Virus record (IMG/VR): IMGVR_UViG_3300033149_001697
Span: 1-39,780 of that record
Strand: one strand, 5' to 3'
From: a virus
DNA: 39,780 nucleotides
The translations under genes were made by a program, and so were the position numbers. Under the pieces are notes generated by a model. That model did not search any database. It saw only the letters and a list, made by a program, of their open reading frames with translations, and had not been told where the DNA came from. Positions 1 through 39,780 of the stretch are shown here, one piece after another (the stretch's first letter is position 1; every line of letters begins with the position of its first letter).

Positions 1-114
1 ATTTCAGAGGCGAAGTTTACTGGAATGTTGTAGAGCTTGACCTTGATAGTTTTTGGATAAAGAAAGTAGATAGCAACGGGAAAGAGGTAAAACCTAAATT
101 AAGATGGCCATAAA
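1..114. repeat. Terminal direct repeat, left copy
   Basis: These 114 bases are identical to 39667-39780. They encode the last part of the lipoprotein gene that begins at 39579 and end just after its TAA stop. The repeat is either an assembly overlap from a circular or circularly permuted genome, or a real short terminal redundancy. It splits no other gene, and the genes on either side read as one continuous module across the junction. Confidence 0.95.
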
Positions 115-140
115 CTCTGACTGGACGCTTTGGCAGGAGA

Positions 141-596
141 ATGATGAGCGTTTTTAAGAAAATAATACTTGTGCGAATTGTAGAAAATAACAGCGGGACT
201 TTCGGCGTATTGCTGGACAGAAAATCAATGCGAAATGAATATGTGCCGTTTGCGACAACGCTGGAATTGAAGTGGAGAAATAATATAAAAGACGGTTCGT
301 GTATTCCGGCTGATGAATACGAATGCAAGAGAATAAAAAGCGGGAAATTCGGAGAGGTATTTGAGGTTCAGAATGTGCAGGGCAGAGACCATATTTTATT
401 GCATTGCGGAAACACGATTAAGGATAGCTCTGGGTGCATTCTGGTTGGAGAGCAATTCGGTATTCTTGGCGGGCTGACTGGTATTTTATCGTCTCGGAAA
501 GGATACAAAGAGCTATTGACACGGCTGAAAGGATTTGATACATTTTTACTGGATATAAAAAAGACAATTATTAAGCGGGATTATATGAGGATATGA
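141..596 (+). CDS. DUF5675-like protein, candidate peptidoglycan-active lysis enzyme
   Basis: A 151-residue protein. The stretch G81-R82-D83-H84 followed by H88-C89-G90-N91 and then S97-G98-C99-I100 matches the conserved core of the DUF5675 phage family as I know it. The H...GN...GCI arrangement resembles the H/SxGC active site of YkuD L,D-transpeptidases, so action on cell-wall peptides is a reasonable inference, not proven. There is no signal peptide. An AGGAG lies at 135-139, so the second Met (144) is at least as likely a start as 141. The stop overlaps the next start (ATGA), coupling it to the holin. It is the only lysin candidate in the genome, since no lysozyme, amidase or CHAP domain is visible. 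Confidence 0.6.
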   Translation: MMSVFKKIILVRIVENNSGTFGVLLDRKSMRNEYVPFATTLELKWRNNIKDGSCIPADEYECKRIKSGKFGEVFEVQNVQGRDHILLHCGNTIKDSSGCILVGEQFGILGGLTGILSSRKGYKELLTRLKGFDTFLLDIKKTIIKRDYMRI

Positions 597-922
597 AAAT
601 AATTAAGCGGATAAAATTTTCGATATCAATTTTTTTAGTGAAGCTGGTGTTAAAAAAAGTAATCAAAAAAATTCTGAAAAAAATGAAGCGGGAGGGAAAT
701 GTGAAAACGGGTAAAAATTCAACGGAATTCTGGCTGACTGTTGCGTTCAATCTGATTGCGACGGCACTTATGGTGGTAGGGCAGATAAATCCAGATTTGT
801 ATTTGAAAATCTGCGCTGTGCTCAACGGGGTTTATACGGTCGGCAGAACGCTTGTAAAGATGACTTCGACGGACATAGATGACAAGGTTATCGAAAAGAT
901 AAAAGAACTTTCAAACAAATAA
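593..922 (+). CDS. Holin-like small membrane protein with possible dual start
   Basis: A 109-residue protein. Residues 1-36 are very Lys-rich with a hydrophobic stretch (ISIFLVKLVL). Residues 37 onward (KTGKNSTEFWLTVAFNLIA) match a common small phage holin type with a conserved TSEFW-like start and two short hydrophobic segments, about 45-60 and 66-80. An in-frame GTG at 701 sits behind a GGAGGG ribosome-binding site and would give a 73-residue form starting exactly at that core, so a long and a short form may both be made. It overlaps the upstream lysis gene by 4 bases. Holin assignment is from topology, size and position; no experimental holin homologue can be confirmed here. Confidence 0.65.
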   Translation: MKIIKRIKFSISIFLVKLVLKKVIKKILKKMKREGNVKTGKNSTEFWLTVAFNLIATALMVVGQINPDLYLKICAVLNGVYTVGRTLVKMTSTDIDDKVIEKIKELSNK

Positions 923-975
923 TTTTTGCAGGGGGGCGGCTTTCAATTCCTTGCCGGTCGTTTCCCCTGCAAAAA
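923..975. promoter_or_regulatory. Perfect 12-bp inverted repeat stem-loop
   Basis: TTTTTGCAGGGG (923-934) pairs perfectly with CCCCTGCAAAAA (964-975) around a 29-base loop. It fills the gap between the holin stop (922) and the nuclease ATG (980). There is no U-run after the 3' arm beyond the stem itself, so it is not a textbook intrinsic terminator. It could attenuate read-through at the end of the late operon, or control translation of the nuclease, whose start has no adjacent ribosome-binding site. Confidence 0.6.
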
Positions 976-979
976 CAAT

Positions 980-1393
980 ATGAAGAATTTTGTTTTGGAG
1001 CTACCTGCGGAAACTGAACAGGAAATCCAGAATAAAATTCTGCAATACCTTTCACTGAAAAATATCGTGGCGTGGCGGAATAATACGGGCGCAATGACAA
1101 AACAGAATAAAAAGACACATAAAATCTATTTCGTGCGGTTTGGCGTAAAGGGACAGTCAGATATTACGGGAATACTCCCGGACGGGCGGCGGCTGGAAAT
1201 CGAAGTTAAGAAGCCGGGCTATTTGAAACACTTATCAAAAAAGAAGCGCTGGCATTTAGAGGAACAGCAGACATATCAGGACATAATCAATAAAAACAAC
1301 GGGCTGGCGTTCTGTGCGTTATGTGTAGAAGACGTGGACGCTGGGCTGGCTGGGAAAGGCAAGGAAATTTACAGGGCTTCGTGGGACATATAA
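980..1393 (+). CDS. VRR-NUC domain nuclease
   Basis: A 137-residue protein of the phage VRR-NUC (PD-(D/E)XK) type. The core is visible as Q59-S-D61 followed by E75-V-K77 on the strand RRLEIEVKK, with a supporting GVKG motif just before the Asp. Family members are small stand-alone nucleases thought to cut branched or recombination intermediates. I chose ATG 980 over the upstream TTG 926 because the extra N-terminus would be encoded by the stem-loop at 923-975 and does not look protein-like. It follows the lysis genes and precedes the early promoter region, so it may be transcribed with either. Confidence 0.8.
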   Translation: MKNFVLELPAETEQEIQNKILQYLSLKNIVAWRNNTGAMTKQNKKTHKIYFVRFGVKGQSDITGILPDGRRLEIEVKKPGYLKHLSKKKRWHLEEQQTYQDIINKNNGLAFCALCVEDVDAGLAGKGKEIYRASWDI

Positions 1394-1414
1394 TAAAAGG
1401 AATATAGAGTAAGC

Positions 1415-1435
1415 ATACCCTATGTCATAGGGTAT
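1415..1435. promoter_or_regulatory. Perfect palindrome, operator-like
   Basis: Arms ATACCCTATG and CATAGGGTAT are perfectly complementary around a single central T. A one-base centre is too tight for an RNA hairpin loop, so a DNA site for a dimeric regulator is more likely. A related site lies at 18041-18060 before the late promoter. No recognisable repressor or activator gene that would bind it is seen. Confidence 0.7.
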
Positions 1436-1450
1436 TTAGATAGGGCACAA

Positions 1451-1470
1451 GATTAAGATTAAGATTAAGA
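1451..1470. repeat. Tandem GATTAA hexamers, copy 1
   Basis: Three full GATTAA units plus a partial one. The same hexamer is repeated four times at 18064-18087, and in both places it lies just downstream of a TATGwCATA palindrome and upstream of a promoter. Function is unknown; binding sites for a cooperative regulator, or AT-rich unwinding or bending sequence, are possible. Confidence 0.75.
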
Positions 1471-1514
1471 TATTTAAAAGAAGCAATCACATAACTAATT
1501 ACTGGTTAAAGACC

Positions 1515-1543
1515 TTGCGAAAAGAAAAAAGATAATTCATAAT
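1515..1543 (+). promoter_or_regulatory. Early promoter A
   Basis: TTGCGA (1515-1520), a 17-base spacer, and CATAAT (1538-1543). The -35 is preceded by GACC, and the -10 lies in ATAATATGGTGTA (1539-1551), both shared with promoter B at identical spacing. Transcription would start near 1550 and first read the 52-codon frame and GC-rich block. Confidence 0.6.
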
Positions 1544-1560
1544 ATGGTGTAGGTAAAAAA

Positions 1561-1719
1561 ATGAGGCAAGGAAACAAAAAAAATTCGGCGGTTGGGACGG
1601 CGGCGGCGGCGGTGCGATTTTTCGTGCGGCGGCAACGGCGGGCTTACGGAATTAAATTTTTACCGCCGGCAAAATTAGACCTTGCCAAGATTTTGCAAAT
1701 AATCAATAATATGGTGTAA
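1561..1719 (+). CDS. Possible small basic protein (uncertain)
   Basis: A 52-codon frame from ATG 1561 to TAA 1717-1719, encoding an Ala/Arg-rich basic peptide (begins MRQGNKKNSAVGTAAAAV). There is no good ribosome-binding site; the ATG is about 10 bases from the predicted start of promoter A. The first codons (AGGCAAGGAAACAAA, 1564-1578) recur at 1763-1777 inside the next gene, which suggests a partial duplication of the gene start together with its promoter. GGC-repeat composition and the strong inverted repeats inside it make a non-coding role equally likely. I recognise no family. Confidence 0.3.
   Translation: MRQGNKKNSAVGTAAAAVRFFVRRQRRAYGIKFLPPAKLDLAKILQIINNMV
1682..1710 (+). promoter_or_regulatory. 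Early promoter B
   Basis: TTGCCA (1682-1687), a 17-base spacer, and AATAAT (1705-1710), continuing into ATAATATGGTGTA (1706-1718), the same 13-mer as in promoter A 167 bases upstream. The -35 overlaps CCTTGCC, the 3' arm of a long-range inverted repeat with GGCAAGG at 1565-1571. It should drive the early operon starting at 1748. Confidence 0.65.
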
Positions 1720-1747
1720 AATGAAAAATAAAGGGGGTCAGAAAAAA

Positions 1748-1930
1748 ATGGCAAGGGAAAAAAGGCAAGGAAACAAAATCAATTTCTTTGTGCTTCTGCA
1801 TAGGGTTGAAAGAAAATTTGGGCACAAACAATCACGCTGGTGCGATGAGGATTTTCGGCAGTGGGATAAAATTTCGGAGAAGTATGATTTGGATTATGAC
1901 ACAGGGATTGAAGAAAGGGGGTCAAAATGA
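1748..1930 (+). CDS. Hypothetical early phage protein, 60 residues
   Basis: A small basic protein starting MAREKRQGNKINFFVLLH, with a Trp/acid-rich C-terminal half (SRWCDEDFRQWDKISEKYDL). I chose ATG 1748 because GGGGGTCA (1733-1740) lies upstream, although the spacing (about 7 bases after the motif) is longer than for sister genes. ATG 1721 in the same frame would add nine Lys/Gly-rich residues and be nearly leaderless from promoter B. It overlaps the next gene by 4 bases (ATGA). Its last codons are the next gene's ribosome-binding site. No family recognised. Confidence 0.6.
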   Translation: MAREKRQGNKINFFVLLHRVERKFGHKQSRWCDEDFRQWDKISEKYDLDYDTGIEERGSK

Positions 1931-2274
1931 AAAAGTGTGAAGTATGCGGTGCGGAGCTGGAAGTAGTAGAAACAAACGTGAACGCAGACGGGACGGGCGT
2001 GTATTACGCCTGCCCGAAGTTTATGGCCGGCGACGATGAGCATACTGCGTATCTCGAGGAACACGAAGGCGAAGACGGGTATGACCACGATGTCCGCGAA
2101 GGCACGATGGAAGATGGCGTGGGATATGATATGGATGGGAAACCGGTTTTCTATCTCGACGGAGAAGAACATACTTTTTCTACGGGACATACTCACGCCA
2201 CTGAAACCGAAGAATACGAAAATGTGAACGGGGTCATCGTGCGGTTGAGCGACGGCAAAAGAATAGATTGGTAG
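1927..2274 (+). CDS. Zinc-ribbon-like acidic protein
   Basis: A 115-residue acidic protein. An N-terminal CEVCG (C4, C7) followed by a single Cys near residue 29 (YYACPKF) suggests half or all of a zinc-ribbon fold. The middle is rich in Glu, Asp and His, and the C-terminus (VNGVIVRLSDGKRIDW) looks like a small beta element. The start is fixed by GGGGGTCA at 1917-1924, three bases before ATG. Function unknown; early, probably an intracellular binding protein or host-takeover factor. Confidence 0.65.
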   Translation: MKKCEVCGAELEVVETNVNADGTGVYYACPKFMAGDDEHTAYLEEHEGEDGYDHDVREGTMEDGVGYDMDGKPVFYLDGEEHTFSTGHTHATETEEYENVNGVIVRLSDGKRIDW

Positions 2275-2312
2275 ATGCAAAGGAACGGGAGAGATTAAGA
2301 AAGGGGGTCAAA

Positions 2313-3314
2313 ATGAAGGCAAGGACAAACTGGAAGGAAATGGTAGGCGTGCTGAAAGCGGGAGTGCCGGTTGAGGAAGTGAAAGCGGCATACGGTGTCA
2401 GGCAGTGTGATGTTAACTGGTGGAGCAAGAAGTATAAAGACGCTCCGGCGCTGTCAAGGGTTGCGGCGGCGACGATTGTTGAGCGCAAGAAAAAAGCACA
2501 GGCAGGGCAGACAGAAGTTATCGTAGTGGACAGCGGAAAGAAAACAGAAGTAAAAAAAAGCGGGAACACTTTCAAATCATTAACAAAAAGTCAGCGGAAA
2601 GTTTTTGATTTTCTCGGAAAGGTCGGCAATGAAACGGCGGTGCTGGTTAAAGGTGAAGCTGGACTGGGCAAGACGGAGCTTGTCAGGCAGTTTGCGGAAA
2701 GCAAAGGCAAGCGCATTGTAAGCTGGAATATGAACGGAACGGTTGATGTGGCTGACTTGCTGGGGCATTATATTTCACAGAACGGCTCTACAAGCTGGGT
2801 GTATGGCGTAGTTTCGCACGCTGTAAAGAACGGGCTGTGGCTGTGCTTGGATGAGATAAATGCGCCGGAAGCGAATGTGCTGTTTTCAATTCACGGGCTT
2901 CTGGATGACAGGAAAACGGTAATTCTGTCAGACCATAATGAGGTAATAGAGGCGCACCCGGATTTTAGATTTTTCGCTACCTGCAATGAAGGTTATCTGG
3001 GAACACGGGAGTTTAACAAGGCGTTTCTGTCAAGGTTTAATGCGGTAGTTAAACTTGACTATCCTGAAATGGAGGAAGAGGTAAAAATCATTTCAGACAT
3101 TCAGCCAGACGAAAGTAAAACGAAAATCATTGCGCAGATGTTGGCGGAAATGCGCAAAGCAAATTTAGCAATGCCGCTGGGTATAAGAGAGAGCAAAAGC
3201 TGGGCGTATCTTTCGCTGAAAATGGAACTGAAAGAGGCGTTCGAATTTGCTATTGAGAATAAAGCGGGAGATATTGATTTATCGGAATACAAGGGTTTGT
3301 ATTTCAAAAAATAA
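2313..3314 (+). CDS. MoxR/CobS-type AAA+ ATPase
   Basis: A 333-residue protein. An N-terminal helix-turn-helix-like segment (about 10-40, LKAGVPVEEVKAAYGV) and a Lys-rich linker precede a MoxR-type AAA+ core: Walker A GEAGLGKT at 114-121, Walker B LWLCLDEIN near 175-183, sensor-1 FFATCN near 220-225, and an SRF arginine-finger segment near 240-242. MoxR ATPases act with VWA-domain partners to remodel or insert metals into other proteins, and the VWA partner is the next gene, 10 bases downstream. Phage copies are often labelled CobS because of similarity to cobaltochelatase, but no cobalamin gene is present. The start is fixed by GGGGGTCA at 2303-2310. Confidence 0.88.
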   Translation: MKARTNWKEMVGVLKAGVPVEEVKAAYGVRQCDVNWWSKKYKDAPALSRVAAATIVERKKKAQAGQTEVIVVDSGKKTEVKKSGNTFKSLTKSQRKVFDFLGKVGNETAVLVKGEAGLGKTELVRQFAESKGKRIVSWNMNGTVDVADLLGHYISQNGSTSWVYGVVSHAVKNGLWLCLDEINAPEANVLFSIHGLLDDRKTVILSDHNEVIEAHPDFRFFATCNEGYLGTREFNKAFLSRFNAVVKLDYPEMEEEVKIISDIQPDESKTKIIAQMLAEMRKANLAMPLGIRESKSWAYLSLKMELKEAFEFAIENKAGDIDLSEYKGLYFKK

Positions 3315-3324
3315 GGGGGTCAAA

Positions 3325-5124
3325 ATGCAGTTGATGTCGTCAAATGATTATGCTACTTTACGAGGGCAGATAGAGAAAATGCTTATTCAGCATAATTTGA
3401 GAAAATGTGTTGATATGGGAAACATCGTCGGGGAAGGTGATTTGAAGGTGCTGGTTGCGCCGGTATCGACATCGTTTGCGGATTTGAAAAAACGGAAAAT
3501 AGTCATAGGCAGTGACGCTGTTGGAGTTTCACTGAAAAAAATGGTTGCTCATATACTTCACGAAGCAGGTCATATACGCTATACAAAACTGACTATTGAA
3601 AGGGCGATGAAAATCATAAAAGACACTGTGCAACCGAAAACAAATTTGAATTGGATACAGGACTGGGCAAATGTTATCGAGGACGCTCGGATAGAATACA
3701 AATTGTCAAAGCGATATCCGAACGGGCGGGCGCTTCTTAACATAAGAGATTTGTCACAAGCGGATAAGGCGTCGGAAAAAGTGCCTAAATCGGTCAGGGA
3801 TTTGGTTAAGTTTTTCAAATTGTTGACGGCTGTGCCGACAAAAGACGGGGCGGAAGTGCTGGCGGAAGTGCCGGAGGCATATAAAAAGGTATATAAGAAA
3901 AACATAAATCAATTTATTAAATCATTGGAGCACACACAGTGGAAGCACATAAAAGAGACAGCCGGCTTCTATAAAGACATTATGGACGTCTTTGATAAGC
4001 AGGTTAAAAAAGCAGAGGAACAGGCACAGAAGGAAGCGGAACAGAAAAAACAGGAAGCAGAAAAATCAGCAGAAAACAAAGAGGATGAAGAAAGCAAAGA
4101 GAATGGACAGGACACTTCTGACGGCAAAGATAAAGACAGTGGAAAGAAAAAAGAAAAAGAAGGTAATGAAAACAAAGGTGACAGGGAGCGGCAGGAAAGT
4201 CAAGAGCAGAAGGAAAGCACGGCAGAAACAGAAGAAGGCGCAAGCGAGAAAGGCGAGGAGCAAGAAGATAATGAAGACGGGAAAGGGTCAGGCGCAAGCA
4301 ATGGGAAAGGCGAAGATGACAGTAAAGATATAGAGTTTGCTCATCCTGTCGGGCGGCTGTCGTCAAAAGTAAGGGAAGTTATAAAACAGTCAGAAAAAAT
4401 TACGGATGAAGTGCTGGAAACACTTAACAGGCAGGAAGCGGAAATCAAGCGGCAGGAAACGCAGATAAAATCAGTAATTCAGCAGTTATTACAGGAATTG
4501 CAACCGGACGTGAAAAGAAACAGAGAGAGAGGAAAGATAGACACGAATAAGCTGTGGAAAGCGGGTATAAAAAAAGATGACTTCTTTAAGGCGGCTGGAA
4601 GGGAATTCCCGGAAACAGATATAATCGTAATGTCTGATATTAGCGGTTCAACACGGAATGGTAATATATTTTCGGTAATATCAAAAGCGACACAGAGCTT
4701 GATGGAAGCATTTGACAAGTTTGAAAAAATAAAATCGATGGCGCTGTTTTTCAACGGCAATAGTTATGTCGGAAAAACATTCAGACAGAAGGGCGTGAAA
4801 TTTCCTGTCGGGGCGTCGGGCGGAACTAATTTTGATAGAGTTATTTTTCACGCAGATAAAATGCTGAAAAAAGAAGGTAGAGGCAAAAAAGAATTTATGC
4901 TTATGATAACAGATGGACTGGATAATCTTTCAAAAGCAATAAAAAAACTTGCTGAACAGCATAATCTCTATGCAATAATTATTTCGTCATCTGCGACGGC
5001 ATCGACGGCATATATTAAACGTATAGCTGAAGAAAACTTCGGAAAGAACTTCTGTGTAATAGGCGGCATATCGGAACTGGGCGGCGCTATTGCAGCGGCG
5101 TTCAAAACTTTTATCAGGGGGTAA
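3325..5124 (+). CDS. CobT-like protein: HExxH metallopeptidase-like plus VWA domain
   Basis: A 599-residue protein. Residues 71-130 hold a gluzincin-like zinc site, H79-E80-A-G-H83 with NVIEDARIE near 117-124 as likely third ligand. Residues about 220-345 form a long, low-complexity Glu/Lys/Gln/Ser linker. The C-terminal VWA domain has the MIDAS motif D438-I-S-G-S, a GGTNFD loop and ITDGLDN. The layout matches phage and bacterial CobT/DUF2201-like partners of MoxR ATPases, whose natural substrate in phages is unknown. Its pairing with the ATPase just upstream implies a two-component remodelling or processing machine. The start is fixed by GGGGGTCA at 3315-3322; the longer in-frame extension back to 3247 overlaps the ATPase gene and is rejected. 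Confidence 0.85.
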   Translation: MQLMSSNDYATLRGQIEKMLIQHNLRKCVDMGNIVGEGDLKVLVAPVSTSFADLKKRKIVIGSDAVGVSLKKMVAHILHEAGHIRYTKLTIERAMKIIKDTVQPKTNLNWIQDWANVIEDARIEYKLSKRYPNGRALLNIRDLSQADKASEKVPKSVRDLVKFFKLLTAVPTKDGAEVLAEVPEAYKKVYKKNINQFIKSLEHTQWKHIKETAGFYKDIMDVFDKQVKKAEEQAQKEAEQKKQEAEKSAENKEDEESKENGQDTSDGKDKDSGKKKEKEGNENKGDRERQESQEQKESTAETEEGASEKGEEQEDNEDGKGSGASNGKGEDDSKDIEFAHPVGRLSSKVREVIKQSEKITDEVLETLNRQEAEIKRQETQIKSVIQQLLQELQPDVKRNRERGKIDTNKLWKAGIKKDDFFKAAGREFPETDIIVMSDISGSTRNGNIFSVISKATQSLMEAFDKFEKIKSMALFFNGNSYVGKTFRQKGVKFPVGASGGTNFDRVIFHADKMLKKEGRGKKEFMLMITDGLDNLSKAIKKLAEQHNLYAIIISSSATASTAYIKRIAEENFGKNFCVIGGISELGGAIAAAFKTFIRG

Positions 5125-5126
5125 TT

Positions 5127-5270
5127 ATGGCAAAATGTATGGAATGCGGGCGGGAAGTAAAAAAACTTATTGCGGTCAATCCGCAATGGTTAGTTTGTAG
5201 GAAGTGCTACAAAAAATATGTGGCACAGAACGGGAAAGGGGGTCACAGTGAGGATAAAAGAAAAAAATAA
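5127..5270 (+). CDS. 47-residue four-cysteine zinc-finger protein
   Basis: A short gene with a clear treble-clef or ribbon pattern: C4-x2-C7 (MAKCMECGRE) and C24-x2-C27 (VCRKCYKKY). ATG 5127 follows CAGGGGG at 5115-5121. Its 3' end overlaps the start of the next gene (GTG 5248) by 23 bases, and the next gene's GGGGGTCA signal lies within it. It is likely a nucleic-acid or protein-binding zinc peptide. Confidence 0.7.
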   Translation: MAKCMECGREVKKLIAVNPQWLVCRKCYKKYVAQNGKGGHSEDKRKK

Positions 5271-5751
5271 AGCGGCGGCATTATCTTTTGATGATTTAGT
5301 AGAACTGAATAAGCACAGATATAGATACACAATATCACAGAAAGATTTTAAGCTGGTCAGCGGACTGATTGCAAGAATAGAAAATCGGGACTGGGAAAAA
5401 GTTGCGGCTGGCGATGTCATCAGTTTATCGGCGCTGAAATCAGACAGGACTTATGAAAGGGGTCACATAGAAAAAATTGATTGCGGCAGTTGCGGGCACG
5501 GATGGGAAAGCGGAACAGCTTACTGTTGCACAGAGCCGTATGTGCCGTTTGTGCATAAGACGAACGGCGGAGTATATTTCAATACTTCGGGCGGCTACTG
5601 GGTTCTGCTGGACAGAAGCAAATTTTTGCGCATAGACATTCAGCGGAAACTGTTTACGACATTCGAGGGACGGTTGCCGTGTGCGGACGGGGCAGTTTAT
5701 TTCTGGGCTAATGTGGTGCGCTGGCAATATGCGGGTAAGGAAATTTATTAA
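5248..5751 (+). CDS. Conserved hypothetical early protein (weakly DUF4121-like)
   Basis: A 167-residue protein starting at GTG 5248, chosen because GGGGGTCA at 5238-5245 precedes it. It contains an internal CGSCG (CxxC) and several aromatic-rich strands, including NTSGGYW and a C-terminal VYFWANVVRWQY. The SGG-W pattern and the FWANVVRWQY end weakly recall DUF4121 proteins of mobile elements, which lack a known function. This link is from memory and unsure. It lies between a zinc peptide and a Cas4-like nuclease in the early operon. Confidence 0.5.
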   Translation: MRIKEKNKAAALSFDDLVELNKHRYRYTISQKDFKLVSGLIARIENRDWEKVAAGDVISLSALKSDRTYERGHIEKIDCGSCGHGWESGTAYCCTEPYVPFVHKTNGGVYFNTSGGYWVLLDRSKFLRIDIQRKLFTTFEGRLPCADGAVYFWANVVRWQYAGKEIY

Positions 5752-5762
5752 AGGGGGTCAGG

Positions 5763-6470
5763 ATGTTTAATTTATCAGCAGTAAAAGCGGCGGAAAATTC
5801 AAAGCGGTATGTGACGAATAAAATTCACGTTTCGGAATTGGCTTCTCACGATTGCGACAGGTATCTGTGGCTGACGCATAGCGGGCAGTATAGCTGGATA
5901 CCAGATGAGAATATACTGTGGGCGTTTCTGGTCGGCAAGGGTATTCACAGCGAACTTGAAAAAGAATGTTTGGCGTGGGCAGAGCAGAACGGCGCTATCG
6001 GGTTTTCGGAAGTAAAAGTCGAGACGGATAATATGATAGGCAGTATTGATTTGGTGATAGTGTATGAAAGAAAAAAAACTATCGATATTATTGACATCAA
6101 ATCAACGGGAGCGGAAGGTTTTTTTCTACTCCCGTCGGAGAGTATGATAAATCAGGTCAATATCTATGTCGGGGCACTGCTGGCGGGGGGGTTTAAGGCG
6201 TTGAAAAACATAAAGGTGACGAAGGACTGGAATATAGGAGGGCAGATTTGGAAGGTTAACAAGACAGGAAGACCGAGATATTTTGATGTGGAGCAGGACG
6301 CACATCCTATACAGATAGATTTGGACATATACAGAAACGCAGAAAAACGGGCGGAAAAAATTTCGTCGGCATTGAAGGGGGGTTATGAAATCAAAAAAGA
6401 AGACGGGCAGAAATGTGCGGGATGTCCGGCACGGCTGGTTTGCGAAGGGTTGAAAAGTATTGAAATTTGA
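5763..6470 (+). CDS. Cas4/RecB-like PD-(D/E)XK nuclease with Fe-S cysteines
   Basis: A 235-residue protein. Visible motifs are a first Cys C31 in DCDRYLW, H62 in GKGIHSELEK, D96 in GSIDLV, D111-I-K113-S in the core strand, a QVNIY helix near 130, and a C-terminal cluster C218-x2-C221-x5-C227. One N-terminal plus three C-terminal cysteines are the signature of Cas4/AddB-type Fe-S nucleases. Such phage enzymes process DNA ends for recombination and are not evidence of CRISPR. The gene after next is a probable recombination protein. The start follows GGGGGTCA (5753-5760). Confidence 0.85.
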   Translation: MFNLSAVKAAENSKRYVTNKIHVSELASHDCDRYLWLTHSGQYSWIPDENILWAFLVGKGIHSELEKECLAWAEQNGAIGFSEVKVETDNMIGSIDLVIVYERKKTIDIIDIKSTGAEGFFLLPSESMINQVNIYVGALLAGGFKALKNIKVTKDWNIGGQIWKVNKTGRPRYFDVEQDAHPIQIDLDIYRNAEKRAEKISSALKGGYEIKKEDGQKCAGCPARLVCEGLKSIEI

Positions 6471-6481
6471 AGGGGGGTCAA

Positions 6482-6697
6482 ATGGCAAAGGCAAGGAAAT
6501 TTTTCAGTAAAAGAAAAGGGCTTCACATCGAAGCGGAAGGTTGTGTCATAAATATCTATGAGAAAATTTATGACAGGCAGGGCAGGGAAGTCACGGTGGT
6601 GCAGATAATCCCGGACAAATACAGCGGTGAGAGAAAGTGGAAGCTTATAGGCACAAATGTTGTGCGTGTAGTGCGGCTGAAAACAGTAAAATGTTAA
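6482..6697 (+). CDS. Hypothetical early protein, 71 residues
   Basis: A basic, beta-rich small protein (MAKARKFFSKRKGLHIEA...). ATG 6482 directly follows GGGGGTCA at 6473-6480, so the longer frame from 6467 is rejected. It lies between the Cas4-like nuclease and the probable recombination protein, and may assist DNA binding given its charge. No family recognised. Confidence 0.65.
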   Translation: MAKARKFFSKRKGLHIEAEGCVINIYEKIYDRQGREVTVVQIIPDKYSGERKWKLIGTNVVRVVRLKTVKC

Positions 6698-6711
6698 GGG
6701 GGTGAAAAAAA

Positions 6712-7593
6712 ATGGCAAGGAAAAAGAATGACGGTGCGGGCACTGGTGAGATTATGAGGAGAACAAGCAAGAATGCAGAGCTGACAGCCTTCAAAAGATT
6801 GCTTGATTTGCAGGGGCAGAAGCGTATCCTGCTGGAAAACTACATTATAAAACATCTGAAACAGGGCGTTGACTTCGGCAGGATAGAGGGAACAACGAAA
6901 TCCGGCAAGACCTTCAAGAGCGAAAAGCCGAGTTTGTTCAAAGCAGGAGCGGAGAAGGTGCTTAACAGAACGAATGTTCAGGCGGTGCTTAAAAAAGATG
7001 TGGACACTTGGGAGATGACAGGAAACAAGCCGGGCGTCGTCTGCTATATTTGCGAACTGTTTACGCAGGACGGAATAAAAATAGGCGAAGGACGGGGTGC
7101 GGCGGATATCCGGGAAATCCGTTTCGGCGGCTCGTTCAATAACTGCATAAAGATAGCGGAGAAGCGGGCAAGGGTTGACGCTGTGCTATCTACTTATGCT
7201 CTGTCGGACAGGTTCACACAGGACTTAAATGATGAAGATGAGCGGCAGGTCTCAAAAGCAGGCAAATTATCATCGCAGAATAGCACAGGCGGCAATAATC
7301 GGGCAAAGGTCGGGGACTTGGGACGGCAGAGAGCAAATGCTCAAAAAGAGGCAAATACGGGCGCAAAACGGCAGATATTCAGGATAGGCGGCAATGATAT
7401 GACACGGGCGCAGTTTGAGGAACACTTGCGAAAGCTGGCGGCGGATGTGAACTTTGAGATAAAAGAAGCTGTGCAGACGATTTTCGGCAAAAATAGAATG
7501 GAAGACCTTTCGGGAAATCAAATGCTGGCGCTTTTTAACACAATTCAAAACAGGATACGGAAACAGGCGGCGGAAAGAGAGAATAATTTATAA
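6712..7593 (+). CDS. Conserved phage protein, probable recombination or ssDNA-annealing factor
   Basis: A 293-residue protein. The N-terminal 170 residues match a phage family I know by pattern: a short helix, then DFGRIEGT, PSLFKAGAEKV, a strand pair ending GEGRGAA, and the helix NNCIKIAEKRARVDAVLS followed by SDRFTQDLND. These proteins usually sit next to Cas4-like nucleases and replication initiators and are suspected recombination mediators, though the biochemical role is unproven. The C-terminal 120 residues are a polar linker and a helical tail (ARAQFEEHLRKLAADVNFEI region). The ribosome-binding site is GGGGGTGA (6700-6707), a one-base variant of the early motif. Confidence 0.6.
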   Translation: MARKKNDGAGTGEIMRRTSKNAELTAFKRLLDLQGQKRILLENYIIKHLKQGVDFGRIEGTTKSGKTFKSEKPSLFKAGAEKVLNRTNVQAVLKKDVDTWEMTGNKPGVVCYICELFTQDGIKIGEGRGAADIREIRFGGSFNNCIKIAEKRARVDAVLSTYALSDRFTQDLNDEDERQVSKAGKLSSQNSTGGNNRAKVGDLGRQRANAQKEANTGAKRQIFRIGGNDMTRAQFEEHLRKLAADVNFEIKEAVQTIFGKNRMEDLSGNQMLALFNTIQNRIRKQAAERENNL

Positions 7594-7606
7594 GGGGGTA
7601 TTTATT

Positions 7607-7963
7607 ATGGAAGCGCTGAAAGAAAAAATCAAACGGCTGATTAAATTGTTAAAAAAGAAGAAAGAAATTGCAGATGAGGAAAAACAGGTAAGAGCTGACA
7701 TTCTGGGACTTATGGAAAAAAACAAACTGGGGTCGGTGAAAGTCAAAGATTTGGGTGTAGAAGCGAAAATGATAATTTCAGAGCGCTTTGAATATGATTT
7801 GCGGGCTATCATAGAGACGCTGGAACTTGACTTCATTGTGGATAAAGGCATTGTAAAATGTGATACACGGGTCTGCAATAGAGAACTGAAAGGACACCCG
7901 GACATTGATAGTTTGAGAGTGAAAGCGGCGGAAAGAAAAACGGTGCGGTTGGTGAAGATGTAA
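7607..7963 (+). CDS. Coiled-coil early protein, 118 residues
   Basis: The first 45 residues are a very Lys/Glu-rich helix (EKIKRLIKLLKKKKEIADEE). The rest has alternating hydrophobics typical of a small alpha/beta domain, with two cysteines near residues 85-91. AAGGGGG at 7592-7598 serves as ribosome-binding site. The pattern loosely recalls siphovirus Gp157-like proteins, but not strongly enough to call it. It is followed by the tandem hairpins at 7965-8021. Confidence 0.55.
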   Translation: MEALKEKIKRLIKLLKKKKEIADEEKQVRADILGLMEKNKLGSVKVKDLGVEAKMIISERFEYDLRAIIETLELDFIVDKGIVKCDTRVCNRELKGHPDIDSLRVKAAERKTVRLVKM

Positions 7964-7964
7964 T

Positions 7965-7988
7965 CCTGCGGGCTGACCCCCACGCAGG
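7965..7988 (+). promoter_or_regulatory. Hairpin displaying complement of the early ribosome-binding site
   Basis: CCTGCG (7965-7970) pairs with CGCAGG (7983-7988). The 12-base loop contains TGACCCCC (7974-7981), the exact reverse complement of GGGGGTCA found before nine early genes. In RNA the loop would be free to pair with those sites in cis or trans. The next gene (8042) uses a different ribosome-binding site. Function is inferred only. Confidence 0.5.
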
Positions 7989-7991
7989 TGA

Positions 7992-8021
7992 GCGGGGCAG
8001 GGGAGAAATCCCTTGCCCCGC
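7992..8021 (+). promoter_or_regulatory. 13-bp hairpin with GAAA tetraloop
   Basis: GCGGGGCA plus GGGGA pair with TCCCT plus TGCCCCGC (one G-U pair) around a GAAA loop at 8005-8008. A GNRA loop on a long GC stem is very stable. No U-tract follows, so it is not a classic terminator. It could protect or end an RNA that includes the preceding hairpin, or control access to the GAGGGAGGGG site just before ATG 8042. Confidence 0.6.
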
Positions 8022-8041
8022 AAGAGGGAGGGGTAAATAAA

Positions 8042-8260
8042 ATGGAAAAACAGCGGGATACAGTTTTGAGAATAGTGAAAAGATTAAGTCCGGTGCGGAC
8101 GGAAGTAATAAAGATACTCGCAATGCGGCGGGGTGTAAGCTGTGCGGACAGATACTTGCGCTGGTTGCAGGACGACGGAGAAGTCACGGGATACACGAAA
8201 TCGGGAGACAGAACGAAAACTTGGTATTATATCGGGCGGCGTATGGGGGGTCAGCAATGA
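8042..8260 (+). CDS. Small winged-helix-like protein
   Basis: A 72-residue basic protein. The helix order (TVLRIVKRL, TEVIKILAMRRG, CADRYLRWLQDDGEV) followed by a beta wing (VTGYTKSGDRTKTWYYIG) looks like a winged-helix DNA-binding domain. ATG 8042 follows GAGGGAGGGG (8024-8033); the frame extends to 7988 but that part would be encoded by the hairpins. It overlaps the initiator-like gene by 4 bases, so it may regulate or assist replication. Confidence 0.6.
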   Translation: MEKQRDTVLRIVKRLSPVRTEVIKILAMRRGVSCADRYLRWLQDDGEVTGYTKSGDRTKTWYYIGRRMGGQQ

Positions 8261-8964
8261 AAAGATTTACGGACTGTGATAAGTGGCGTAAAGAATGGTG
8301 GCAGAATTTATCACCAAGCGGAAAACTATTGTGGTATTATATCACGGAGAACTGTAATGTGGCGGGCGTCTGGGAAGTCAATTTTCGGCTGGCAGAGTTT
8401 CAGATAAACGCAAAAATAAACAAAGAGGAAATTCAGAGGCAGTTTCAAAAACAGATTATTGTGCTGGCGGGCGGGACGAAATGGTTTATTAGAAACTTCG
8501 TCAAGTTTCAATATGGAAAAGATATTGATAATCTCAACGAAAATGTAGGCGTGGATAGAGCGATAAAAAGAATTGTCGAGAAGGAACTTGCGGGGGTGGA
8601 TTTGAATAATCCGGCGCAGGGGTTATTGCTCGAAATAATGCCGGATGGACAGAAGAAGCGGCGCAAGAAACTTACTGGCGATGTCGTGGCAATGGCAAAA
8701 GAAATAACAGAACTTAATAATGAGATGTTTATAACGACGTGGCAGGACTGGATTGTTTACAGGCGGGAACTGGGAAAAAAGATAACTCCGTCAACGGCAC
8801 GGAGGCAGTTAAAGAAATTGGCAAGCTGGGGCATAGACAATGCTGTCAAGAGTATTCAGCGGTCGATAGAGAAGGGCTGGACGGGGCTATTCGAAATCAA
8901 AGATGTTTGTGGCAGAAAAAAGTTGTCGGATTTATTAGATAAGGGGGTTGACGATGAAATCTAA
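8257..8964 (+). CDS. Replisome-organiser-like replication initiator
   Basis: A 235-residue protein. The N-terminal half (FTDCDKWRKEWW, SPSGKLLWYYITENCNVAGVWE, WFIRNFVKFQYG) matches the winged-helix N-terminal domain of phage replisome organisers and DnaD-like initiators. The C-terminal 80 residues (WQDWIVYRRELGKK ... KSIQRSIEKGWTGLFEI) match the helical domain often found with it. Such proteins bind the phage origin and recruit the host helicase loader. As no helicase, primase or polymerase is encoded, host DnaB and Pol III would be used. ATG 8257 follows GGGGGTCA at 8246-8253. Confidence 0.75.
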   Translation: MKRFTDCDKWRKEWWQNLSPSGKLLWYYITENCNVAGVWEVNFRLAEFQINAKINKEEIQRQFQKQIIVLAGGTKWFIRNFVKFQYGKDIDNLNENVGVDRAIKRIVEKELAGVDLNNPAQGLLLEIMPDGQKKRRKKLTGDVVAMAKEITELNNEMFITTWQDWIVYRRELGKKITPSTARRQLKKLASWGIDNAVKSIQRSIEKGWTGLFEIKDVCGRKKLSDLLDKGVDDEI

Positions 8965-9403
8965 AACGATTGACAGGGGATTTGATTTGTTGGAAAAAAA
9001 TTTCAGGACAAGCTATCCGGCATTGTTGCGGTTAAAAGTATGGGAACATATAAAAAAGAGTTTACCGAAAACTTTTACGGACAAAATGTTTGAGGATATT
9101 GTGGATGGATTTTTGAAAATGGAATACCCGCCGAAATATGCGGATTTTATGACGGCGCTGAAAGAGAAGGTGGGCAACGGGGTGACGGCGGAATATAATG
9201 AAATAATGTGTTCAAACTGTGGGAGAAGTTTTACGCCGGAAAATGAATATCAGGCAGAGATAGAATGGTGTGGAGCGTGTATAAAATGGAGAGAAACGCC
9301 GGAAGGCAAGGAAATAATGCGGCGGCGGGTGGCAGAGCTTAAAATAAAATTGCGGGAAAGTTTGAAAAATTTTTCTATGCGCCGGCAAGGGGGGGCAGAA
9401 TGA
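8954..9403 (+). CDS. Putative replication accessory protein with zinc ribbon
   Basis: A 149-residue protein. The N-terminal about 75 residues form a helical domain ending YPPKYADFMTALKEKV, reminiscent of helicase-loader/G39P-type proteins that sit next to phage initiators. The second half holds C-x2-C (MCSNCGRSF) and C-x2-C (EWCGACIKW), a zinc ribbon. It overlaps the initiator by 11 bases. ATG 8954 is chosen because AAGGGGG lies six bases upstream; TTG 8948 would begin inside that signal. The loader role is inferred from position and faint similarity. Confidence 0.55.
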   Translation: MKSKTIDRGFDLLEKNFRTSYPALLRLKVWEHIKKSLPKTFTDKMFEDIVDGFLKMEYPPKYADFMTALKEKVGNGVTAEYNEIMCSNCGRSFTPENEYQAEIEWCGACIKWRETPEGKEIMRRRVAELKIKLRESLKNFSMRRQGGAE

Positions 9404-9669
9404 AATTTGCGATTGAAGCTTTTGGTATTCGGGATGGAGAAACATTCGGAATTCAATTCGCTGGGACTGGCAAAGAACTTGGACAGGCAGTTGAAGAATT
9501 ACAGGGTGAAATTGACGCTTGGGATAGGTGTGCACGATGTGGAGCAATTTTACATTCAGAGGATTTTCACAGAGAAAGTCAGATAGCTGATACATCGGTA
9601 ATGGCGGCAGTAGAGACATTGGCGCTGGGATATACTTGCCCGCATTGCGGATTTTCGGAGGGTGCATAG
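9400..9669 (+). CDS. Two-CxxC zinc-ribbon protein
   Basis: An 89-residue protein with CARCG near residue 45 and CPHCG near residue 82, spaced as in a zinc ribbon with an inserted helix. It begins with a short beta-type segment (KFAIEAFGIRDGETFGIQ). It overlaps the preceding gene by 4 bases, so is likely co-translated with the replication accessory protein. Function unknown. Confidence 0.6.
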   Translation: MKFAIEAFGIRDGETFGIQFAGTGKELGQAVEELQGEIDAWDRCARCGAILHSEDFHRESQIADTSVMAAVETLALGYTCPHCGFSEGA

Positions 9670-9729
9670 AATGAACGGCGGGCGTGCAGGTGAATAGTAA
9701 GAGTGCATATTGCGATAAGGAGGGCAAAG

Positions 9730-9870
9730 ATGGACAAAAAATTAAGCAATGATTTGGGTTGTATCATTACAGATTTTGCTGTTGAAATTGGATTTAAGGC
9801 AAAGAAAAAAAAATTCAATAAAGTTCACGAAAAAACTGTGAAAAGAATTTTGAAGGTAGTGAAAAAATGA
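9730..9870 (+). CDS. Hypothetical small basic protein, 46 residues
   Basis: A short Lys-rich frame (MDKKLSNDLGCIITDFAVEI...) preceded by AAGGAGGG at 9718-9725, a good ribosome-binding site. It ends in ATGA overlapping the start of the damaged frame at 9867. No family recognised. Confidence 0.5.
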   Translation: MDKKLSNDLGCIITDFAVEIGFKAKKKKFNKVHEKTVKRILKVVKK

Positions 9871-10065
9871 AAACCAGAAAGTAGATTTGGGAATTGGTTC
9901 GTGGAGCAATTTGGGAAGCGTCCGACTGCGACAACAGTTGATACGCTACGGCGTGAGTTTGTTATGGCTGTAAAAGCTGAACGAATGGAACGCCAAATTC
10001 CCAAGATGAGGAGGGGGAGTGAAATTTTCTGCAACACTTTCATTCGGACATTCTGCTGGCGTTAA
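9867..10065 (+). pseudogene. Frameshifted small phage gene
   Basis: ATG 9867 opens a frame that stops at 9882-9884 after five codons. The +1 frame from 9871 onward encodes a convincing protein (PESRFGNWFVEQFGKRP and so on) through to TAA 10063-10065. Removing one A from the AAAA run after the ATG would give MKPESRFGNWFVEQFGKRP, a start typical of small phage proteins. Either a homopolymer sequencing error, a true loss-of-function indel, or programmed slippage explains it. The 3' part past about 10019 overlaps the next frame and may not be the native end. Confidence 0.5.
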
Positions 10066-10210
10066 ACTTTCTTTTAGGAAAAAAAGCGTTAGATTATGTG
10101 TATGGAATGTGGCTATATGCTTTATGATGTTCGATATTGAAGAAATAATTGTCTATCTAAAATCGGAAAACACACGGCTGAAAAAGCGACTGACGAAGGA
10201 GGGGGAGTGA
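10019..10210 (+). CDS. Uncertain small protein, possibly also frameshifted
   Basis: GTG 10019 follows AGGAGG (10009-10014) with four-base spacing, a strong signal. The given frame makes a 63-residue protein with a coiled-coil C-terminus (FDIEEIIVYLKSENTRLKKR). Its first half looks less natural than the neighbouring frame, which reads FLQHFHSDILLALNFLLGKK... and would be in phase if the TTTT run near 10023 were one base shorter. So this may be two small genes, one with an indel. Confidence 0.35.
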   Translation: MKFSATLSFGHSAGVKLSFRKKSVRLCVWNVAICFMMFDIEEIIVYLKSENTRLKKRLTKEGE

Positions 10211-10410
10211 AGAAGGTAAAACTTAAAGAAGGTATGAAGCTAATAGAACCGATGGTCAAACCGTGGAAAATTGGAGAGCTAATGGGCTTTGTATTGGCTG
10301 GCAATAACCGACCATATGCCGTTGTCTTAACAGAACACGGCGAATTTGAATTGTGTCCGCTTTATTCGATAATTGAAGCGAAGCCCGCAAGCGGGAAGGA
10401 GGAAAAATGA
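10207..10410 (+). CDS. Hypothetical protein, 67 residues
   Basis: Starts at GTG 10207 inside the previous stop, preceded by AAGGAGGGGGA. It is predicted to be a small beta-barrel-like protein (KLIEPMVKPWKIGELMGFVL, PYAVVLTEHGEFELCPLY), resembling short SH3-like phage proteins in layout only. It overlaps the next gene by 4 bases. Function unknown. Confidence 0.6.
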   Translation: MKKVKLKEGMKLIEPMVKPWKIGELMGFVLAGNNRPYAVVLTEHGEFELCPLYSIIEAKPASGKEEK

Positions 10411-10538
10411 CATTACCGATTTTAACGATTGTTGTATTCTGTATCGCCGTCTTTATCGGCGGAATTATTCTTACTATGAAAATTTTCGGTGACGCTCCGG
10501 CGCGGGATGGCGACGAGCCGCCTATCGGGATTGGTTGA
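10407..10538 (+). CDS. 43-residue single-span membrane protein
   Basis: ATG 10407 follows AAGGAGG at 10397-10403. Residues about 3-24 (LPILTIVVFCIAVFIGGIIL) are one hydrophobic span, followed by a short acidic/Pro tail. It is a typical small early phage inner-membrane peptide, possibly for host takeover or superinfection exclusion, which is inference. Confidence 0.65.
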   Translation: MTLPILTIVVFCIAVFIGGIILTMKIFGDAPARDGDEPPIGIG

Positions 10539-10549
10539 AGGGGGTCAGG

Positions 10550-10762
10550 ATGAAAAAATTTGAGGAAATTACGAAGCTGGAAGCGGTAGTGTGTAAAATA
10601 ATCGCATTATGGGATAAAGATTATACAGATAAACAAGATTTGCAGGAACTTTTGAGAGCTATTATTCAGGCGAAGGACTCCGAGGCGTATATGCACATTG
10701 CGCCGGTTGAATGGCGGTTATATGGTAAGTTGGTTGAGAAGTGGTTGGGGGATGAAAAGTGA
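10550..10762 (+). CDS. Hypothetical helical protein, 70 residues
   Basis: Mostly helical (EEITKLEAVVCKIIALW, KQDLQELLRAIIQAK). ATG 10550 follows GGGGGTCA at 10540-10547, the last of the nine copies of this signal. It overlaps the next gene (GTG 10759) by 4 bases. No family recognised. Confidence 0.65.
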   Translation: MKKFEEITKLEAVVCKIIALWDKDYTDKQDLQELLRAIIQAKDSEAYMHIAPVEWRLYGKLVEKWLGDEK

Positions 10763-10950
10763 AACACGGAATTAAAATTATTGAAAAGGCGACAGGGGAA
10801 GTGGTTGAATTTATTCCTTGTAGGACAGGGCGGGAAGCACTAATAGTTTTATCGGGTGTGCGGCGGAATATGTCGCCGGACTTTAAGGCGGAAGAAGGTT
10901 TTATAGAGGAGAAAGAAAATGAAAAAATTCAAAACGATGGCGGACATTGA
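10759..10950 (+). CDS. Hypothetical protein, 63 residues
   Basis: GTG start overlapping the previous stop. The N-terminal part reads as a small alpha/beta domain (HGIKIIEKATGEVVEFIPCR, GREALIVLSGVRRNM) with a pattern common in small phage proteins of unknown role. The last 32 bases overlap the next gene, whose GAGGAG ribosome-binding site is inside it. Confidence 0.6.
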   Translation: MKHGIKIIEKATGEVVEFIPCRTGREALIVLSGVRRNMSPDFKAEEGFIEEKENEKIQNDGGH

Positions 10951-11143
10951 CACAACGGTTGACGAAGGGAAATTGCTGGTAATGGCGTTGGAGCGGTTGG
11001 CAACGCAGGGGCGGTATCAGACAATGACATTTAGTAAAACACTTAAAGAGATTGTGAAAATGGCAAAGGCGGTGTATCCTGAAAAAAGAAGAAGCGCTGT
11101 TGAAGCAATGCAGGATGTTAAGGAGGAAAATAATGTTGGATAG
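10919..11143 (+). CDS. Hypothetical helical protein, 74 residues
   Basis: ATG 10919 follows GAGGAG (10905-10910). Helices EGKLLVMALERLATQ and SKTLKEIVKMAKAVYP dominate. It overlaps the next gene by 11 bases. No family recognised; part of a run of small early proteins. Confidence 0.6.
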   Translation: MKKFKTMADIDTTVDEGKLLVMALERLATQGRYQTMTFSKTLKEIVKMAKAVYPEKRRSAVEAMQDVKEENNVG

Positions 11144-11342
11144 AGAAAAATTAGATGATGAAAATTACTGGATGATAACAGCAATGGAAAATTACGGCGG
11201 CAGTTTTGTAAGGAGCTTGGCGGCGGCGTTGCGGGTTGCGGATTATAGTAATCAGAGGAAATTGAAAAACGCCTTCCCGGAAATCGTGGAGCATTATAAA
11301 AGAATGGGTAGAATCCTGGCGGAGAAAAACAAGAAAAAATAA
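11133..11342 (+). CDS. Conserved small phage protein, 69 residues
   Basis: ATG 11133 follows AAGGAGG at 11120-11126. The middle, ENYGGSFVRSLAAALRVADYSNQRKLKNAF, matches a recurring small phage protein pattern (a G-S-F-V-x-L-A motif, then A-D-x-x-N-x-x-x-L, then FP and a C-terminal Y) that I have seen without assigned function. The longer frame from 11100 overlaps the preceding gene and lacks a signal. Confidence 0.65.
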   Translation: MLDREKLDDENYWMITAMENYGGSFVRSLAAALRVADYSNQRKLKNAFPEIVEHYKRMGRILAEKNKKK

Positions 11343-11362
11343 AAAAGTGGGGGTAAGCAAAA

Positions 11363-11689
11363 ATGAGTGATGTTGGTTATCAGTTGTTATCTGCGAGCAA
11401 GGAAATTAAAAGGTTGAATGGTATAATCAGAGAAGCGGCGGCGGAGATTAAGGAACTCAAAGCCGCTAACTCACTGCTGAAAGGTGCAATAAAAGCTGAC
11501 GATGAGCGTTTATTACAGGCGACGAAACGCATAAACAGCCCTCCGTGGGGTTGTGATACGGCGGAACATTTAGCAGATGAGATTTTGGAATTGAGAGCTG
11601 AGAACGCACGGTTGAAAAAAACAATATCCGAACTGTATGAAAGATTGCAGGAAATAAATCCCGATACTGTGGCGAAGGAGGGGAAGTGA
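11363..11689 (+). CDS. Coiled-coil protein, 108 residues
   Basis: Two heptad-like stretches, residues about 10-50 (KEIKRLNGIIREAAAEIKEL) and 75-100 (LRAENARLKKTISELYERL), flank a short non-helical segment with a WGC. GTGGGGGT precedes the start by about seven bases. It is likely an oligomeric scaffold or regulator; function unknown. Confidence 0.6.
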   Translation: MSDVGYQLLSASKEIKRLNGIIREAAAEIKELKAANSLLKGAIKADDERLLQATKRINSPPWGCDTAEHLADEILELRAENARLKKTISELYERLQEINPDTVAKEGK

Positions 11690-11690
11690 A

Positions 11691-11936
11691 ATGAGACGTT
11701 TTTCACAATTCAAGGCGTTCAAGATAATCAACGGCTATCGAAAAAGCACTGATGAAAAACATTGCGGAAATTGCGACTATTTTATTGTCAAGCAAATGGG
11801 CAATAGATATTTCAAATGTGCGCTTATGGGTGAAACAGCGTCGGCGGCGTCAGATATAAGAAAATTCAATGTCTGTTCACAGTGGCAGGCAAGGCGGAAT
11901 AGGCAGGCGGTGCAACGACACACAAAAAGAGCTTGA
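11691..11936 (+). CDS. Cysteine-rich small protein, last early gene
   Basis: An 81-residue protein with H-CGNC near residue 25, KC near 43, and NVCSQW near 61. The C-x2-C, C-x-x-M-G and VC-x-W spacing matches a small metal-binding phage family I know only by pattern. The start follows GAGGGGAAGTGAA. It ends where the TTGACA of the modification-operon promoter begins (11933), so the two units abut. Confidence 0.6.
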   Translation: MRRFSQFKAFKIINGYRKSTDEKHCGNCDYFIVKQMGNRYFKCALMGETASAASDIRKFNVCSQWQARRNRQAVQRHTKRA

Positions 11937-11961
11937 CATATAATTTATTTTCTGATAGCAT
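11933..11961 (+). promoter_or_regulatory. Promoter of the ParB/radical SAM operon
   Basis: TTGACA (11933-11938), a 17-base spacer and TAGCAT (11956-11961). Start of RNA is expected near 11968, so the leader before GTG 11979 is only about 11 bases and consists of the GGGAGGA ribosome-binding site. It drives the modification genes and probably terminase, as all following genes overlap. Confidence 0.7.
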
Positions 11962-11978
11962 TTAATCAGGGAGGAACA

Positions 11979-12581
11979 GTGAAAATTCAAAAAGTAAAAG
12001 TGAATGTATTAAAGGCGGCTGAATACAATCCGAGAAAATGGACGGAGGAAGAAGAAAAAAACTTAAAAGACAGTATTAAAAAATTCGGGCAGGTTGACCC
12101 GCTTGTGGTGAATAAGGCGAAGGGACGGGAGAATGTTGTTATCGGCGGACACTTCCGGCTGGCGGTGGCAAAGAAGATGGGACACAAAGAAATCTATGTG
12201 ACTTATGTGAATATCCCGGACATAAAAAAAGAGAAAGAATTGAATATCCGGCTCAATAAAAACACAGGTGAGTGGGACTTCGATTTATTAAAAAAATTCG
12301 AGGAAAGCGCATTGAAAGACATCGGCTTCGTTGACTTGGAACTGGGAGAGATTTTTTTTGACGCAAGCGCTTTCAAAAGACCTGATTTAGGCAAGGGTGA
12401 TGTTGCTGACGGCGATAGCGGCGGCAAAACAGTAGGCAACGAAAGATACTTCTATGTGGAATATTATGATGAAAAAGATAAAAAATTGTTTGAGAAATTA
12501 CAGAAGGCGCTGGGAAAAAATCTAAAAGGGCTTCACGAAATCAATAAGGACTATTTCAAAAAACTGGTGCTGGGTAAATGA
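11979..12581 (+). CDS. ParB-like domain protein 1
   Basis: A 200-residue protein. The ParB/sulfiredoxin-fold core is clear: EYNPRKW near 15-21, IKKFGQVDPLVV near 33-44, and IGGHFRLAVAKKMG near 55-68 (the usual GERR/GHRR position reads GGHFR). Next comes LNIRLNKNTGEWDFDLL, typical of phage ParB domains that are often fused to DNA methylases, here with no methylase. In phages and islands such domains act as nucleases or NTP-using enzymes, often beside PP-loop proteins (IbrB with IbrA). Start is GTG 11979 behind GGGAGGA. It overlaps the radical SAM gene by 4 bases. A chromosome-segregation role is unlikely as no ParA is present. Confidence 0.85.
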   Translation: MKIQKVKVNVLKAAEYNPRKWTEEEEKNLKDSIKKFGQVDPLVVNKAKGRENVVIGGHFRLAVAKKMGHKEIYVTYVNIPDIKKEKELNIRLNKNTGEWDFDLLKKFEESALKDIGFVDLELGEIFFDASAFKRPDLGKGDVADGDSGGKTVGNERYFYVEYYDEKDKKLFEKLQKALGKNLKGLHEINKDYFKKLVLGK

Positions 12582-13984
12582 TAAAAGATTTTCGTTTTCA
12601 GCGGCAGAATGTTTGTAGAGAATGTGCTTCTCTGGGATTGAACTGCTCAACGGGTAAAAAATGTGAAGTAATCAGGAAGCCGTTAAGACACTACGATGGA
12701 TTAAGAATAACGGCTGATGGATTTGACTGCGCATTGCCGGTGACGATAGACAGTCACAGCAGTTGCGCTTACGAATGTTTATACTGTTTCAGCGACAATA
12801 TATTGGGACACAATGCACGGAGAAAACTGGTAGGGCAGACTCCATTATCAATGCTGGAAGGCATTTTTTCAGGCGGCGGTGGGAAGCGGGGAGAACTATT
12901 TAGAAAGGCGCTGAAATATGACAGGCGCAATGCGGCGGGGTTTCCGTCACCGGTGCAATTGGGGGGGCTTTCGGACAGTTTCGACAGCATAGAAGAAAAT
13001 CAGGGCTGGGCAATTAAATTTATGGAGCTGGCGATAAAATATAATCAGCCGGTAAGGATAAGCACAAAAGGCGTTTTATTTCTCATTGACGAATATCTGA
13101 ATGTAATGAAAAAAGCGCCGCATTTATTCTGGGTGGCATTCAGTATAATCAGTGATGACGATGAACTTATGAAACGGGTGGACAGGTTTGCGCCGTCACC
13201 TTCACTGCGGCTGAAAGCAATGAAGCGGCTGACTTCTATCGGTGTGAAAACAAGTTTAAGGTTGAGACCGATAATAAAGGGAATATCAGATAGGAATTGC
13301 GCTTATAAAACGCTGATAGCAAAGTCGGCGGACGCTGGCGCTGGGGCAGTAAGTTATGAAGTGGCTTTTTACCCGGCGGCTATCGGGAAAGAAAATGTGT
13401 GGAAGTGGAAACAGTTAGATGAAATCACGGGAATAAATATGCGGCGGCAGTATGAAGCATTCGGCAAGATTATGGCGTGTTCGAGACCAAGTTATTTATG
13501 GACGGAAAATATAATGCACAGCATAAAAGAGACAGCGCATAAATACGGTATGGTAGCGGGGGTGAGTGACCCGGTATGGAAACAGTTAACGGATGTCGGG
13601 TGCTGTTGCGGGATAAAACCTGATGATAAAGTATTCGGAAACTGGGAACGTGAGAACGCAACGAATATGATGTTGCTGGCGAAGCAGGGTAAAAAGAAGA
13701 TAATACGGCTAAAAGACATAACGCCGCCGTGGGCGTATGAGGCAAAAGCGGCAGGAATAATAAATCCCGGAGCAGGACCGAAGACAATGTGGAATCAGAA
13801 ACATCTGACTTGGGCGATGGTATTAAAAAAGAACTGGAATAACAGGGCGGCGCAGAGAAGCCCGGAGAACTATTTTCAGGGAGCTTGGAAAGCAGTGGGC
13901 AAAGACGACGAAGGAAACTTGACTTATAAATATGTGGGATTAAAGCGGCATTATAAGAATGCACGCTGGGGGATTTGTGATTAG
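12578..13984 (+). CDS. Radical SAM enzyme (SplB/COG1533-like)
   Basis: A 468-residue protein. The [4Fe-4S]-AdoMet motif is C63-x3-C67-x2-C70 (CAYECLYC). Upstream lie four more cysteines, C13, C16, C23 and C29, and downstream a C342-C343-C344 run, which could hold an auxiliary cluster or zinc. The barrel strands (VRISTKGVLFL, WVAFSIISDDDELMKRVD, TSLRLRPIIKGISD) resemble the SplB/photolyase-like family, which contains spore-photoproduct lyase and many uncharacterised enzymes. It is coupled to ParB 1 upstream (ATGA) and lies 11 bases before the PP-loop gene. Context suggests radical chemistry on a nucleobase or on a protein partner; the substrate is unknown. Confidence 0.85.
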   Translation: MIKDFRFQRQNVCRECASLGLNCSTGKKCEVIRKPLRHYDGLRITADGFDCALPVTIDSHSSCAYECLYCFSDNILGHNARRKLVGQTPLSMLEGIFSGGGGKRGELFRKALKYDRRNAAGFPSPVQLGGLSDSFDSIEENQGWAIKFMELAIKYNQPVRISTKGVLFLIDEYLNVMKKAPHLFWVAFSIISDDDELMKRVDRFAPSPSLRLKAMKRLTSIGVKTSLRLRPIIKGISDRNCAYKTLIAKSADAGAGAVSYEVAFYPAAIGKENVWKWKQLDEITGINMRRQYEAFGKIMACSRPSYLWTENIMHSIKETAHKYGMVAGVSDPVWKQLTDVGCCCGIKPDDKVFGNWERENATNMMLLAKQGKKKIIRLKDITPPWAYEAKAAGIINPGAGPKTMWNQKHLTWAMVLKKNWNNRAAQRSPENYFQGAWKAVGKDDEGNLTYKYVGLKRHYKNARWGICD

Positions 13985-13995
13985 AGGGGAGTTAA

Positions 13996-14736
13996 ATGGC
14001 GCAGTTGCGTGAACTTCTGGTAAAATCGTTAAAACGGCACAAAATCAAAGACGGTATAGAATTAGAATTCAGCGGCGGGTGTGACAGCACAAGCATTTTT
14101 CTGTGCTTGAAAAAAGATTTGAAAATAAAATTCAGGTGTCACATTTATTATCTGCGGGAGCGAGGAAATATGGATTTGTATAACAGCAGAGTGTTATGCA
14201 GACATTACGGCGTCAAGCTGGTGGAATATAAGCTGACAGAGGCACAGGTGCTCAAAAACATTGTGACGCTGAAAGCGGATGGCTACAAGGGCAAGGTGCT
14301 TCTGCAATGTCTGGCGGGACATTTGCCGGTGGCAAGAGCGATGAAAAACAGGACGGTGCTTAATGCTTCATTCGCAGACGCTTTATACGGCGTTTACAAA
14401 TCGATATATATGACTGGCGGATACAAGAACAAAAAACAGTTTGATATTATGCGCAAGAAGGCATTATACAATGAGGACGCTGATGGCACGGTGTCTTTAA
14501 GCAAATTGTTTGCGAAGACGGGAAACAAAGTGGTATATCCTTACTGGGACAAAAAAATCATAGAGTATTTTTTGAGGTTCGATTATCATAAGCTTAACAG
14601 TCCGAGGAAGAAAAAATTTTTTTATGAGGATTTTGAAATGGATATTCCGAAGGCGGCAAAACCGAAAAGAATTTCACAGCAGATAGCAAGCGGTGTCAAG
14701 GAATTTCTGGCGGGGCAGAACATAAGTTATAGATGA
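13996..14736 (+). CDS. PP-loop ATPase (asparagine-synthase/ATP-pyrophosphatase fold)
   Basis: A 246-residue protein. The ATP pyrophosphate loop is S26-G-G-C-D-S31 in IELEFSGGCDSTSIF. The remaining sequence (NASFADALYGVYKS, VVYPYWDKKIIEYFLRF, PRKKKFFYED) resembles the C-terminal synthetase domain of asparagine-synthase-like enzymes. It lacks the N-terminal glutaminase, so it is not a full asparagine synthetase. PP-loop enzymes adenylate a carbonyl or phosphate for attack by an amine or sulfur, as needed in base modification. It overlaps ParB 2 by 4 bases. GGGGAG precedes ATG 13996. Confidence 0.75.
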   Translation: MAQLRELLVKSLKRHKIKDGIELEFSGGCDSTSIFLCLKKDLKIKFRCHIYYLRERGNMDLYNSRVLCRHYGVKLVEYKLTEAQVLKNIVTLKADGYKGKVLLQCLAGHLPVARAMKNRTVLNASFADALYGVYKSIYMTGGYKNKKQFDIMRKKALYNEDADGTVSLSKLFAKTGNKVVYPYWDKKIIEYFLRFDYHKLNSPRKKKFFYEDFEMDIPKAAKPKRISQQIASGVKEFLAGQNISYR

Positions 14737-15335
14737 AGTGGAGAACTGAACAGCGCAAAATAAGTGAGCTGAAACTACTGAAAGAAAATCCGAGAATATT
14801 GACAGAAGCGCAACGGGCGGAGCTGGAGAAGTCATTAAAAAAATTCAATCTGGCTGAAATCCCAGTAATTGACAGAGACAACGTGGTGCTGGCTGGAAAT
14901 CAGAGAGTAGCAGTATTAAAAGCACTGGGACGGAATAAAGAGACAATAGATGTCAGAATTGCTGACAGAAAGCTCACAAAAGCTGAAAAACGGGAATATA
15001 CCCTGCGTTCTAATAGAAACACTGGCGAGTGGGATTTTGAGAGTTTAGCGGCATTCGGCAAAGATTTACTGGAAGGCGTTGGTTTCACTGAAAAAGAGCT
15101 TGCGAAAATATACAAAATCGGGACTTCGGAAGGCAAGGGAGAGTTGGAGTTTACGGAGGAACTTTTAGAGGAGCGCAATTTCGTCGTCTTCATATTTGAC
15201 AATTCTATTGACTGGCTGAATTTCAAAAGCAATTTTGAGTTGAAAAGAAAAAAGATGGTTCACCATAAAACGAAAATTAAAACGGGTGTGGGAAGGGTAA
15301 TCGACGGCAAGATATTACTGGCAAAGCTGAAATGA
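14733..15335 (+). CDS. ParB-like domain protein 2
   Basis: A 200-residue protein, exactly the length of ParB 1. Motifs: KENPRIL near 17-23, LKKFNLAEIPVI near 35-46, LAGNQRVAVLKALG near 53-66, then YTLRSNRNTGEWDFESL. The GNQR and GGHFR variants at the catalytic position differ between the two copies, so they may have distinct substrates or one may be structural. The C-terminal part (FVVFIFDNSIDWLNF) differs from that of ParB 1 although both read as small alpha/beta tails. It overlaps the genes on both sides by 4 bases, placing it in the same coupled operon. Confidence 0.85.
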   Translation: MKWRTEQRKISELKLLKENPRILTEAQRAELEKSLKKFNLAEIPVIDRDNVVLAGNQRVAVLKALGRNKETIDVRIADRKLTKAEKREYTLRSNRNTGEWDFESLAAFGKDLLEGVGFTEKELAKIYKIGTSEGKGELEFTEELLEERNFVVFIFDNSIDWLNFKSNFELKRKKMVHHKTKIKTGVGRVIDGKILLAKLK

Positions 15336-16108
15336 AAATATCGGTAAATATCCCTACTTATAAAAGAGCGGGGGCGCTGGATACTTTTAGGACATTCAAG
15401 GCGGCTACATACTGGGTTCACGCAAGCGAAGTGGCGGAATACAAGGAAAAAAATCAGGGAATAAAAATCAGGACATTGCCTGACAAGTTAAAAAAAAACG
15501 TGGCGGCGGTGCGGAATTTCATATTAAGAAGTGAGCTGAAAAATAACGATGTCACGGTAATGATGGATGATGATATAAATCATTTCGGATACTGGGAAAA
15601 ACAGAAGCGCATAAAAATAAAAACAGAAGCGCAAATGCTGGGGCTTATAGAGAAATATAGCAGGGTGGCAAAAGAGTGGGGTGTAAAACTCTGGGGCGTC
15701 AATATCAATAGTGATAAGCAGTCATATAGCGAATTTACACCGTTTTCAACGCTGGTTTATATTTCGGCTTCGTTTTCGTGTTTTCTGAAAGGCAACGAAT
15801 GTTTCTATGATGAGCGGTTCAGTTTGAAAGAGGATTATGATATGGCGGTTCAGCAATTAAATAAATACAGGCAGGTGCTTCGTGTTAATAAAATCTATTA
15901 TGAAAAGAAGAGTGTGGAACAGATAGGCGGTTGCTCTACATACAGAAGCGTTGACAGGGAAATGGAGCAGATAAAACTATTGCAAAAAAAATGGGGGACG
16001 GCAATTATTCGGGTTGACAGAAATGATGAGCGCAGTCATAATTTACGGCGGCGTAAAAAAATCACGGATATAAATCCGGTAATAAAAGTGCCGATAAAAG
16101 GGATATGA
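15332..16108 (+). CDS. TET-associated-type (TAGT/GREB1-like) glycosyltransferase
   Basis: A 258-residue GT-A-fold protein. It starts ISVNIPTYKRAGALDTF, has a HASEVAEY element near 30-37, the helix VAAVRNFIL near 57-65, and the catalytic metal-binding VMMDDDINHF with D79-D80-D81. Further on is SCFLKGNECFYDERFSLKEDYD, the usual acceptor-side ED-containing region. This pattern matches the TAGT/GREB1 glycosyltransferases described next to TET/JBP oxygenases and in phage base-modification clusters. Its target here would be a modified base, but no TET/JBP or hydroxymethylase gene is found. It overlaps both neighbours by 4 bases and leads straight into terminase. Confidence 0.78.
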   Translation: MKISVNIPTYKRAGALDTFRTFKAATYWVHASEVAEYKEKNQGIKIRTLPDKLKKNVAAVRNFILRSELKNNDVTVMMDDDINHFGYWEKQKRIKIKTEAQMLGLIEKYSRVAKEWGVKLWGVNINSDKQSYSEFTPFSTLVYISASFSCFLKGNECFYDERFSLKEDYDMAVQQLNKYRQVLRVNKIYYEKKSVEQIGGCSTYRSVDREMEQIKLLQKKWGTAIIRVDRNDERSHNLRRRKKITDINPVIKVPIKGI

Positions 16109-16578
16109 AAAAAAAGAGCAAACGGGGCAGTATAAAAAAAGAACGGAAAAAACAGGAACGCACAAAGGATAAACAGAAATTGTTTTTGGAAGCATACGAA
16201 AGAACGGCGTGCAATATATCGCAGGCGTGTAAGTCGGTAAATATCGGTCGGACGACATTTTACAGCTGGGTGGAAAAATATCCGGCATTCAAGGCGGCAG
16301 TAAATGAAATAAATGAAAGTGTTATTGAGATAGTAGAGTCGCAGTTAAAGAAAAATATAATGAACGGCAAGGAAGCGTCGTTATTCTTTTTTCTGGTAAA
16401 CAGAAAGCCGGAACGGTGGAGAAGCATAACGAAAGTGCAGATGGAGCACAGCGGACATATTGATACAGCGCCTAATCCGGCAAGTGTGTTAAACAAAGTG
16501 GATAAAAAATCAGGGCGCAAAATCGGCGAAATTATAGTGGAAGCGTTTAGTGAAAGCGAAAGCACTGATAAAAAATAG
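16105..16578 (+). CDS. terS: Terminase small subunit
   Basis: A 157-residue protein. A basic N-terminus is followed by a helix-turn-helix (CNISQACKSVNIGRTTFYSWVEKYPAFKAAV, about 32-64), then a helical segment with KNIMNGKEASLFFFLVNRKPERW, typical of terminase small subunits that use phBC6A51-like HTH domains. It recognises the packaging site and feeds DNA to the large subunit. The gene begins in the stop of the glycosyltransferase gene and overlaps terL by 29 bases. Confidence 0.85.
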   Translation: MKKKSKRGSIKKERKKQERTKDKQKLFLEAYERTACNISQACKSVNIGRTTFYSWVEKYPAFKAAVNEINESVIEIVESQLKKNIMNGKEASLFFFLVNRKPERWRSITKVQMEHSGHIDTAPNPASVLNKVDKKSGRKIGEIIVEAFSESESTDKK

Positions 16579-18028
16579 AGAGCAGGCGGACTTTTGTTTC
16601 TGGGCTTCAAAACATATAATCACAGAAAAAAAAACAAAACTTGAATTTGGTCGGCACGCATTCCTACGGGATTTGTATAACTGCTGGAACAATGAAATCA
16701 TAATAAAAAAATCAGCGCAGGTCGGTGCAACGACATACGGGCTTTTACGGGCGCTGTGGCTGGGGCAATACAATAAGGCGGCGGTAATTTTCACAATGCC
16801 GAAAAAGTCGGATGTGAGTGATTTTTCGCAGGCACGAATAAATCCTATCGTAAAGTATTCAGGGCTGGCGGCAAATGTTGATAACGTCGGGCTGAAACAG
16901 ATAGGCGACAGCTTCTTATACTTTCGTGGGACTTGGGGAGAGACGGAAGCGATAAGTGTGCCGGCGGATATGCTGGTGCACGATGAGATAGACAGAAGCA
17001 GACCGGATGTGGTGGAGATGTATGAGGAGCGGCTGTCGGCAAGTGATTTGAAATGGAAAATAGTAATGTCAACGCCGACAATTCCGAATTATGGGATAAG
17101 CGCTTTTTATGAGCAGTCGGATAAGAGAGAATGGATTGTAAAATGTCCGGCAGGACACAGGCAGATTGTCAGGGAAAGTAATATAAAAGACGGGCGTTTT
17201 ATCTGCTTAAAATGCGGGCGTGAACTGGATAGAACAAACGGGAAGTGGGAGAAACAAAATCCGGGAGCAGGGGCGGCTGGCTATCACATAACACAGTTAA
17301 TAGCGCCGTGGATAAGTGCGGGGGAAATCATATCAAAGCGGGACAAATATAAATTCAAGCGGGATTATTTCAATTTCGTGTTAGGTGAAGATTATGCGGG
17401 CGGCGTCGGGCTGGTTAAACGTTCAGAGCTTATTTCGTGCGTTAAAAGCACAAGCGAATATCAGGAGAAGGCGTTGATAGGCGTTGACTGGGGAGATACA
17501 AGCTGGGCAGTAGTCAGGCGGGGGCACAGCATAATTCACTTGGAGAAAATAGAAGGCGATACACGGACACACTGGGTTCAGGTGGCAGATTTAATGGATA
17601 AATTCAAGGCGGATACGGTTGCGGACTTCGGCTACGGAGACACAAAGAATAAATCGTTAATAGAGAAGTTTCCCGGGCGGGTGTGGATGTGTGTTTATTC
17701 GGACGGGGTGATATTTCCGAAATTCAATGAAGCAAAGCGGATTGTCAATATCGACAGAACACGGAGCATTGAAGAAACATTGCAGGAAATAAAGGACGGA
17801 GTGCTGGCGATAGAGCCGCAGGACTTGGTGGAGACGTTCATAGAGCATTTTCTTAACCTTACGGAAACGAAAGAGGAAGACAAACACGGGAAAATACGGA
17901 CAGTAATAGGGCGGAGTGGCGGAGACCATTTCGTTCACGCAGATAATTACAGCAGGTTGCTATTGGAAGTCAAGCAGGCAGGTGAAAGCGAAGCGCTTGT
18001 CGGGGACTGGGACTTTATGCCGGAGTGA
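16550..18028 (+). CDS. terL: Terminase large subunit (GpA-like)
   Basis: A 492-residue packaging ATPase/nuclease. Walker A-like KSAQVGATT at 54-62 and Walker B MLVHDEID at 141-148 follow the lambda GpA/Mu-type pattern, with RGTWGETEAISVPAD before it. A zinc-binding insert (CPAGH ... CLKCG, about 200-225) and the nuclease start IGVDWGDTSWAV are present. The GTG start lies inside terS, coupled. GpA-type motors are often of the cos-cutting kind, but that cannot be decided here. The late promoter region follows its stop. Confidence 0.92.
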   Translation: MKAKALIKNREQADFCFWASKHIITEKKTKLEFGRHAFLRDLYNCWNNEIIIKKSAQVGATTYGLLRALWLGQYNKAAVIFTMPKKSDVSDFSQARINPIVKYSGLAANVDNVGLKQIGDSFLYFRGTWGETEAISVPADMLVHDEIDRSRPDVVEMYEERLSASDLKWKIVMSTPTIPNYGISAFYEQSDKREWIVKCPAGHRQIVRESNIKDGRFICLKCGRELDRTNGKWEKQNPGAGAAGYHITQLIAPWISAGEIISKRDKYKFKRDYFNFVLGEDYAGGVGLVKRSELISCVKSTSEYQEKALIGVDWGDTSWAVVRRGHSIIHLEKIEGDTRTHWVQVADLMDKFKADTVADFGYGDTKNKSLIEKFPGRVWMCVYSDGVIFPKFNEAKRIVNIDRTRSIEETLQEIKDGVLAIEPQDLVETFIEHFLNLTETKEEDKHGKIRTVIGRSGGDHFVHADNYSRLLLEVKQAGESEALVGDWDFMPE

Positions 18029-18029
18029 G

Positions 18030-18060
18030 ATAGGGTAAGGATAGGGTATGACATACTCTA
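18030..18060. promoter_or_regulatory. Late operator-like repeats
   Basis: ATAGGGTA (18030-18037) and then ATAGGGTATG-A-CATACTCTA (18041-18060), an imperfect palindrome with core TATGACATA. The early palindrome at 1415-1435 has the complementary core TATGTCATA with the same GGGTAT element. It is likely bound by the same regulator. Confidence 0.65.
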
Positions 18061-18063
18061 CTG

Positions 18064-18087
18064 GATTAAGATTAAGATTAAGATTAA
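18064..18087. repeat. Tandem GATTAA hexamers, copy 2
   Basis: Four perfect GATTAA units between the operator-like palindrome and the -35 of the portal promoter (14 bases further). Copy 1 is at 1451-1470 upstream of the early promoters. Confidence 0.8.
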
Positions 18088-18100
18088 GTAAAATTAACCC

Positions 18101-18129
18101 TTGACAAGTTTGCGGCGTTTTCCTAAAAT
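18101..18129 (+). promoter_or_regulatory. Late promoter before portal, leaderless geometry
   Basis: TTGACA (18101-18106), exactly 17 bases, then TAAAAT (18124-18129): near-perfect sigma-70 type. RNA should start at about 18135-18138, and the portal ATG is at 18138, so the mRNA would have almost no leader. No Shine-Dalgarno sequence is present before the ATG. Confidence 0.85.
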
Positions 18130-18137
18130 AAAGCGAA

Positions 18138-19427
18138 ATGGATATTTTCGGAAAAAAACGCATTGCCGGGCTTGAAAAAAAAGTCGGCGAATTACAGGCA
18201 TATACGGAAGTTTTAATCGGCGAAATAGAAATCGCAAATAAGCAATACAAGGGAAATCCTTATCAGACATACAGGGCGGCAGTCGATGAGCTGTCAAAAA
18301 AATATGAAGGCAAGGCGTTCTGGGGTAATCAGCTTACACAAAATATAATCGAAATTCTGTCATCGTTCATTATGGGAAGCGGAATAAAATTCTATAAAAA
18401 ATATAATTCGGCGGAAGCGGAGAAGGCGGAAGCATTTGTAAAGAATTTTTTTGAAGCGAATGATTTGGATGAGGAAATCCCTGTTGAATTTTGTAAAGAG
18501 TCGCTGATAGAAGGCAAGTTTTTATGCAAGCTGATACCGAATAAAGATAAAGAAACAGTTGAAATCAGGCACATAAGTTTTACGGATACAAGCTATAAAA
18601 TTGAGACGGAGCAGGACGATTATAAACATTATACGAAGGTGATATACAAAGTGAAAAGCGCAGATAAGACACTAAATGAAAATGAATTCGTCTATAAGCG
18701 GTTCGGCGGGCGGCTGTCGAAAGTCAATGACACACCGCCGAAGCTGGCGACGATATTGAGAAACATTGAGGACTTGGATAAGGCGTTATGGGATTTACGG
18801 AAAATAAATCATCTGTTTGCAAGTCCGACGCCGACTTTTGAATGTGAGACAAAAGAGGAAGCGGATAATTTATGGAAAAAATTAAAAAAAGTGAACTGGA
18901 AAATCGGAAAACTGCTTATATCGACGGCGAAATTTAATCTGGTTGAATACAGCGGTGCAGGCAAGGATGGACTTATAACTGAAATCGAAACGCAGGCAAA
19001 AATCATATCGGGAACGACGGGCGTCCCGGTGCATTTTTTGGGGTTGCCGAATTTGCTGTCAAATAGAGCGACGGCTGAAAATATGATGGAGAGTTTATAC
19101 ACTTCGACGGCAAAAGACAGGAAAACTTGGATAGGCGCATTTGAAGAAATTATAAGCAAGGCGCTGGTAATGGCTAATAAAAACTTTAATCAGAATTACC
19201 CGCTGGACGCAATCGGAGTGCAGATACCGTTTATCACGGCGGCAAAGATGAAAGAGCTGGTGGAGATATGGTTGCCGCTTTATACGGCGGGGGTTATTAC
19301 GCTGAAAACAATGCTCTCAAAAGTGCCGGAAGTTGATGAGACAGAAGAAGAAAACAGTTTAGTAAATGAAGCAAAAAAGACAATAGCTGGCGGAGCGCTG
19401 GAAAAGGAAAATGCCGTATCAGAATGA
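18138..19427 (+). CDS. Portal protein
   Basis: A 429-residue protein right after terminase. A short N-terminal helix precedes LTQNIIEILSSFIMGSGIKFY, the typical portal first domain, followed by a beta-rich clip/wing region and the hallmark RNIEDLDKALWDLRKINHLF. The long helix region (AKIISGTTGVPVHFLGLPNLLSNRATAENMMESLYTSTAKDRKTW) is the familiar portal stem. It forms the dodecameric DNA channel at a capsid vertex. The start has no ribosome-binding site and lies at the expected transcription start. It overlaps the next gene by 17 bases. Confidence 0.88.
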   Translation: MDIFGKKRIAGLEKKVGELQAYTEVLIGEIEIANKQYKGNPYQTYRAAVDELSKKYEGKAFWGNQLTQNIIEILSSFIMGSGIKFYKKYNSAEAEKAEAFVKNFFEANDLDEEIPVEFCKESLIEGKFLCKLIPNKDKETVEIRHISFTDTSYKIETEQDDYKHYTKVIYKVKSADKTLNENEFVYKRFGGRLSKVNDTPPKLATILRNIEDLDKALWDLRKINHLFASPTPTFECETKEEADNLWKKLKKVNWKIGKLLISTAKFNLVEYSGAGKDGLITEIETQAKIISGTTGVPVHFLGLPNLLSNRATAENMMESLYTSTAKDRKTWIGAFEEIISKALVMANKNFNQNYPLDAIGVQIPFITAAKMKELVEIWLPLYTAGVITLKTMLSKVPEVDETEEENSLVNEAKKTIAGGALEKENAVSE

Positions 19428-19701
19428 ACACAGTTGCCGGCTTCGAGCGCCGGGAAGGTATAAAAAATTTCGGCGGCAGAACGATAAATTTGCAAAGGGA
19501 ATTGATGTTATTTTTGGAATAACAGAAAATGGCACGGCAGAATTGCAGGCAATAAGATTTAATGCGGCTGTTTATACAGCAGAAGAAGCAAGAAAATGGC
19601 TTAAAGACCATAAATATCACTGTATTGAATGGTCGGTAGCGGCGAAGGCAAAAGAGACAGGATGGTATGAAAACAAAGAAAACAATGATTTTATGGCTTG
19701 A
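19411..19701 (+). CDS. Conserved small head-cluster protein (EHxCRL family)
   Basis: A 96-residue protein. MPYQNEHSCRLRAPGRYKKF, then KGIDVIFGI, LQAIRFN, TAEEARKWLKDHKY and a C-terminal helix match a phage family with the EHACRL-GRLKG-QAYRY-WTAEEAR pattern. It is often found between portal and protease/scaffold genes and sometimes fused to the protease. The role in head assembly is unknown. AAGGA lies just before ATG 19411. Confidence 0.7.
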   Translation: MPYQNEHSCRLRAPGRYKKFRRQNDKFAKGIDVIFGITENGTAELQAIRFNAAVYTAEEARKWLKDHKYHCIEWSVAAKAKETGWYENKENNDFMA

Positions 19702-19716
19702 CAGGTTTTTAGAAAA

Positions 19717-20886
19717 ATGGTAAAAATAAATATGAAAATCAGACAGAAAATAATTGCTGAAATTCAAGAGATGGCACGGGAAGAAATCCTCTCAATGATA
19801 AGCGCCGGGACGTATGAGCGCATAAAGAAGCAGGATGAGCACCCGGAGTTTAGGGTTTATGCAATAGCGCACGAAGGCACGGCAGAAGGTAAAATAATCG
19901 GAGAGCAATACATAAAACAAAGCTGGTTCAAGGAAGCGGTTAAAAGCGTTGTTGATAAAATAAAACTGGGACTGAAATTTTTTCACTTGCACAAAGCGGG
20001 AACGAATGATACGGAAAACAGACAGGCAGTCGGGGAAGTGGTTGGCAAGAAACTTGTTAATATGAACGGCAAAACTTATGCGCTGGTGGCGGCGTATGTG
20101 TATCCTGAATTCAGGGATATGCCATTAGATGTGGCAAGTATAGAGGCGGATATTGTTTATAACAAAGAAGGCAATACGGCAAAAATTGACAGTGTGGATA
20201 AAATAACGGGAATTGCGCTGGGCAATTCTGCGGTAATTAGTCCGGGTTTCGCTGGGGCGACACTGCTGGGAGCGGTTCAAGCATTTGCGGCACAGCGGAG
20301 CGGCGGAAAAGGGAGCGGTAAAATGACAAAAGCGGAGCTCAAAGAGTTGCGGGAACAGATTGAAGAAGCGGGGTTGTCTCCTTCTGATGTGTTCGGCGAA
20401 GAAGATTTGACGCAAGACCTTGTTGTAAAGAAGGAAATCAAAAAAGCTGTGCAGGGTGAGTATGAACACAGAAAGCGCACAGACGAAGCGTTCGACAAGG
20501 CACGGGCGGACTGGGAGAAAGAAAAATCGGAATTACAGAAGCGGGCTGATGAACTTTCTTCGGAAACGGCAAAACTGAAAGTCGGTGGCACACTTTCGGT
20601 GCTGGCGAAAGAGAGAAATCTCGACGACAAACAGCAGAAATTTGTAGAGAGAAATCTGCGGCTGTTTGAAGTCAAGGACGCTGATAAAGTCAAAGAGGAA
20701 TTAGACAGTTTCATAACGGAGCAGTTGAAAGAATTTGACGAAGTCAGCAAGCTGGTGACGGGCGAAGGCGGCGAAGATGATAAAGATAAAGGCAAGAGCA
20801 AGGGAACGCCGTCAGGCGACAAAGATGAGCCGGAAACGAATGAAGATTATGAGAACCCGGAGAAAAACGATTTTATCCCGGAGTGA
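19717..20886 (+). CDS. Probable prohead protease-scaffold fusion
   Basis: A 389-residue protein. Residues about 45-200 form a beta-rich domain with FFHLHKAGTN, GEVVGKKL and VASIEADIVY, resembling phage prohead serine-protease-like domains (candidate catalytic His in HLHK and Ser in ASIEA). Residues about 210-350 are strongly charged helix/coiled coil (KAELKELREQIEEAG, EKEKSELQKRADELSSE). The last 35 residues are an acidic, disordered tail. This layout is that of internal scaffolding proteins removed during maturation. It sits immediately before the head decoration and capsid genes. The ribosome-binding site is weak. Protease activity is inferred. Confidence 0.65.
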   Translation: MVKINMKIRQKIIAEIQEMAREEILSMISAGTYERIKKQDEHPEFRVYAIAHEGTAEGKIIGEQYIKQSWFKEAVKSVVDKIKLGLKFFHLHKAGTNDTENRQAVGEVVGKKLVNMNGKTYALVAAYVYPEFRDMPLDVASIEADIVYNKEGNTAKIDSVDKITGIALGNSAVISPGFAGATLLGAVQAFAAQRSGGKGSGKMTKAELKELREQIEEAGLSPSDVFGEEDLTQDLVVKKEIKKAVQGEYEHRKRTDEAFDKARADWEKEKSELQKRADELSSETAKLKVGGTLSVLAKERNLDDKQQKFVERNLRLFEVKDADKVKEELDSFITEQLKEFDEVSKLVTGEGGEDDKDKGKSKGTPSGDKDEPETNEDYENPEKNDFIPE

Positions 20887-20901
20887 CTTATAGGAGGAAT
20901 T

Positions 20902-21075
20902 GTGTCAGAAAAAATTAAAGGGCTGAAAAAAGAGTTGTCAGTGTTGGAAGAGAAAATGAGAAAATGGTTCACTTCGGATGACATTGACAAGCGAGCTGAA
21001 CTCAAAAAGAAAATAGCTGTTTTGGAAGCGAAGGAAAAAGCGGAAGAAGCGGCAAAGAAGTCGGGAGGTAAATAA
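20902..21075 (+). CDS. Small coiled-coil head-cluster protein, 57 residues
   Basis: GTG 20902 follows TAGGAGGA (20891-20898), one of the best ribosome-binding sites in the genome. The product starts VSEKIKGLKKELSVLEEKM and is nearly all charged helix (ELKKKIAVLEAKEKAEEAAKK). It fits exactly between the scaffold-like gene and the decoration protein. It may be a second scaffold or a capsid-bound helix; no family is recognised. Its 3' end carries the GGGAGGT signal of the next gene. Confidence 0.75.
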   Translation: MSEKIKGLKKELSVLEEKMRKWFTSDDIDKRAELKKKIAVLEAKEKAEEAAKKSGGK

Positions 21076-21077
21076 TT

Positions 21078-21431
21078 ATGGGACTTGAATTAAGAAATCC
21101 GAACTGGAAGAGTGTTGTTGTCACAGCACCGAGCGGCGGATATTCGGCGGGCGATATGGTGGCTGTAAATTCACTCATCGGCGTAATTGTCGAAGATGCG
21201 GCGGCTACGAAAGACGCTGTGCTGATTTATTCGGCGGAAAGAATTGAAGTGCCGAAGTCAGCGGGAAGCGGAATTGTTTTCGATATCGGCGACAAGGTGT
21301 ATTACAACGCTACTGCGAAAGCAGTCACGAATTCTGCGGCTGGCAATACGCTGTGCGGGCGTGCCAAGGAAGCGACAAACGCAACGGCTACCACTCTGGT
21401 GATGGACTTGACAGGAAATATCGTAGCGTAA
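21078..21431 (+). CDS. Capsid decoration-like protein (DUF2190 type)
   Basis: A 117-residue all-beta protein, rich in Gly, Ala and Val (YSAGDMVAVNSLIGVIVEDA, FDIGDKVYYNATAKAVT, TLVMDLTGNIVA). The sequence of GD-x-V and A-x-x-x-A elements is that of DUF2190-like proteins, trimeric stabilisers on HK97-fold capsids. Located directly before the major capsid gene as expected. GGGAGG precedes ATG 21078. Confidence 0.75.
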   Translation: MGLELRNPNWKSVVVTAPSGGYSAGDMVAVNSLIGVIVEDAAATKDAVLIYSAERIEVPKSAGSGIVFDIGDKVYYNATAKAVTNSAAGNTLCGRAKEATNATATTLVMDLTGNIVA

Positions 21432-21471
21432 AAGCTGTCGTTGAGATAAAAACATTGGGAGGTAAAAAGCA

Positions 21472-22461
21472 ATGATAGGAAAAATAATAAAGGACTGGAA
21501 GAAGGTTGATTTGCATAACCCGGAGCATTTGAGGAAGGTTCACGGTGCTTTTCAGGCGTTTATGAAATCAATCGACAGAAACGAAAAGTTAAGAAGCGCA
21601 TATCAGGCGTTCACGACGAAGGGCGATTTTCCGGCGGAGGTGCTGTCGATACTGGAAAAGTTTCACGCAGTCGGTGACTTTGATTTGGGATACGAAAGAG
21701 TATTCGACATAAGGGACTTCACGGGAACGAAAGAGAGCGGCTTTGACATACTTGATGTGTCTTCTTCGCTGGTATTTTCAAAAATACCTATCGGAGATAA
21801 AATCAAGGTGTATAAAGCAACGGGGAGCAAAATCAATGTGCCGTTTGACAGATACGGCGGCGGTCTCGGCTGGGACAGGACGTGGCTGGATGACGGTAAA
21901 TACTGGGCGCTGGAAGACACGGCTATCGAATTCAGGAACAAGGCGTATCTGAAAAGAGCGCAGGCGTTCTATGCTCTTATAGAAGCGGTTGCTAACGAAA
22001 TTTCGTGGCAGACGCCGACGCCGGCGACGCTGGCGAACACATCGGAAGCATACACGGTCAGCAGGGATGTCAATACGATACAGAAGGCGTGCGACACAAT
22101 TTTGGAAGCGGTAAAGAACAAGGGCTACGGCGTGACGGCGAATTCACCGTTTGTGGCGGTAGTGCCGAACACTTTGAGACCGAGGTTTCAGAAGGCGATG
22201 GGACGGCTTAATCAGGCAGTCGCTGGCAGTGCGAAAGCGGTGACTTACAATGTGACGCCGGTCTATACGCTGATGTTGTCGAGCAACAGCAAGTATTACA
22301 TCTGCTTGCCGGGCAAGAAGCTGAAAGGCGGATACAGGCAGGACTTGACGCTCCTGAATATGATGGATATTCTGTCATACACGGAGACGATAGCTGGCTG
22401 GATGAGATACGGCGGCGCTGTCGGAGACACAGACCAGATACAGGGTTGCAAAACCTCGTAA
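21472..22461 (+). CDS. Major capsid protein, HK97 fold
   Basis: A 329-residue protein in the standard position after the decoration gene, behind GGGAGGT. The sequence reads as the shorter Mu/T-like HK97-fold type: an N-terminal helical arm, an E-loop region (VYKATGSKINVPFDRYGGG), an A-domain with NTIQKACDTILEAVKNKGYG and a C-terminal IAGWMRYGGAVGDTDQIQGC. I saw no separate cleavage site. About 415 copies would be expected for a T=7 shell, which is a typical value for this genome size and not derived from sequence. Confidence 0.82.
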   Translation: MIGKIIKDWKKVDLHNPEHLRKVHGAFQAFMKSIDRNEKLRSAYQAFTTKGDFPAEVLSILEKFHAVGDFDLGYERVFDIRDFTGTKESGFDILDVSSSLVFSKIPIGDKIKVYKATGSKINVPFDRYGGGLGWDRTWLDDGKYWALEDTAIEFRNKAYLKRAQAFYALIEAVANEISWQTPTPATLANTSEAYTVSRDVNTIQKACDTILEAVKNKGYGVTANSPFVAVVPNTLRPRFQKAMGRLNQAVAGSAKAVTYNVTPVYTLMLSSNSKYYICLPGKKLKGGYRQDLTLLNMMDILSYTETIAGWMRYGGAVGDTDQIQGCKTS

Positions 22462-22509
22462 AAAACCGAGTTTGCTAAATTCTGGGCGTTAAGCACGGAA
22501 GCGAAGTTT

Positions 22510-22543
22510 CGGGCAGGGTGTCTCTATGAGACAATTCTGCCCG
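22510..22543 (+). terminator. Strong hairpin after the capsid gene
   Basis: CGGGCAG (22510-22516) pairs with CTGCCCG (22537-22543), and TGTCTC (22519-22524) with GAGACA (22528-22533) around a TAT loop. No U-run follows, so it may be a partial terminator or a 3' stabiliser that sets the high capsid mRNA level against downstream genes. Confidence 0.5.
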
Positions 22544-22571
22544 GACTTCGGGCAAAGGCGGGGATTTTATT

Positions 22572-23921
22572 ATGAGCGTGATTAAGATGTCTGACATACA
22601 GGTTGCGGCAAACTGGGCGGCATTGAAAATTGACGCAGAGAACGGCGGTAATGCAGACAGAGAACACATAACACACGGAAGCGCAAGACCTTTTTACGAA
22701 ATTATAAATGACGGAGCTTGGCAGGGGCGGCGATGTTTTATCATAGGCGGCGGTTCGAGCTTGCGGGATTTTGACTGGTCTCTGCTTGATGGCGAGCTGA
22801 CAATCGGTATAAACAAAGCACTGGAAAAAATAGAGCCGACAATTATGCTGTCGATGGACAGTAGATTTTATGACTGGCTCATAAATGGTGAACTAGGTGA
22901 GGAACTAAAACGGAAATTCGAGAATTACAAGGGATATAAGGTCTGGCTGAATACGATAAATCATAACTTCGGAGAGGATGTTTATTTGATAGACAGCGCC
23001 GGAGAGAAGGCGCTGACAAAATCACTTCACGACGGGTTGGGGCACGGAAGCAATAGCGGATATGTAGCGCTGAATTTGGCAATGGTGCTGGGAGCAAACC
23101 CTATTTATCTGCTGGGGTTTGATATGAAGGGGGACGGGCAGGGAAAACAGAGCTGGTGGCACGGGGGATATCCGGTAAATCAGGGTGAGAAAGTTTTTAA
23201 TAGAATGACTGAATGCTTTGAAGCGGCGGCTGATGAAATAGCGGCACGGGGGTTTCGTGTCATAAATATGAATGAAGACAGCGGGCTGAAATGTTTTGAG
23301 TTTTCGGACACTATACTGAAAAACGAAATGCCGTTGATAATCTCATATTACACGAAAAAATCTATTTATGAATATCAGGTGCGGTTTTTGAAGGAAAGTT
23401 TGGACAGGTTATTTTTGAGTTATGATATTCAGGAAATAAAAGACAGAGGAAGCTGGGCGGCGAATACATATTACAAAGCGGAATTTATAGCTGAAATGCT
23501 GGAAAAACACAGGGGCAGGGATTTACTCTGGGTGGACGCTGACGCTGTGATGTGGAAGACGCCGGAAATGTTTAGAAATTATGACGGGGACTTGGGTGTA
23601 TTTTATTACAGGGGCAGTTTATCAAACGGCACGATTTATTTGAAAAATAACGAAGCGGTCAGGGGGATTGTCGGGGACTGGGTTAAAGAGAATAATAAGA
23701 ACGAAAAAAAAACGGTCTGGGAGCAGTTTAATTTTCAGAGAGTCGTGGAGCGGAACGCAGGGAATATAATGGTGAAGATACTGCCGAAAAATTACTGCTA
23801 CATTGAAGGGCTTATGCAGGGCGTTCACGGGGCGGTGATTGAGCATTTTCAGGCAAGCAGAATTTTACGGGGAAGATATTTGAAGCCGGAGGTAAAAGAT
23901 GGCATTAGACACGACGAATAG
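22572..23921 (+). CDS. MptE-like domain fused to GT-A glycosyltransferase
   Basis: A 449-residue protein. The first 250 residues (CFIIGGGSSLRDFDWSLLDG with GGGSS at 59-63, TIGINKAL, MLSMDSRFYDW, GHGSNSGYVALNLAMVLGA, YLLGFDMKG) match the MptE/DUF115-like Rossmann-type domain found in motility-accessory and phage proteins. From about 255 a second domain begins (MPLIISYYTKKSIYEYQVRF), with a metal-binding D322-A-D324 in LLWVDADAVMW and a nucleotide-sugar transferase layout. It sits between capsid and head-tail connector genes, so it may glycosylate a virion or cell-surface protein, or work with the modification operon. Its ribosome-binding site is weak. It overlaps the next gene by 23 bases. Confidence 0.7.
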   Translation: MSVIKMSDIQVAANWAALKIDAENGGNADREHITHGSARPFYEIINDGAWQGRRCFIIGGGSSLRDFDWSLLDGELTIGINKALEKIEPTIMLSMDSRFYDWLINGELGEELKRKFENYKGYKVWLNTINHNFGEDVYLIDSAGEKALTKSLHDGLGHGSNSGYVALNLAMVLGANPIYLLGFDMKGDGQGKQSWWHGGYPVNQGEKVFNRMTECFEAAADEIAARGFRVINMNEDSGLKCFEFSDTILKNEMPLIISYYTKKSIYEYQVRFLKESLDRLFLSYDIQEIKDRGSWAANTYYKAEFIAEMLEKHRGRDLLWVDADAVMWKTPEMFRNYDGDLGVFYYRGSLSNGTIYLKNNEAVRGIVGDWVKENNKNEKKTVWEQFNFQRVVERNAGNIMVKILPKNYCYIEGLMQGVHGAVIEHFQASRILRGRYLKPEVKDGIRHDE

Positions 23922-24339
23922 CTGGGTGACTATAAATGAAGCGGATACATATTTCAGCGAGCGCATAGGCGCAAGCGCATACTGGGTCAGCGGTGCGGCA
24001 AAAGAAGCGGCACTGATAACGGCATTCAGACAGTTGAATAATGCGAAGGGATATTCGTTTCCGGCGGCGGCGTCGGACAATATGAAATACGGACAATGCG
24101 AGCAGGCGCTGTTTCTGCTGGCGTTTGCAGATGAGATGTTTCGACGGCAGAGTTTGCAGGCGCAGGGTGTCACGGACGCTGGAATTGTAAAAGAAAAATA
24201 TATGCAGATGAAAGATATGCCGATTTGCATACAGGCGAAAGGATTTTTACGGAGTTATGAACTGACAGAAAATAAAGAAGGCGCTGGTGCGATATATGCT
24301 GGTGATTTAACAAGAGATGAAAATGAGGAGGTGTTGTAA
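23899..24339 (+). CDS. Head-tail connector protein (gp6/DnaT-like type)
   Basis: A 146-residue protein. NSWVTINEADTYFSER, then AALITAFRQLNNAKGYSF and a helical core (QCEQALFLLAFADEMFRRQ) match the small phage family annotated as DnaT-like or gp6-like head completion proteins, which form the ring below the portal. GGAGG (23889-23893) lies before ATG 23899. Overlaps the next gene by one base. Confidence 0.75.
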   Translation: MALDTTNSWVTINEADTYFSERIGASAYWVSGAAKEAALITAFRQLNNAKGYSFPAAASDNMKYGQCEQALFLLAFADEMFRRQSLQAQGVTDAGIVKEKYMQMKDMPICIQAKGFLRSYELTENKEGAGAIYAGDLTRDENEEVL

Positions 24340-24716
24340 TGATTAAAATTGATAATTCAAGAATTTCACAGAAGGACTGGGGAAGTGTGAACAAAACTGC
24401 AATCGGTGCTAAAATTGCGGCGGCTTATGGAACTGGCGACGCAAACAAGGCGGTGGTCAATGAGAACTGGGCGTATGTGCCGAGTGACGCATTTGAAGAG
24501 GACAGATTATTGCAGAGCAAGTGCAAACTTCCGCACCACGAGCTGATTGCAAACACGCTCATTCTTAACAGGGCTGGTGTTATTGCGGCGGCGAAGGCGA
24601 TAGCCGGCTCACGGGGCGGGGTTTCAATACCGAGCGGGGATATGGCAAGCGTAAAGAGGCATTTGAGGCGGCACTACGGCGATTTGGAGATGACGGTGCC
24701 GGATTATTTGAAATAA
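24339..24716 (+). CDS. Conserved head protein, KLPHH motif
   Basis: A 125-residue protein. WAYVPSDAFEEDRLL, KCKLPHHEL, LNRAGVIAAAKAIAGSRGGVSIP and VKRHLRRHYGDLEM match a conserved phage stretch (LPHH ... NRAGVxAA ... HLxxHY) often found fused to head or prohead genes. Here it is a stand-alone gene. Function is unknown, probably virion assembly. GAGGAGGTG precedes ATG 24339. Confidence 0.6.
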   Translation: MIKIDNSRISQKDWGSVNKTAIGAKIAAAYGTGDANKAVVNENWAYVPSDAFEEDRLLQSKCKLPHHELIANTLILNRAGVIAAAKAIAGSRGGVSIPSGDMASVKRHLRRHYGDLEMTVPDYLK

Positions 24717-25664
24717 ATGTTTAGAGAACTTGGACGGGCGGAGAAGGAGCTATTCCTTAACGAAAGAATACGGCAGTTAAAAATGCTGTATCAGGGAGTG
24801 AGGATAAAACTGGAAAAATCTCTGTCTCAAATTACGCTGACGGGGTTTCAGAGATACAGGACGGAAGCGGTATTAAAGCAGGTGCGAAGTATAGTCAAAA
24901 TATTGGATAAAGAGGCGGTGGCTTGGACGAAAAAGAATATCCCGCTGGCGTATAGTAAAGGCGTTGACATTGCGGGGACACGGCTGAAAATTATGGGCGT
25001 GACGGATAAAGTTGCGTGGGACGCACAGATACATACTTCGGCGGTAAACACGCTGACGGACGCAGTTGCGGCGGATTTACTTATTGCAAACGGCACGATA
25101 AAAAAGCAGGTCACGGGATATATTAGGAAGACACAGCAGGTTTTATTACAGGATAAGGCAATAACGAAAATGATAGCGGAAGGCACGATAACAGGTGAAG
25201 CACGGACGGCAATAAGCAATACAATGCTCAATGAATTCAGAAAGAAAATCGGGCGGGGCGGGTTTATTGTTATCAACGGAAGGAATTACAGACCGGAGGC
25301 GTATGCGGAACTGGTGGCACGGACACGGATGGCGGAAGCAAGCACACAGGGCGTTATAAATACAAGTTTGCAATACGGCGAGGACTTGGTTCAGTGGTCT
25401 GTTCACGCAGACAGTTGCGAAATCTGTCAGCAGTTGCAGGGACGTATATTTTCTATATCCGGGAACGACAGCGAATTCCCGGCATTAAATGAAAGACCGC
25501 CGGCACATCCGAATTGTGAATGTGCTTTATTGCCGGTAAATAGAGAAACTTTACAGCGGCGGATGGGCAGTAATTACAAAAATATCGTGGATTTGAGCAA
25601 TAGTAAAATCCCTATTCATTCACATAAACAATATGAACAGGAATTGAGGGGATATGCGTTATGA
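24717..25664 (+). CDS. MuF/SPP1 gp7-like head morphogenesis protein
   Basis: A 315-residue protein. The C-terminal third holds YAELVARTRMAEASTQGVIN, CEICQQLQGRIFSISG and PPAHPNCECALLPV, the signature Cys/His set of the MuF-type minor head domain. The N-terminal part is helical. It is thought to be packed in the head near the portal and sometimes ejected with DNA. Start follows the previous stop directly, no overlap. No toxin domain is fused C-terminally, unlike some MuF proteins. Confidence 0.85.
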   Translation: MFRELGRAEKELFLNERIRQLKMLYQGVRIKLEKSLSQITLTGFQRYRTEAVLKQVRSIVKILDKEAVAWTKKNIPLAYSKGVDIAGTRLKIMGVTDKVAWDAQIHTSAVNTLTDAVAADLLIANGTIKKQVTGYIRKTQQVLLQDKAITKMIAEGTITGEARTAISNTMLNEFRKKIGRGGFIVINGRNYRPEAYAELVARTRMAEASTQGVINTSLQYGEDLVQWSVHADSCEICQQLQGRIFSISGNDSEFPALNERPPAHPNCECALLPVNRETLQRRMGSNYKNIVDLSNSKIPIHSHKQYEQELRGYAL

Positions 25665-25957
25665 ACGAATACGCAGTTGACACGATAACGATATTGCGTT
25701 TCGCAGGACGGGATAAGTGGGGTAATTATAATGCAAGGACAGAAGAAACGGCACGGGGCTTTGTAGATGAAGGAAATCGGGTAGTGCGCAATATAAATGG
25801 CGAGGAAGTGGTCAGTAGCACAAAAGTTGTGTTTAGGGGCGATTTTAGCATAAATTATGAGGATTTGATACGGTTCGGCGGCATTGATAGGAAGATAGCA
25901 AAGATAGGCAAAAAGAGGGGTTTTCGTGTTGAATTTACGGAGGTTTACTTACTATGA
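25661..25957 (+). CDS. Head closure/stopper-like protein
   Basis: A 98-residue beta-rich protein (VDTITILRFAGRDKWGNY, VVFRGDFSINYEDLIRFGG, FRVEFTEVYLL). The TITILR-x-G-x-D-x-W-G-N-Y start and the D-x-I-R-F-x-G region are those of SPP1 gp16-like stoppers in head-tail joining modules. It overlaps both neighbours by 4 bases in the usual connector order. Confidence 0.65.
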   Translation: MNEYAVDTITILRFAGRDKWGNYNARTEETARGFVDEGNRVVRNINGEEVVSSTKVVFRGDFSINYEDLIRFGGIDRKIAKIGKKRGFRVEFTEVYLL

Positions 25958-26334
25958 GCGGCGCAAGTTTGGAAATAAAGGGAGTGGCGCTGGTTAGAAA
26001 GAATATGCGCAAGGCAACGAATAAATTGCTATCTGGGGCTGAAAAGGGAATGCGGAGAGCGGTCGGGCAGTTGCTGAATGACTGCATAATGAAAAATCCG
26101 ACAGTGCCGCATAAAGAGGGGACATTGCGGCGGTCAGGTAGCAGGAAAGTGATTGTTAAGAGCAGAGAGATTGTCGGGATTGTGGGATTTAATACGCCGT
26201 ATGCGGCACGGTTGCACGAACATCCGCAGTTTCACTTTACAGAGCCGGGAAGCGGGGGCAAGTATTTAGAAACGAAGCTGAAAAATTACAGGCGGGATTA
26301 TTTCTGGCTGATAACACGGGGAGCGAAGCTGTGA
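25954..26334 (+). CDS. HK97 gp10-like tail completion protein
   Basis: A 126-residue protein. Helix LVRKNMRKATNKLLSGAEKGMRRAVGQLL, HKEGTLRRSG and YAARLHEHPQFHFTEPGSGGKYLETKL match the HK97 gp10/DUF646-like family, which bridges the head connector and tail terminator. It overlaps both neighbours by 4 bases. Confidence 0.8.
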   Translation: MSGASLEIKGVALVRKNMRKATNKLLSGAEKGMRRAVGQLLNDCIMKNPTVPHKEGTLRRSGSRKVIVKSREIVGIVGFNTPYAARLHEHPQFHFTEPGSGGKYLETKLKNYRRDYFWLITRGAKL

Positions 26335-26726
26335 TAAAAGAGATTGCGACATACATTGAAAGCAAGGTCACGGACTTGACGATAAATACAAATTTTTTTG
26401 TCGGCTGGAAGCCGGTGGACAGTGTGGCAAAATGCAGTTGGCTGATTGAGAGCGGCGGGAAGCCGGACGGATATTTGAAAGATAGGGGAGAATTTACAAT
26501 GCAGGTGCTGTCACGGGGGGAGAGTTATTTCGAAGCACGGATGGAAGCGTATAAAATCTTTGATGTGCTGAATACGGGGGCAGGGCTGACATTGCCGGAT
26601 TTAGGAAGCGGGGTCTATATGGCAAATGCGGTTGAAGCGGTGAACTTCCCGCAGAGTTTGGGAGAAGACGAAAAAGGATACTGGCTATTCTCAACGAATT
26701 ATATTTTGAGGATAGGCGAGAGTTAG
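26331..26726 (+). CDS. Tail terminator-like protein
   Basis: A 131-residue protein that starts at GTG 26331. The FFVGWKPVDSVAKCSWLIESGG and FTMQVLSRGESYFEARMEAYKIFDVL segments match the minor capsid/tail terminator family next to tail tube genes. It caps the tail tube and joins it to the head. The tail tube gene follows after ten bases. Confidence 0.72.
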   Translation: MIKEIATYIESKVTDLTINTNFFVGWKPVDSVAKCSWLIESGGKPDGYLKDRGEFTMQVLSRGESYFEARMEAYKIFDVLNTGAGLTLPDLGSGVYMANAVEAVNFPQSLGEDEKGYWLFSTNYILRIGES

Positions 26727-26736
26727 GAGGTAGAAA

Positions 26737-27240
26737 ATGGGACAGAGTAATGTCAAGGATTTGGGGGCTTGTCAAATTCTTTTTGACGGCGTGGATTTGG
26801 GTAAGTCGTTCGGCGATGTGACTTTCAAAAGTGAAGTTGTGTCACAGGAAATACACGAAGACCAAGCGGGAACGACGCCTGTTGATGAAGTGATGACTGG
26901 AAGGACGGTTTCGGTTGTAGTGCCGATGACACGGGCAACGCTGGCACAGCTGACGAAGGTTATTCCGAATTCAGAAGTTGTCGGAGACACGCTTAAAGTC
27001 AAAAATCCGGTCGGGACGACACTGGCGGATAAGGCAAAGGCGCTGATATTAAAGCCGATTGTTGACAATGTTGCTTCGGCAGACCCGAAAACTTGGTTGA
27101 CGATTTTCAAGGCGTCGCCGAGAGAGAATTTTGAAATCACATTTAACAACGATGCACAGCGGGTTTTCGGCGTGACGTTCATCGGGTTTCCTGATGACAC
27201 TTCGGGTAATGTTGGTTATCTTTGGAAGATAGGAACTTAA
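26737..27240 (+). CDS. Major tail tube protein
   Basis: A 167-residue beta-rich protein (GACQILFDGVDLGKSFGDVTFK, DEVMTGRTVSVVVPMTRATL, NFEITFNNDAQRVFGVTFIGFPDD) with the pattern of siphovirus tail tube subunits. It is directly followed by the tail chaperone and tape measure. TAGGAGGT precedes ATG 26737. No sheath gene is found, so the tail is non-contractile. Confidence 0.8.
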   Translation: MGQSNVKDLGACQILFDGVDLGKSFGDVTFKSEVVSQEIHEDQAGTTPVDEVMTGRTVSVVVPMTRATLAQLTKVIPNSEVVGDTLKVKNPVGTTLADKAKALILKPIVDNVASADPKTWLTIFKASPRENFEITFNNDAQRVFGVTFIGFPDDTSGNVGYLWKIGT

Positions 27241-27270
27241 AAGTTTTTGATGTGACGGCAGGGAGGAGAG

Positions 27271-27552
27271 ATGAAAAATTTCGATGAGCTGAAAGATGTG
27301 GTAGAGCCGATTGAGTTTATTCTGGAAGGCAAAACTTACAGAATAGAGAAGGTGACGGCGGCGCAGTTGGCAGATATTACGGAAGTGATAAACACGGAAG
27401 AAAATAAATTCAATTCGGTTGTGAAGCAGATAGCTATCTACACGGGTGAGGATGAGGAAGTATTTCGCAAGGTGGATTTTCGCAAGCTGGTAGTGCTGGC
27501 GGAATATCTAACTGACGAAATCACAAAGCAAAAAAAAAATCTGAACAGCTGA
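27271..27552 (+). CDS. Tail assembly chaperone, short form
   Basis: A 93-residue protein (FDELKDVVEPIEFILEGKTYRI, then a helical body) between tail tube and tape measure genes, the usual place of the lambda G-like chaperone. GGGAGGAGAG precedes ATG 27271. It stops at TGA 27550-27552, thirteen bases after a run of nine A. See the frameshift product. Confidence 0.75.
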   Translation: MKNFDELKDVVEPIEFILEGKTYRIEKVTAAQLADITEVINTEENKFNSVVKQIAIYTGEDEEVFRKVDFRKLVVLAEYLTDEITKQKKNLNS

Positions 27553-27830
27553 TTGAAATAGCGGCTTATATCTCGTCGGTGCTGGGCGGTGGATTTATGA
27601 AACTGCTTTCACTCGACGGTAGAATTTTAATGGCGCTGTCAAGGGCGGTGGAGAAAATAGAGAATATGAGACGAATAAATTATATGCTTGATACACGAAT
27701 GGCGGTCTGGGCAGACAGTAATGGTTTTACGGAATTTTTACGCACGGTCGGCGGGAATGATGTTGCGAAGGTCGATAGAAAAATCATAGAAAGAAACTGG
27801 CAGGAACTGAAAGAGCAGGGGAGAGGATAA
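27271..27830 (+). CDS. Tail assembly chaperone, -1 frameshift form
   Basis: The run of nine A at 27530-27539 (with its flanks) includes a slippery A AAA AAA at 27531-27537. A -1 shift there joins the 93-residue frame to an open frame running without stop to TAA 27828-27830, adding a helical tail (SEQLIEIAAYISSVLGGGF and so on). The fusion would be 186 residues. This is the G/GT arrangement known in lambda and many siphoviruses, where the long form binds the tape measure. The ATG of the tape measure abuts its stop. Confidence 0.82.
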
Positions 27831-29114
27831 ATGGCGTTTGATGTCGGAGCTGTTGAAGGTAAGCTGAAACTTAATACGGCTGAATGGAATAAAAAACTGG
27901 CGAATTCACAGAATACACTGAAAAAGTTTTCGGCGGCGTCTGTTGCGAAGTTTGCGGCGATAGGTGTTGCGGTTGTCGCAATGACGAAAATTACGATAAA
28001 CAGCTTTAAGAAAATTATGAACTTGGCGGGACAGCAAGAAGCGGCGGAGCTGGAACTGGCGCAAGCTATTGACATAACGGGGCAATCAGCTAATACAAGC
28101 GTAGAATATCTCAAAGATTATGCGGCGCACATTCAGAGTATTACTACATACGGGGATGAGGCGGTTCTACCATTGATGAAACTGGCGCTGATGTTCGGTG
28201 TGAGTGGAGAGAATATCGGAACAGCGTCAAAACAGGCAATCGGGCTGGCAGATGTGCTGGGGACTGATTTGCGGACAGCTATGCGGTATATTGCGCTGGC
28301 GTGGCAGGGCGAATTCACAATGCTTCAAAGATATATCCCGGCGCTTCGGACAGTAAAAACGCAGACGGAGAAAGTGGTAGTCGTCAATGAGTTTTTATCA
28401 AAGGCGTGGGAAGCGTCTCAATCAAAGGCAGATACTTATATCGGGCGTGTGAAGCAGTTAAAAAATGTCTGGGGGGATTTTTTGGAAAAAATCGGCACGA
28501 AGTTAATACCGTTTTTTGAGATTTTAATCAGGATGATGATGTTGGCAGTAGATAAATTAAATGTGTGGATGAAGGGCATAAAAATATCTGATGAAACAAT
28601 TATAAAATTCGGGGAGACAGTTAAAAAGATAGCTATCGGAATTGTTAAATTCGTTATGGTGGTTGAACGGCTTATAAGGAAAATTGCGGCGATGTTTTTA
28701 ATGCTGGCGGGACAGGGAGCAAAAGCAAAAAGTATGATAGAAGGCATTACAACGGGGGCAAAAAAATACGGCGACATTATGAGGGAAATTAGGGATATAA
28801 ACATAAAAGAACTTGTGCCGCAATTACGGGAAAAACCGAAGATATTTGAGCCGCTGGGGGAAGGGATAACATTGCCGAAAGCGGCAGAAGTGGAAGCGGG
28901 GAAGGCGCAGGCAGGGGCAGAAAAATATGTAATGCCGAAACTGACGGAGGAAGACATAGCGCACGGTGCGAGCGGATTTACGCCATATACGCCGGCAAAG
29001 ACAGAATTGACTGTTCAGTTTTTAACGCCGTCACAATTAGGAGACGCACAGCTGGAAGAAGTTGCGAAAGCGATAGTGCCGAAAATAGAAGAATTGAGTA
29101 GGGCGAGGCGATAA
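27831..29114 (+). CDS. Tape measure protein
   Basis: A 427-residue protein. It begins GAVEGKLKLNTAEWNKKLANSQ, the standard tape-measure N-terminus, followed by a membrane-active stretch (AIGVAVVAMTKITI) near 45-60 and YGDEAVLPLMKLALMFGVSG with repeated helical regions. Further hydrophobic helices lie near 230-300. At about 1.5 angstrom per residue, this would predict a tail of roughly 60 nm. Start at ATG 27831 abuts the chaperone stop. The stop overlaps the next gene by one base. Confidence 0.85.
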   Translation: MAFDVGAVEGKLKLNTAEWNKKLANSQNTLKKFSAASVAKFAAIGVAVVAMTKITINSFKKIMNLAGQQEAAELELAQAIDITGQSANTSVEYLKDYAAHIQSITTYGDEAVLPLMKLALMFGVSGENIGTASKQAIGLADVLGTDLRTAMRYIALAWQGEFTMLQRYIPALRTVKTQTEKVVVVNEFLSKAWEASQSKADTYIGRVKQLKNVWGDFLEKIGTKLIPFFEILIRMMMLAVDKLNVWMKGIKISDETIIKFGETVKKIAIGIVKFVMVVERLIRKIAAMFLMLAGQGAKAKSMIEGITTGAKKYGDIMREIRDINIKELVPQLREKPKIFEPLGEGITLPKAAEVEAGKAQAGAEKYVMPKLTEEDIAHGASGFTPYTPAKTELTVQFLTPSQLGDAQLEEVAKAIVPKIEELSRARR

Positions 29115-29704
29115 TGATATGGTTGAGTAAATTTCAGATAGGCGAAGACAGAACGAAATTAACAACGGCGGGCGCAATGCAGAGCAGAATTTCGATAGTG
29201 CCGACGGAGCTGAAAGTTAAGGGCAGGACAGTTGCGGGAAAGTTAAAAAAAGTTTCACTGGATAAAACTTATGAAGATATAACAGTTATTTGCAATTATA
29301 TGAAGCGGTCTGATGTTGATGATTTGCAGTCAGTGATAATGAATTCAAATGAATTACTGTTTGTAAAGTTTTTCGACACTGACGGGCTGGTCTCTACAGA
29401 ACACAGAACTTCTATAAGCAGAACAGAGGCACGTATTCGGCTGACTTCACGGCGGTTTATTACGATAAATGAAGTGGTGCTGGAAAGTGCGCCGACGGGA
29501 ACGAATTACGGCGGAACGATAGATGAGGAAACAGGCGTTGTGACATTTGCGACGGCACTTCCGGCGGGAAGCGATAATCAGGATATAATAATCAAATACA
29601 CATATCAGGGCTGGAAAGGTGATGTGGATATAAAGTCGGTTTCGATATTTTTTAATAAGGCGACAGGATACTGGGGAATAACTTTTTTAATTAAAGGGAT
29701 TTAA
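29114..29704 (+). CDS. Distal tail-like protein
   Basis: A 196-residue protein. The first about 115 residues (WLSKFQIGEDRTKL, KKVSLDKTYEDITVICNYMKRSDVDDLQSVI) have the look of a small ring-forming distal tail domain. The remainder is beta-rich (NEVVLESAPTGTNYGGTI, FATALPAGSDNQDIIIKYTYQG). Its order after the tape measure supports the role. It overlaps the flanking genes by one base. Confidence 0.55.
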   Translation: MIWLSKFQIGEDRTKLTTAGAMQSRISIVPTELKVKGRTVAGKLKKVSLDKTYEDITVICNYMKRSDVDDLQSVIMNSNELLFVKFFDTDGLVSTEHRTSISRTEARIRLTSRRFITINEVVLESAPTGTNYGGTIDEETGVVTFATALPAGSDNQDIIIKYTYQGWKGDVDIKSVSIFFNKATGYWGITFLIKGI

Positions 29705-30525
29705 TGGACGACGATAAAATAAAAGAGCTTTTCAGAAGCGGGAAAGGAAACCCGAAAACGAAAATGGAGCTGGACTTAATAAATGTGGCGGCGGCGGCAA
29801 ACGGCGGCAAAGTTTTTATTGACGGCGTGGAGCAGGCGAATTCGCCGATAAATGACGGGCGGCGCAGTCATATTGATAAGCTGGGGGTGGCAAAGAGTTA
29901 TTCTATAAATTTGGCGCATTCTTTTTTCGATGATTTTCTGGGGACTGCTGTTGATACGAATAACTGGGGTGTTTCTACATACGGCGGGACTTACAGCGTA
30001 AGCGATAGTTATGTAAAAATGCACATACCGGCAATTTCAACAGGATATCACGTGCAATTAAGGCGGACGGCAATGCTTAATTCGGCGGCTTTGAGCAATT
30101 ATAAATATGCTATGAACTTTAAGTTTACAGCGTTTCCTACTTCTGGGCTTTGTGACAGTAGTTGTGGAGTTGGAGCTTCACACAATGACCCCGGAAGTGC
30201 TAATCCGTGGCCACGAGAATGGTTATTGGTAAAACCTAAATCAGGAACTTTAACTTATGATTATTATATCGCTTCCGGCGTTGGGGTAAGTTATTCTATG
30301 AGTTTGGGGACTGTAAATGTTGGAGATGTTTTGGACTTGACATTCTGGCATTATATTGACAAGGCGGTAATCATTGCGAAATTAAACGGGGTAGAAGTTG
30401 TAAACACGCAAAAGGACACTTATGAAGTTTCAACGGATATGACTGGTAATATTCTTACAGGCAGTCGTAGTTCAGAAGACGAAGCGGCTGAAAGTTGGGT
30501 TGACTGGTATAAAGAGGGAATATGA
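29704..30525 (+). CDS. Concanavalin-like beta-sandwich tail-tip protein
   Basis: A 273-residue protein. After a 75-residue N-terminus the sequence SFFDDFLGTAVDTNNWGVSTYGG opens a concanavalin/LamG-like beta sandwich (VKMHIPAISTGYHVQLRR, YKYAMNFKFTAFP, DYYIASGVGVSYSMSLGTVN, DLTFWHYIDKAVIIAKLNGV). Such domains bind glycans, so it is a candidate receptor or carbohydrate-binding module. It has no signal peptide, unlike the downstream fibres. Confidence 0.6.
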   Translation: MDDDKIKELFRSGKGNPKTKMELDLINVAAAANGGKVFIDGVEQANSPINDGRRSHIDKLGVAKSYSINLAHSFFDDFLGTAVDTNNWGVSTYGGTYSVSDSYVKMHIPAISTGYHVQLRRTAMLNSAALSNYKYAMNFKFTAFPTSGLCDSSCGVGASHNDPGSANPWPREWLLVKPKSGTLTYDYYIASGVGVSYSMSLGTVNVGDVLDLTFWHYIDKAVIIAKLNGVEVVNTQKDTYEVSTDMTGNILTGSRSSEDEAAESWVDWYKEGI

Positions 30526-33140
30526 GTGACATCGTAATAAAATTCACAGAGAAGAAAAAAATCAATCGGATAAATTTATTCGTATATCCGCTGGCAACGG
30601 AAACAAATGTCGAAGCGGACAGCGGGGCGCAGGCGGCTGACTATAAAATTTCTTATGCGACAGACAGCGCATTGACGGTCTGGGTTGACTGGGCGGGCTT
30701 GGAAGACAGAAGCGAGGAAATAGGGCAAGCACCGACGACAATTTCGGATGGTCTTACAAGTGGAAATACGAATACATATAATTCGTTTCACGATACGAAT
30801 GGCGTTGACGCATACGGCGTAAAAGTTATTGCTATCGGCGAAGGCACGGTCAAATTCACAGAGATAGAAGTTTGGAGAACGTTGGCGCTGGACACATTCG
30901 ATAGAATAAATATTGATGAGGAAAAAGACCTTGTAAACAATAAGTTTCTGGCAAGTTTGGGGGCGGGGACTTATGTTGCGAAGGCAGAGGATTTTTACCC
31001 GGGACGGGGCGAATTTGTGGATGTAAAAGCAAAAGATGTGAATAAAATGAAAGCACGGGTATATGGCGGCTATTCGCAGAAGGGCGTTGAATACTGGACT
31101 ATAATTCGGCATTTTGCGCTGTATGACTGGACTATATTTCTGAAATCAAAAAAAATAGAATTTCGGATGAAGGACAGGGTGAAGGAATTAAAAGAGAAGG
31201 AAGTTTTTCTGGCGGCGGAAGTGCTGGAAGGCAAGACACGGGAGTGGCTGATAGAGTGGATGGGGCTGAAATCGAATTTACATTCGGCGGAAATGTCTTT
31301 ATTTCAGAGTAATGATACGGTTAATTATTTCTATCCGGTTAATCAGACGGTGTGGGATGAAATGACGCTGGTGGCGCAAGGGCTTGATGACATTGATTTA
31401 TTTATAGACAGGTTCGGAAAGCTAAAATGGAATGTGTATTTAGAAAATATACCGCACTTTTGGACGGTCGATGATTATTTAGAGTTTCAGGAATGCACAC
31501 TGAATAATTTGATATTGACTACGGAAGGTGACAAGGCGGTGGTTGAGCCGGGCGGGGCAAGCGGGCAGGTTCAGGTTTTCTCTGATAGCGGTTTATATGA
31601 AATATCGTTAAATGAATTAAGCGGCATTACGCAGGATACTTGGTTTTTGAAGGCGACGGATGAAATAACTATCGACGCTGGAAAAGACACGGCAATTTTT
31701 AATTATAATGTGCAGGGAGTAGTCAGCGACGATGGGTTGGCACAGTGGCAGGGGAGAATAAAAATTGAAATCTGGTTGGGAAGCAGTTTGATAGATAGCT
31801 GGACAAGTGACGGCGATACTTCAAACCCGACGGCATACAGAGAGCATTCAAAAAATATAGGTATAAGTCCGGGAACTTATATGGTAAAAAGATATCTGTT
31901 GGGAAAATATGTGCAGATAAGCACATACGAAAACGGACAGACAATCTGGCATACGTATCAGTTGGGATGTGCTACAAATGAGCTGATAATCAATGAGAGC
32001 TTACGGACATTTGAGGGCGGGTCGATAGAAAGCAATGTGCAGGATTTGCTGATAACGCCGGATAACTGGGGAGCGCTGACAATGAATTTTACGGGGTCGC
32101 AGTCAACGGTCTCGACGAATACAAGCGCAGACGGCACAAACTGGGAAGGGTGGAAGGAAGTTATTGACGGCGAAATAAAATCAAAGTTGGATAGGTTTAT
32201 GAAATGGAAAGTGGAAATACCGGCGACGGATTTATGGGTGGAGTTTCCGAAATTATATTCGGTGGAAGTTTCATATTTTTCAGGGAGCGGCACACAGCGT
32301 TGGTCAAAGATAGCATACGAATTCAGCGACGATGATTTGGATGAATTACCGATGAGTTTCAATGATGAAAGAGAAGGGCAGAGACAGCAGTATGATAAGG
32401 TTGAGGTAGCGATAGAGCCGTTTATTTTGGTTGCGGTGACGGATATATGGCAGGGTCAGGTTGATTGGCAGACGGTTAAAAACAAGAACTACACTTTTAA
32501 CCCGGAATTTGATAATCCTGTAAAAATAGACGGCGATTATAAACTGTATATCAATTCAGTTGAGTTTTTGGAAGGCGAAACAACGCACGATAATTTGACA
32601 GTGAGCTTCACGAAACATCCGGTGAAGCCGATTATAATGATAAAGCAGAGCGGGGACACACAGGTGACAATAACAGGTTTCAAGCTGACAGGAAAGCAAT
32701 ACATAAGAGGAAACAGAACGATAGCTTCGGCGGGCACGGGGCTGAAAGTTTTGAGAATTGAAAACAATTACATAAATTCGTCAAGTTTTGCACAGCAGAT
32801 AGCTTCGAATAAATATACAGAAATGAAAGATGTTATCGGGTCTATGGACAGAGACACGGGGATTGATTGGCTTCCGGTGCTGAATTTTTTAGATATAATT
32901 CAGATAAAAAACACAACGCTGGGGACAACGAAAATGTATCGTATTTATAAGATAAGTCACGAATATAATGTTCTCTCAAAAGAGGCGATGGTCTCAACGA
33001 AAATAAGGTGCAAGGAAATTGACAGGTCTATATTTTATGACCCGTTATACTGGGATGATGTGAGAAATGAAGAACGGATATACTGGGGCGCTGATGTTAA
33101 TGGAAATCCGAGATATAGAGGCGGAAGGATATTCGGTTAA
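30522..33140 (+). CDS. Tail hub/tail-associated protein with discoidin-like N-terminus
   Basis: An 872-residue protein, the second largest in the genome. Residues 1-125 (KKINRINLFVYPLATETN, ADYKISYATDS, DAYGVKVIAIGEGTVKFTEIEVW) resemble an F5/8-type-C discoidin sandwich. The middle holds several beta-sandwich segments including GALTMNFTGSQSTVSTNTSADGTNWEGW. The final about 180 residues (NNYINSSSFAQQIASNKYTEM, NFLDIIQIKN, KMYRIYKISHEYNVLSKEAMVS) match the conserved C-terminus of baseplate hub proteins. It follows the overlap order of a tail tip. No peptidoglycan hydrolase motif is visible. Confidence 0.65.
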   Translation: MSDIVIKFTEKKKINRINLFVYPLATETNVEADSGAQAADYKISYATDSALTVWVDWAGLEDRSEEIGQAPTTISDGLTSGNTNTYNSFHDTNGVDAYGVKVIAIGEGTVKFTEIEVWRTLALDTFDRINIDEEKDLVNNKFLASLGAGTYVAKAEDFYPGRGEFVDVKAKDVNKMKARVYGGYSQKGVEYWTIIRHFALYDWTIFLKSKKIEFRMKDRVKELKEKEVFLAAEVLEGKTREWLIEWMGLKSNLHSAEMSLFQSNDTVNYFYPVNQTVWDEMTLVAQGLDDIDLFIDRFGKLKWNVYLENIPHFWTVDDYLEFQECTLNNLILTTEGDKAVVEPGGASGQVQVFSDSGLYEISLNELSGITQDTWFLKATDEITIDAGKDTAIFNYNVQGVVSDDGLAQWQGRIKIEIWLGSSLIDSWTSDGDTSNPTAYREHSKNIGISPGTYMVKRYLLGKYVQISTYENGQTIWHTYQLGCATNELIINESLRTFEGGSIESNVQDLLITPDNWGALTMNFTGSQSTVSTNTSADGTNWEGWKEVIDGEIKSKLDRFMKWKVEIPATDLWVEFPKLYSVEVSYFSGSGTQRWSKIAYEFSDDDLDELPMSFNDEREGQRQQYDKVEVAIEPFILVAVTDIWQGQVDWQTVKNKNYTFNPEFDNPVKIDGDYKLYINSVEFLEGETTHDNLTVSFTKHPVKPIIMIKQSGDTQVTITGFKLTGKQYIRGNRTIASAGTGLKVLRIENNYINSSSFAQQIASNKYTEMKDVIGSMDRDTGIDWLPVLNFLDIIQIKNTTLGTTKMYRIYKISHEYNVLSKEAMVSTKIRCKEIDRSIFYDPLYWDDVRNEERIYWGADVNGNPRYRGGRIFG

Positions 33141-33149
33141 GGGGGAACT

Positions 33150-33428
33150 ATGGACTGGACGGCAGATATAACGATACCAGACGGGGAAAGAATAAAAAAC
33201 AAAGTCACGCCGGAGAATGACGATGACGCAAAAGAGTTTAATGCTCGGTGGGAAATGCGGATATTCGACAAACTGGTTGACGGTCAATATCGGGTGCGGT
33301 TGCCGAGATATAATGGGCTGGACAATTTTCCGGCGACGCCGGAGGAAGCGGAAATAGGATATGATTTGCAAAGTAAGAAGCCGTATTTCTGGGATGGAAG
33401 CGGATGGCAACCTCTGGGAGGGTTTTAA
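33150..33428 (+). CDS. Small tail-tip protein, 92 residues
   Basis: An acidic, beta-rich protein (MDWTADITIPDGERIKNKVT ... YDLQSKKPYFWDGSGWQPLGGF). The C-terminal YxxxKPYFWDGSGWQPL resembles the tip segment found at the ends of some fibre and neck proteins. AAGGGGG lies just upstream (33139-33145). Likely a connector between hub and fibres. Confidence 0.5.
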   Translation: MDWTADITIPDGERIKNKVTPENDDDAKEFNARWEMRIFDKLVDGQYRVRLPRYNGLDNFPATPEEAEIGYDLQSKKPYFWDGSGWQPLGGF

Positions 33429-33429
33429 T

Positions 33430-34203
33430 ATGAAAAAGATTTTATTTGTTTTGGCACTGGCGGCAGGAAGCGCTTTTGGTTCGGGCTGGTTTTCGAATGT
33501 GCAGTATTCTACAATTACAAAGCAGTATGAAAAGCATATCAGCGGCAGTTATTTTTTCGGCGGTGATACTACTACTTGGAAAGTCAAAATATCGTCAACG
33601 GGTGAAGTCACGGCGGTTAATTTTTCAGGTGTCGTTTCTACGGCTACGTGGGCGTTGGACAGCGATTTGCTTGACGGCAGGAACTACGACGCTTTTGTTG
33701 ATACATTTACATCACAAAGTATTAAAGGTTATAAATCTTTCTATTCTGAAACTGAATTTAATAATTTAACATTGACAAGCGGAGAATTGAATATGAATGA
33801 ACTTAACATTGTTGACGCATATTTGGATAATGCTTTTCTTGCTACTAATTTTAATGCTAATAATAAAGGGATAACAAACATTGACTGGGCAAACTCCGAC
33901 GATGGCTCTGGTTCTGGTCTTGACGCTGATTTGCTTGACGGCAAAAATTACGACGCTTTTGCGTCAACATATAACGCTGTTTTTTCCGGCAATATTGCTA
34001 TTGGTAAAATAAATCCAGTAGAAAAATTACAAGTATCATCGTCAACGTTGAGTGGATATAGTTTAGGATTTGCGGGGGCTTACAATGACTTGCCGACAAG
34101 CGGACACGAAGAAGGAACTATGATTTATCAAGTTTCAGACCATACATTATATGTAGCTACGATAACGGTGACAAATGTTGGGTGCTGGAAGGCAGTTTGG
34201 TAA
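33430..34203 (+). CDS. Tail-fibre-like protein with Sec signal peptide
   Basis: A 257-residue protein from ATG 33430. MKKILFVLALAAGSAFG is a classical signal peptide with an A-F-G cleavage site near 17. The mature part has two LLDGxNYDAF repeats (near residues 79-88 and 167-176), a fibre-like STATW linker and a C-terminal tail-knob-like end (DLPTSGHEEGTMIYQVSDHTLYV). Phage fibres normally assemble in the cytoplasm, so the signal peptide is odd. A 33-base DNA repeat is shared with the next fibre gene. The upstream frame to 33361 has no ribosome-binding site. Confidence 0.65.
   Translation: MKKILFVLALAAGSAFGSGWFSNVQYSTITKQYEKHISGSYFFGGDTTTWKVKISSTGEVTAVNFSGVVSTATWALDSDLLDGRNYDAFVDTFTSQSIKGYKSFYSETEFNNLTLTSGELNMNELNIVDAYLDNAFLATNFNANNKGITNIDWANSDDGSGSGLDADLLDGKNYDAFASTYNAVFSGNIAIGKINPVEKLQVSSSTLSGYSLGFAGAYNDLPTSGHEEGTMIYQVSDHTLYVATITVTNVGCWKAVW
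33664..33696. repeat. LLDGxNYDAF-coding repeat, copy 1
   Basis: First of four related 33-base units encoding DLLDGxNYDAF. The others are at 33928, 34900 and 36460. This copy differs from copies 2 and 4 at a few bases in the GGCAGGAACTACGAC stretch. Confidence 0.7.
33928..33960. repeat. 33-base fibre repeat, copy 2
   Basis: Identical over all 33 bases to 36460-36492 in the next gene. Sharing between two genes makes it a probable site for fibre-domain exchange by homologous recombination. Confidence 0.85.
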
Positions 34204-34211
34204 AAAGAGGG

Positions 34212-34240
34212 TTGTAAAATAAATGAGAATATGTTATAAA
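34212..34240 (+). promoter_or_regulatory. Possible internal promoter before the large fibre gene
   Basis: TTGTAA (34212-34217), 17 bases, then TATAAA (34235-34240). The gap 34204-34287 is unusual in this densely packed region. A 22-codon frame (34223-34291) lies inside and ends in the start of the next gene. Weak evidence. Confidence 0.35.
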
Positions 34241-34290
34241 GAAATACGGGGCAATTCTGCCGGCGGACAAATAAAGTTTGGAGGGATATG

Positions 34291-37200
34291 ATGAAAAAGA
34301 TTTTAATTTTATTGCTTTTGCTGAATGTAAAAGTTTGGTCGTGGGAATTCAAGCAGATAACAGACGCTTATACTGGGGATATTTACTGGGTTGCAAAAAC
34401 TACTGTTGCGGTCTTCAAAAAGCAGATTGATTTGGCGACGGGAACGCAATACCTTGTAAAAGTTTCAACGGGATTTATTCCGCTTGATGTGACGAATGCA
34501 GAGACGCTTGATGGCAATCCTGTATCTTATTTCGCAGTCAAAAACGAAGTGGCTTCATCGACAACGGAACTGAAAAATCTCATTGACAGCATATCGTCAA
34601 GCACAGGAAATTTAGCTGGGATTGTTTATCAGTTGCAGGTTGACACGGGGGCATTGAGGAGCGAACTTGACACTGAAATGGCTAATCGTATTTCAAGCGA
34701 TAATGAACTCGGGTATTCGACTGGGGTTCTGTCCGGGCAGGTTAATTCGCTCCAGTCGCAGGTTTCAAGTAATGATACCGATATTGCGAACTTGGGATAT
34801 TCAACAGGCACGAACAAAAATAGAATTGCGTCGCTGGAAATTTCAACGGCGAATTTACAAGCAAACAAACTTGATGTGACTGCGAAAGCCGCCGACAGTG
34901 ATTTGCTTGATGGTCTTAATTATGACGCTTTTGTGTCAACGGCCGGGGATACGATGAGTGGGTTATTAAATGTTTCTTCTCATACTTATATTGAGGGTTA
35001 TCTCGGAGTTGGAACAACAAATCCATTAGGCAGACTTGCAGTATCTGATGGAGTAAATACAGATTTCATCGTAACTGCTTCCGGTTTAGTAGGTATCAAA
35101 ATGTCGGAACCGAAAAAATCTCTGCACATTGGGCCCGATAGTGGTAATACAGCTTACATACATTTTACCAATAATAATACAGGGACAGCTGGAACAGATG
35201 GAACATCAATAGGAATAAATTCACTTGCGGATTTGAGTATTGTTCAGCGTGAAAATAAAGATATACGATTTTATACTAACGGGATAAATGAAAGAATGGT
35301 AATAGACAATTCTGGGAATGTCGGCATAGGTGCACCTTCTCCTGCTTACGGATTAGATATTTCAAGTAATGTGAGAATAACAAGTGATTTGTTTGTTGAG
35401 GGTATTTCTTCCGCAACGGCATATTACGGCGATGGCTCAAATCTCACAAATTTACCGCAGGTATCTATGGCGACTTATGCAATAGACGCAGGGACGGCAG
35501 TTTACGCAGATAACGCCGGATTGTTAAATGGACACAATACGGCTTATTTTGCGACAGTAAGCGACTTATCTGATACGGCGGCAAGCACTGGAACTATTTA
35601 TGTGGCGTTAAATTCTACTGCGGTAGCTCTTTCAGACGAAATAAGCAGGGCGATAAATAGGGAAAATAACATAGCCGTATCTACGGGAACAAACGCAGAT
35701 AAAATTTATGATTTACAAATTAGTACCGGTGAAAACAAAAACAGAATTGCGGCTTTGGAAGTAAGCACGGCGAATTTAGAAGCGAATAAATTTAACCTAA
35801 ATCAGTCCTCAACGCAGACAGTTATAAACGGCATTCCCTTACTGGATACAACCCCGAATGGTGATGCGAATCTGAAAAGCTTCGTAAACAAGGAATATGT
35901 GGATTTAGCGGTAACTTCTCTTGGCGCAAGTTGTTATATGTATGATGAGGACGATGGCGATACGGGATATAAACTCTGTTATCTCTCGCCGTCAACAAGC
36001 ACGGAGGTAAATATTGAGAAAACAGATTTATCTGACGATGAGTTAATTGGGAGTTGGATTTCAGCACAAGGCGAAGCACCTGTAAAATTATTGAAGGGAG
36101 TTTTTAATTGGTATACGACTGCTGAAAAAACATCTGGAACTCAGATTTTGAGATTATACTGGAAACTGATAGAAAGAAAATCTGATGACAGTGAGATTAT
36201 AGTTACGACAAGTTCCCTATCAAACGAGATAAATAGCAGAGAATCTTATCTAATTCCATTGCAATTAGATGCTGATTATATACCAGATACCGATAGCAGG
36301 ATAGTAGGAAAACTTTACGCTTCTGTATCTGGCGGCGGAAACGCGCCCACTGTGAAAATTTATTATCAGGGTAATACAAGTTCACGGTGGGAAATTCCTG
36401 CTAACTCTGAAATATTTCAAAACATATTTTTAGGAATAAATGATAAAGCCGCAGACAGTGATTTGCTTGACGGCAAAAATTACGACGCTTTTGTTTCAAC
36501 GGTAGGTGATACTATGAGTGGGACTTTGATAATAAATAATAATGATTATTATAGTATAAATGCTCAAAAAAAGATTTATACGTCCGATAGTATACAGGGA
36601 GATGCAGGTTTCTATGGTGGTTTTTTACAAATATCAGGAAACGCTCTTTTAAATGGCATTACTTACATTAACGGAAATATTGATATGAACAGTAATTGGA
36701 TACAAGAAGTTAGCACAATCAATGGCAGAGACATCTCCGTTGACGGCGCAAACCTTGACCAAGTACGGGTTGATACGGGAACGATAATTCCTAAAATACG
36801 AAAAGCAACTCAAACTTGGACAGGCGGAAATACATATCAGCAGAATATAAGCATAGCAGACGGGAAAACTATTGATGGTGTTGATTTAAGCACAATTACG
36901 TTCGGTGGAGCAGACAATCTCGGCAATCATACAGCGACGGAACAATTAAAAATGGGGAATTATAATATAAACACATCGTCAGGGATAACGGGATTAGATA
37001 AAATTATATGGGCAGACGGCACAGTGCAGGTGAGCAGTCCGACGGCGGGCGATGGTGGCGGCGACGCATACCTCGCCTCAACGCAAACATTTACGGGCAA
37101 AAATACTTTTGTTAATGTGGATACAATGACAATAACAGGACGGATAAACTGGCCGGACGGAAGTTACAGCACTTCTGCCGTTGGCGGCGGTGCGGGAACT

Positions 37201-37548
37201 TCTGTCCAATATATTCATCTGCTGAGAGGATTTGGCGTGGCGGATATTTACAATTCAAGTAGCACGGCAAAACCTTATGGCACTTGGTGGCAACCTTGCA
37301 GAATAGCGGGGAGTTTAACGCAATTTGATGTTTTTGTAGCTTCTGTCACGACTGACGCTACAACAGTTAAAATTTGGAAAAACGGAGCGTCTTTGACAAG
37401 TTTTACAGTCGCCGCAGGTTCAACGCATACAATTCAAACAGGAGCGTATGGGACGGTTGGTTATGATACATTGATTGGCGTGGATTTTGAAGATGTTGAT
37501 ATCAGTGACCCGATAGGCGGGGTTGCGATTTTAGGTAAGATAGAATGA
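34291..37548 (+). CDS. Large tail fibre with Sec signal peptide
   Basis: A 1085-residue protein from ATG 34291, chosen over 34288 because GGAGGG (34280-34285) is better spaced. MKKILILLLLLNVKVWS is a clear signal peptide. The mature protein has alternating coiled-coil modules (RIASLEISTANLQANK and the matching RIAALEVSTANLEANK), LLDGxNYDAFVST repeats followed by GDTMSG, and GNVGIG-type repeats of fibre trimers. A compact C-terminal beta domain (RGFGVADIYNSSSTAKPYGTWW ... GGVAILGKIE) likely binds the receptor. No chaperone is identified and no S74 peptidase domain was seen. Confidence 0.72.
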   Translation: MKKILILLLLLNVKVWSWEFKQITDAYTGDIYWVAKTTVAVFKKQIDLATGTQYLVKVSTGFIPLDVTNAETLDGNPVSYFAVKNEVASSTTELKNLIDSISSSTGNLAGIVYQLQVDTGALRSELDTEMANRISSDNELGYSTGVLSGQVNSLQSQVSSNDTDIANLGYSTGTNKNRIASLEISTANLQANKLDVTAKAADSDLLDGLNYDAFVSTAGDTMSGLLNVSSHTYIEGYLGVGTTNPLGRLAVSDGVNTDFIVTASGLVGIKMSEPKKSLHIGPDSGNTAYIHFTNNNTGTAGTDGTSIGINSLADLSIVQRENKDIRFYTNGINERMVIDNSGNVGIGAPSPAYGLDISSNVRITSDLFVEGISSATAYYGDGSNLTNLPQVSMATYAIDAGTAVYADNAGLLNGHNTAYFATVSDLSDTAASTGTIYVALNSTAVALSDEISRAINRENNIAVSTGTNADKIYDLQISTGENKNRIAALEVSTANLEANKFNLNQSSTQTVINGIPLLDTTPNGDANLKSFVNKEYVDLAVTSLGASCYMYDEDDGDTGYKLCYLSPSTSTEVNIEKTDLSDDELIGSWISAQGEAPVKLLKGVFNWYTTAEKTSGTQILRLYWKLIERKSDDSEIIVTTSSLSNEINSRESYLIPLQLDADYIPDTDSRIVGKLYASVSGGGNAPTVKIYYQGNTSSRWEIPANSEIFQNIFLGINDKAADSDLLDGKNYDAFVSTVGDTMSGTLIINNNDYYSINAQKKIYTSDSIQGDAGFYGGFLQISGNALLNGITYINGNIDMNSNWIQEVSTINGRDISVDGANLDQVRVDTGTIIPKIRKATQTWTGGNTYQQNISIADGKTIDGVDLSTITFGGADNLGNHTATEQLKMGNYNINTSSGITGLDKIIWADGTVQVSSPTAGDGGGDAYLASTQTFTGKNTFVNVDTMTITGRINWPDGSYSTSAVGGGAGTSVQYIHLLRGFGVADIYNSSSTAKPYGTWWQPCRIAGSLTQFDVFVASVTTDATTVKIWKNGASLTSFTVAAGSTHTIQTGAYGTVGYDTLIGVDFEDVDISDPIGGVAILGKIE
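34900..34932. repeat. 33-base fibre repeat, copy 3
   Basis: Diverged copy (GGTCTTAATTAT in place of GGCAAAAATTAC) encoding LLDGLNYDAF inside the large fibre gene. Confidence 0.7.
36460..36492. repeat. 33-base fibre repeat, copy 4
   Basis: Identical to 33928-33960. Followed by codons for VSTVGDTMSG, parallel to copy 3. Confidence 0.85.
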
Positions 37549-38294
37549 ATATTTTATTGATTGTTTTTTTGTCTTGTAATTTATTTGCGATGGACAGAAT
37601 TAAGGGAATGCAAACCTCGTCTGATTCAAAAACAACTATGCTCGTTCATATAAACGAAACAAGCGGAACAGAAATTAAAGATAATGGAATATATTCATAT
37701 AGTGGAAATACTTTCGGAAGCGTATTATTCAGTAAAGGACTATATGGTAATTGTTTTGAAGGAGATGGCACGACAGCTTATATCACAATGACTACCGATT
37801 CCAACGCCGCAGCAGGCACAAGTGATTTTACTTGTAATATATGGGCATTGTTTATTTCTACTTCTTCGGCCAACTATACTTTTTTTTCAGTTTATCGTGG
37901 TGGGCTAAAAAATTATGTGATGCTTGTGTGGGATGCAAACGGCAACATAGCTTCTCGTTTATGGTTTGATGAGAGTCAATATCCGGATGATATTGGAATA
38001 ACTTTTATTTCCAGCTCTTATACACCACAGCTTAATCATTGGGATATGTATAGTTTGGTATGGGACAGTAGCAAGCAAACAGAAACAATATATATCAATG
38101 GAGACTATTTCGCAAGTGACGTCGGAAGTACCTGTATAGCAATGAATGATTACGGGACATATTATATTGGGCTTGAAGCGTCTAGTAACAACAGATGGTT
38201 TAACGGCAAACTTGAGGAGTTCACAAAATTTAATAGAGCGTTATCACAGGCGGAATTAAAATATTTATGGGAAAGTGGAAGGAGTGGAATATGA
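37545..38294 (+). CDS. Secreted LamG/concanavalin-like protein
   Basis: A 249-residue protein. MNILLIVFLSCNLFA is a signal peptide; a Cys at 11 makes a lipoprotein possible but the lipobox is poor. The rest is one LamG/concanavalin sandwich: MLVHINETSGTEIKDNG, LYGNCFEGDGTTAYITM, FTCNIWALFIST, HWDMYSLVWDSSKQTETIYING and WFNGKLEEFTKFNRALSQAE, all standard strands of LamG-3 domains. It overlaps the fibre gene by 4 bases and the next gene by 4, so it is part of the fibre set. Glycan or receptor binding is inferred. Confidence 0.72.
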   Translation: MNILLIVFLSCNLFAMDRIKGMQTSSDSKTTMLVHINETSGTEIKDNGIYSYSGNTFGSVLFSKGLYGNCFEGDGTTAYITMTTDSNAAAGTSDFTCNIWALFISTSSANYTFFSVYRGGLKNYVMLVWDANGNIASRLWFDESQYPDDIGITFISSSYTPQLNHWDMYSLVWDSSKQTETIYINGDYFASDVGSTCIAMNDYGTYYIGLEASSNNRWFNGKLEEFTKFNRALSQAELKYLWESGRSGI

Positions 38295-38749
38295 AATATT
38301 TAATTATTTTTTTAGCAGGAATAGCATTTGCGGGAACAGAAGGACAGTGGCGAATATGGCGAAGCTCTTTTACGTCTGACAATGAATTAACGACGATGCG
38401 AGATGATATTGCGTTGCTTAATTCAAGCAGGAGTCAGCCGCCGGAAAATCACAGCGAAATGTTTAATGTTTCAACGAATACAATTTCAACGGGAATTTAC
38501 GAAGGCGATTATTCTTCGCCACTGATTATTGATACAGATACCGTAGAGGGACTGGTAAGTGGCCATCCCGACCTTGAAAAGCTATCGTCAGTAAAAGACC
38601 CGCTCGCAAACGGCTGGATTGTGCGTTGTGGAACTCGGACGTGGGGTAAGAACGGTTGGATAAGAGATGAGGCATTTGATAATTTCAGTGCCAATATTAC
38701 AGATTTTAGAGACCGCTGGAAATATGAAGTAGAGGGTTCGACGCCGTGA
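38291..38749 (+). CDS. Secreted protein of the fibre cluster, 152 residues
   Basis: ATG 38291 overlaps the previous stop (ATGA), behind AAGGAG. MKYLIIFLAGIAFA is a signal peptide with an A-F-A cleavage site. The mature part is compact with WRIWRSS, LEKLSSVKDPLANGWIVRCGTRTWGKNGWIRDE and a single Cys. No family recognised. It follows the LamG protein and may cap or assist fibres. Confidence 0.55.
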   Translation: MKYLIIFLAGIAFAGTEGQWRIWRSSFTSDNELTTMRDDIALLNSSRSQPPENHSEMFNVSTNTISTGIYEGDYSSPLIIDTDTVEGLVSGHPDLEKLSSVKDPLANGWIVRCGTRTWGKNGWIRDEAFDNFSANITDFRDRWKYEVEGSTP

Positions 38750-39000
38750 GAAACGAAAATATCTTAACATTAGAGGAACGACGCAATCTCGCCAACGAGA
38801 TGAAACTATCTATTATCAAACAAGAAACAGAGCTTGATTTTATTTATCGGCTCGCCAGAGAAGTCGGAAAATATCCCGAAAACGGGACACTGCTCGAATG
38901 GCTTGACGGGCTGAAAAAGAAACAGGAAAGGTTGGAAAAGATGATAATTAAATTACAGTTAAACGGGGTAGCGAGGAACGCTCGGAAGGAGAGAAAATGA
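38746..39000 (+). CDS. Helical soluble protein, 84 residues
   Basis: GTG 38746 overlaps the previous stop; AGAGGG is 10 bases upstream. No membrane span or signal. Helices LTLEERRNLANEMKLSIIKQ and EWLDGLKKKQERLEKMI suggest a small helical bundle or coiled coil. It opens the lysis/envelope module; function unknown. Confidence 0.6.
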   Translation: MRNENILTLEERRNLANEMKLSIIKQETELDFIYRLAREVGKYPENGTLLEWLDGLKKKQERLEKMIIKLQLNGVARNARKERK

Positions 39001-39305
39001 AGAAAATATTTCTGATTGCTATTGTTTTTCTTTCCAGCTGTGTCTGTATGACAAAGAGGCAATTTCGTTATTGTAAACAAACAAGTTATATAGAGGGATT
39101 AGCTGAGGCAAATAATATCTGGTTAAAATATGCGAGCAGACAAACAGCGAAAAACAAAACGAGAAACGAACAACATAAAACCGCTGTCAGTCTGGCTGGG
39201 GAAAAAGCGGCGGATAAAACAAACAAAAAGCTGGAAAAAGATATTAGAAAATTATTTGATTTTTCTGATTTGTATCTGATTATTCCGGTGAAGGAGAGAA
39301 AATGA
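38997..39305 (+). CDS. Lipoprotein, spanin-like candidate
   Basis: A 102-residue protein. MKKIFLIAIVFLSSCVCM carries a lipobox (L-S-S-C, with Cys 15). The mature region is basic, helical and polar (KLEKDIRKLFDFSDLYLIIPVKERK). Size, lipobox and location before holin-like genes fit an outer-membrane spanin, but no inner-membrane spanin with N-terminal TM and periplasmic coil is found, so it may serve another envelope function. Overlaps both neighbours by 4 bases. Confidence 0.6.
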   Translation: MKKIFLIAIVFLSSCVCMTKRQFRYCKQTSYIEGLAEANNIWLKYASRQTAKNKTRNEQHKTAVSLAGEKAADKTNKKLEKDIRKLFDFSDLYLIIPVKERK

Positions 39306-39565
39306 ACGGTGACCAATATAATCTCGGAAAAGAAATCGGCGAACTAAAAGGCGAAGTCAGGCAAGGTTTCAAGTATCTCGGTGAAAAAATAGACGGGTTA
39401 GCTGATATAACGAAAAATCAGGAAGAACGATTGCAGAAAACAGAGATATGGCAGGAGAGCCATAATGAAGTAAAGAGAGAGAAAAAATCAACGGTACTTT
39501 ACATTGTTTGGTTCGTTGCTATTCTCGGTGGGCTGACTGGTTTTATTTCGGCGGTGATAAAATAA
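39302..39565 (+). CDS. XhlA-like membrane protein
   Basis: An 87-residue protein. A soluble coiled-coil N-terminus (LGKEIGELKGEVRQGFKYLGEK) and one C-terminal membrane span (TVLYIVWFVAILGGLTGFISAVI, about 64-86) give the hemolysin XhlA/holin-associated layout. Located just before the lipoprotein and the DUF5675/holin pair across the circular junction. Probably a lysis accessory. Confidence 0.68.
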   Translation: MNGDQYNLGKEIGELKGEVRQGFKYLGEKIDGLADITKNQEERLQKTEIWQESHNEVKREKKSTVLYIVWFVAILGGLTGFISAVIK

Positions 39566-39578
39566 TGTTGGAGGCAAA

Positions 39579-39779
39579 ATGAAAAGTATTTTATTGGCGG
39601 TGTTGTTTTTTCTAAGTGGTTGCGGCACAGTCGGTTATCGGATTGCAAAAAGAACTGGCGAAGACAATTTCAGAGGCGAAGTTTACTGGAATGTTGTAGA
39701 GCTTGACCTTGATAGTTTTTGGATAAAGAAAGTAGATAGCAACGGGAAAGAGGTAAAACCTAAATTAAGATGGCCATAA
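39579..39779 (+). CDS. Small lipoprotein across the contig end
   Basis: A 66-residue protein. MKSILLAVLFFLSGCGTVGY has a good lipobox (L-S-G-C, Cys 15). The rest is short and polar with aromatic patches (NFRGEVYWNVVELDLDSFW, KPKLRWP). TTGGAGG precedes ATG 39579. Its second half is the 114-base terminal repeat, so it is complete and also partly present at 1-113. Together with the other lipoprotein it may form part of outer-membrane disruption. Confidence 0.7.
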   Translation: MKSILLAVLFFLSGCGTVGYRIAKRTGEDNFRGEVYWNVVELDLDSFWIKKVDSNGKEVKPKLRWP

Positions 39780-39780
39780 A
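39667..39780. repeat. Terminal direct repeat, right copy
   Basis: Exact copy of bases 1-114. Removing it gives a circle of 39,666 bases with continuous lysis genes. Confidence 0.95.

What the first reader, a model, noticed from the sequence alone, without database searches (positions are those of the whole stretch)
1733..10547. Nine early genes share a near-invariant ribosome-binding site GGGGGTCA
GGGGGTCA occurs at 1733, 1917, 2303, 3315, 5238, 5753, 6473, 8246 and 10540, each 1-7 bases before a start codon, usually as AAGGGGGTCA-rr-ATG. I found no other copy. Late genes instead use GGAGGT-type sites (for example before 21078, 24339, 26737). The motif pairs with the usual anti-SD only through a G-U and then departs (TCA instead of TGA). 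This looks like a class-defining translation signal, not chance.
Basis: seen in the sequence. Interest (0 to 1): 0.72.

Follow-up and report, generated by a model that had tools for sequence, protein, structure and literature searches.

The report
Phage gene-start tag and antisense hairpin
A virus of bacteria marks nine of its genes, probably early ones, with the same ribosome-landing sequence and carries the exact mirror of that mark in the loop of an RNA hairpin, which suggests that one small RNA could switch off a whole set of viral genes at once.

Summary
The nine GGGGGTCA sites are real, lie 1-7 nt before start codons and exceed chance. The core GGGGGT is an ordinary strong Shine-Dalgarno sequence; the unusual part is the CA after it (9 of 14 GGGGGT starts, 0 of 6 GGAGGT starts; 2 of 118 in a sample of other viral sites).

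On the sense strand it is TGACCCCC, the exact complement of the tag, in the loop of an intergenic hairpin (7965-7988) amid the tagged genes (expected in intergenic sense DNA: 0.0011). An unrelated virus (G001) with three tagged starts has TGACCCCCTT in the loop of a perfect 9-bp hairpin.

Cluster K mycobacteriophages repeat the plan: their Start-Associated Sequence (role reported unknown in 2024) has one reverse copy, and in 8 of 17 phages examined it forms the loop of a hairpin; its stem covaries.

Best explanation: a phage-encoded antisense hairpin pairs with tagged ribosome-binding sites and represses those genes together, sparing GGAGG late genes. Pairing is computed; transcription and repression are inferred. 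Limits: no relatives or host of the window; three other viruses with 2-5 copies lack the hairpin; 9 of 17 cluster K phages lack a perfectly matching loop.

The parts
1733..1740 (+). tag GGGGGTCA before ORF 1748-1930 (60 aa, no family)
1917..1924 (+). tag before ORF 1927-2274 (115 aa, weak zinc-ribbon match below cut-off)
2303..2310 (+). tag before ORF 2313-3314 (AAA ATPase, AAA_5)
3315..3322 (+). tag before ORF 3325-5124 (phrog_1576, unknown function)
5238..5245 (+). tag before ORF 5248-5751 (GTG start, DUF4121)
5753..5760 (+). tag before ORF 5763-6470 (PD-(D/E)XK nuclease, Cas4-like)
6473..6480 (+). tag before ORF 6482-6697 (71 aa, no family)
8246..8253 (+). tag before ORF 8257-8964 (replication-initiation O-like); strongest match to the hairpin loop
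10540..10547 (+). tag before ORF 10550-10762 (70 aa, no family)
7965..7988 (+). hairpin 1 (CCTGCG / CGCAGG stem, 12-nt loop GGCTGACCCCCA): proposed antisense hairpin
7974..7981 (+). loop octamer TGACCCCC, exact complement of the tag
7992..8021 (+). hairpin 2, 13-bp stem and 4-nt loop, no T run behind it; the region of both hairpins folds at z = -3.8
11349..11354 (+). GGGGGT followed by AA, before ORF 11363-11689; possible further target of the loop (net -11.2 kcal/mol)
1682..1710 (+). promoter-like site (TTGCCA-17-AATAAT) at the head of the tagged block; similar site at 1515-1543
   Evidence: consensus match only; 48 found against 35.6 expected

Best explanation
The nine genes carry a shared, phage-specific extended ribosome-binding site (AAGGGGGTCA-RR-ATG in most). 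Its exact complement is displayed in the loop of a hairpin made from the intergenic RNA at 7965-7988. The hairpin, inside the polycistronic RNA or cut out of it, pairs loop-to-RBS with the tagged mRNAs, blocks ribosome loading and so lowers translation of the whole block together. Hairpin 2 (7992-8021) probably stabilises or bounds the RNA. Because the tag is a good SD, tagged genes are translated well until the hairpin RNA accumulates; because the loop needs GGGGGTCA, late genes with GGAGGT sites escape. Shown: tag, complement, loop position, computed pairing, and the same plan in an unrelated virus and in cluster K mycobacteriophages. Inferred: that the RNA is made and accessible, that it represses, that timing is the purpose, and that the tagged genes are early.
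For: (1) TGACCCCC occurs once on the sense strand (expected 0.005-0.03 by Markov models of order 1-3) and it is intergenic (expected 0.0011 in all intergenic sense DNA, 0.00035 within 1700-10600); there it lies in a hairpin loop of a region that folds better than 200 of 200 shuffles. (2) Net computed binding of the hairpin to the nine start regions is -6.5 to -13.1 kcal/mol, to four late GGAGGT starts 0 to -3.2. (3) It explains why CA follows GGGGGT here (9 of 14) but hardly elsewhere (2 of 118) and not in GGAGGT starts (0 of 6). (4) Virus G001, which among the window genes compared shares only a tail-fibre stretch, has three AAGGGGGTCAAGATG starts at 26.5-27.6 kb and, on the same strand at 30473-30504, a perfect 9-bp hairpin with TGACCCCCTT in its loop, the best-scoring loop of 215 TGACCCCC sites and of 489 RBS-complement sites. 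(5) Cluster K: one reverse copy of SAS in each of the seven phages W01-W07, each in a hairpin loop; in the 10-phage alignment the stem pairs in 98.1% of cells with 6 pairs changed on both sides, 0 of 500 shuffles as good. In Adephagia this hairpin lies between genes 92 and 93, where late transcription is reported to begin, as expected for an early-gene shut-off RNA.
Against: No transcript, host or relative of the window is known; conservation of its hairpin is untested. In the MFE fold two of the five loop Cs pair weakly with GG. No convincing promoter or T-run terminator marks a free small RNA. Viruses G002 (4-5 copies), G050 (3) and G024 (2) have no such hairpin. Across the contigs surveyed there is no general excess of RBS-complement loops (71 of 489 against 49 of 392 in the control). 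The region in G001 can also fold differently, pairing the next gene's RBS with the hairpin's 3' arm. Two untagged GGGGGT starts (11363, 6712) bind the loop about as well as the weaker tagged ones. In cluster K only 8 of 17 phages have an exactly matching loop; Ekdilam matches with a bulge, Bryler and Shandong1 weakly, six not at all in the stretch searched, although all keep SAS.
Confidence: 0.55

Rival explanations
1. The tag is only a strong SD that spread or was kept for high translation of these genes; the hairpin is an ordinary RNA-stabilising element and its loop matches by chance.
For: GGGGGT starts are common in other phages with varied following bases; the tag pairs as well as GGAGG with the canonical anti-SD; two copies share 21 nt of flank; other viruses with tagged starts lack the hairpin; no general enrichment.
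Against: Does not explain CA, whose C cannot pair with the canonical anti-SD (9 of 14, P = 2.2e-5 even at the highest background rate used, 0.14); chance of the loop match is about 0.001 before the hairpin is counted; the same plan in G001 and, with covariation, in cluster K.
Confidence: 0.25
2. A phage or host protein binds the tag on mRNA (as RegA-type translational repressors do; recalled) and the hairpin loop is unrelated or a site of another kind.
For: Position over the RBS and restriction to one gene block fit; the authors of PMC3203893 leave open an RNA or a protein for SAS.
Against: A decoy for a tag-binding protein should carry the tag itself, not its complement; here and in cluster K the loop is the complement. 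No candidate RNA-binding protein was seen among the proteins scanned.
Confidence: 0.1
3. The hairpin acts in cis on the gene just behind it (8042-8260): its C-rich loop pairs with that gene's own RBS GAGGGAGGGGT.
For: The downstream RBS can pair with the loop (-9.6 kcal/mol duplex); in G001 the region refolds onto the next gene's RBS.
Against: The match to the nine tags is longer and stronger (-17.5 to -24.1); the TGA of the loop has no use in cis; in G001 the loop matches AAGGGGGTCA over 10 nt (read off the sequences).
Confidence: 0.07
4. The host has a variant 16S tail complementary to GGGGGTCA, so the tag is the host's ordinary SD.
For: Not excluded directly: no host is known and no host 16S could be inspected.
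Against: 0 of 6 GGAGGT starts carry CA, and many starts outside the block use GGAGG/AGGAG-type sites that fit the canonical anti-SD.
Confidence: 0.03

Closest known systems
Start-Associated Sequences (SAS) of cluster K mycobacteriophages (PMC3203893, passages read; PMC11373665, passages and section 19 read; PMC12699233, passages read)
   Same: Repeated asymmetric extended RBS, a few nt before the starts of non-structural genes, one orientation, plus a single reverse copy away from gene starts; as found here, that reverse copy is a hairpin loop in eight phages.
   Different: Different sequence (GGGATAGGAGCCC against AAGGGGGTCA), host group and genome; ESAS-like inverted repeats were not looked for in the window. 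The passages I read do not mention an antisense hairpin.
C4 antisense RNA of phages P1 and P7 (PMC5320573 passages, PMC12197685 passages)
   Same: Phage RNA processed from a longer transcript, with loops that pair over a ribosome-binding site of the same phage.
   Different: C4 is described as acting on the antirepressor (ant) message in immunity; here one loop faces nine starts. The window has no Rfam match at gathering scores.
Bacterial small RNAs with C-rich (UCCC) loops that cover SD sequences, e.g. in Staphylococcus and Listeria (PMC3861533, PMC4132741: search listing and abstract starts only; details recalled)
   Same: C-rich hairpin loop facing G-rich SDs of several mRNAs.
   Different: Those use the generic SD; here the targets carry a dedicated extended tag.
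P4 CI RNA (recalled, not looked up)
   Same: Phage RNA whose loop is complementary to repeated sites in its own transcript.
   Different: Recalled to act on transcription termination, not on RBSs.

Membership tests
SAS regulon of cluster K | repeated extended RBS within a few nt of starts, non-structural genes only | tested here: met
SAS regulon of cluster K | consensus GGGATAGGAGCCC | tested here: not met
   the window's repeated start motif is AAGGGGGTCA; so it works like SAS but is not SAS
SAS regulon of cluster K | single reverse copy not at a gene start | tested here: met
   (7974-7981); cluster K
C4 antisense RNA | match to the curated RNA family | tested here: not met
   no Rfam match in the window at gathering scores
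C4 antisense RNA | hairpin loop complementary to an RBS of the same phage | tested here: met
C4 antisense RNA | processed from a longer transcript | not testable with these tools
   needs RNA data
phage antisense RNA (general) | expressed RNA that changes target expression | not testable with these tools
   needs an infected host or reporters
ordinary Shine-Dalgarno site | pairs with the canonical anti-SD at proper spacing | tested here: met
   -10.5 to -12.8 kcal/mol; anti-SD letters recalled
ordinary Shine-Dalgarno site | no constraint beyond anti-SD pairing | tested here: not met
   CA in 9 of 14 GGGGGT starts against 2 of 118 elsewhere

The most novel reading that the evidence does not exclude
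Unrelated phages have arrived several times at one control plan: an extended RBS 'tag' on a block of early genes and a single antisense loop, encoded once, that shuts the block off. In cluster K mycobacteriophages the loop RNA would ride on the 5' part of the late transcript, perhaps helped by the Hfq-like protein gp39, whose own gene is tagged; this would be the long-missing function of SAS. A conserved scaffold with changed loops in some relatives would reflect changed or lost specificity.
Probability: 0.4. Interest if true: 0.9.

Novelty: new variant of a known kind. Interest (0 to 1): 0.78.

Why it matters
It turns two unexplained patterns, the repeated start motif of this phage and the SAS of cluster K mycobacteriophages (described in 2011, role still 'not known' in a 2024 paper), into one simple, testable hypothesis: one small RNA loop controls many genes through a shared RBS tag. 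If right, it is a compact early-to-late switch that works after transcription, it predicts other phages by a plain sequence rule (repeated extended RBS plus one complementary loop), and it gives a natural model for one-to-many translational control.

Tried and rejected
Host and relatives: terminase and AAA-ATPase scans of viral contigs, terminase alignment scan of viral contigs (best 80 of 156 relatives kept, at most 33% identity; only one of the 80 loci shares another gene), two scans of genome contigs (nothing), tblastn against phages for five queries. No syntenic relative was found, so conservation in kin of the window is untested. A scan for relatives of G001's gp32-like protein found only G001 itself.

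G024 loop ATTTCTCC looked like a third case with another motif; rejected, because the motif copies are scattered over the genome, most not at convincing starts, and the hairpin looks like a terminator among opposite-strand genes. The general survey shows no overall excess of RBS-complement loops, so the claim rests on particular cases, not on a broad trend.

The idea that TCA is a general preference after GGGGGT was rejected. The prediction that Ekdilam and Bryler would have SAS changed to match their changed loops failed: they keep GGGATAGGAGCCC. BLAST of the window and G001 hairpin regions against phages gave nothing. Rfam gave nothing for the window, L151 and four cluster K stretches.

Paper searches for an antisense to SAS or for phage RNAs on many RBSs: (open-licence PMC library only); no such report in the listings or in the passages read. 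Subscription papers, such as the ZoeJ transcriptome (recalled), were not available.
Full report
WHAT THE WINDOW IS. The window is a 39,780-base virus record with a 114-bp direct terminal repeat, about 43% G+C, the genes I listed all on the + strand, no tRNA. It encodes a GpA-type terminase, a capsid-like protein, an AAA ATPase, a Cas4-like nuclease, a replication-initiation-like protein, a radical SAM protein and others. Its closest terminases are about 30% identical and no syntenic relative or host was found.

GGGGGTCA lies at the nine stated positions and nowhere else on the + strand; 10 matches on both strands against 0.82 expected. Each + strand copy precedes a start codon by 1-7 nt. The nine proteins are unrelated to each other (one chance hit, E = 0.47), so gene duplication does not explain the repeats, although two copies share 21 nt.

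WHAT IS ORDINARY AND WHAT IS NOT. The sites pair with a canonical anti-SD (letters recalled) at -10.5 to -12.8 kcal/mol, like late GGAGG sites. GGGGGT starts are common in other phages. Of 50 virus records not chosen for the motif (50 of those I held), 2 have even one GGGGGTCA start.

THE TENTH COPY. The minus-strand copy at 7974-7981 reads TGACCCCC on the sense strand. It is the only one there (0.005-0.03 expected) and lies in the 78-nt gap between ORFs 7607-7963 and 8042-8260, where 0.0011 were expected over all intergenic sense DNA. It is in the loop of hairpin CCTGCG-GGCTGACCCCCA-CGCAGG (7965-7988), followed by a 13-bp hairpin (7992-8021); the region folds better than all 200 shuffles, z = -3.8. 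In the MFE fold two loop Cs pair weakly with GG; in the centroid fold the whole loop is open. The loop-to-RBS duplex is -17.5 to -24.1 kcal/mol for the nine tags, and net of unfolding -6.5 to -13.1, against 0 to -3.2 for four late starts; 11363 and 6712 (GGGGGT without CA) also bind, at -11.2 and -6.6.

AN UNRELATED VIRUS WITH THE SAME PLAN. Virus G001 (46,439 bases; found through the tag; of the window genes compared only a tail-fibre stretch is similar) has three AAGGGGGTCAAGATG starts at 26.5-27.6 kb and, 3 kb downstream on the same strand, GGCAGGGAG-TAAATGACCCCCTT-CTCCCTGCC (30473-30504); the loop matches AAGGGGGTCA over 10 nt and its TGA is the stop codon of a gp32-like gene (the gp32 match is below Pfam's cut-off). 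A second hairpin follows, as in the window. Among 215 TGACCCCC sites in the loci held, 12 lie in loops and G001's is the strongest. Against this, G002 (four clustered starts on one strand plus one on the other), G050 (three) and G024 (two) have no such hairpin, further contigs with tagged starts lack it too, and a survey of SD-like repeated octamers shows no general excess (71 of 489 in loops, control 49 of 392). The region in G001 can also fold so that the next gene's RBS is hidden.

THE LINK TO SAS. [quoted passage not shown] I tested that site. In Adephagia and Anaya it is the loop of a strong intergenic hairpin. I then fetched 15 more relatives. Eight of 17 phages (Adephagia, Anaya, CrimD, Murucutumbu, Yunkel11, Validus, Niklas, LilPharaoh) have the loop sequence CTCCTATCC, the exact complement of GGATAGGAG. 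In an alignment of 10 of the 17 (these eight plus Ekdilam and Bryler; Shandong1 and six others left out), 98.1% of cells pair, six stem pairs changed on both sides, and none of 500 shuffles does as well (the structure was taken from Adephagia's fold, which favours it on cells paired). So the hairpin is a conserved RNA structure, and in the eight its loop stays constant while its stem varies. Ekdilam's loop matches SAS with a one-base bulge, Bryler's and Shandong1's only weakly; in the last 2.6 kb of Yuna, Keshu, TribleTrouble, SirPhilip, Marshawn and OkiRoe I found no complementary loop, though SirPhilip and Marshawn appear to keep a hairpin with another loop. All 17 have 14-20 forward SAS copies at up to two mismatches. 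Some annotators call a small ORF over the hairpin region. My guess that Ekdilam and Bryler had changed SAS was wrong.

TIMING. In Adephagia the hairpin lies at record positions 58662-58712 between genes 92 and 93. [quoted passage not shown] whether it starts before or after the hairpin is not said there. An antisense RNA made with the late transcript and aimed at the starts of non-structural genes is what an early-gene shut-off would look like. The same section lists gp39 as Hfq-like (DALI z 8.8), and gene 39 has its own SAS at 31328-31340. In the window the hairpin lies inside the tagged block instead, so there it would act as delayed negative feedback; that is inference.

MECHANISM AND STATUS. 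I take the most likely mechanism to be translational repression by loop-to-RBS pairing. Shown by computation: tag, complement, loop, energies, covariation (cluster K only). Not shown: that the RNA exists, is free or acts within the mRNA, and represses. The paper searches I ran and the passages I read show no report of an antisense hairpin to SAS or of one phage loop facing many tagged starts. By mechanism it is closest to the C4 RNA of P1/P7; it is not a member of that family by Rfam. It works like SAS but does not have the SAS sequence. I therefore call it a new variant of a known kind.

Noticed in passing
1-114 and 39667-39780: Exact 114-bp direct terminal repeat: the record is probably a complete genome.
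   Followed up: no
1450-1475 and 18063-18090: Two long intergenic regions share ATTAAGATTAAGATTAAG runs and TAGGGTA-type sequence, upstream of the tagged block and of the portal/late block; they may be paired regulatory regions.
   Followed up: no
1510-1550 and 1676-1725: Two similar promoter-like stretches (GACCTTGC ... ATAATATGGTGTA) in tandem at the head of the tagged block.
   Followed up: partly
923-981 and 22462-22571: Other strongly folding intergenic regions (-28 and -51 kcal/mol by MFE), the second between the capsid gene and the next gene.
   Followed up: no
L507/L508 (virus record G095), 19609-28232: Seven GGGGGT-type starts in one block with varied following bases: a G5-type SD block mostly without the CA.
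   Followed up: no
L519 (Adephagia record 31328-31742): The Hfq-like protein gp39 listed in PMC11373665 is itself encoded by a SAS-tagged gene.
   Followed up: partly
L533 SirPhilip, L534 Marshawn, right-end intergenic region: The cluster K hairpin scaffold appears kept with different loops, reminiscent of variable specificity loops.
   Followed up: partly
L519:33600-33660 and homologues: A second, GC-rich hairpin just upstream of the anti-SAS hairpin is conserved even where the anti-SAS loop is not (e.g. Keshu).
   Followed up: no
33658-36522: Repeated 47- to 78-nt units inside the tail-region ORFs 33430-34203 and 34288-37548; part of the latter is 41% identical to a stretch of virus G001.
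   Followed up: no

Follow-up and report, generated by a model that had tools for sequence, protein, structure and literature searches.

Dosage control of replication genes by long-range mRNA folding is classic in RNA phages and in some plasmids. In phage MS2, mRNA structure couples translation of the replicase to that of the coat protein (Berkhout and van Duin 1985, as cited and modelled in PMC9894550), and in the I-complex plasmids repZ is controlled via a pseudoknot and the antisense RNAI (Asano and Mizobuchi 1998, as cited in PMC10724649). ATGA overlaps between genes are a general substrate for translational coupling (PMC6728339, PMC12548453).

Here we analysed a virus record of 39,780 bases (this whole stretch of DNA is the window referred to below). 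We propose, with a probability of about 0.52, that a C-rich strand in a non-coding gap of the early operon is the 5' half of a long-range duplex, formed in cis, which would sequester the Shine-Dalgarno sequence (SD) of a replication initiator gene and tie initiator output to translation of the small gene orf72. The locus would then be like MS2 in that folding of the mRNA keeps a downstream replication gene shut until the gene ahead of it is translated, an arrangement that is known in MS2 and predicted here.

The early operon and its longest non-coding gap

Matches in PHROGs to terminase, minor head and tape-measure genes identify the virus as a tailed phage. The 62 genes of the set, which was called with a simple custom script (some late starts are doubtful, early starts are clear), all lie on the + strand, and this strand is strongly purine-skewed (G 11124 vs C 6093; GC skew ~0.3). 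The early operon spans 1748-9669 and its SDs are G-runs, mostly AAGGGGGTCA. More specifically, the genes at 1748-9669 carry a special SD, mostly AAGGGGGT(CA) with a TCA extension, and the SDs of the later genes (9730-39780) are mostly AGGAGG-type or weaker. The + strand carries nine copies of the motif GGGGGTCA, which precede early genes, and the - strand carries one, at 7974-7981 (expectation for both strands combined, 0.8).

Several other features of the window were recorded. The second strongest hairpin of the window (TTTTTGCAGGGG...CCCCTGCAAAAA, 25-nt loop), at 923-975, sits between the end of the lysis-side genes and the early promoter region and resembles a bidirectional terminator. Among the packaging and structural genes, 12578-13984 and 22572-23921 hold a radical-SAM protein and a phage 'sialyltransferase' family match, and two ParB-like/methyltransferase-associated proteins of one family are encoded in this same small phage genome, at 11979-12581 and 14733-15335.

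The features of the locus are as follows.

7607-7963, + strand: orf118, the upstream gene; its stop TAA (7961-7963) lies 9 nt before the anti-SD strand
7964-8041, + strand: non-coding GC-rich gap of 78 nt, from orf118 to orf72, the longest intergenic gap of the early operon up to orf151
7965-7988, + strand: hairpin H1, 6 bp with a 12-nt loop, predicted by folding to be transient
7972-7985, + strand: putative anti-SD strand GCTGACCCCCACGC, 5' arm of the duplex predicted by folding
7992-8021, + strand: hairpin H2, a perfect 13-bp stem with a 4-nt loop, -28.5 kcal/mol, the strongest hairpin of the window
8028-8034, + strand: SD of orf72 (GAGGGGT), alternative partner of the anti-SD strand in the folding
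8042-8260, + strand: orf72, a small alpha/beta protein gene enclosed by the predicted duplex; start ATG at 8042, stop overlapping the next start (ATGA)
8239-8255, + strand: 3' arm of the predicted duplex, GCGT-ATG-GGGGGTCAGC, which holds the orf235 SD and the last orf72 codons
8257-8964, + strand: orf235, a RepO-like replication initiator; N-terminal RepO-like domain in common with phage Pan5, C-terminal phrog_678 match

The initial annotation had described a 6-bp hairpin in a 78-base gap, and both descriptions hold: the gap runs from the orf118 stop to the ATG of orf72, and the stem is formed by CCTGCG (7965-7970) and CGCAGG (7983-7988) around the loop GGCTGACCCCCA (7971-7982). The 8-mer TGACCCCC, at 7974-7981 within this loop, is the sole copy on the + strand, as had been noted. 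Its chance expectation had been put at 0.6, a figure that ignored the strand bias; a first-order Markov model gives 0.0047 on the + strand. CCCCC likewise occurs once on the + strand in 39.8 kb, and this single occurrence is the one used in the predicted duplex. H2 and the extension of the complementarity (10+4 bp) to the SD of the initiator gene had been omitted from the earlier description.

The initiator gene orf235 is the next gene but one after orf118. The latter has only a weak family match, to phrog_434, and a structure model of the orf72 protein (pLDDT 71.5) gave no significant match when compared with known folds.

Other roles for the gap were considered and set aside. H2 was rejected as an intrinsic terminator, since it has no T-run and is followed by AAGAGGGAGGGG. 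GTG at 7988 was rejected as the start of orf72 because it has no visible SD, whereas ATG 8042 has one. Readthrough of the orf118 stop codon into orf72 was also examined: the frame stays open after the TAA at 7961, but an open run of 26 codons is nothing unusual, and the stretch joining the two genes in frame scores -0.078, below the genes. An Rfam 15 search for a riboswitch or cis-regulatory family returned none at the gathering score (best 18.4 bits vs a cut-off of 51). Consensus scans, which are weak tools, gave no + strand terminator-like site at 7964-8041, only one weak promoter-like match (7769-7798), and no convincing - strand promoter plus terminator over the gap.

Predicted pairing of the gap with the initiator start site

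When the 12-nt loop was compared with every called gene start, the best partner was that of orf235 (-24.1 kcal/mol), 265 bases downstream on the same mRNA. The match extends beyond the 8-mer: GCTGACCCCC at 7972-7981 is exactly complementary over 10 nt to GGGGGTCAGC at 8246-8255, and four further pairs join ACGC (7982-7985) with GCGT (8239-8242) across a 3-nt bulge. Thus, 7972-7985 (GCUGACCCCCACGC) can pair in cis with 8239-8255 (GCGU[AUG]GGGGGUCAGC) through 14 bp, 10 of them contiguous. These sequences, their complementarity, the gene order and the ATGA overlap are read directly from the DNA, and the pairing probabilities below are computed from it.

In a fold of 7950-8300, the 14-bp duplex is the minimum-energy state, with P ~0.97 per core pair. 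The 10 core pairs keep a mean P of 0.98-0.99 in every context folded from 7955-8262 to 7500-8760 (up to 1.26 kb) and at 25-45 C, values that come from nested folding, which takes no account of translation, kinetics, pseudoknots or a kissing form with H1 intact. The initiator AUG (8257) comes directly after the duplex; in the predicted fold its SD is covered, with an unpaired fraction of 0.11 in all contexts holding both arms.

H1 itself behaves differently in short and long transcripts. Alone, it folds with P ~0.95, and with the same P in transcripts ending at 7992 or 8025; its minimum-energy form gains two G-C pairs, which use up part of the loop. In full contexts holding both arms its P falls below 0.001, the loop strand being taken by the long-range duplex, whereas H2 keeps a P of 0.99 in all contexts folded. 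H1 would persist (P 0.95) only while no more than the first 40-70 nt of the leader exists, probably as a short-lived form presenting the strand. The core 10 bp falls inside the H1 loop, so that on paper the loop could contact the SD; such a contact would hide the SD and not activate it.

Is this complementarity more than a coincidence? A GC-rich gap with a C-run would readily match SDs that are G-runs, and its real role could be another one (such as mRNA stability via H2, a very stable stem in its own right) or none. The shuffling controls bear on this in both directions. In 17.5% of gap shuffles there is some 8-mer complementary to a start region of the early genes, but in just 0.6% is such a complement held within a hairpin loop. 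Similarly, gap-only shuffles attain the duplex energy in 46 of 2000 cases (2.3%), but the perfect 10-nt run in only 4 of 2000; this control is the harsher one, because the C content of the gap is itself the oddity, and the only CCCCC of the + strand lies here. Shuffling the 280 nt upstream attained the duplex energy once in 1000 trials. Across the 62 genes, with each start site set against the 40-320 nt upstream of it, the duplex is the strongest (-28.4 kcal/mol, z -5.7; next -18.6) and contains the only perfect 10-bp run, and the whole domain is more stable than 100 of 100 shuffles (z -3.05). On the other hand, a relative, G001, has two copies of TGACCCCC, both within coding genes and in the absence of GGGGGTCA sites. 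Weighing these points, we regard a chance origin as rather unlikely. The cost of opening the orf235 SD (7.7 kcal/mol) is only the fourth highest of the 62 genes; therefore, hidden SDs are not rare in this phage, and it is the distance and exactness of the pairing that are.

For the predicted duplex, the gene layout supplies a possible way of opening. The position of orf72 inside the closed loop, together with a stop codon that overlaps the initiator AUG (ATGA), suggests that orf72 and orf235 are translationally coupled. In the proposed mechanism, there would be no free initiation at the initiator AUG while the duplex is closed. Ribosomes on orf72 would melt the duplex on reaching its 3' arm in the final codons (8239-8255); after terminating at the ATGA overlap they would restart on the initiator, which would be made mainly while orf72 is translated. 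While the strand is held by the initiator SD, the orf72 SD would be free; once displaced by orf72 ribosomes, the strand may fall back on the orf72 SD and limit orf72 translation, providing feedback. Duplex formation in the cell, repression, coupling and feedback are predictions from one genome.

Possible pairing with a second start site, and the trans-acting alternative

In transcripts ending before the initiator SD, the C-rich strand is predicted to pair with the orf72 SD instead (P 0.53-0.90), and the short leader adopts this pairing with -42.7 kcal/mol and a z of -3.6. One reading of this is that orf72 is the main target, its SD being occluded locally by the strand, and that the match to the initiator simply follows as both SDs are G-runs. 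The pairing with orf72, however, has 5 core pairs and 3 others, whereas the initiator offers 14; the orf72 pairing is lost once the initiator SD is present, and the two main forms of the leader differ by only ~1 kcal/mol. Control of orf72 as the main function thus seems quite improbable.

Both pairings may instead occur in sequence. The predicted free fraction of the orf72 SD rises from 0.30 before the initiator SD is transcribed to 0.82 after it, and it is possible that the strand covers the orf72 SD until the initiator site is transcribed. Taken further, the one C-rich strand could act as a two-position shutter common to the start sites of orf72 and the initiator. On the nascent mRNA the strand would hide the orf72 SD; when the initiator site is transcribed it would move there, so that orf72 opens and the initiator closes, and ribosomes on orf72 would push it back. 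We consider this extension unlikely, although, if true, the mRNA's own translation would set initiator dosage, making the locus a timer and rate limiter built from RNA alone.

The initial annotation had proposed a cis or trans antisense switch that silences early translation. What survives of this is the cover of one start in cis (14 bp, P 0.99, in silico); the general and the trans forms were not supported. In such a scheme, all early genes that carry GGGGGTCA would be shut down by an antisense RNA seeded by the H1 loop, acting in trans or generally in cis. Pairing of the loop is indeed stronger at early start sites (mean -16.9 kcal/mol) than at others (mean -8.9 kcal/mol), but this contrast arises because the early genes share an SD motif, and the other GGGGGTCA sites match only 8-9 nt exactly. 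Moreover, the consensus scan gave no terminator-like site at which a separate small RNA could end, H2 being without a T-run. The strongest partner of the segment lies in cis, on the same mRNA, and once the full mRNA is folded the strand is no longer free. A general antisense RNA is accordingly very unlikely in our estimation, and we retain the cis duplex on the initiator SD as the preferred reading.

Relatives and comparison with known systems

Scans with the orf235, orf118, AAA ATPase and TerL proteins found no close relatives, and the exact DNA pattern of the gap was found in no relative. A capsid protein search retrieved L100 (G001), L101 (G002) and L102 (G003), 76-78% identical. The structural genes of G001-G003 match those of the window; their early regions differ and are not homologous at this locus. 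In the stretches of these three genomes that were read, neither GGGGGTCA nor a version of the locus was found, and no match to orf118 was found in them. SDs in G001 and G003 are often AGGGGGAA-like.

The RepO homologue of G001 (residues 2-109, 43% identity) lacks a visible SD and is preceded by a leader ORF of 35 aa, again with ATGA at its end; its leader RNA is unusually structured (z -3.74). This layout speaks for the proposed mechanism. The G003 initiator has a different N-terminus and overlaps a small upstream ORF, with no unusual structure seen before it, which speaks against the mechanism. From these two layouts, initiators that overlap a small ORF ahead of them are a recurrent feature of the group. 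The more distant RepO-domain homologues (L004-L099, ~28-45% identity) are without orf72, orf118 and orf293, and among 79 such loci no comparable duplex was supported; the only strong upstream duplex, at L031, was rejected because the locus's own fold gives it no support (z +1.57).

Further observations concern the leaders of these relatives. Ahead of G001 RepO (L104 18250-18105, - strand) there is a consensus-like promoter, TTGACA-17-TAAAAT, followed after only ~10 nt by a start codon that is possibly leaderless, together with the 35-aa ORF and a strong stem-loop formed between GGGGGAAGG and CCTTCCCCC. Separately, G001 and G003 share, in otherwise diverged DNA, a near-identical structured leader of ~80 nt (GGGGGCGTAATAATGGCAGGCGTATGCCTTTTAGCCAATGGTCTGCCCG[C/T]CCCC...AAGGAGGTAGTGAGATG), located ahead of two dissimilar small ORFs (L104 ~18649-18567, - strand; L106 ~9020-9100, + strand). 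It has no Rfam match, is absent from the window and is a candidate new phage leader RNA.

Among the known systems, MS2 is close in layout: in the prediction the downstream start site is buried in mRNA structure, and the arm of the blocking duplex at 8239-8255 lies within the last codons of orf72 (8042-8260). MS2 has an RNA genome, whereas this is a DNA phage, and no sequence relation between the two elements is to be expected. The blocking strand of MS2 lies inside the coat gene; the one proposed for the phage is non-coding, in the gap that precedes the enclosed orf72, and is perhaps shared with the SD of orf72.

The repY-repZ system of the plasmids resembles the predicted lock in that long-range pairing within the mRNA of a replication initiator governs the initiator's translation. 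Initiator translation there is also set by translation of a small upstream ORF, and in the phage a small upstream ORF likewise overlaps the initiator start (the ATGA of orf72 and orf235). However, the plasmid pseudoknot activates and RNAI inhibits, whereas here the duplex itself would hide the SD, and the consensus scan, a weak tool, showed no convincing antisense gene over the gap. As in ordinary ATGA coupling, the orf72 stop and the orf235 start overlap by 4 nt; such coupling needs no long-range duplex, whereas the orf235 SD is predicted to stay closed unless orf72 is translated.

We found no description of such a lock in a tailed phage in the open-access literature. The locus suggests a search rule, namely to look on coding strands with a purine skew for rare C-runs that match an SD close by. 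Taken together, the principle is already known from these systems, and what differs here is a blocking strand in a non-coding gap and its possible sharing between two SDs. If true, a gap-encoded anti-SD lock, maybe toggling two SDs, would extend this form of dosage control to the operons of DNA phages.

Follow-up and report, generated by a model that had tools for sequence, protein, structure and literature searches.

A candidate ParB-guided DNA-base hypermodification island directly upstream of terminase in a virus record

What do two ParB proteins, a radical SAM enzyme (rSAM), a PP-loop ligase, and a TET-associated glycosyltransferase (TAGT) do together directly upstream of a terminase? The five genes lie in one orientation at positions 11979-16108 of the window analyzed here, which is a whole IMG/VR virus record of 39,780 bases (Table 1). 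ATGA overlaps of 4 bases were found at the ParB1/rSAM, PP-loop/ParB2, ParB2/TAGT, and TAGT/TerS junctions, and the rSAM/PP-loop junction, with a gap of 11 bases, is the sole non-overlapping one among the five genes. The ORF coordinates agree with an earlier note on this DNA, which had described a five-gene operon in which three of the four junctions overlap by 4 bases and which runs straight into terminase, and the motifs it had listed (CxxxCxxC, SGGCDS, and MMDDDI) were all found in the encoded proteins. The promoter it had named, TTGACA-17-TAGCAT at 11933, is present with 10 of 12 matches. Shuffled sequence, however, gives no fewer promoter-like sites than this region (11.0 +/- 3.6 versus 9 observed), so a single promoter is not established. 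An MptE/sialyltransferase-like gene is present in the head module. Clustering beside terminase could mirror late-gene architecture.

Table 1. Genes of the cassette and the adjoining terminase genes.
Feature	Position	Strand	Characteristics
ParB1	11979..12581	+	GTG start, GGGAGG ribosome site; ParB N-domain and rSAM-type CTD
rSAM (radical SAM enzyme), 468 aa	12578..13984	+	PF04055, CxxxCxxC
PP-loop ligase, stand-alone, asparagine-synthetase type	13996..14736	+	PF00733, SGGCDS
ParB2	14733..15335	+	ParB N-domain and TAGT-type C-terminal docking domain (CTD)
TAGT (TET-associated glycosyltransferase), GT-A type	15332..16108	+	PF20691
TerS, terminase small subunit	16105..16578	+	PHROG 309 and 4044; neighbor marking the conserved position
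TerL, terminase large subunit, gpA type	16550..18028	+	PHROG 675 3.9e-106, PF05876 1.8e-14

The cassette is made of two recurring modules, ParB1-rSAM and ParB2-TAGT, with the PP-loop gene between them. Of 81 viral TAGT loci, 71 have a ParB no more than 60 bases upstream of TAGT and 76, these included, have one within 1.5 kb; TAGT starts at the contig edge in the remaining five, and ParB-TAGT thus occurs in 76 of 76 testable loci. Streptococcus phage Javan291 is a carrier of a simple ParB-TAGT cassette. Eight of nine bacterial contigs also showed the pairing, the remaining one being at an edge. Of 35 close relatives, 33 carry a ParB or a lone CTD near rSAM, and in 28 of these that gene lies directly upstream. 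Distant rSAM relatives lie beside terminase either with TAGT or with an amino acid:DNA transferase (ADDT; PF18724, 8.3e-18), a P-loop kinase (PF18751), and GNAT, and rSAM was combined with ADDT and kinase in three loci (L173, L182, L203). TAGT occurred in 11 and ADDT in 7 of 41 rSAM records and both in none (P ~0.09 by hand), which is suggestive only of mutual exclusion; the records examined may be fragments. The earlier note had named a lack of conserved linkage elsewhere as a way in which its reading could fail, and linkage of ParB, rSAM, and TAGT beside terminase proved to be conserved elsewhere. Its single tight five-gene pathway gave way to two separable ParB-enzyme modules with an optional PP-loop.

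These modules could also serve two independent modifications, with ParB1-rSAM (with or without AsnB) making one, ParB2-TAGT another, and the phage having collected both, a reading to which we give appreciable but minor weight. Each module is common alone and keeps its own ParB, and this rSAM family was found in 0 of 31 ParB-TAGT records in a search without a positive control, so TAGT does not generally need this rSAM. The modules are nevertheless joined again in L156 with their order reversed, 18 of the 47 distant rSAM loci have rSAM and TAGT as near neighbors, some of them overlapping (L165, L195), and in L041 ParB and TAGT are preceded by an rSAM-like fragment. Neither the ParB-rSAM nor the ParB-TAGT pairing was described in the literature searched, though parts of the arrangement may be covered by Lee et al. 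2018/2022 and Iyer et al. 2013; the passages of PMC13216743 consulted hold no description of ParB-TAGT.

ParB1 matched ParB_N (PF02195) at 1.5e-9 with 38.2 bits versus a cut-off of 26.3. ParB2 fell under the single-sequence ParB_N cut-off, and its family profile reached solved ParB/Noc structures at 2e-13 while its structure model (pLDDT 87) has a ParB fold; both ParB folds claimed at the outset are confirmed. Within the GxxR nucleotide motif, G55 is invariant and R58 near-invariant. With the window held out, the C-terminal 75 aa of ParB1 scored 48.5 bits with the rSAM-linked CTD model versus 2.0 with the TAGT-linked one, and the ParB2 CTD scored 81.1 bits with the TAGT-linked model versus 1.1 with the other. 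The reversed locus L156 obeys the same partner code (42.8 versus -0.5 and 53.7 versus -1.5), and profile comparison of the rSAM-type with the TAGT-type CTD gave no reliable homology. Co-variation with TAGT was r=0.60 for the CTD, 0.19 for that protein's ParB core, and 0.25 for TerL. CTD-only genes take the place of ParB before rSAM in L015, L019, and L021.

The ParBs are thus quite likely partner-specific adaptors. The same ParB domain makes up the N-terminus of proteins annotated as phage DNA methyltransferases, and the sole meaningful match of a PADLOC scan was a methyltransferase-type ParB. The function first proposed for these proteins, DNA recognition or NTP use, stands in part: the N-domain would hold DNA, and the ParBs look more like adaptors than like suppliers of NTP. 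The ParB fold and the frequent annotation of such phage proteins as ParB-like nuclease or partition protein would fit partition proteins or nucleases that sit by chance beside accessory genes, or late-operon clustering, but the CTD and pairing evidence disfavors a partition protein and makes this whole explanation very improbable, given the 76 of 76 testable TAGT loci, the held-out partner prediction, the CTD-only genes before rSAM, and a TAGT co-variation far stronger for the CTD than for either the ParB core or TerL. ParA was found in none of the scanned neighbors of the window cassette.

The rSAM matched Radical_SAM (PF04055) at 6e-7, above cut-off, and rSAM folds were found by structure search (model pLDDT 89.9, pTM 0.91). 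Its best PDB structural matches were spore photoproduct lyase (SPL; E 8.9e-7 to 1e-5), with TM-scores of 0.51-0.56 by target. SPL is a DNA-acting rSAM that works on thymine in DNA. The likeness is one of fold, as the rSAM fell outside the SPL family with NCBIfam matches (PA0069/Rv2578c) far under cut-off, and a sequence search of the PDB at E 0.1 gave no match. No match of rSAM profile A1 was confirmed among 84,980 genome species. In 18 of 18 relatives, C63, C67, and C70 of the CxxxCxxC motif are invariant; cysteines 51, 301, and 342-344 are likewise invariant and the N-terminal cysteines 13, 16, 23, and 29 near-invariant in these 18 relatives, and the enzyme probably carries extra Fe-S clusters.

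The PP-loop protein matched Asn_synthase (PF00733) at 1.4e-8 with 35.3 bits versus a cut-off of 21, and its best PDB match was AsnB (1ct9, 9e-5). Its 246 aa comprise the synthetase domain only, the N-terminal glutaminase (GATase) domain being absent, whereas the full-length AsnB of L015 has it. The gene is rare: the stand-alone form was found only in the window and in L029, where a homologue with 38% identity lies between ParB and rSAM, and full-length AsnB occurred in L015 and L148. An AsnB-only scan of viral contigs gave no relatives, and a scan with the alignment led to L029 and to cyanophage-type relatives. In the cyanophage-type loci, AsnB-like PP-loops overlap DNA C5-methyltransferase genes. 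The IbrA-like identity suggested earlier was not upheld. An IbrA/PAPS-reductase PP-loop was rejected as neither PF01507 nor PF11922 matched (an IbrA-like protein with DUF3440/PAPS_reduct, in L077, gave both), and Dnd phosphorothioation was rejected on the PF00733 type and the lack of a Dnd match in PADLOC, where QueC matched weakly.

The TAGT matched PF20691 with 54.7 bits versus a curated cut-off of 27.5; DDD 79-81 and, within KED 166-168, E167 and D168 are invariant in five aligned relatives, and a sequence search of the PDB gave one spurious TetR match only. According to PMC13216743, the TAGT of phages T2/T6 is the beta-glucosyl-HMC alpha-glucosyltransferase (PF20691), and TAGTs are related to general GT2 enzymes. 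This kinship, the MptE/sialyltransferase-like head-module gene, a very weak viperin match of the rSAM in PADLOC (E 0.005), and the breadth of the rSAM superfamily would all suit a protein or glycan (e.g., capsid) or the nucleotide pool as target instead of DNA. Such a target is quite improbable in view of the ParB N-domain shared with DNA methyltransferases, the SPL-like rSAM fold, the ADDT, kinase, and C5-methyltransferase neighborhoods, and the known TAGT action on T2/T6 DNA; that the system modifies DNA is very likely.

Searches of the window found neither TET/JBP (PF12851; two of two positive controls found) nor pyrimidine hydroxymethylase (PF00303; positive control found), and the window ORFs scanned held no methyltransferase, which bears out the earlier statement that the set lacks all three. 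ADDT (PF18724) and hydroxymethyl-dU kinase (PF18751) also gave no match among the window ORFs scanned and were both found in L173 and L203. A PF00303 enzyme occurred in 1 of 38 rSAM records and TET/JBP in none of those searched, so no other hydroxymethyl source is visible there.

We consider a ParB-guided DNA-base hypermodification island directly upstream of terminase reasonably probable, and any particular chemical route doubtful. The initial hypermodification reading is largely supported in its DNA-modification context, with its scheme recast as two modules, the PP-loop family changed, and its order of steps still a proposal. Gene content, pairing, and conservation are directly shown, and the base and the chemistry are proposed. 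Two enzyme modules, each with its own DNA-clamp-like protein, probably decorate phage DNA bases. Each ParB would hold phage DNA through its N-domain and recruit one enzyme through its partner-specific CTD, as the partner code and co-variation support. The rSAM recruited by ParB1 would activate a pyrimidine by SAM-derived radical chemistry, likeliest at the C5 or C5-methyl position, given its SPL-like fold and its neighbors. Judging from its family, the TAGT recruited by ParB2 could add a sugar to an oxygen-bearing base, and the PP-loop protein might adenylate a carboxyl or carbonyl group and join it to ammonia or some other amine as an amide. The likely purpose is to keep host nucleases from attacking progeny DNA before it is packaged, and from gene position modification may be timed to packaging.

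This route appears to need no oxygen-dependent step of related known viruses. In a more specific version, which is tentative and rather unlikely as it stands, the rSAM would replace TET/JBP without oxygen: hydrogen would be abstracted from the C5-methyl of thymine or 5-methylcytosine, auxiliary Fe-S clusters, taking up electrons, would lead to a hydroxymethyl or equivalent handle, and this would be decorated by TAGT, by kinase and ADDT, or by an AsnB-type ligase, with ParB CTDs plugging the enzymes onto DNA. In M6-like phages, rSAM serves for late tailoring. A corresponding late isomerase or lyase, acting after amine or sugar attachment instead of as first activator, is unlikely here. It would match the distant homology of the SN1 (M6-like) rSAM to the L173 rSAM (20% identity, 5e-6), the SN1 set of hydroxymethylase, two aGPT-PPlases, kinase, rSAM, and PLP enzyme (PMC9476957), and the presence of rSAM alongside ADDT and kinase in L173, L182, and L203, but most close ParB-rSAM loci have no recognized conjugating enzyme nearby and no other hydroxymethyl supplier was seen in rSAM records.

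If first activation by rSAM within ParB-guided modules is true, phage DNA would be hypermodified with neither a dioxygenase that uses molecular oxygen nor a pool of modified nucleotides, a route well suited to anaerobic hosts. A role would also be given to many of the solitary TAGT genes, which PMC13216743 counts in 288 of 753 phage genomes. ParB would then be a shared DNA-loading part with exchangeable partner-specific sockets, which would explain ParB-like proteins beside many phage DNA-modifying enzymes.

Known systems share parts of this arrangement. IbrA/IbrB and DndB/DndC likewise pair a PP-loop enzyme with a protein of the ParB superfamily, and the PP-loops of IbrA and DndC are of another class than the asparagine-synthetase type. 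SPL is the nearest solved fold of the window rSAM, which differs in its 468 aa, its extra N- and C-terminal cysteine motifs, the lack of an SPL family match, and a TM-score of ~0.5. Thymidine hypermodification in M6/SN1 and ViI is reported by Lee et al. in 2018 and 2022, with SN1 also in PMC9476957. There, too, rSAM, P-loop kinase, and amino-acid:DNA transferase work on thymine-derived bases, but these pathways start from a phage pyrimidine hydroxymethylase (in SN1; not found in the window), and the SN1 cluster has only a distant relative of the rSAM and no ParB or TAGT. The window TAGT shares the Pfam family above cut-off and the GT-A motifs with that of T2/T6; the T6 enzyme acts with hydroxymethylated, alpha-glucosylated cytosine, whereas the window TAGT has a ParB partner and the window showed neither an alpha- nor a beta-GT. 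ParB-DNA methyltransferase fusions of temperate siphophages have a homologous ParB N-domain, and one gene of this kind closely precedes terminase in Streptococcus phage Javan269; the methyltransferase is fused to ParB there, whereas in the window the ParB carries a docking CTD and the enzyme is encoded separately. The ParB-TET/JBP-ADDT-kinase cassettes of actinophages (Rhodococcus phage Tonitrus, PMC11955845; Mycobacterium phage JAMaL) differ in that TET/JBP occupies the rSAM slot (ParB-TET-ADDT-kinase-terminase), TAGT is absent, and the ParB CTD is different, and the window has no match to their ADDT or kinase. As in the window, ParB stands at the head of a hypermodification operon of overlapping genes near terminase; their kinase and ADDT recur with the distant rSAM relatives, and their ParB N-domains match the profiles built here at 3e-16 to 5e-12.

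The window is a complete virus record of 39,780 bases, in which gene families were called with Pfam, PHROGs, and NCBIfam. The five-gene set of the earlier note is genuine, with all genes co-oriented and translationally coupled (11979-16108), and the claimed run-on into the terminase was borne out at 16105. The claimed promoter does not stand out above chance. The PP-loop protein falls in PF00733, the asparagine-synthetase class, and differs from IbrA, whose PP-loop is of the PAPS-reductase type. GC skew is positive over the whole window, 1-39780 (0.17-0.38, mostly near 0.3), and the annotated genes all lie on one strand.

Coordinates of the cassette and the adjoining terminase genes in the window
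Gene	Start	End	Remark
ParB1	11979	12581	Same orientation as other cassette genes
rSAM (radical SAM enzyme)	12578	13984	Same orientation as other cassette genes
PP-loop	13996	14736	Asparagine-synthetase type, PF00733
ParB2	14733	15335	Same orientation as other cassette genes
TAGT (TET-associated glycosyltransferase)	15332	16108	Same orientation as other cassette genes
Terminase small subunit	16105		4-base overlap with TAGT end
Terminase large subunit (TerL)	16550		Downstream of small subunit

Elsewhere in the window, a MoxR/CobS-like AAA+ ATPase gene overlaps the next gene, for a 625-aa protein resembling a VWA/CobT partner (2268-5124). Adjoining the capsid gene, a 449-aa head-module protein (22572-23921) shows similarity to MptE (PF01973, E 8e-4) and to the PHROG “alpha-2,3-sialyltransferase” (2.6e-20), and capsid glycosylation is a possible role.

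Viral contigs were scanned with TAGT and rSAM, and the fetched loci were then profile-searched, with near-identical contigs included in the locus counts. The five genes do not make up a single unit: ParB-TAGT and ParB-rSAM are two separable pairs. ParB lies within 60 bases upstream of TAGT in 71 of 81 viral loci and within 1.5 kb in 76, while TAGT starts at the contig edge in the remaining five. Terminase genes normally follow this pair, which also occurs in Streptococcus phage Javan291 and in bacterial contigs (Treponema, Bacteroides, Phascolarctobacterium, Victivallaceae, and others). Among the 35 loci closest to the window rSAM, ParB or its C-terminal domain (CTD) is near rSAM in 33 and directly upstream in 28, and terminase lies within 4 kb in 25, with two loci at a contig edge. 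The terminase-adjacent position is conserved, and the timing to packaging raised in the earlier note stays conjectural. In three loci (L015, L019, L021) a short gene upstream of rSAM encodes an rSAM-type CTD only, and L029, L015, and L148 have asparagine synthetase B (AsnB)-type genes together with rSAM and with ParB or its CTD.

Several variants were observed around TAGT. A second ParB with an IbrA-like PP-loop (DUF3440/PAPS_reduct), another ParB-enzyme module, immediately precedes the pair in L077:1533-4610. Tandem TAGT genes follow one ParB in L083, L098, L099, L101, and L104, the first copy being more diverged. ParB and TAGT are separated by a P-loop kinase-like ORF in L036:5481-6032 (no Pfam match at 0.001) and by a Class I or FkbM methyltransferase gene in L041:588-2822 and L092:2649-4659. 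Around rSAM, an additional rSAM lies upstream of the main one in L164:7037-7996 and L178:4324-5235, the latter with a confirmed SPASM domain and preceded by a GT-B-like gene. Amidoligase-like and class II glutaminase-like genes occur 1-3.5 kb downstream of rSAM in L013:10377-12886, and in a phage from the human gut (L005:5219-6741) a short rSAM comes immediately behind a gene resembling C5-cytosine methyltransferases.

The last ~75 residues of the ParBs sort into types matching the adjacent enzyme. When 76 TAGT-linked and 19 rSAM-linked CTDs, window sequences left out, were made into models, the ParB1 CTD scored 48.5 bits with the rSAM model versus 2.0 with the TAGT model, and that of ParB2 81.1 bits with the TAGT model versus 1.1 with the rSAM model. 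Leave-one-out assignment was correct for 19 of 19 rSAM-linked rows, the most divergent of which score low (1.8-20 bits), and for 16 of 16 sampled TAGT-linked rows. All eight held-out ParBs from bacterial contigs carried a TAGT-type CTD. Where both modules occur in reversed order (L156, ParB-TAGT-ParB-rSAM-terminase), CTD types again match their partners. Across 47 non-redundant loci, TAGT distances correlated with those of the CTD (r=0.60) but weakly with those of the same protein's ParB core (r=0.19) and of TerL (r=0.25). ParB core and TerL correlated at r=0.47, a soft value because TerL distances are near saturation. This pattern suggests that CTD and enzyme move together as one cassette and join a ParB core already in place.

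DNA as the target is argued for by shared domains, neighbouring genes, and the rSAM fold. Annotated phage DNA methyltransferases carry the ParB N-domain as their N-terminal part, and one such gene, in Streptococcus phage Javan269, is part of a methyltransferase cluster immediately ahead of terminase. Distant rSAM relatives neighbour DNA-hypermodification enzymes: one locus (L173) reads ParB-ParB-P-loop kinase-ADDT (amino acid:DNA transferase, PF18724, 8.3e-18)-GNAT-rSAM-TerL, L182 looks alike and has an ADDT match, and in L203 ADDT, kinase (PF18751), GNAT, and rSAM come after the only ParB recognised. Of 47 distant loci, 18 have TAGT close by. AsnB-like PP-loop genes, besides joining ParB-rSAM loci, overlap with genes for DNA C5-methyltransferases in almost every cyanophage-type locus fetched. 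The predicted rSAM structure (pLDDT 89.9) is closest among solved structures to spore photoproduct lyase (SPL), by fold only. Outside the rSAM triad, Cys 51, 301, and 342-344 are invariant and 13, 16, 23, and 29 near-invariant, which would be compatible with auxiliary Fe-S clusters. Position 124 is Ser in the window and Cys in 16 of 18 relatives (PC.VQ.GG motif); it could correspond to the Cys that donates hydrogen in SPL.

A pyrimidine hydroxymethylase or TET/JBP takes the first step in the known routes to pyrimidines bearing a sugar or an amine. The earlier note held that the gene set lacks both; neither was found in the whole window by controlled searches at the sensitivity used. Thymidylate-synthase-type enzymes, whose positive controls were detected, turned up in one of 38 rSAM records, in no ParB-TAGT record out of 30, and nowhere in the window. 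A search of 44 records, window included, gave no TET/JBP, while both positive controls, Rhodococcus phage Tonitrus and Mycobacterium phage JAMaL, were detected. In the proposed mechanism, each ParB would bring its enzyme onto DNA, rSAM would activate a pyrimidine, TAGT would attach a sugar, and the PP-loop enzyme, which is without a glutaminase domain, would make an amide using ammonia or another amine, presumably for evading nucleases; the two modules may work one after the other or on separate bases.

Tonitrus (PMC11955845) and JAMaL carry ParB-TET-ADDT-kinase at the same terminase-adjacent place, by which comparison the rSAM takes the slot held by TET/JBP in phages of aerobic actinobacteria. 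This match, the extra cysteines, and the absence of TET/JBP and hydroxymethylase make it a live hypothesis, rather than a result, that rSAM acts as an oxygen-independent TET substitute. Against it count the distantly related rSAM of M6-like phages, which operates beside a hydroxymethylase, and the lack of rSAM of the window family in 31 ParB-TAGT records, searched without a positive control. As phage DNA hypermodification, the system is of a kind already known. What is apparently new relative to the searchable literature, parts of which Iyer et al. 2013 and Lee et al. 2018/2022 may anticipate, is the division into separable ParB-rSAM and ParB-TAGT modules, the matching of each ParB CTD to its partner, the presence of an AsnB-type partner, and an rSAM standing at the place of TET.
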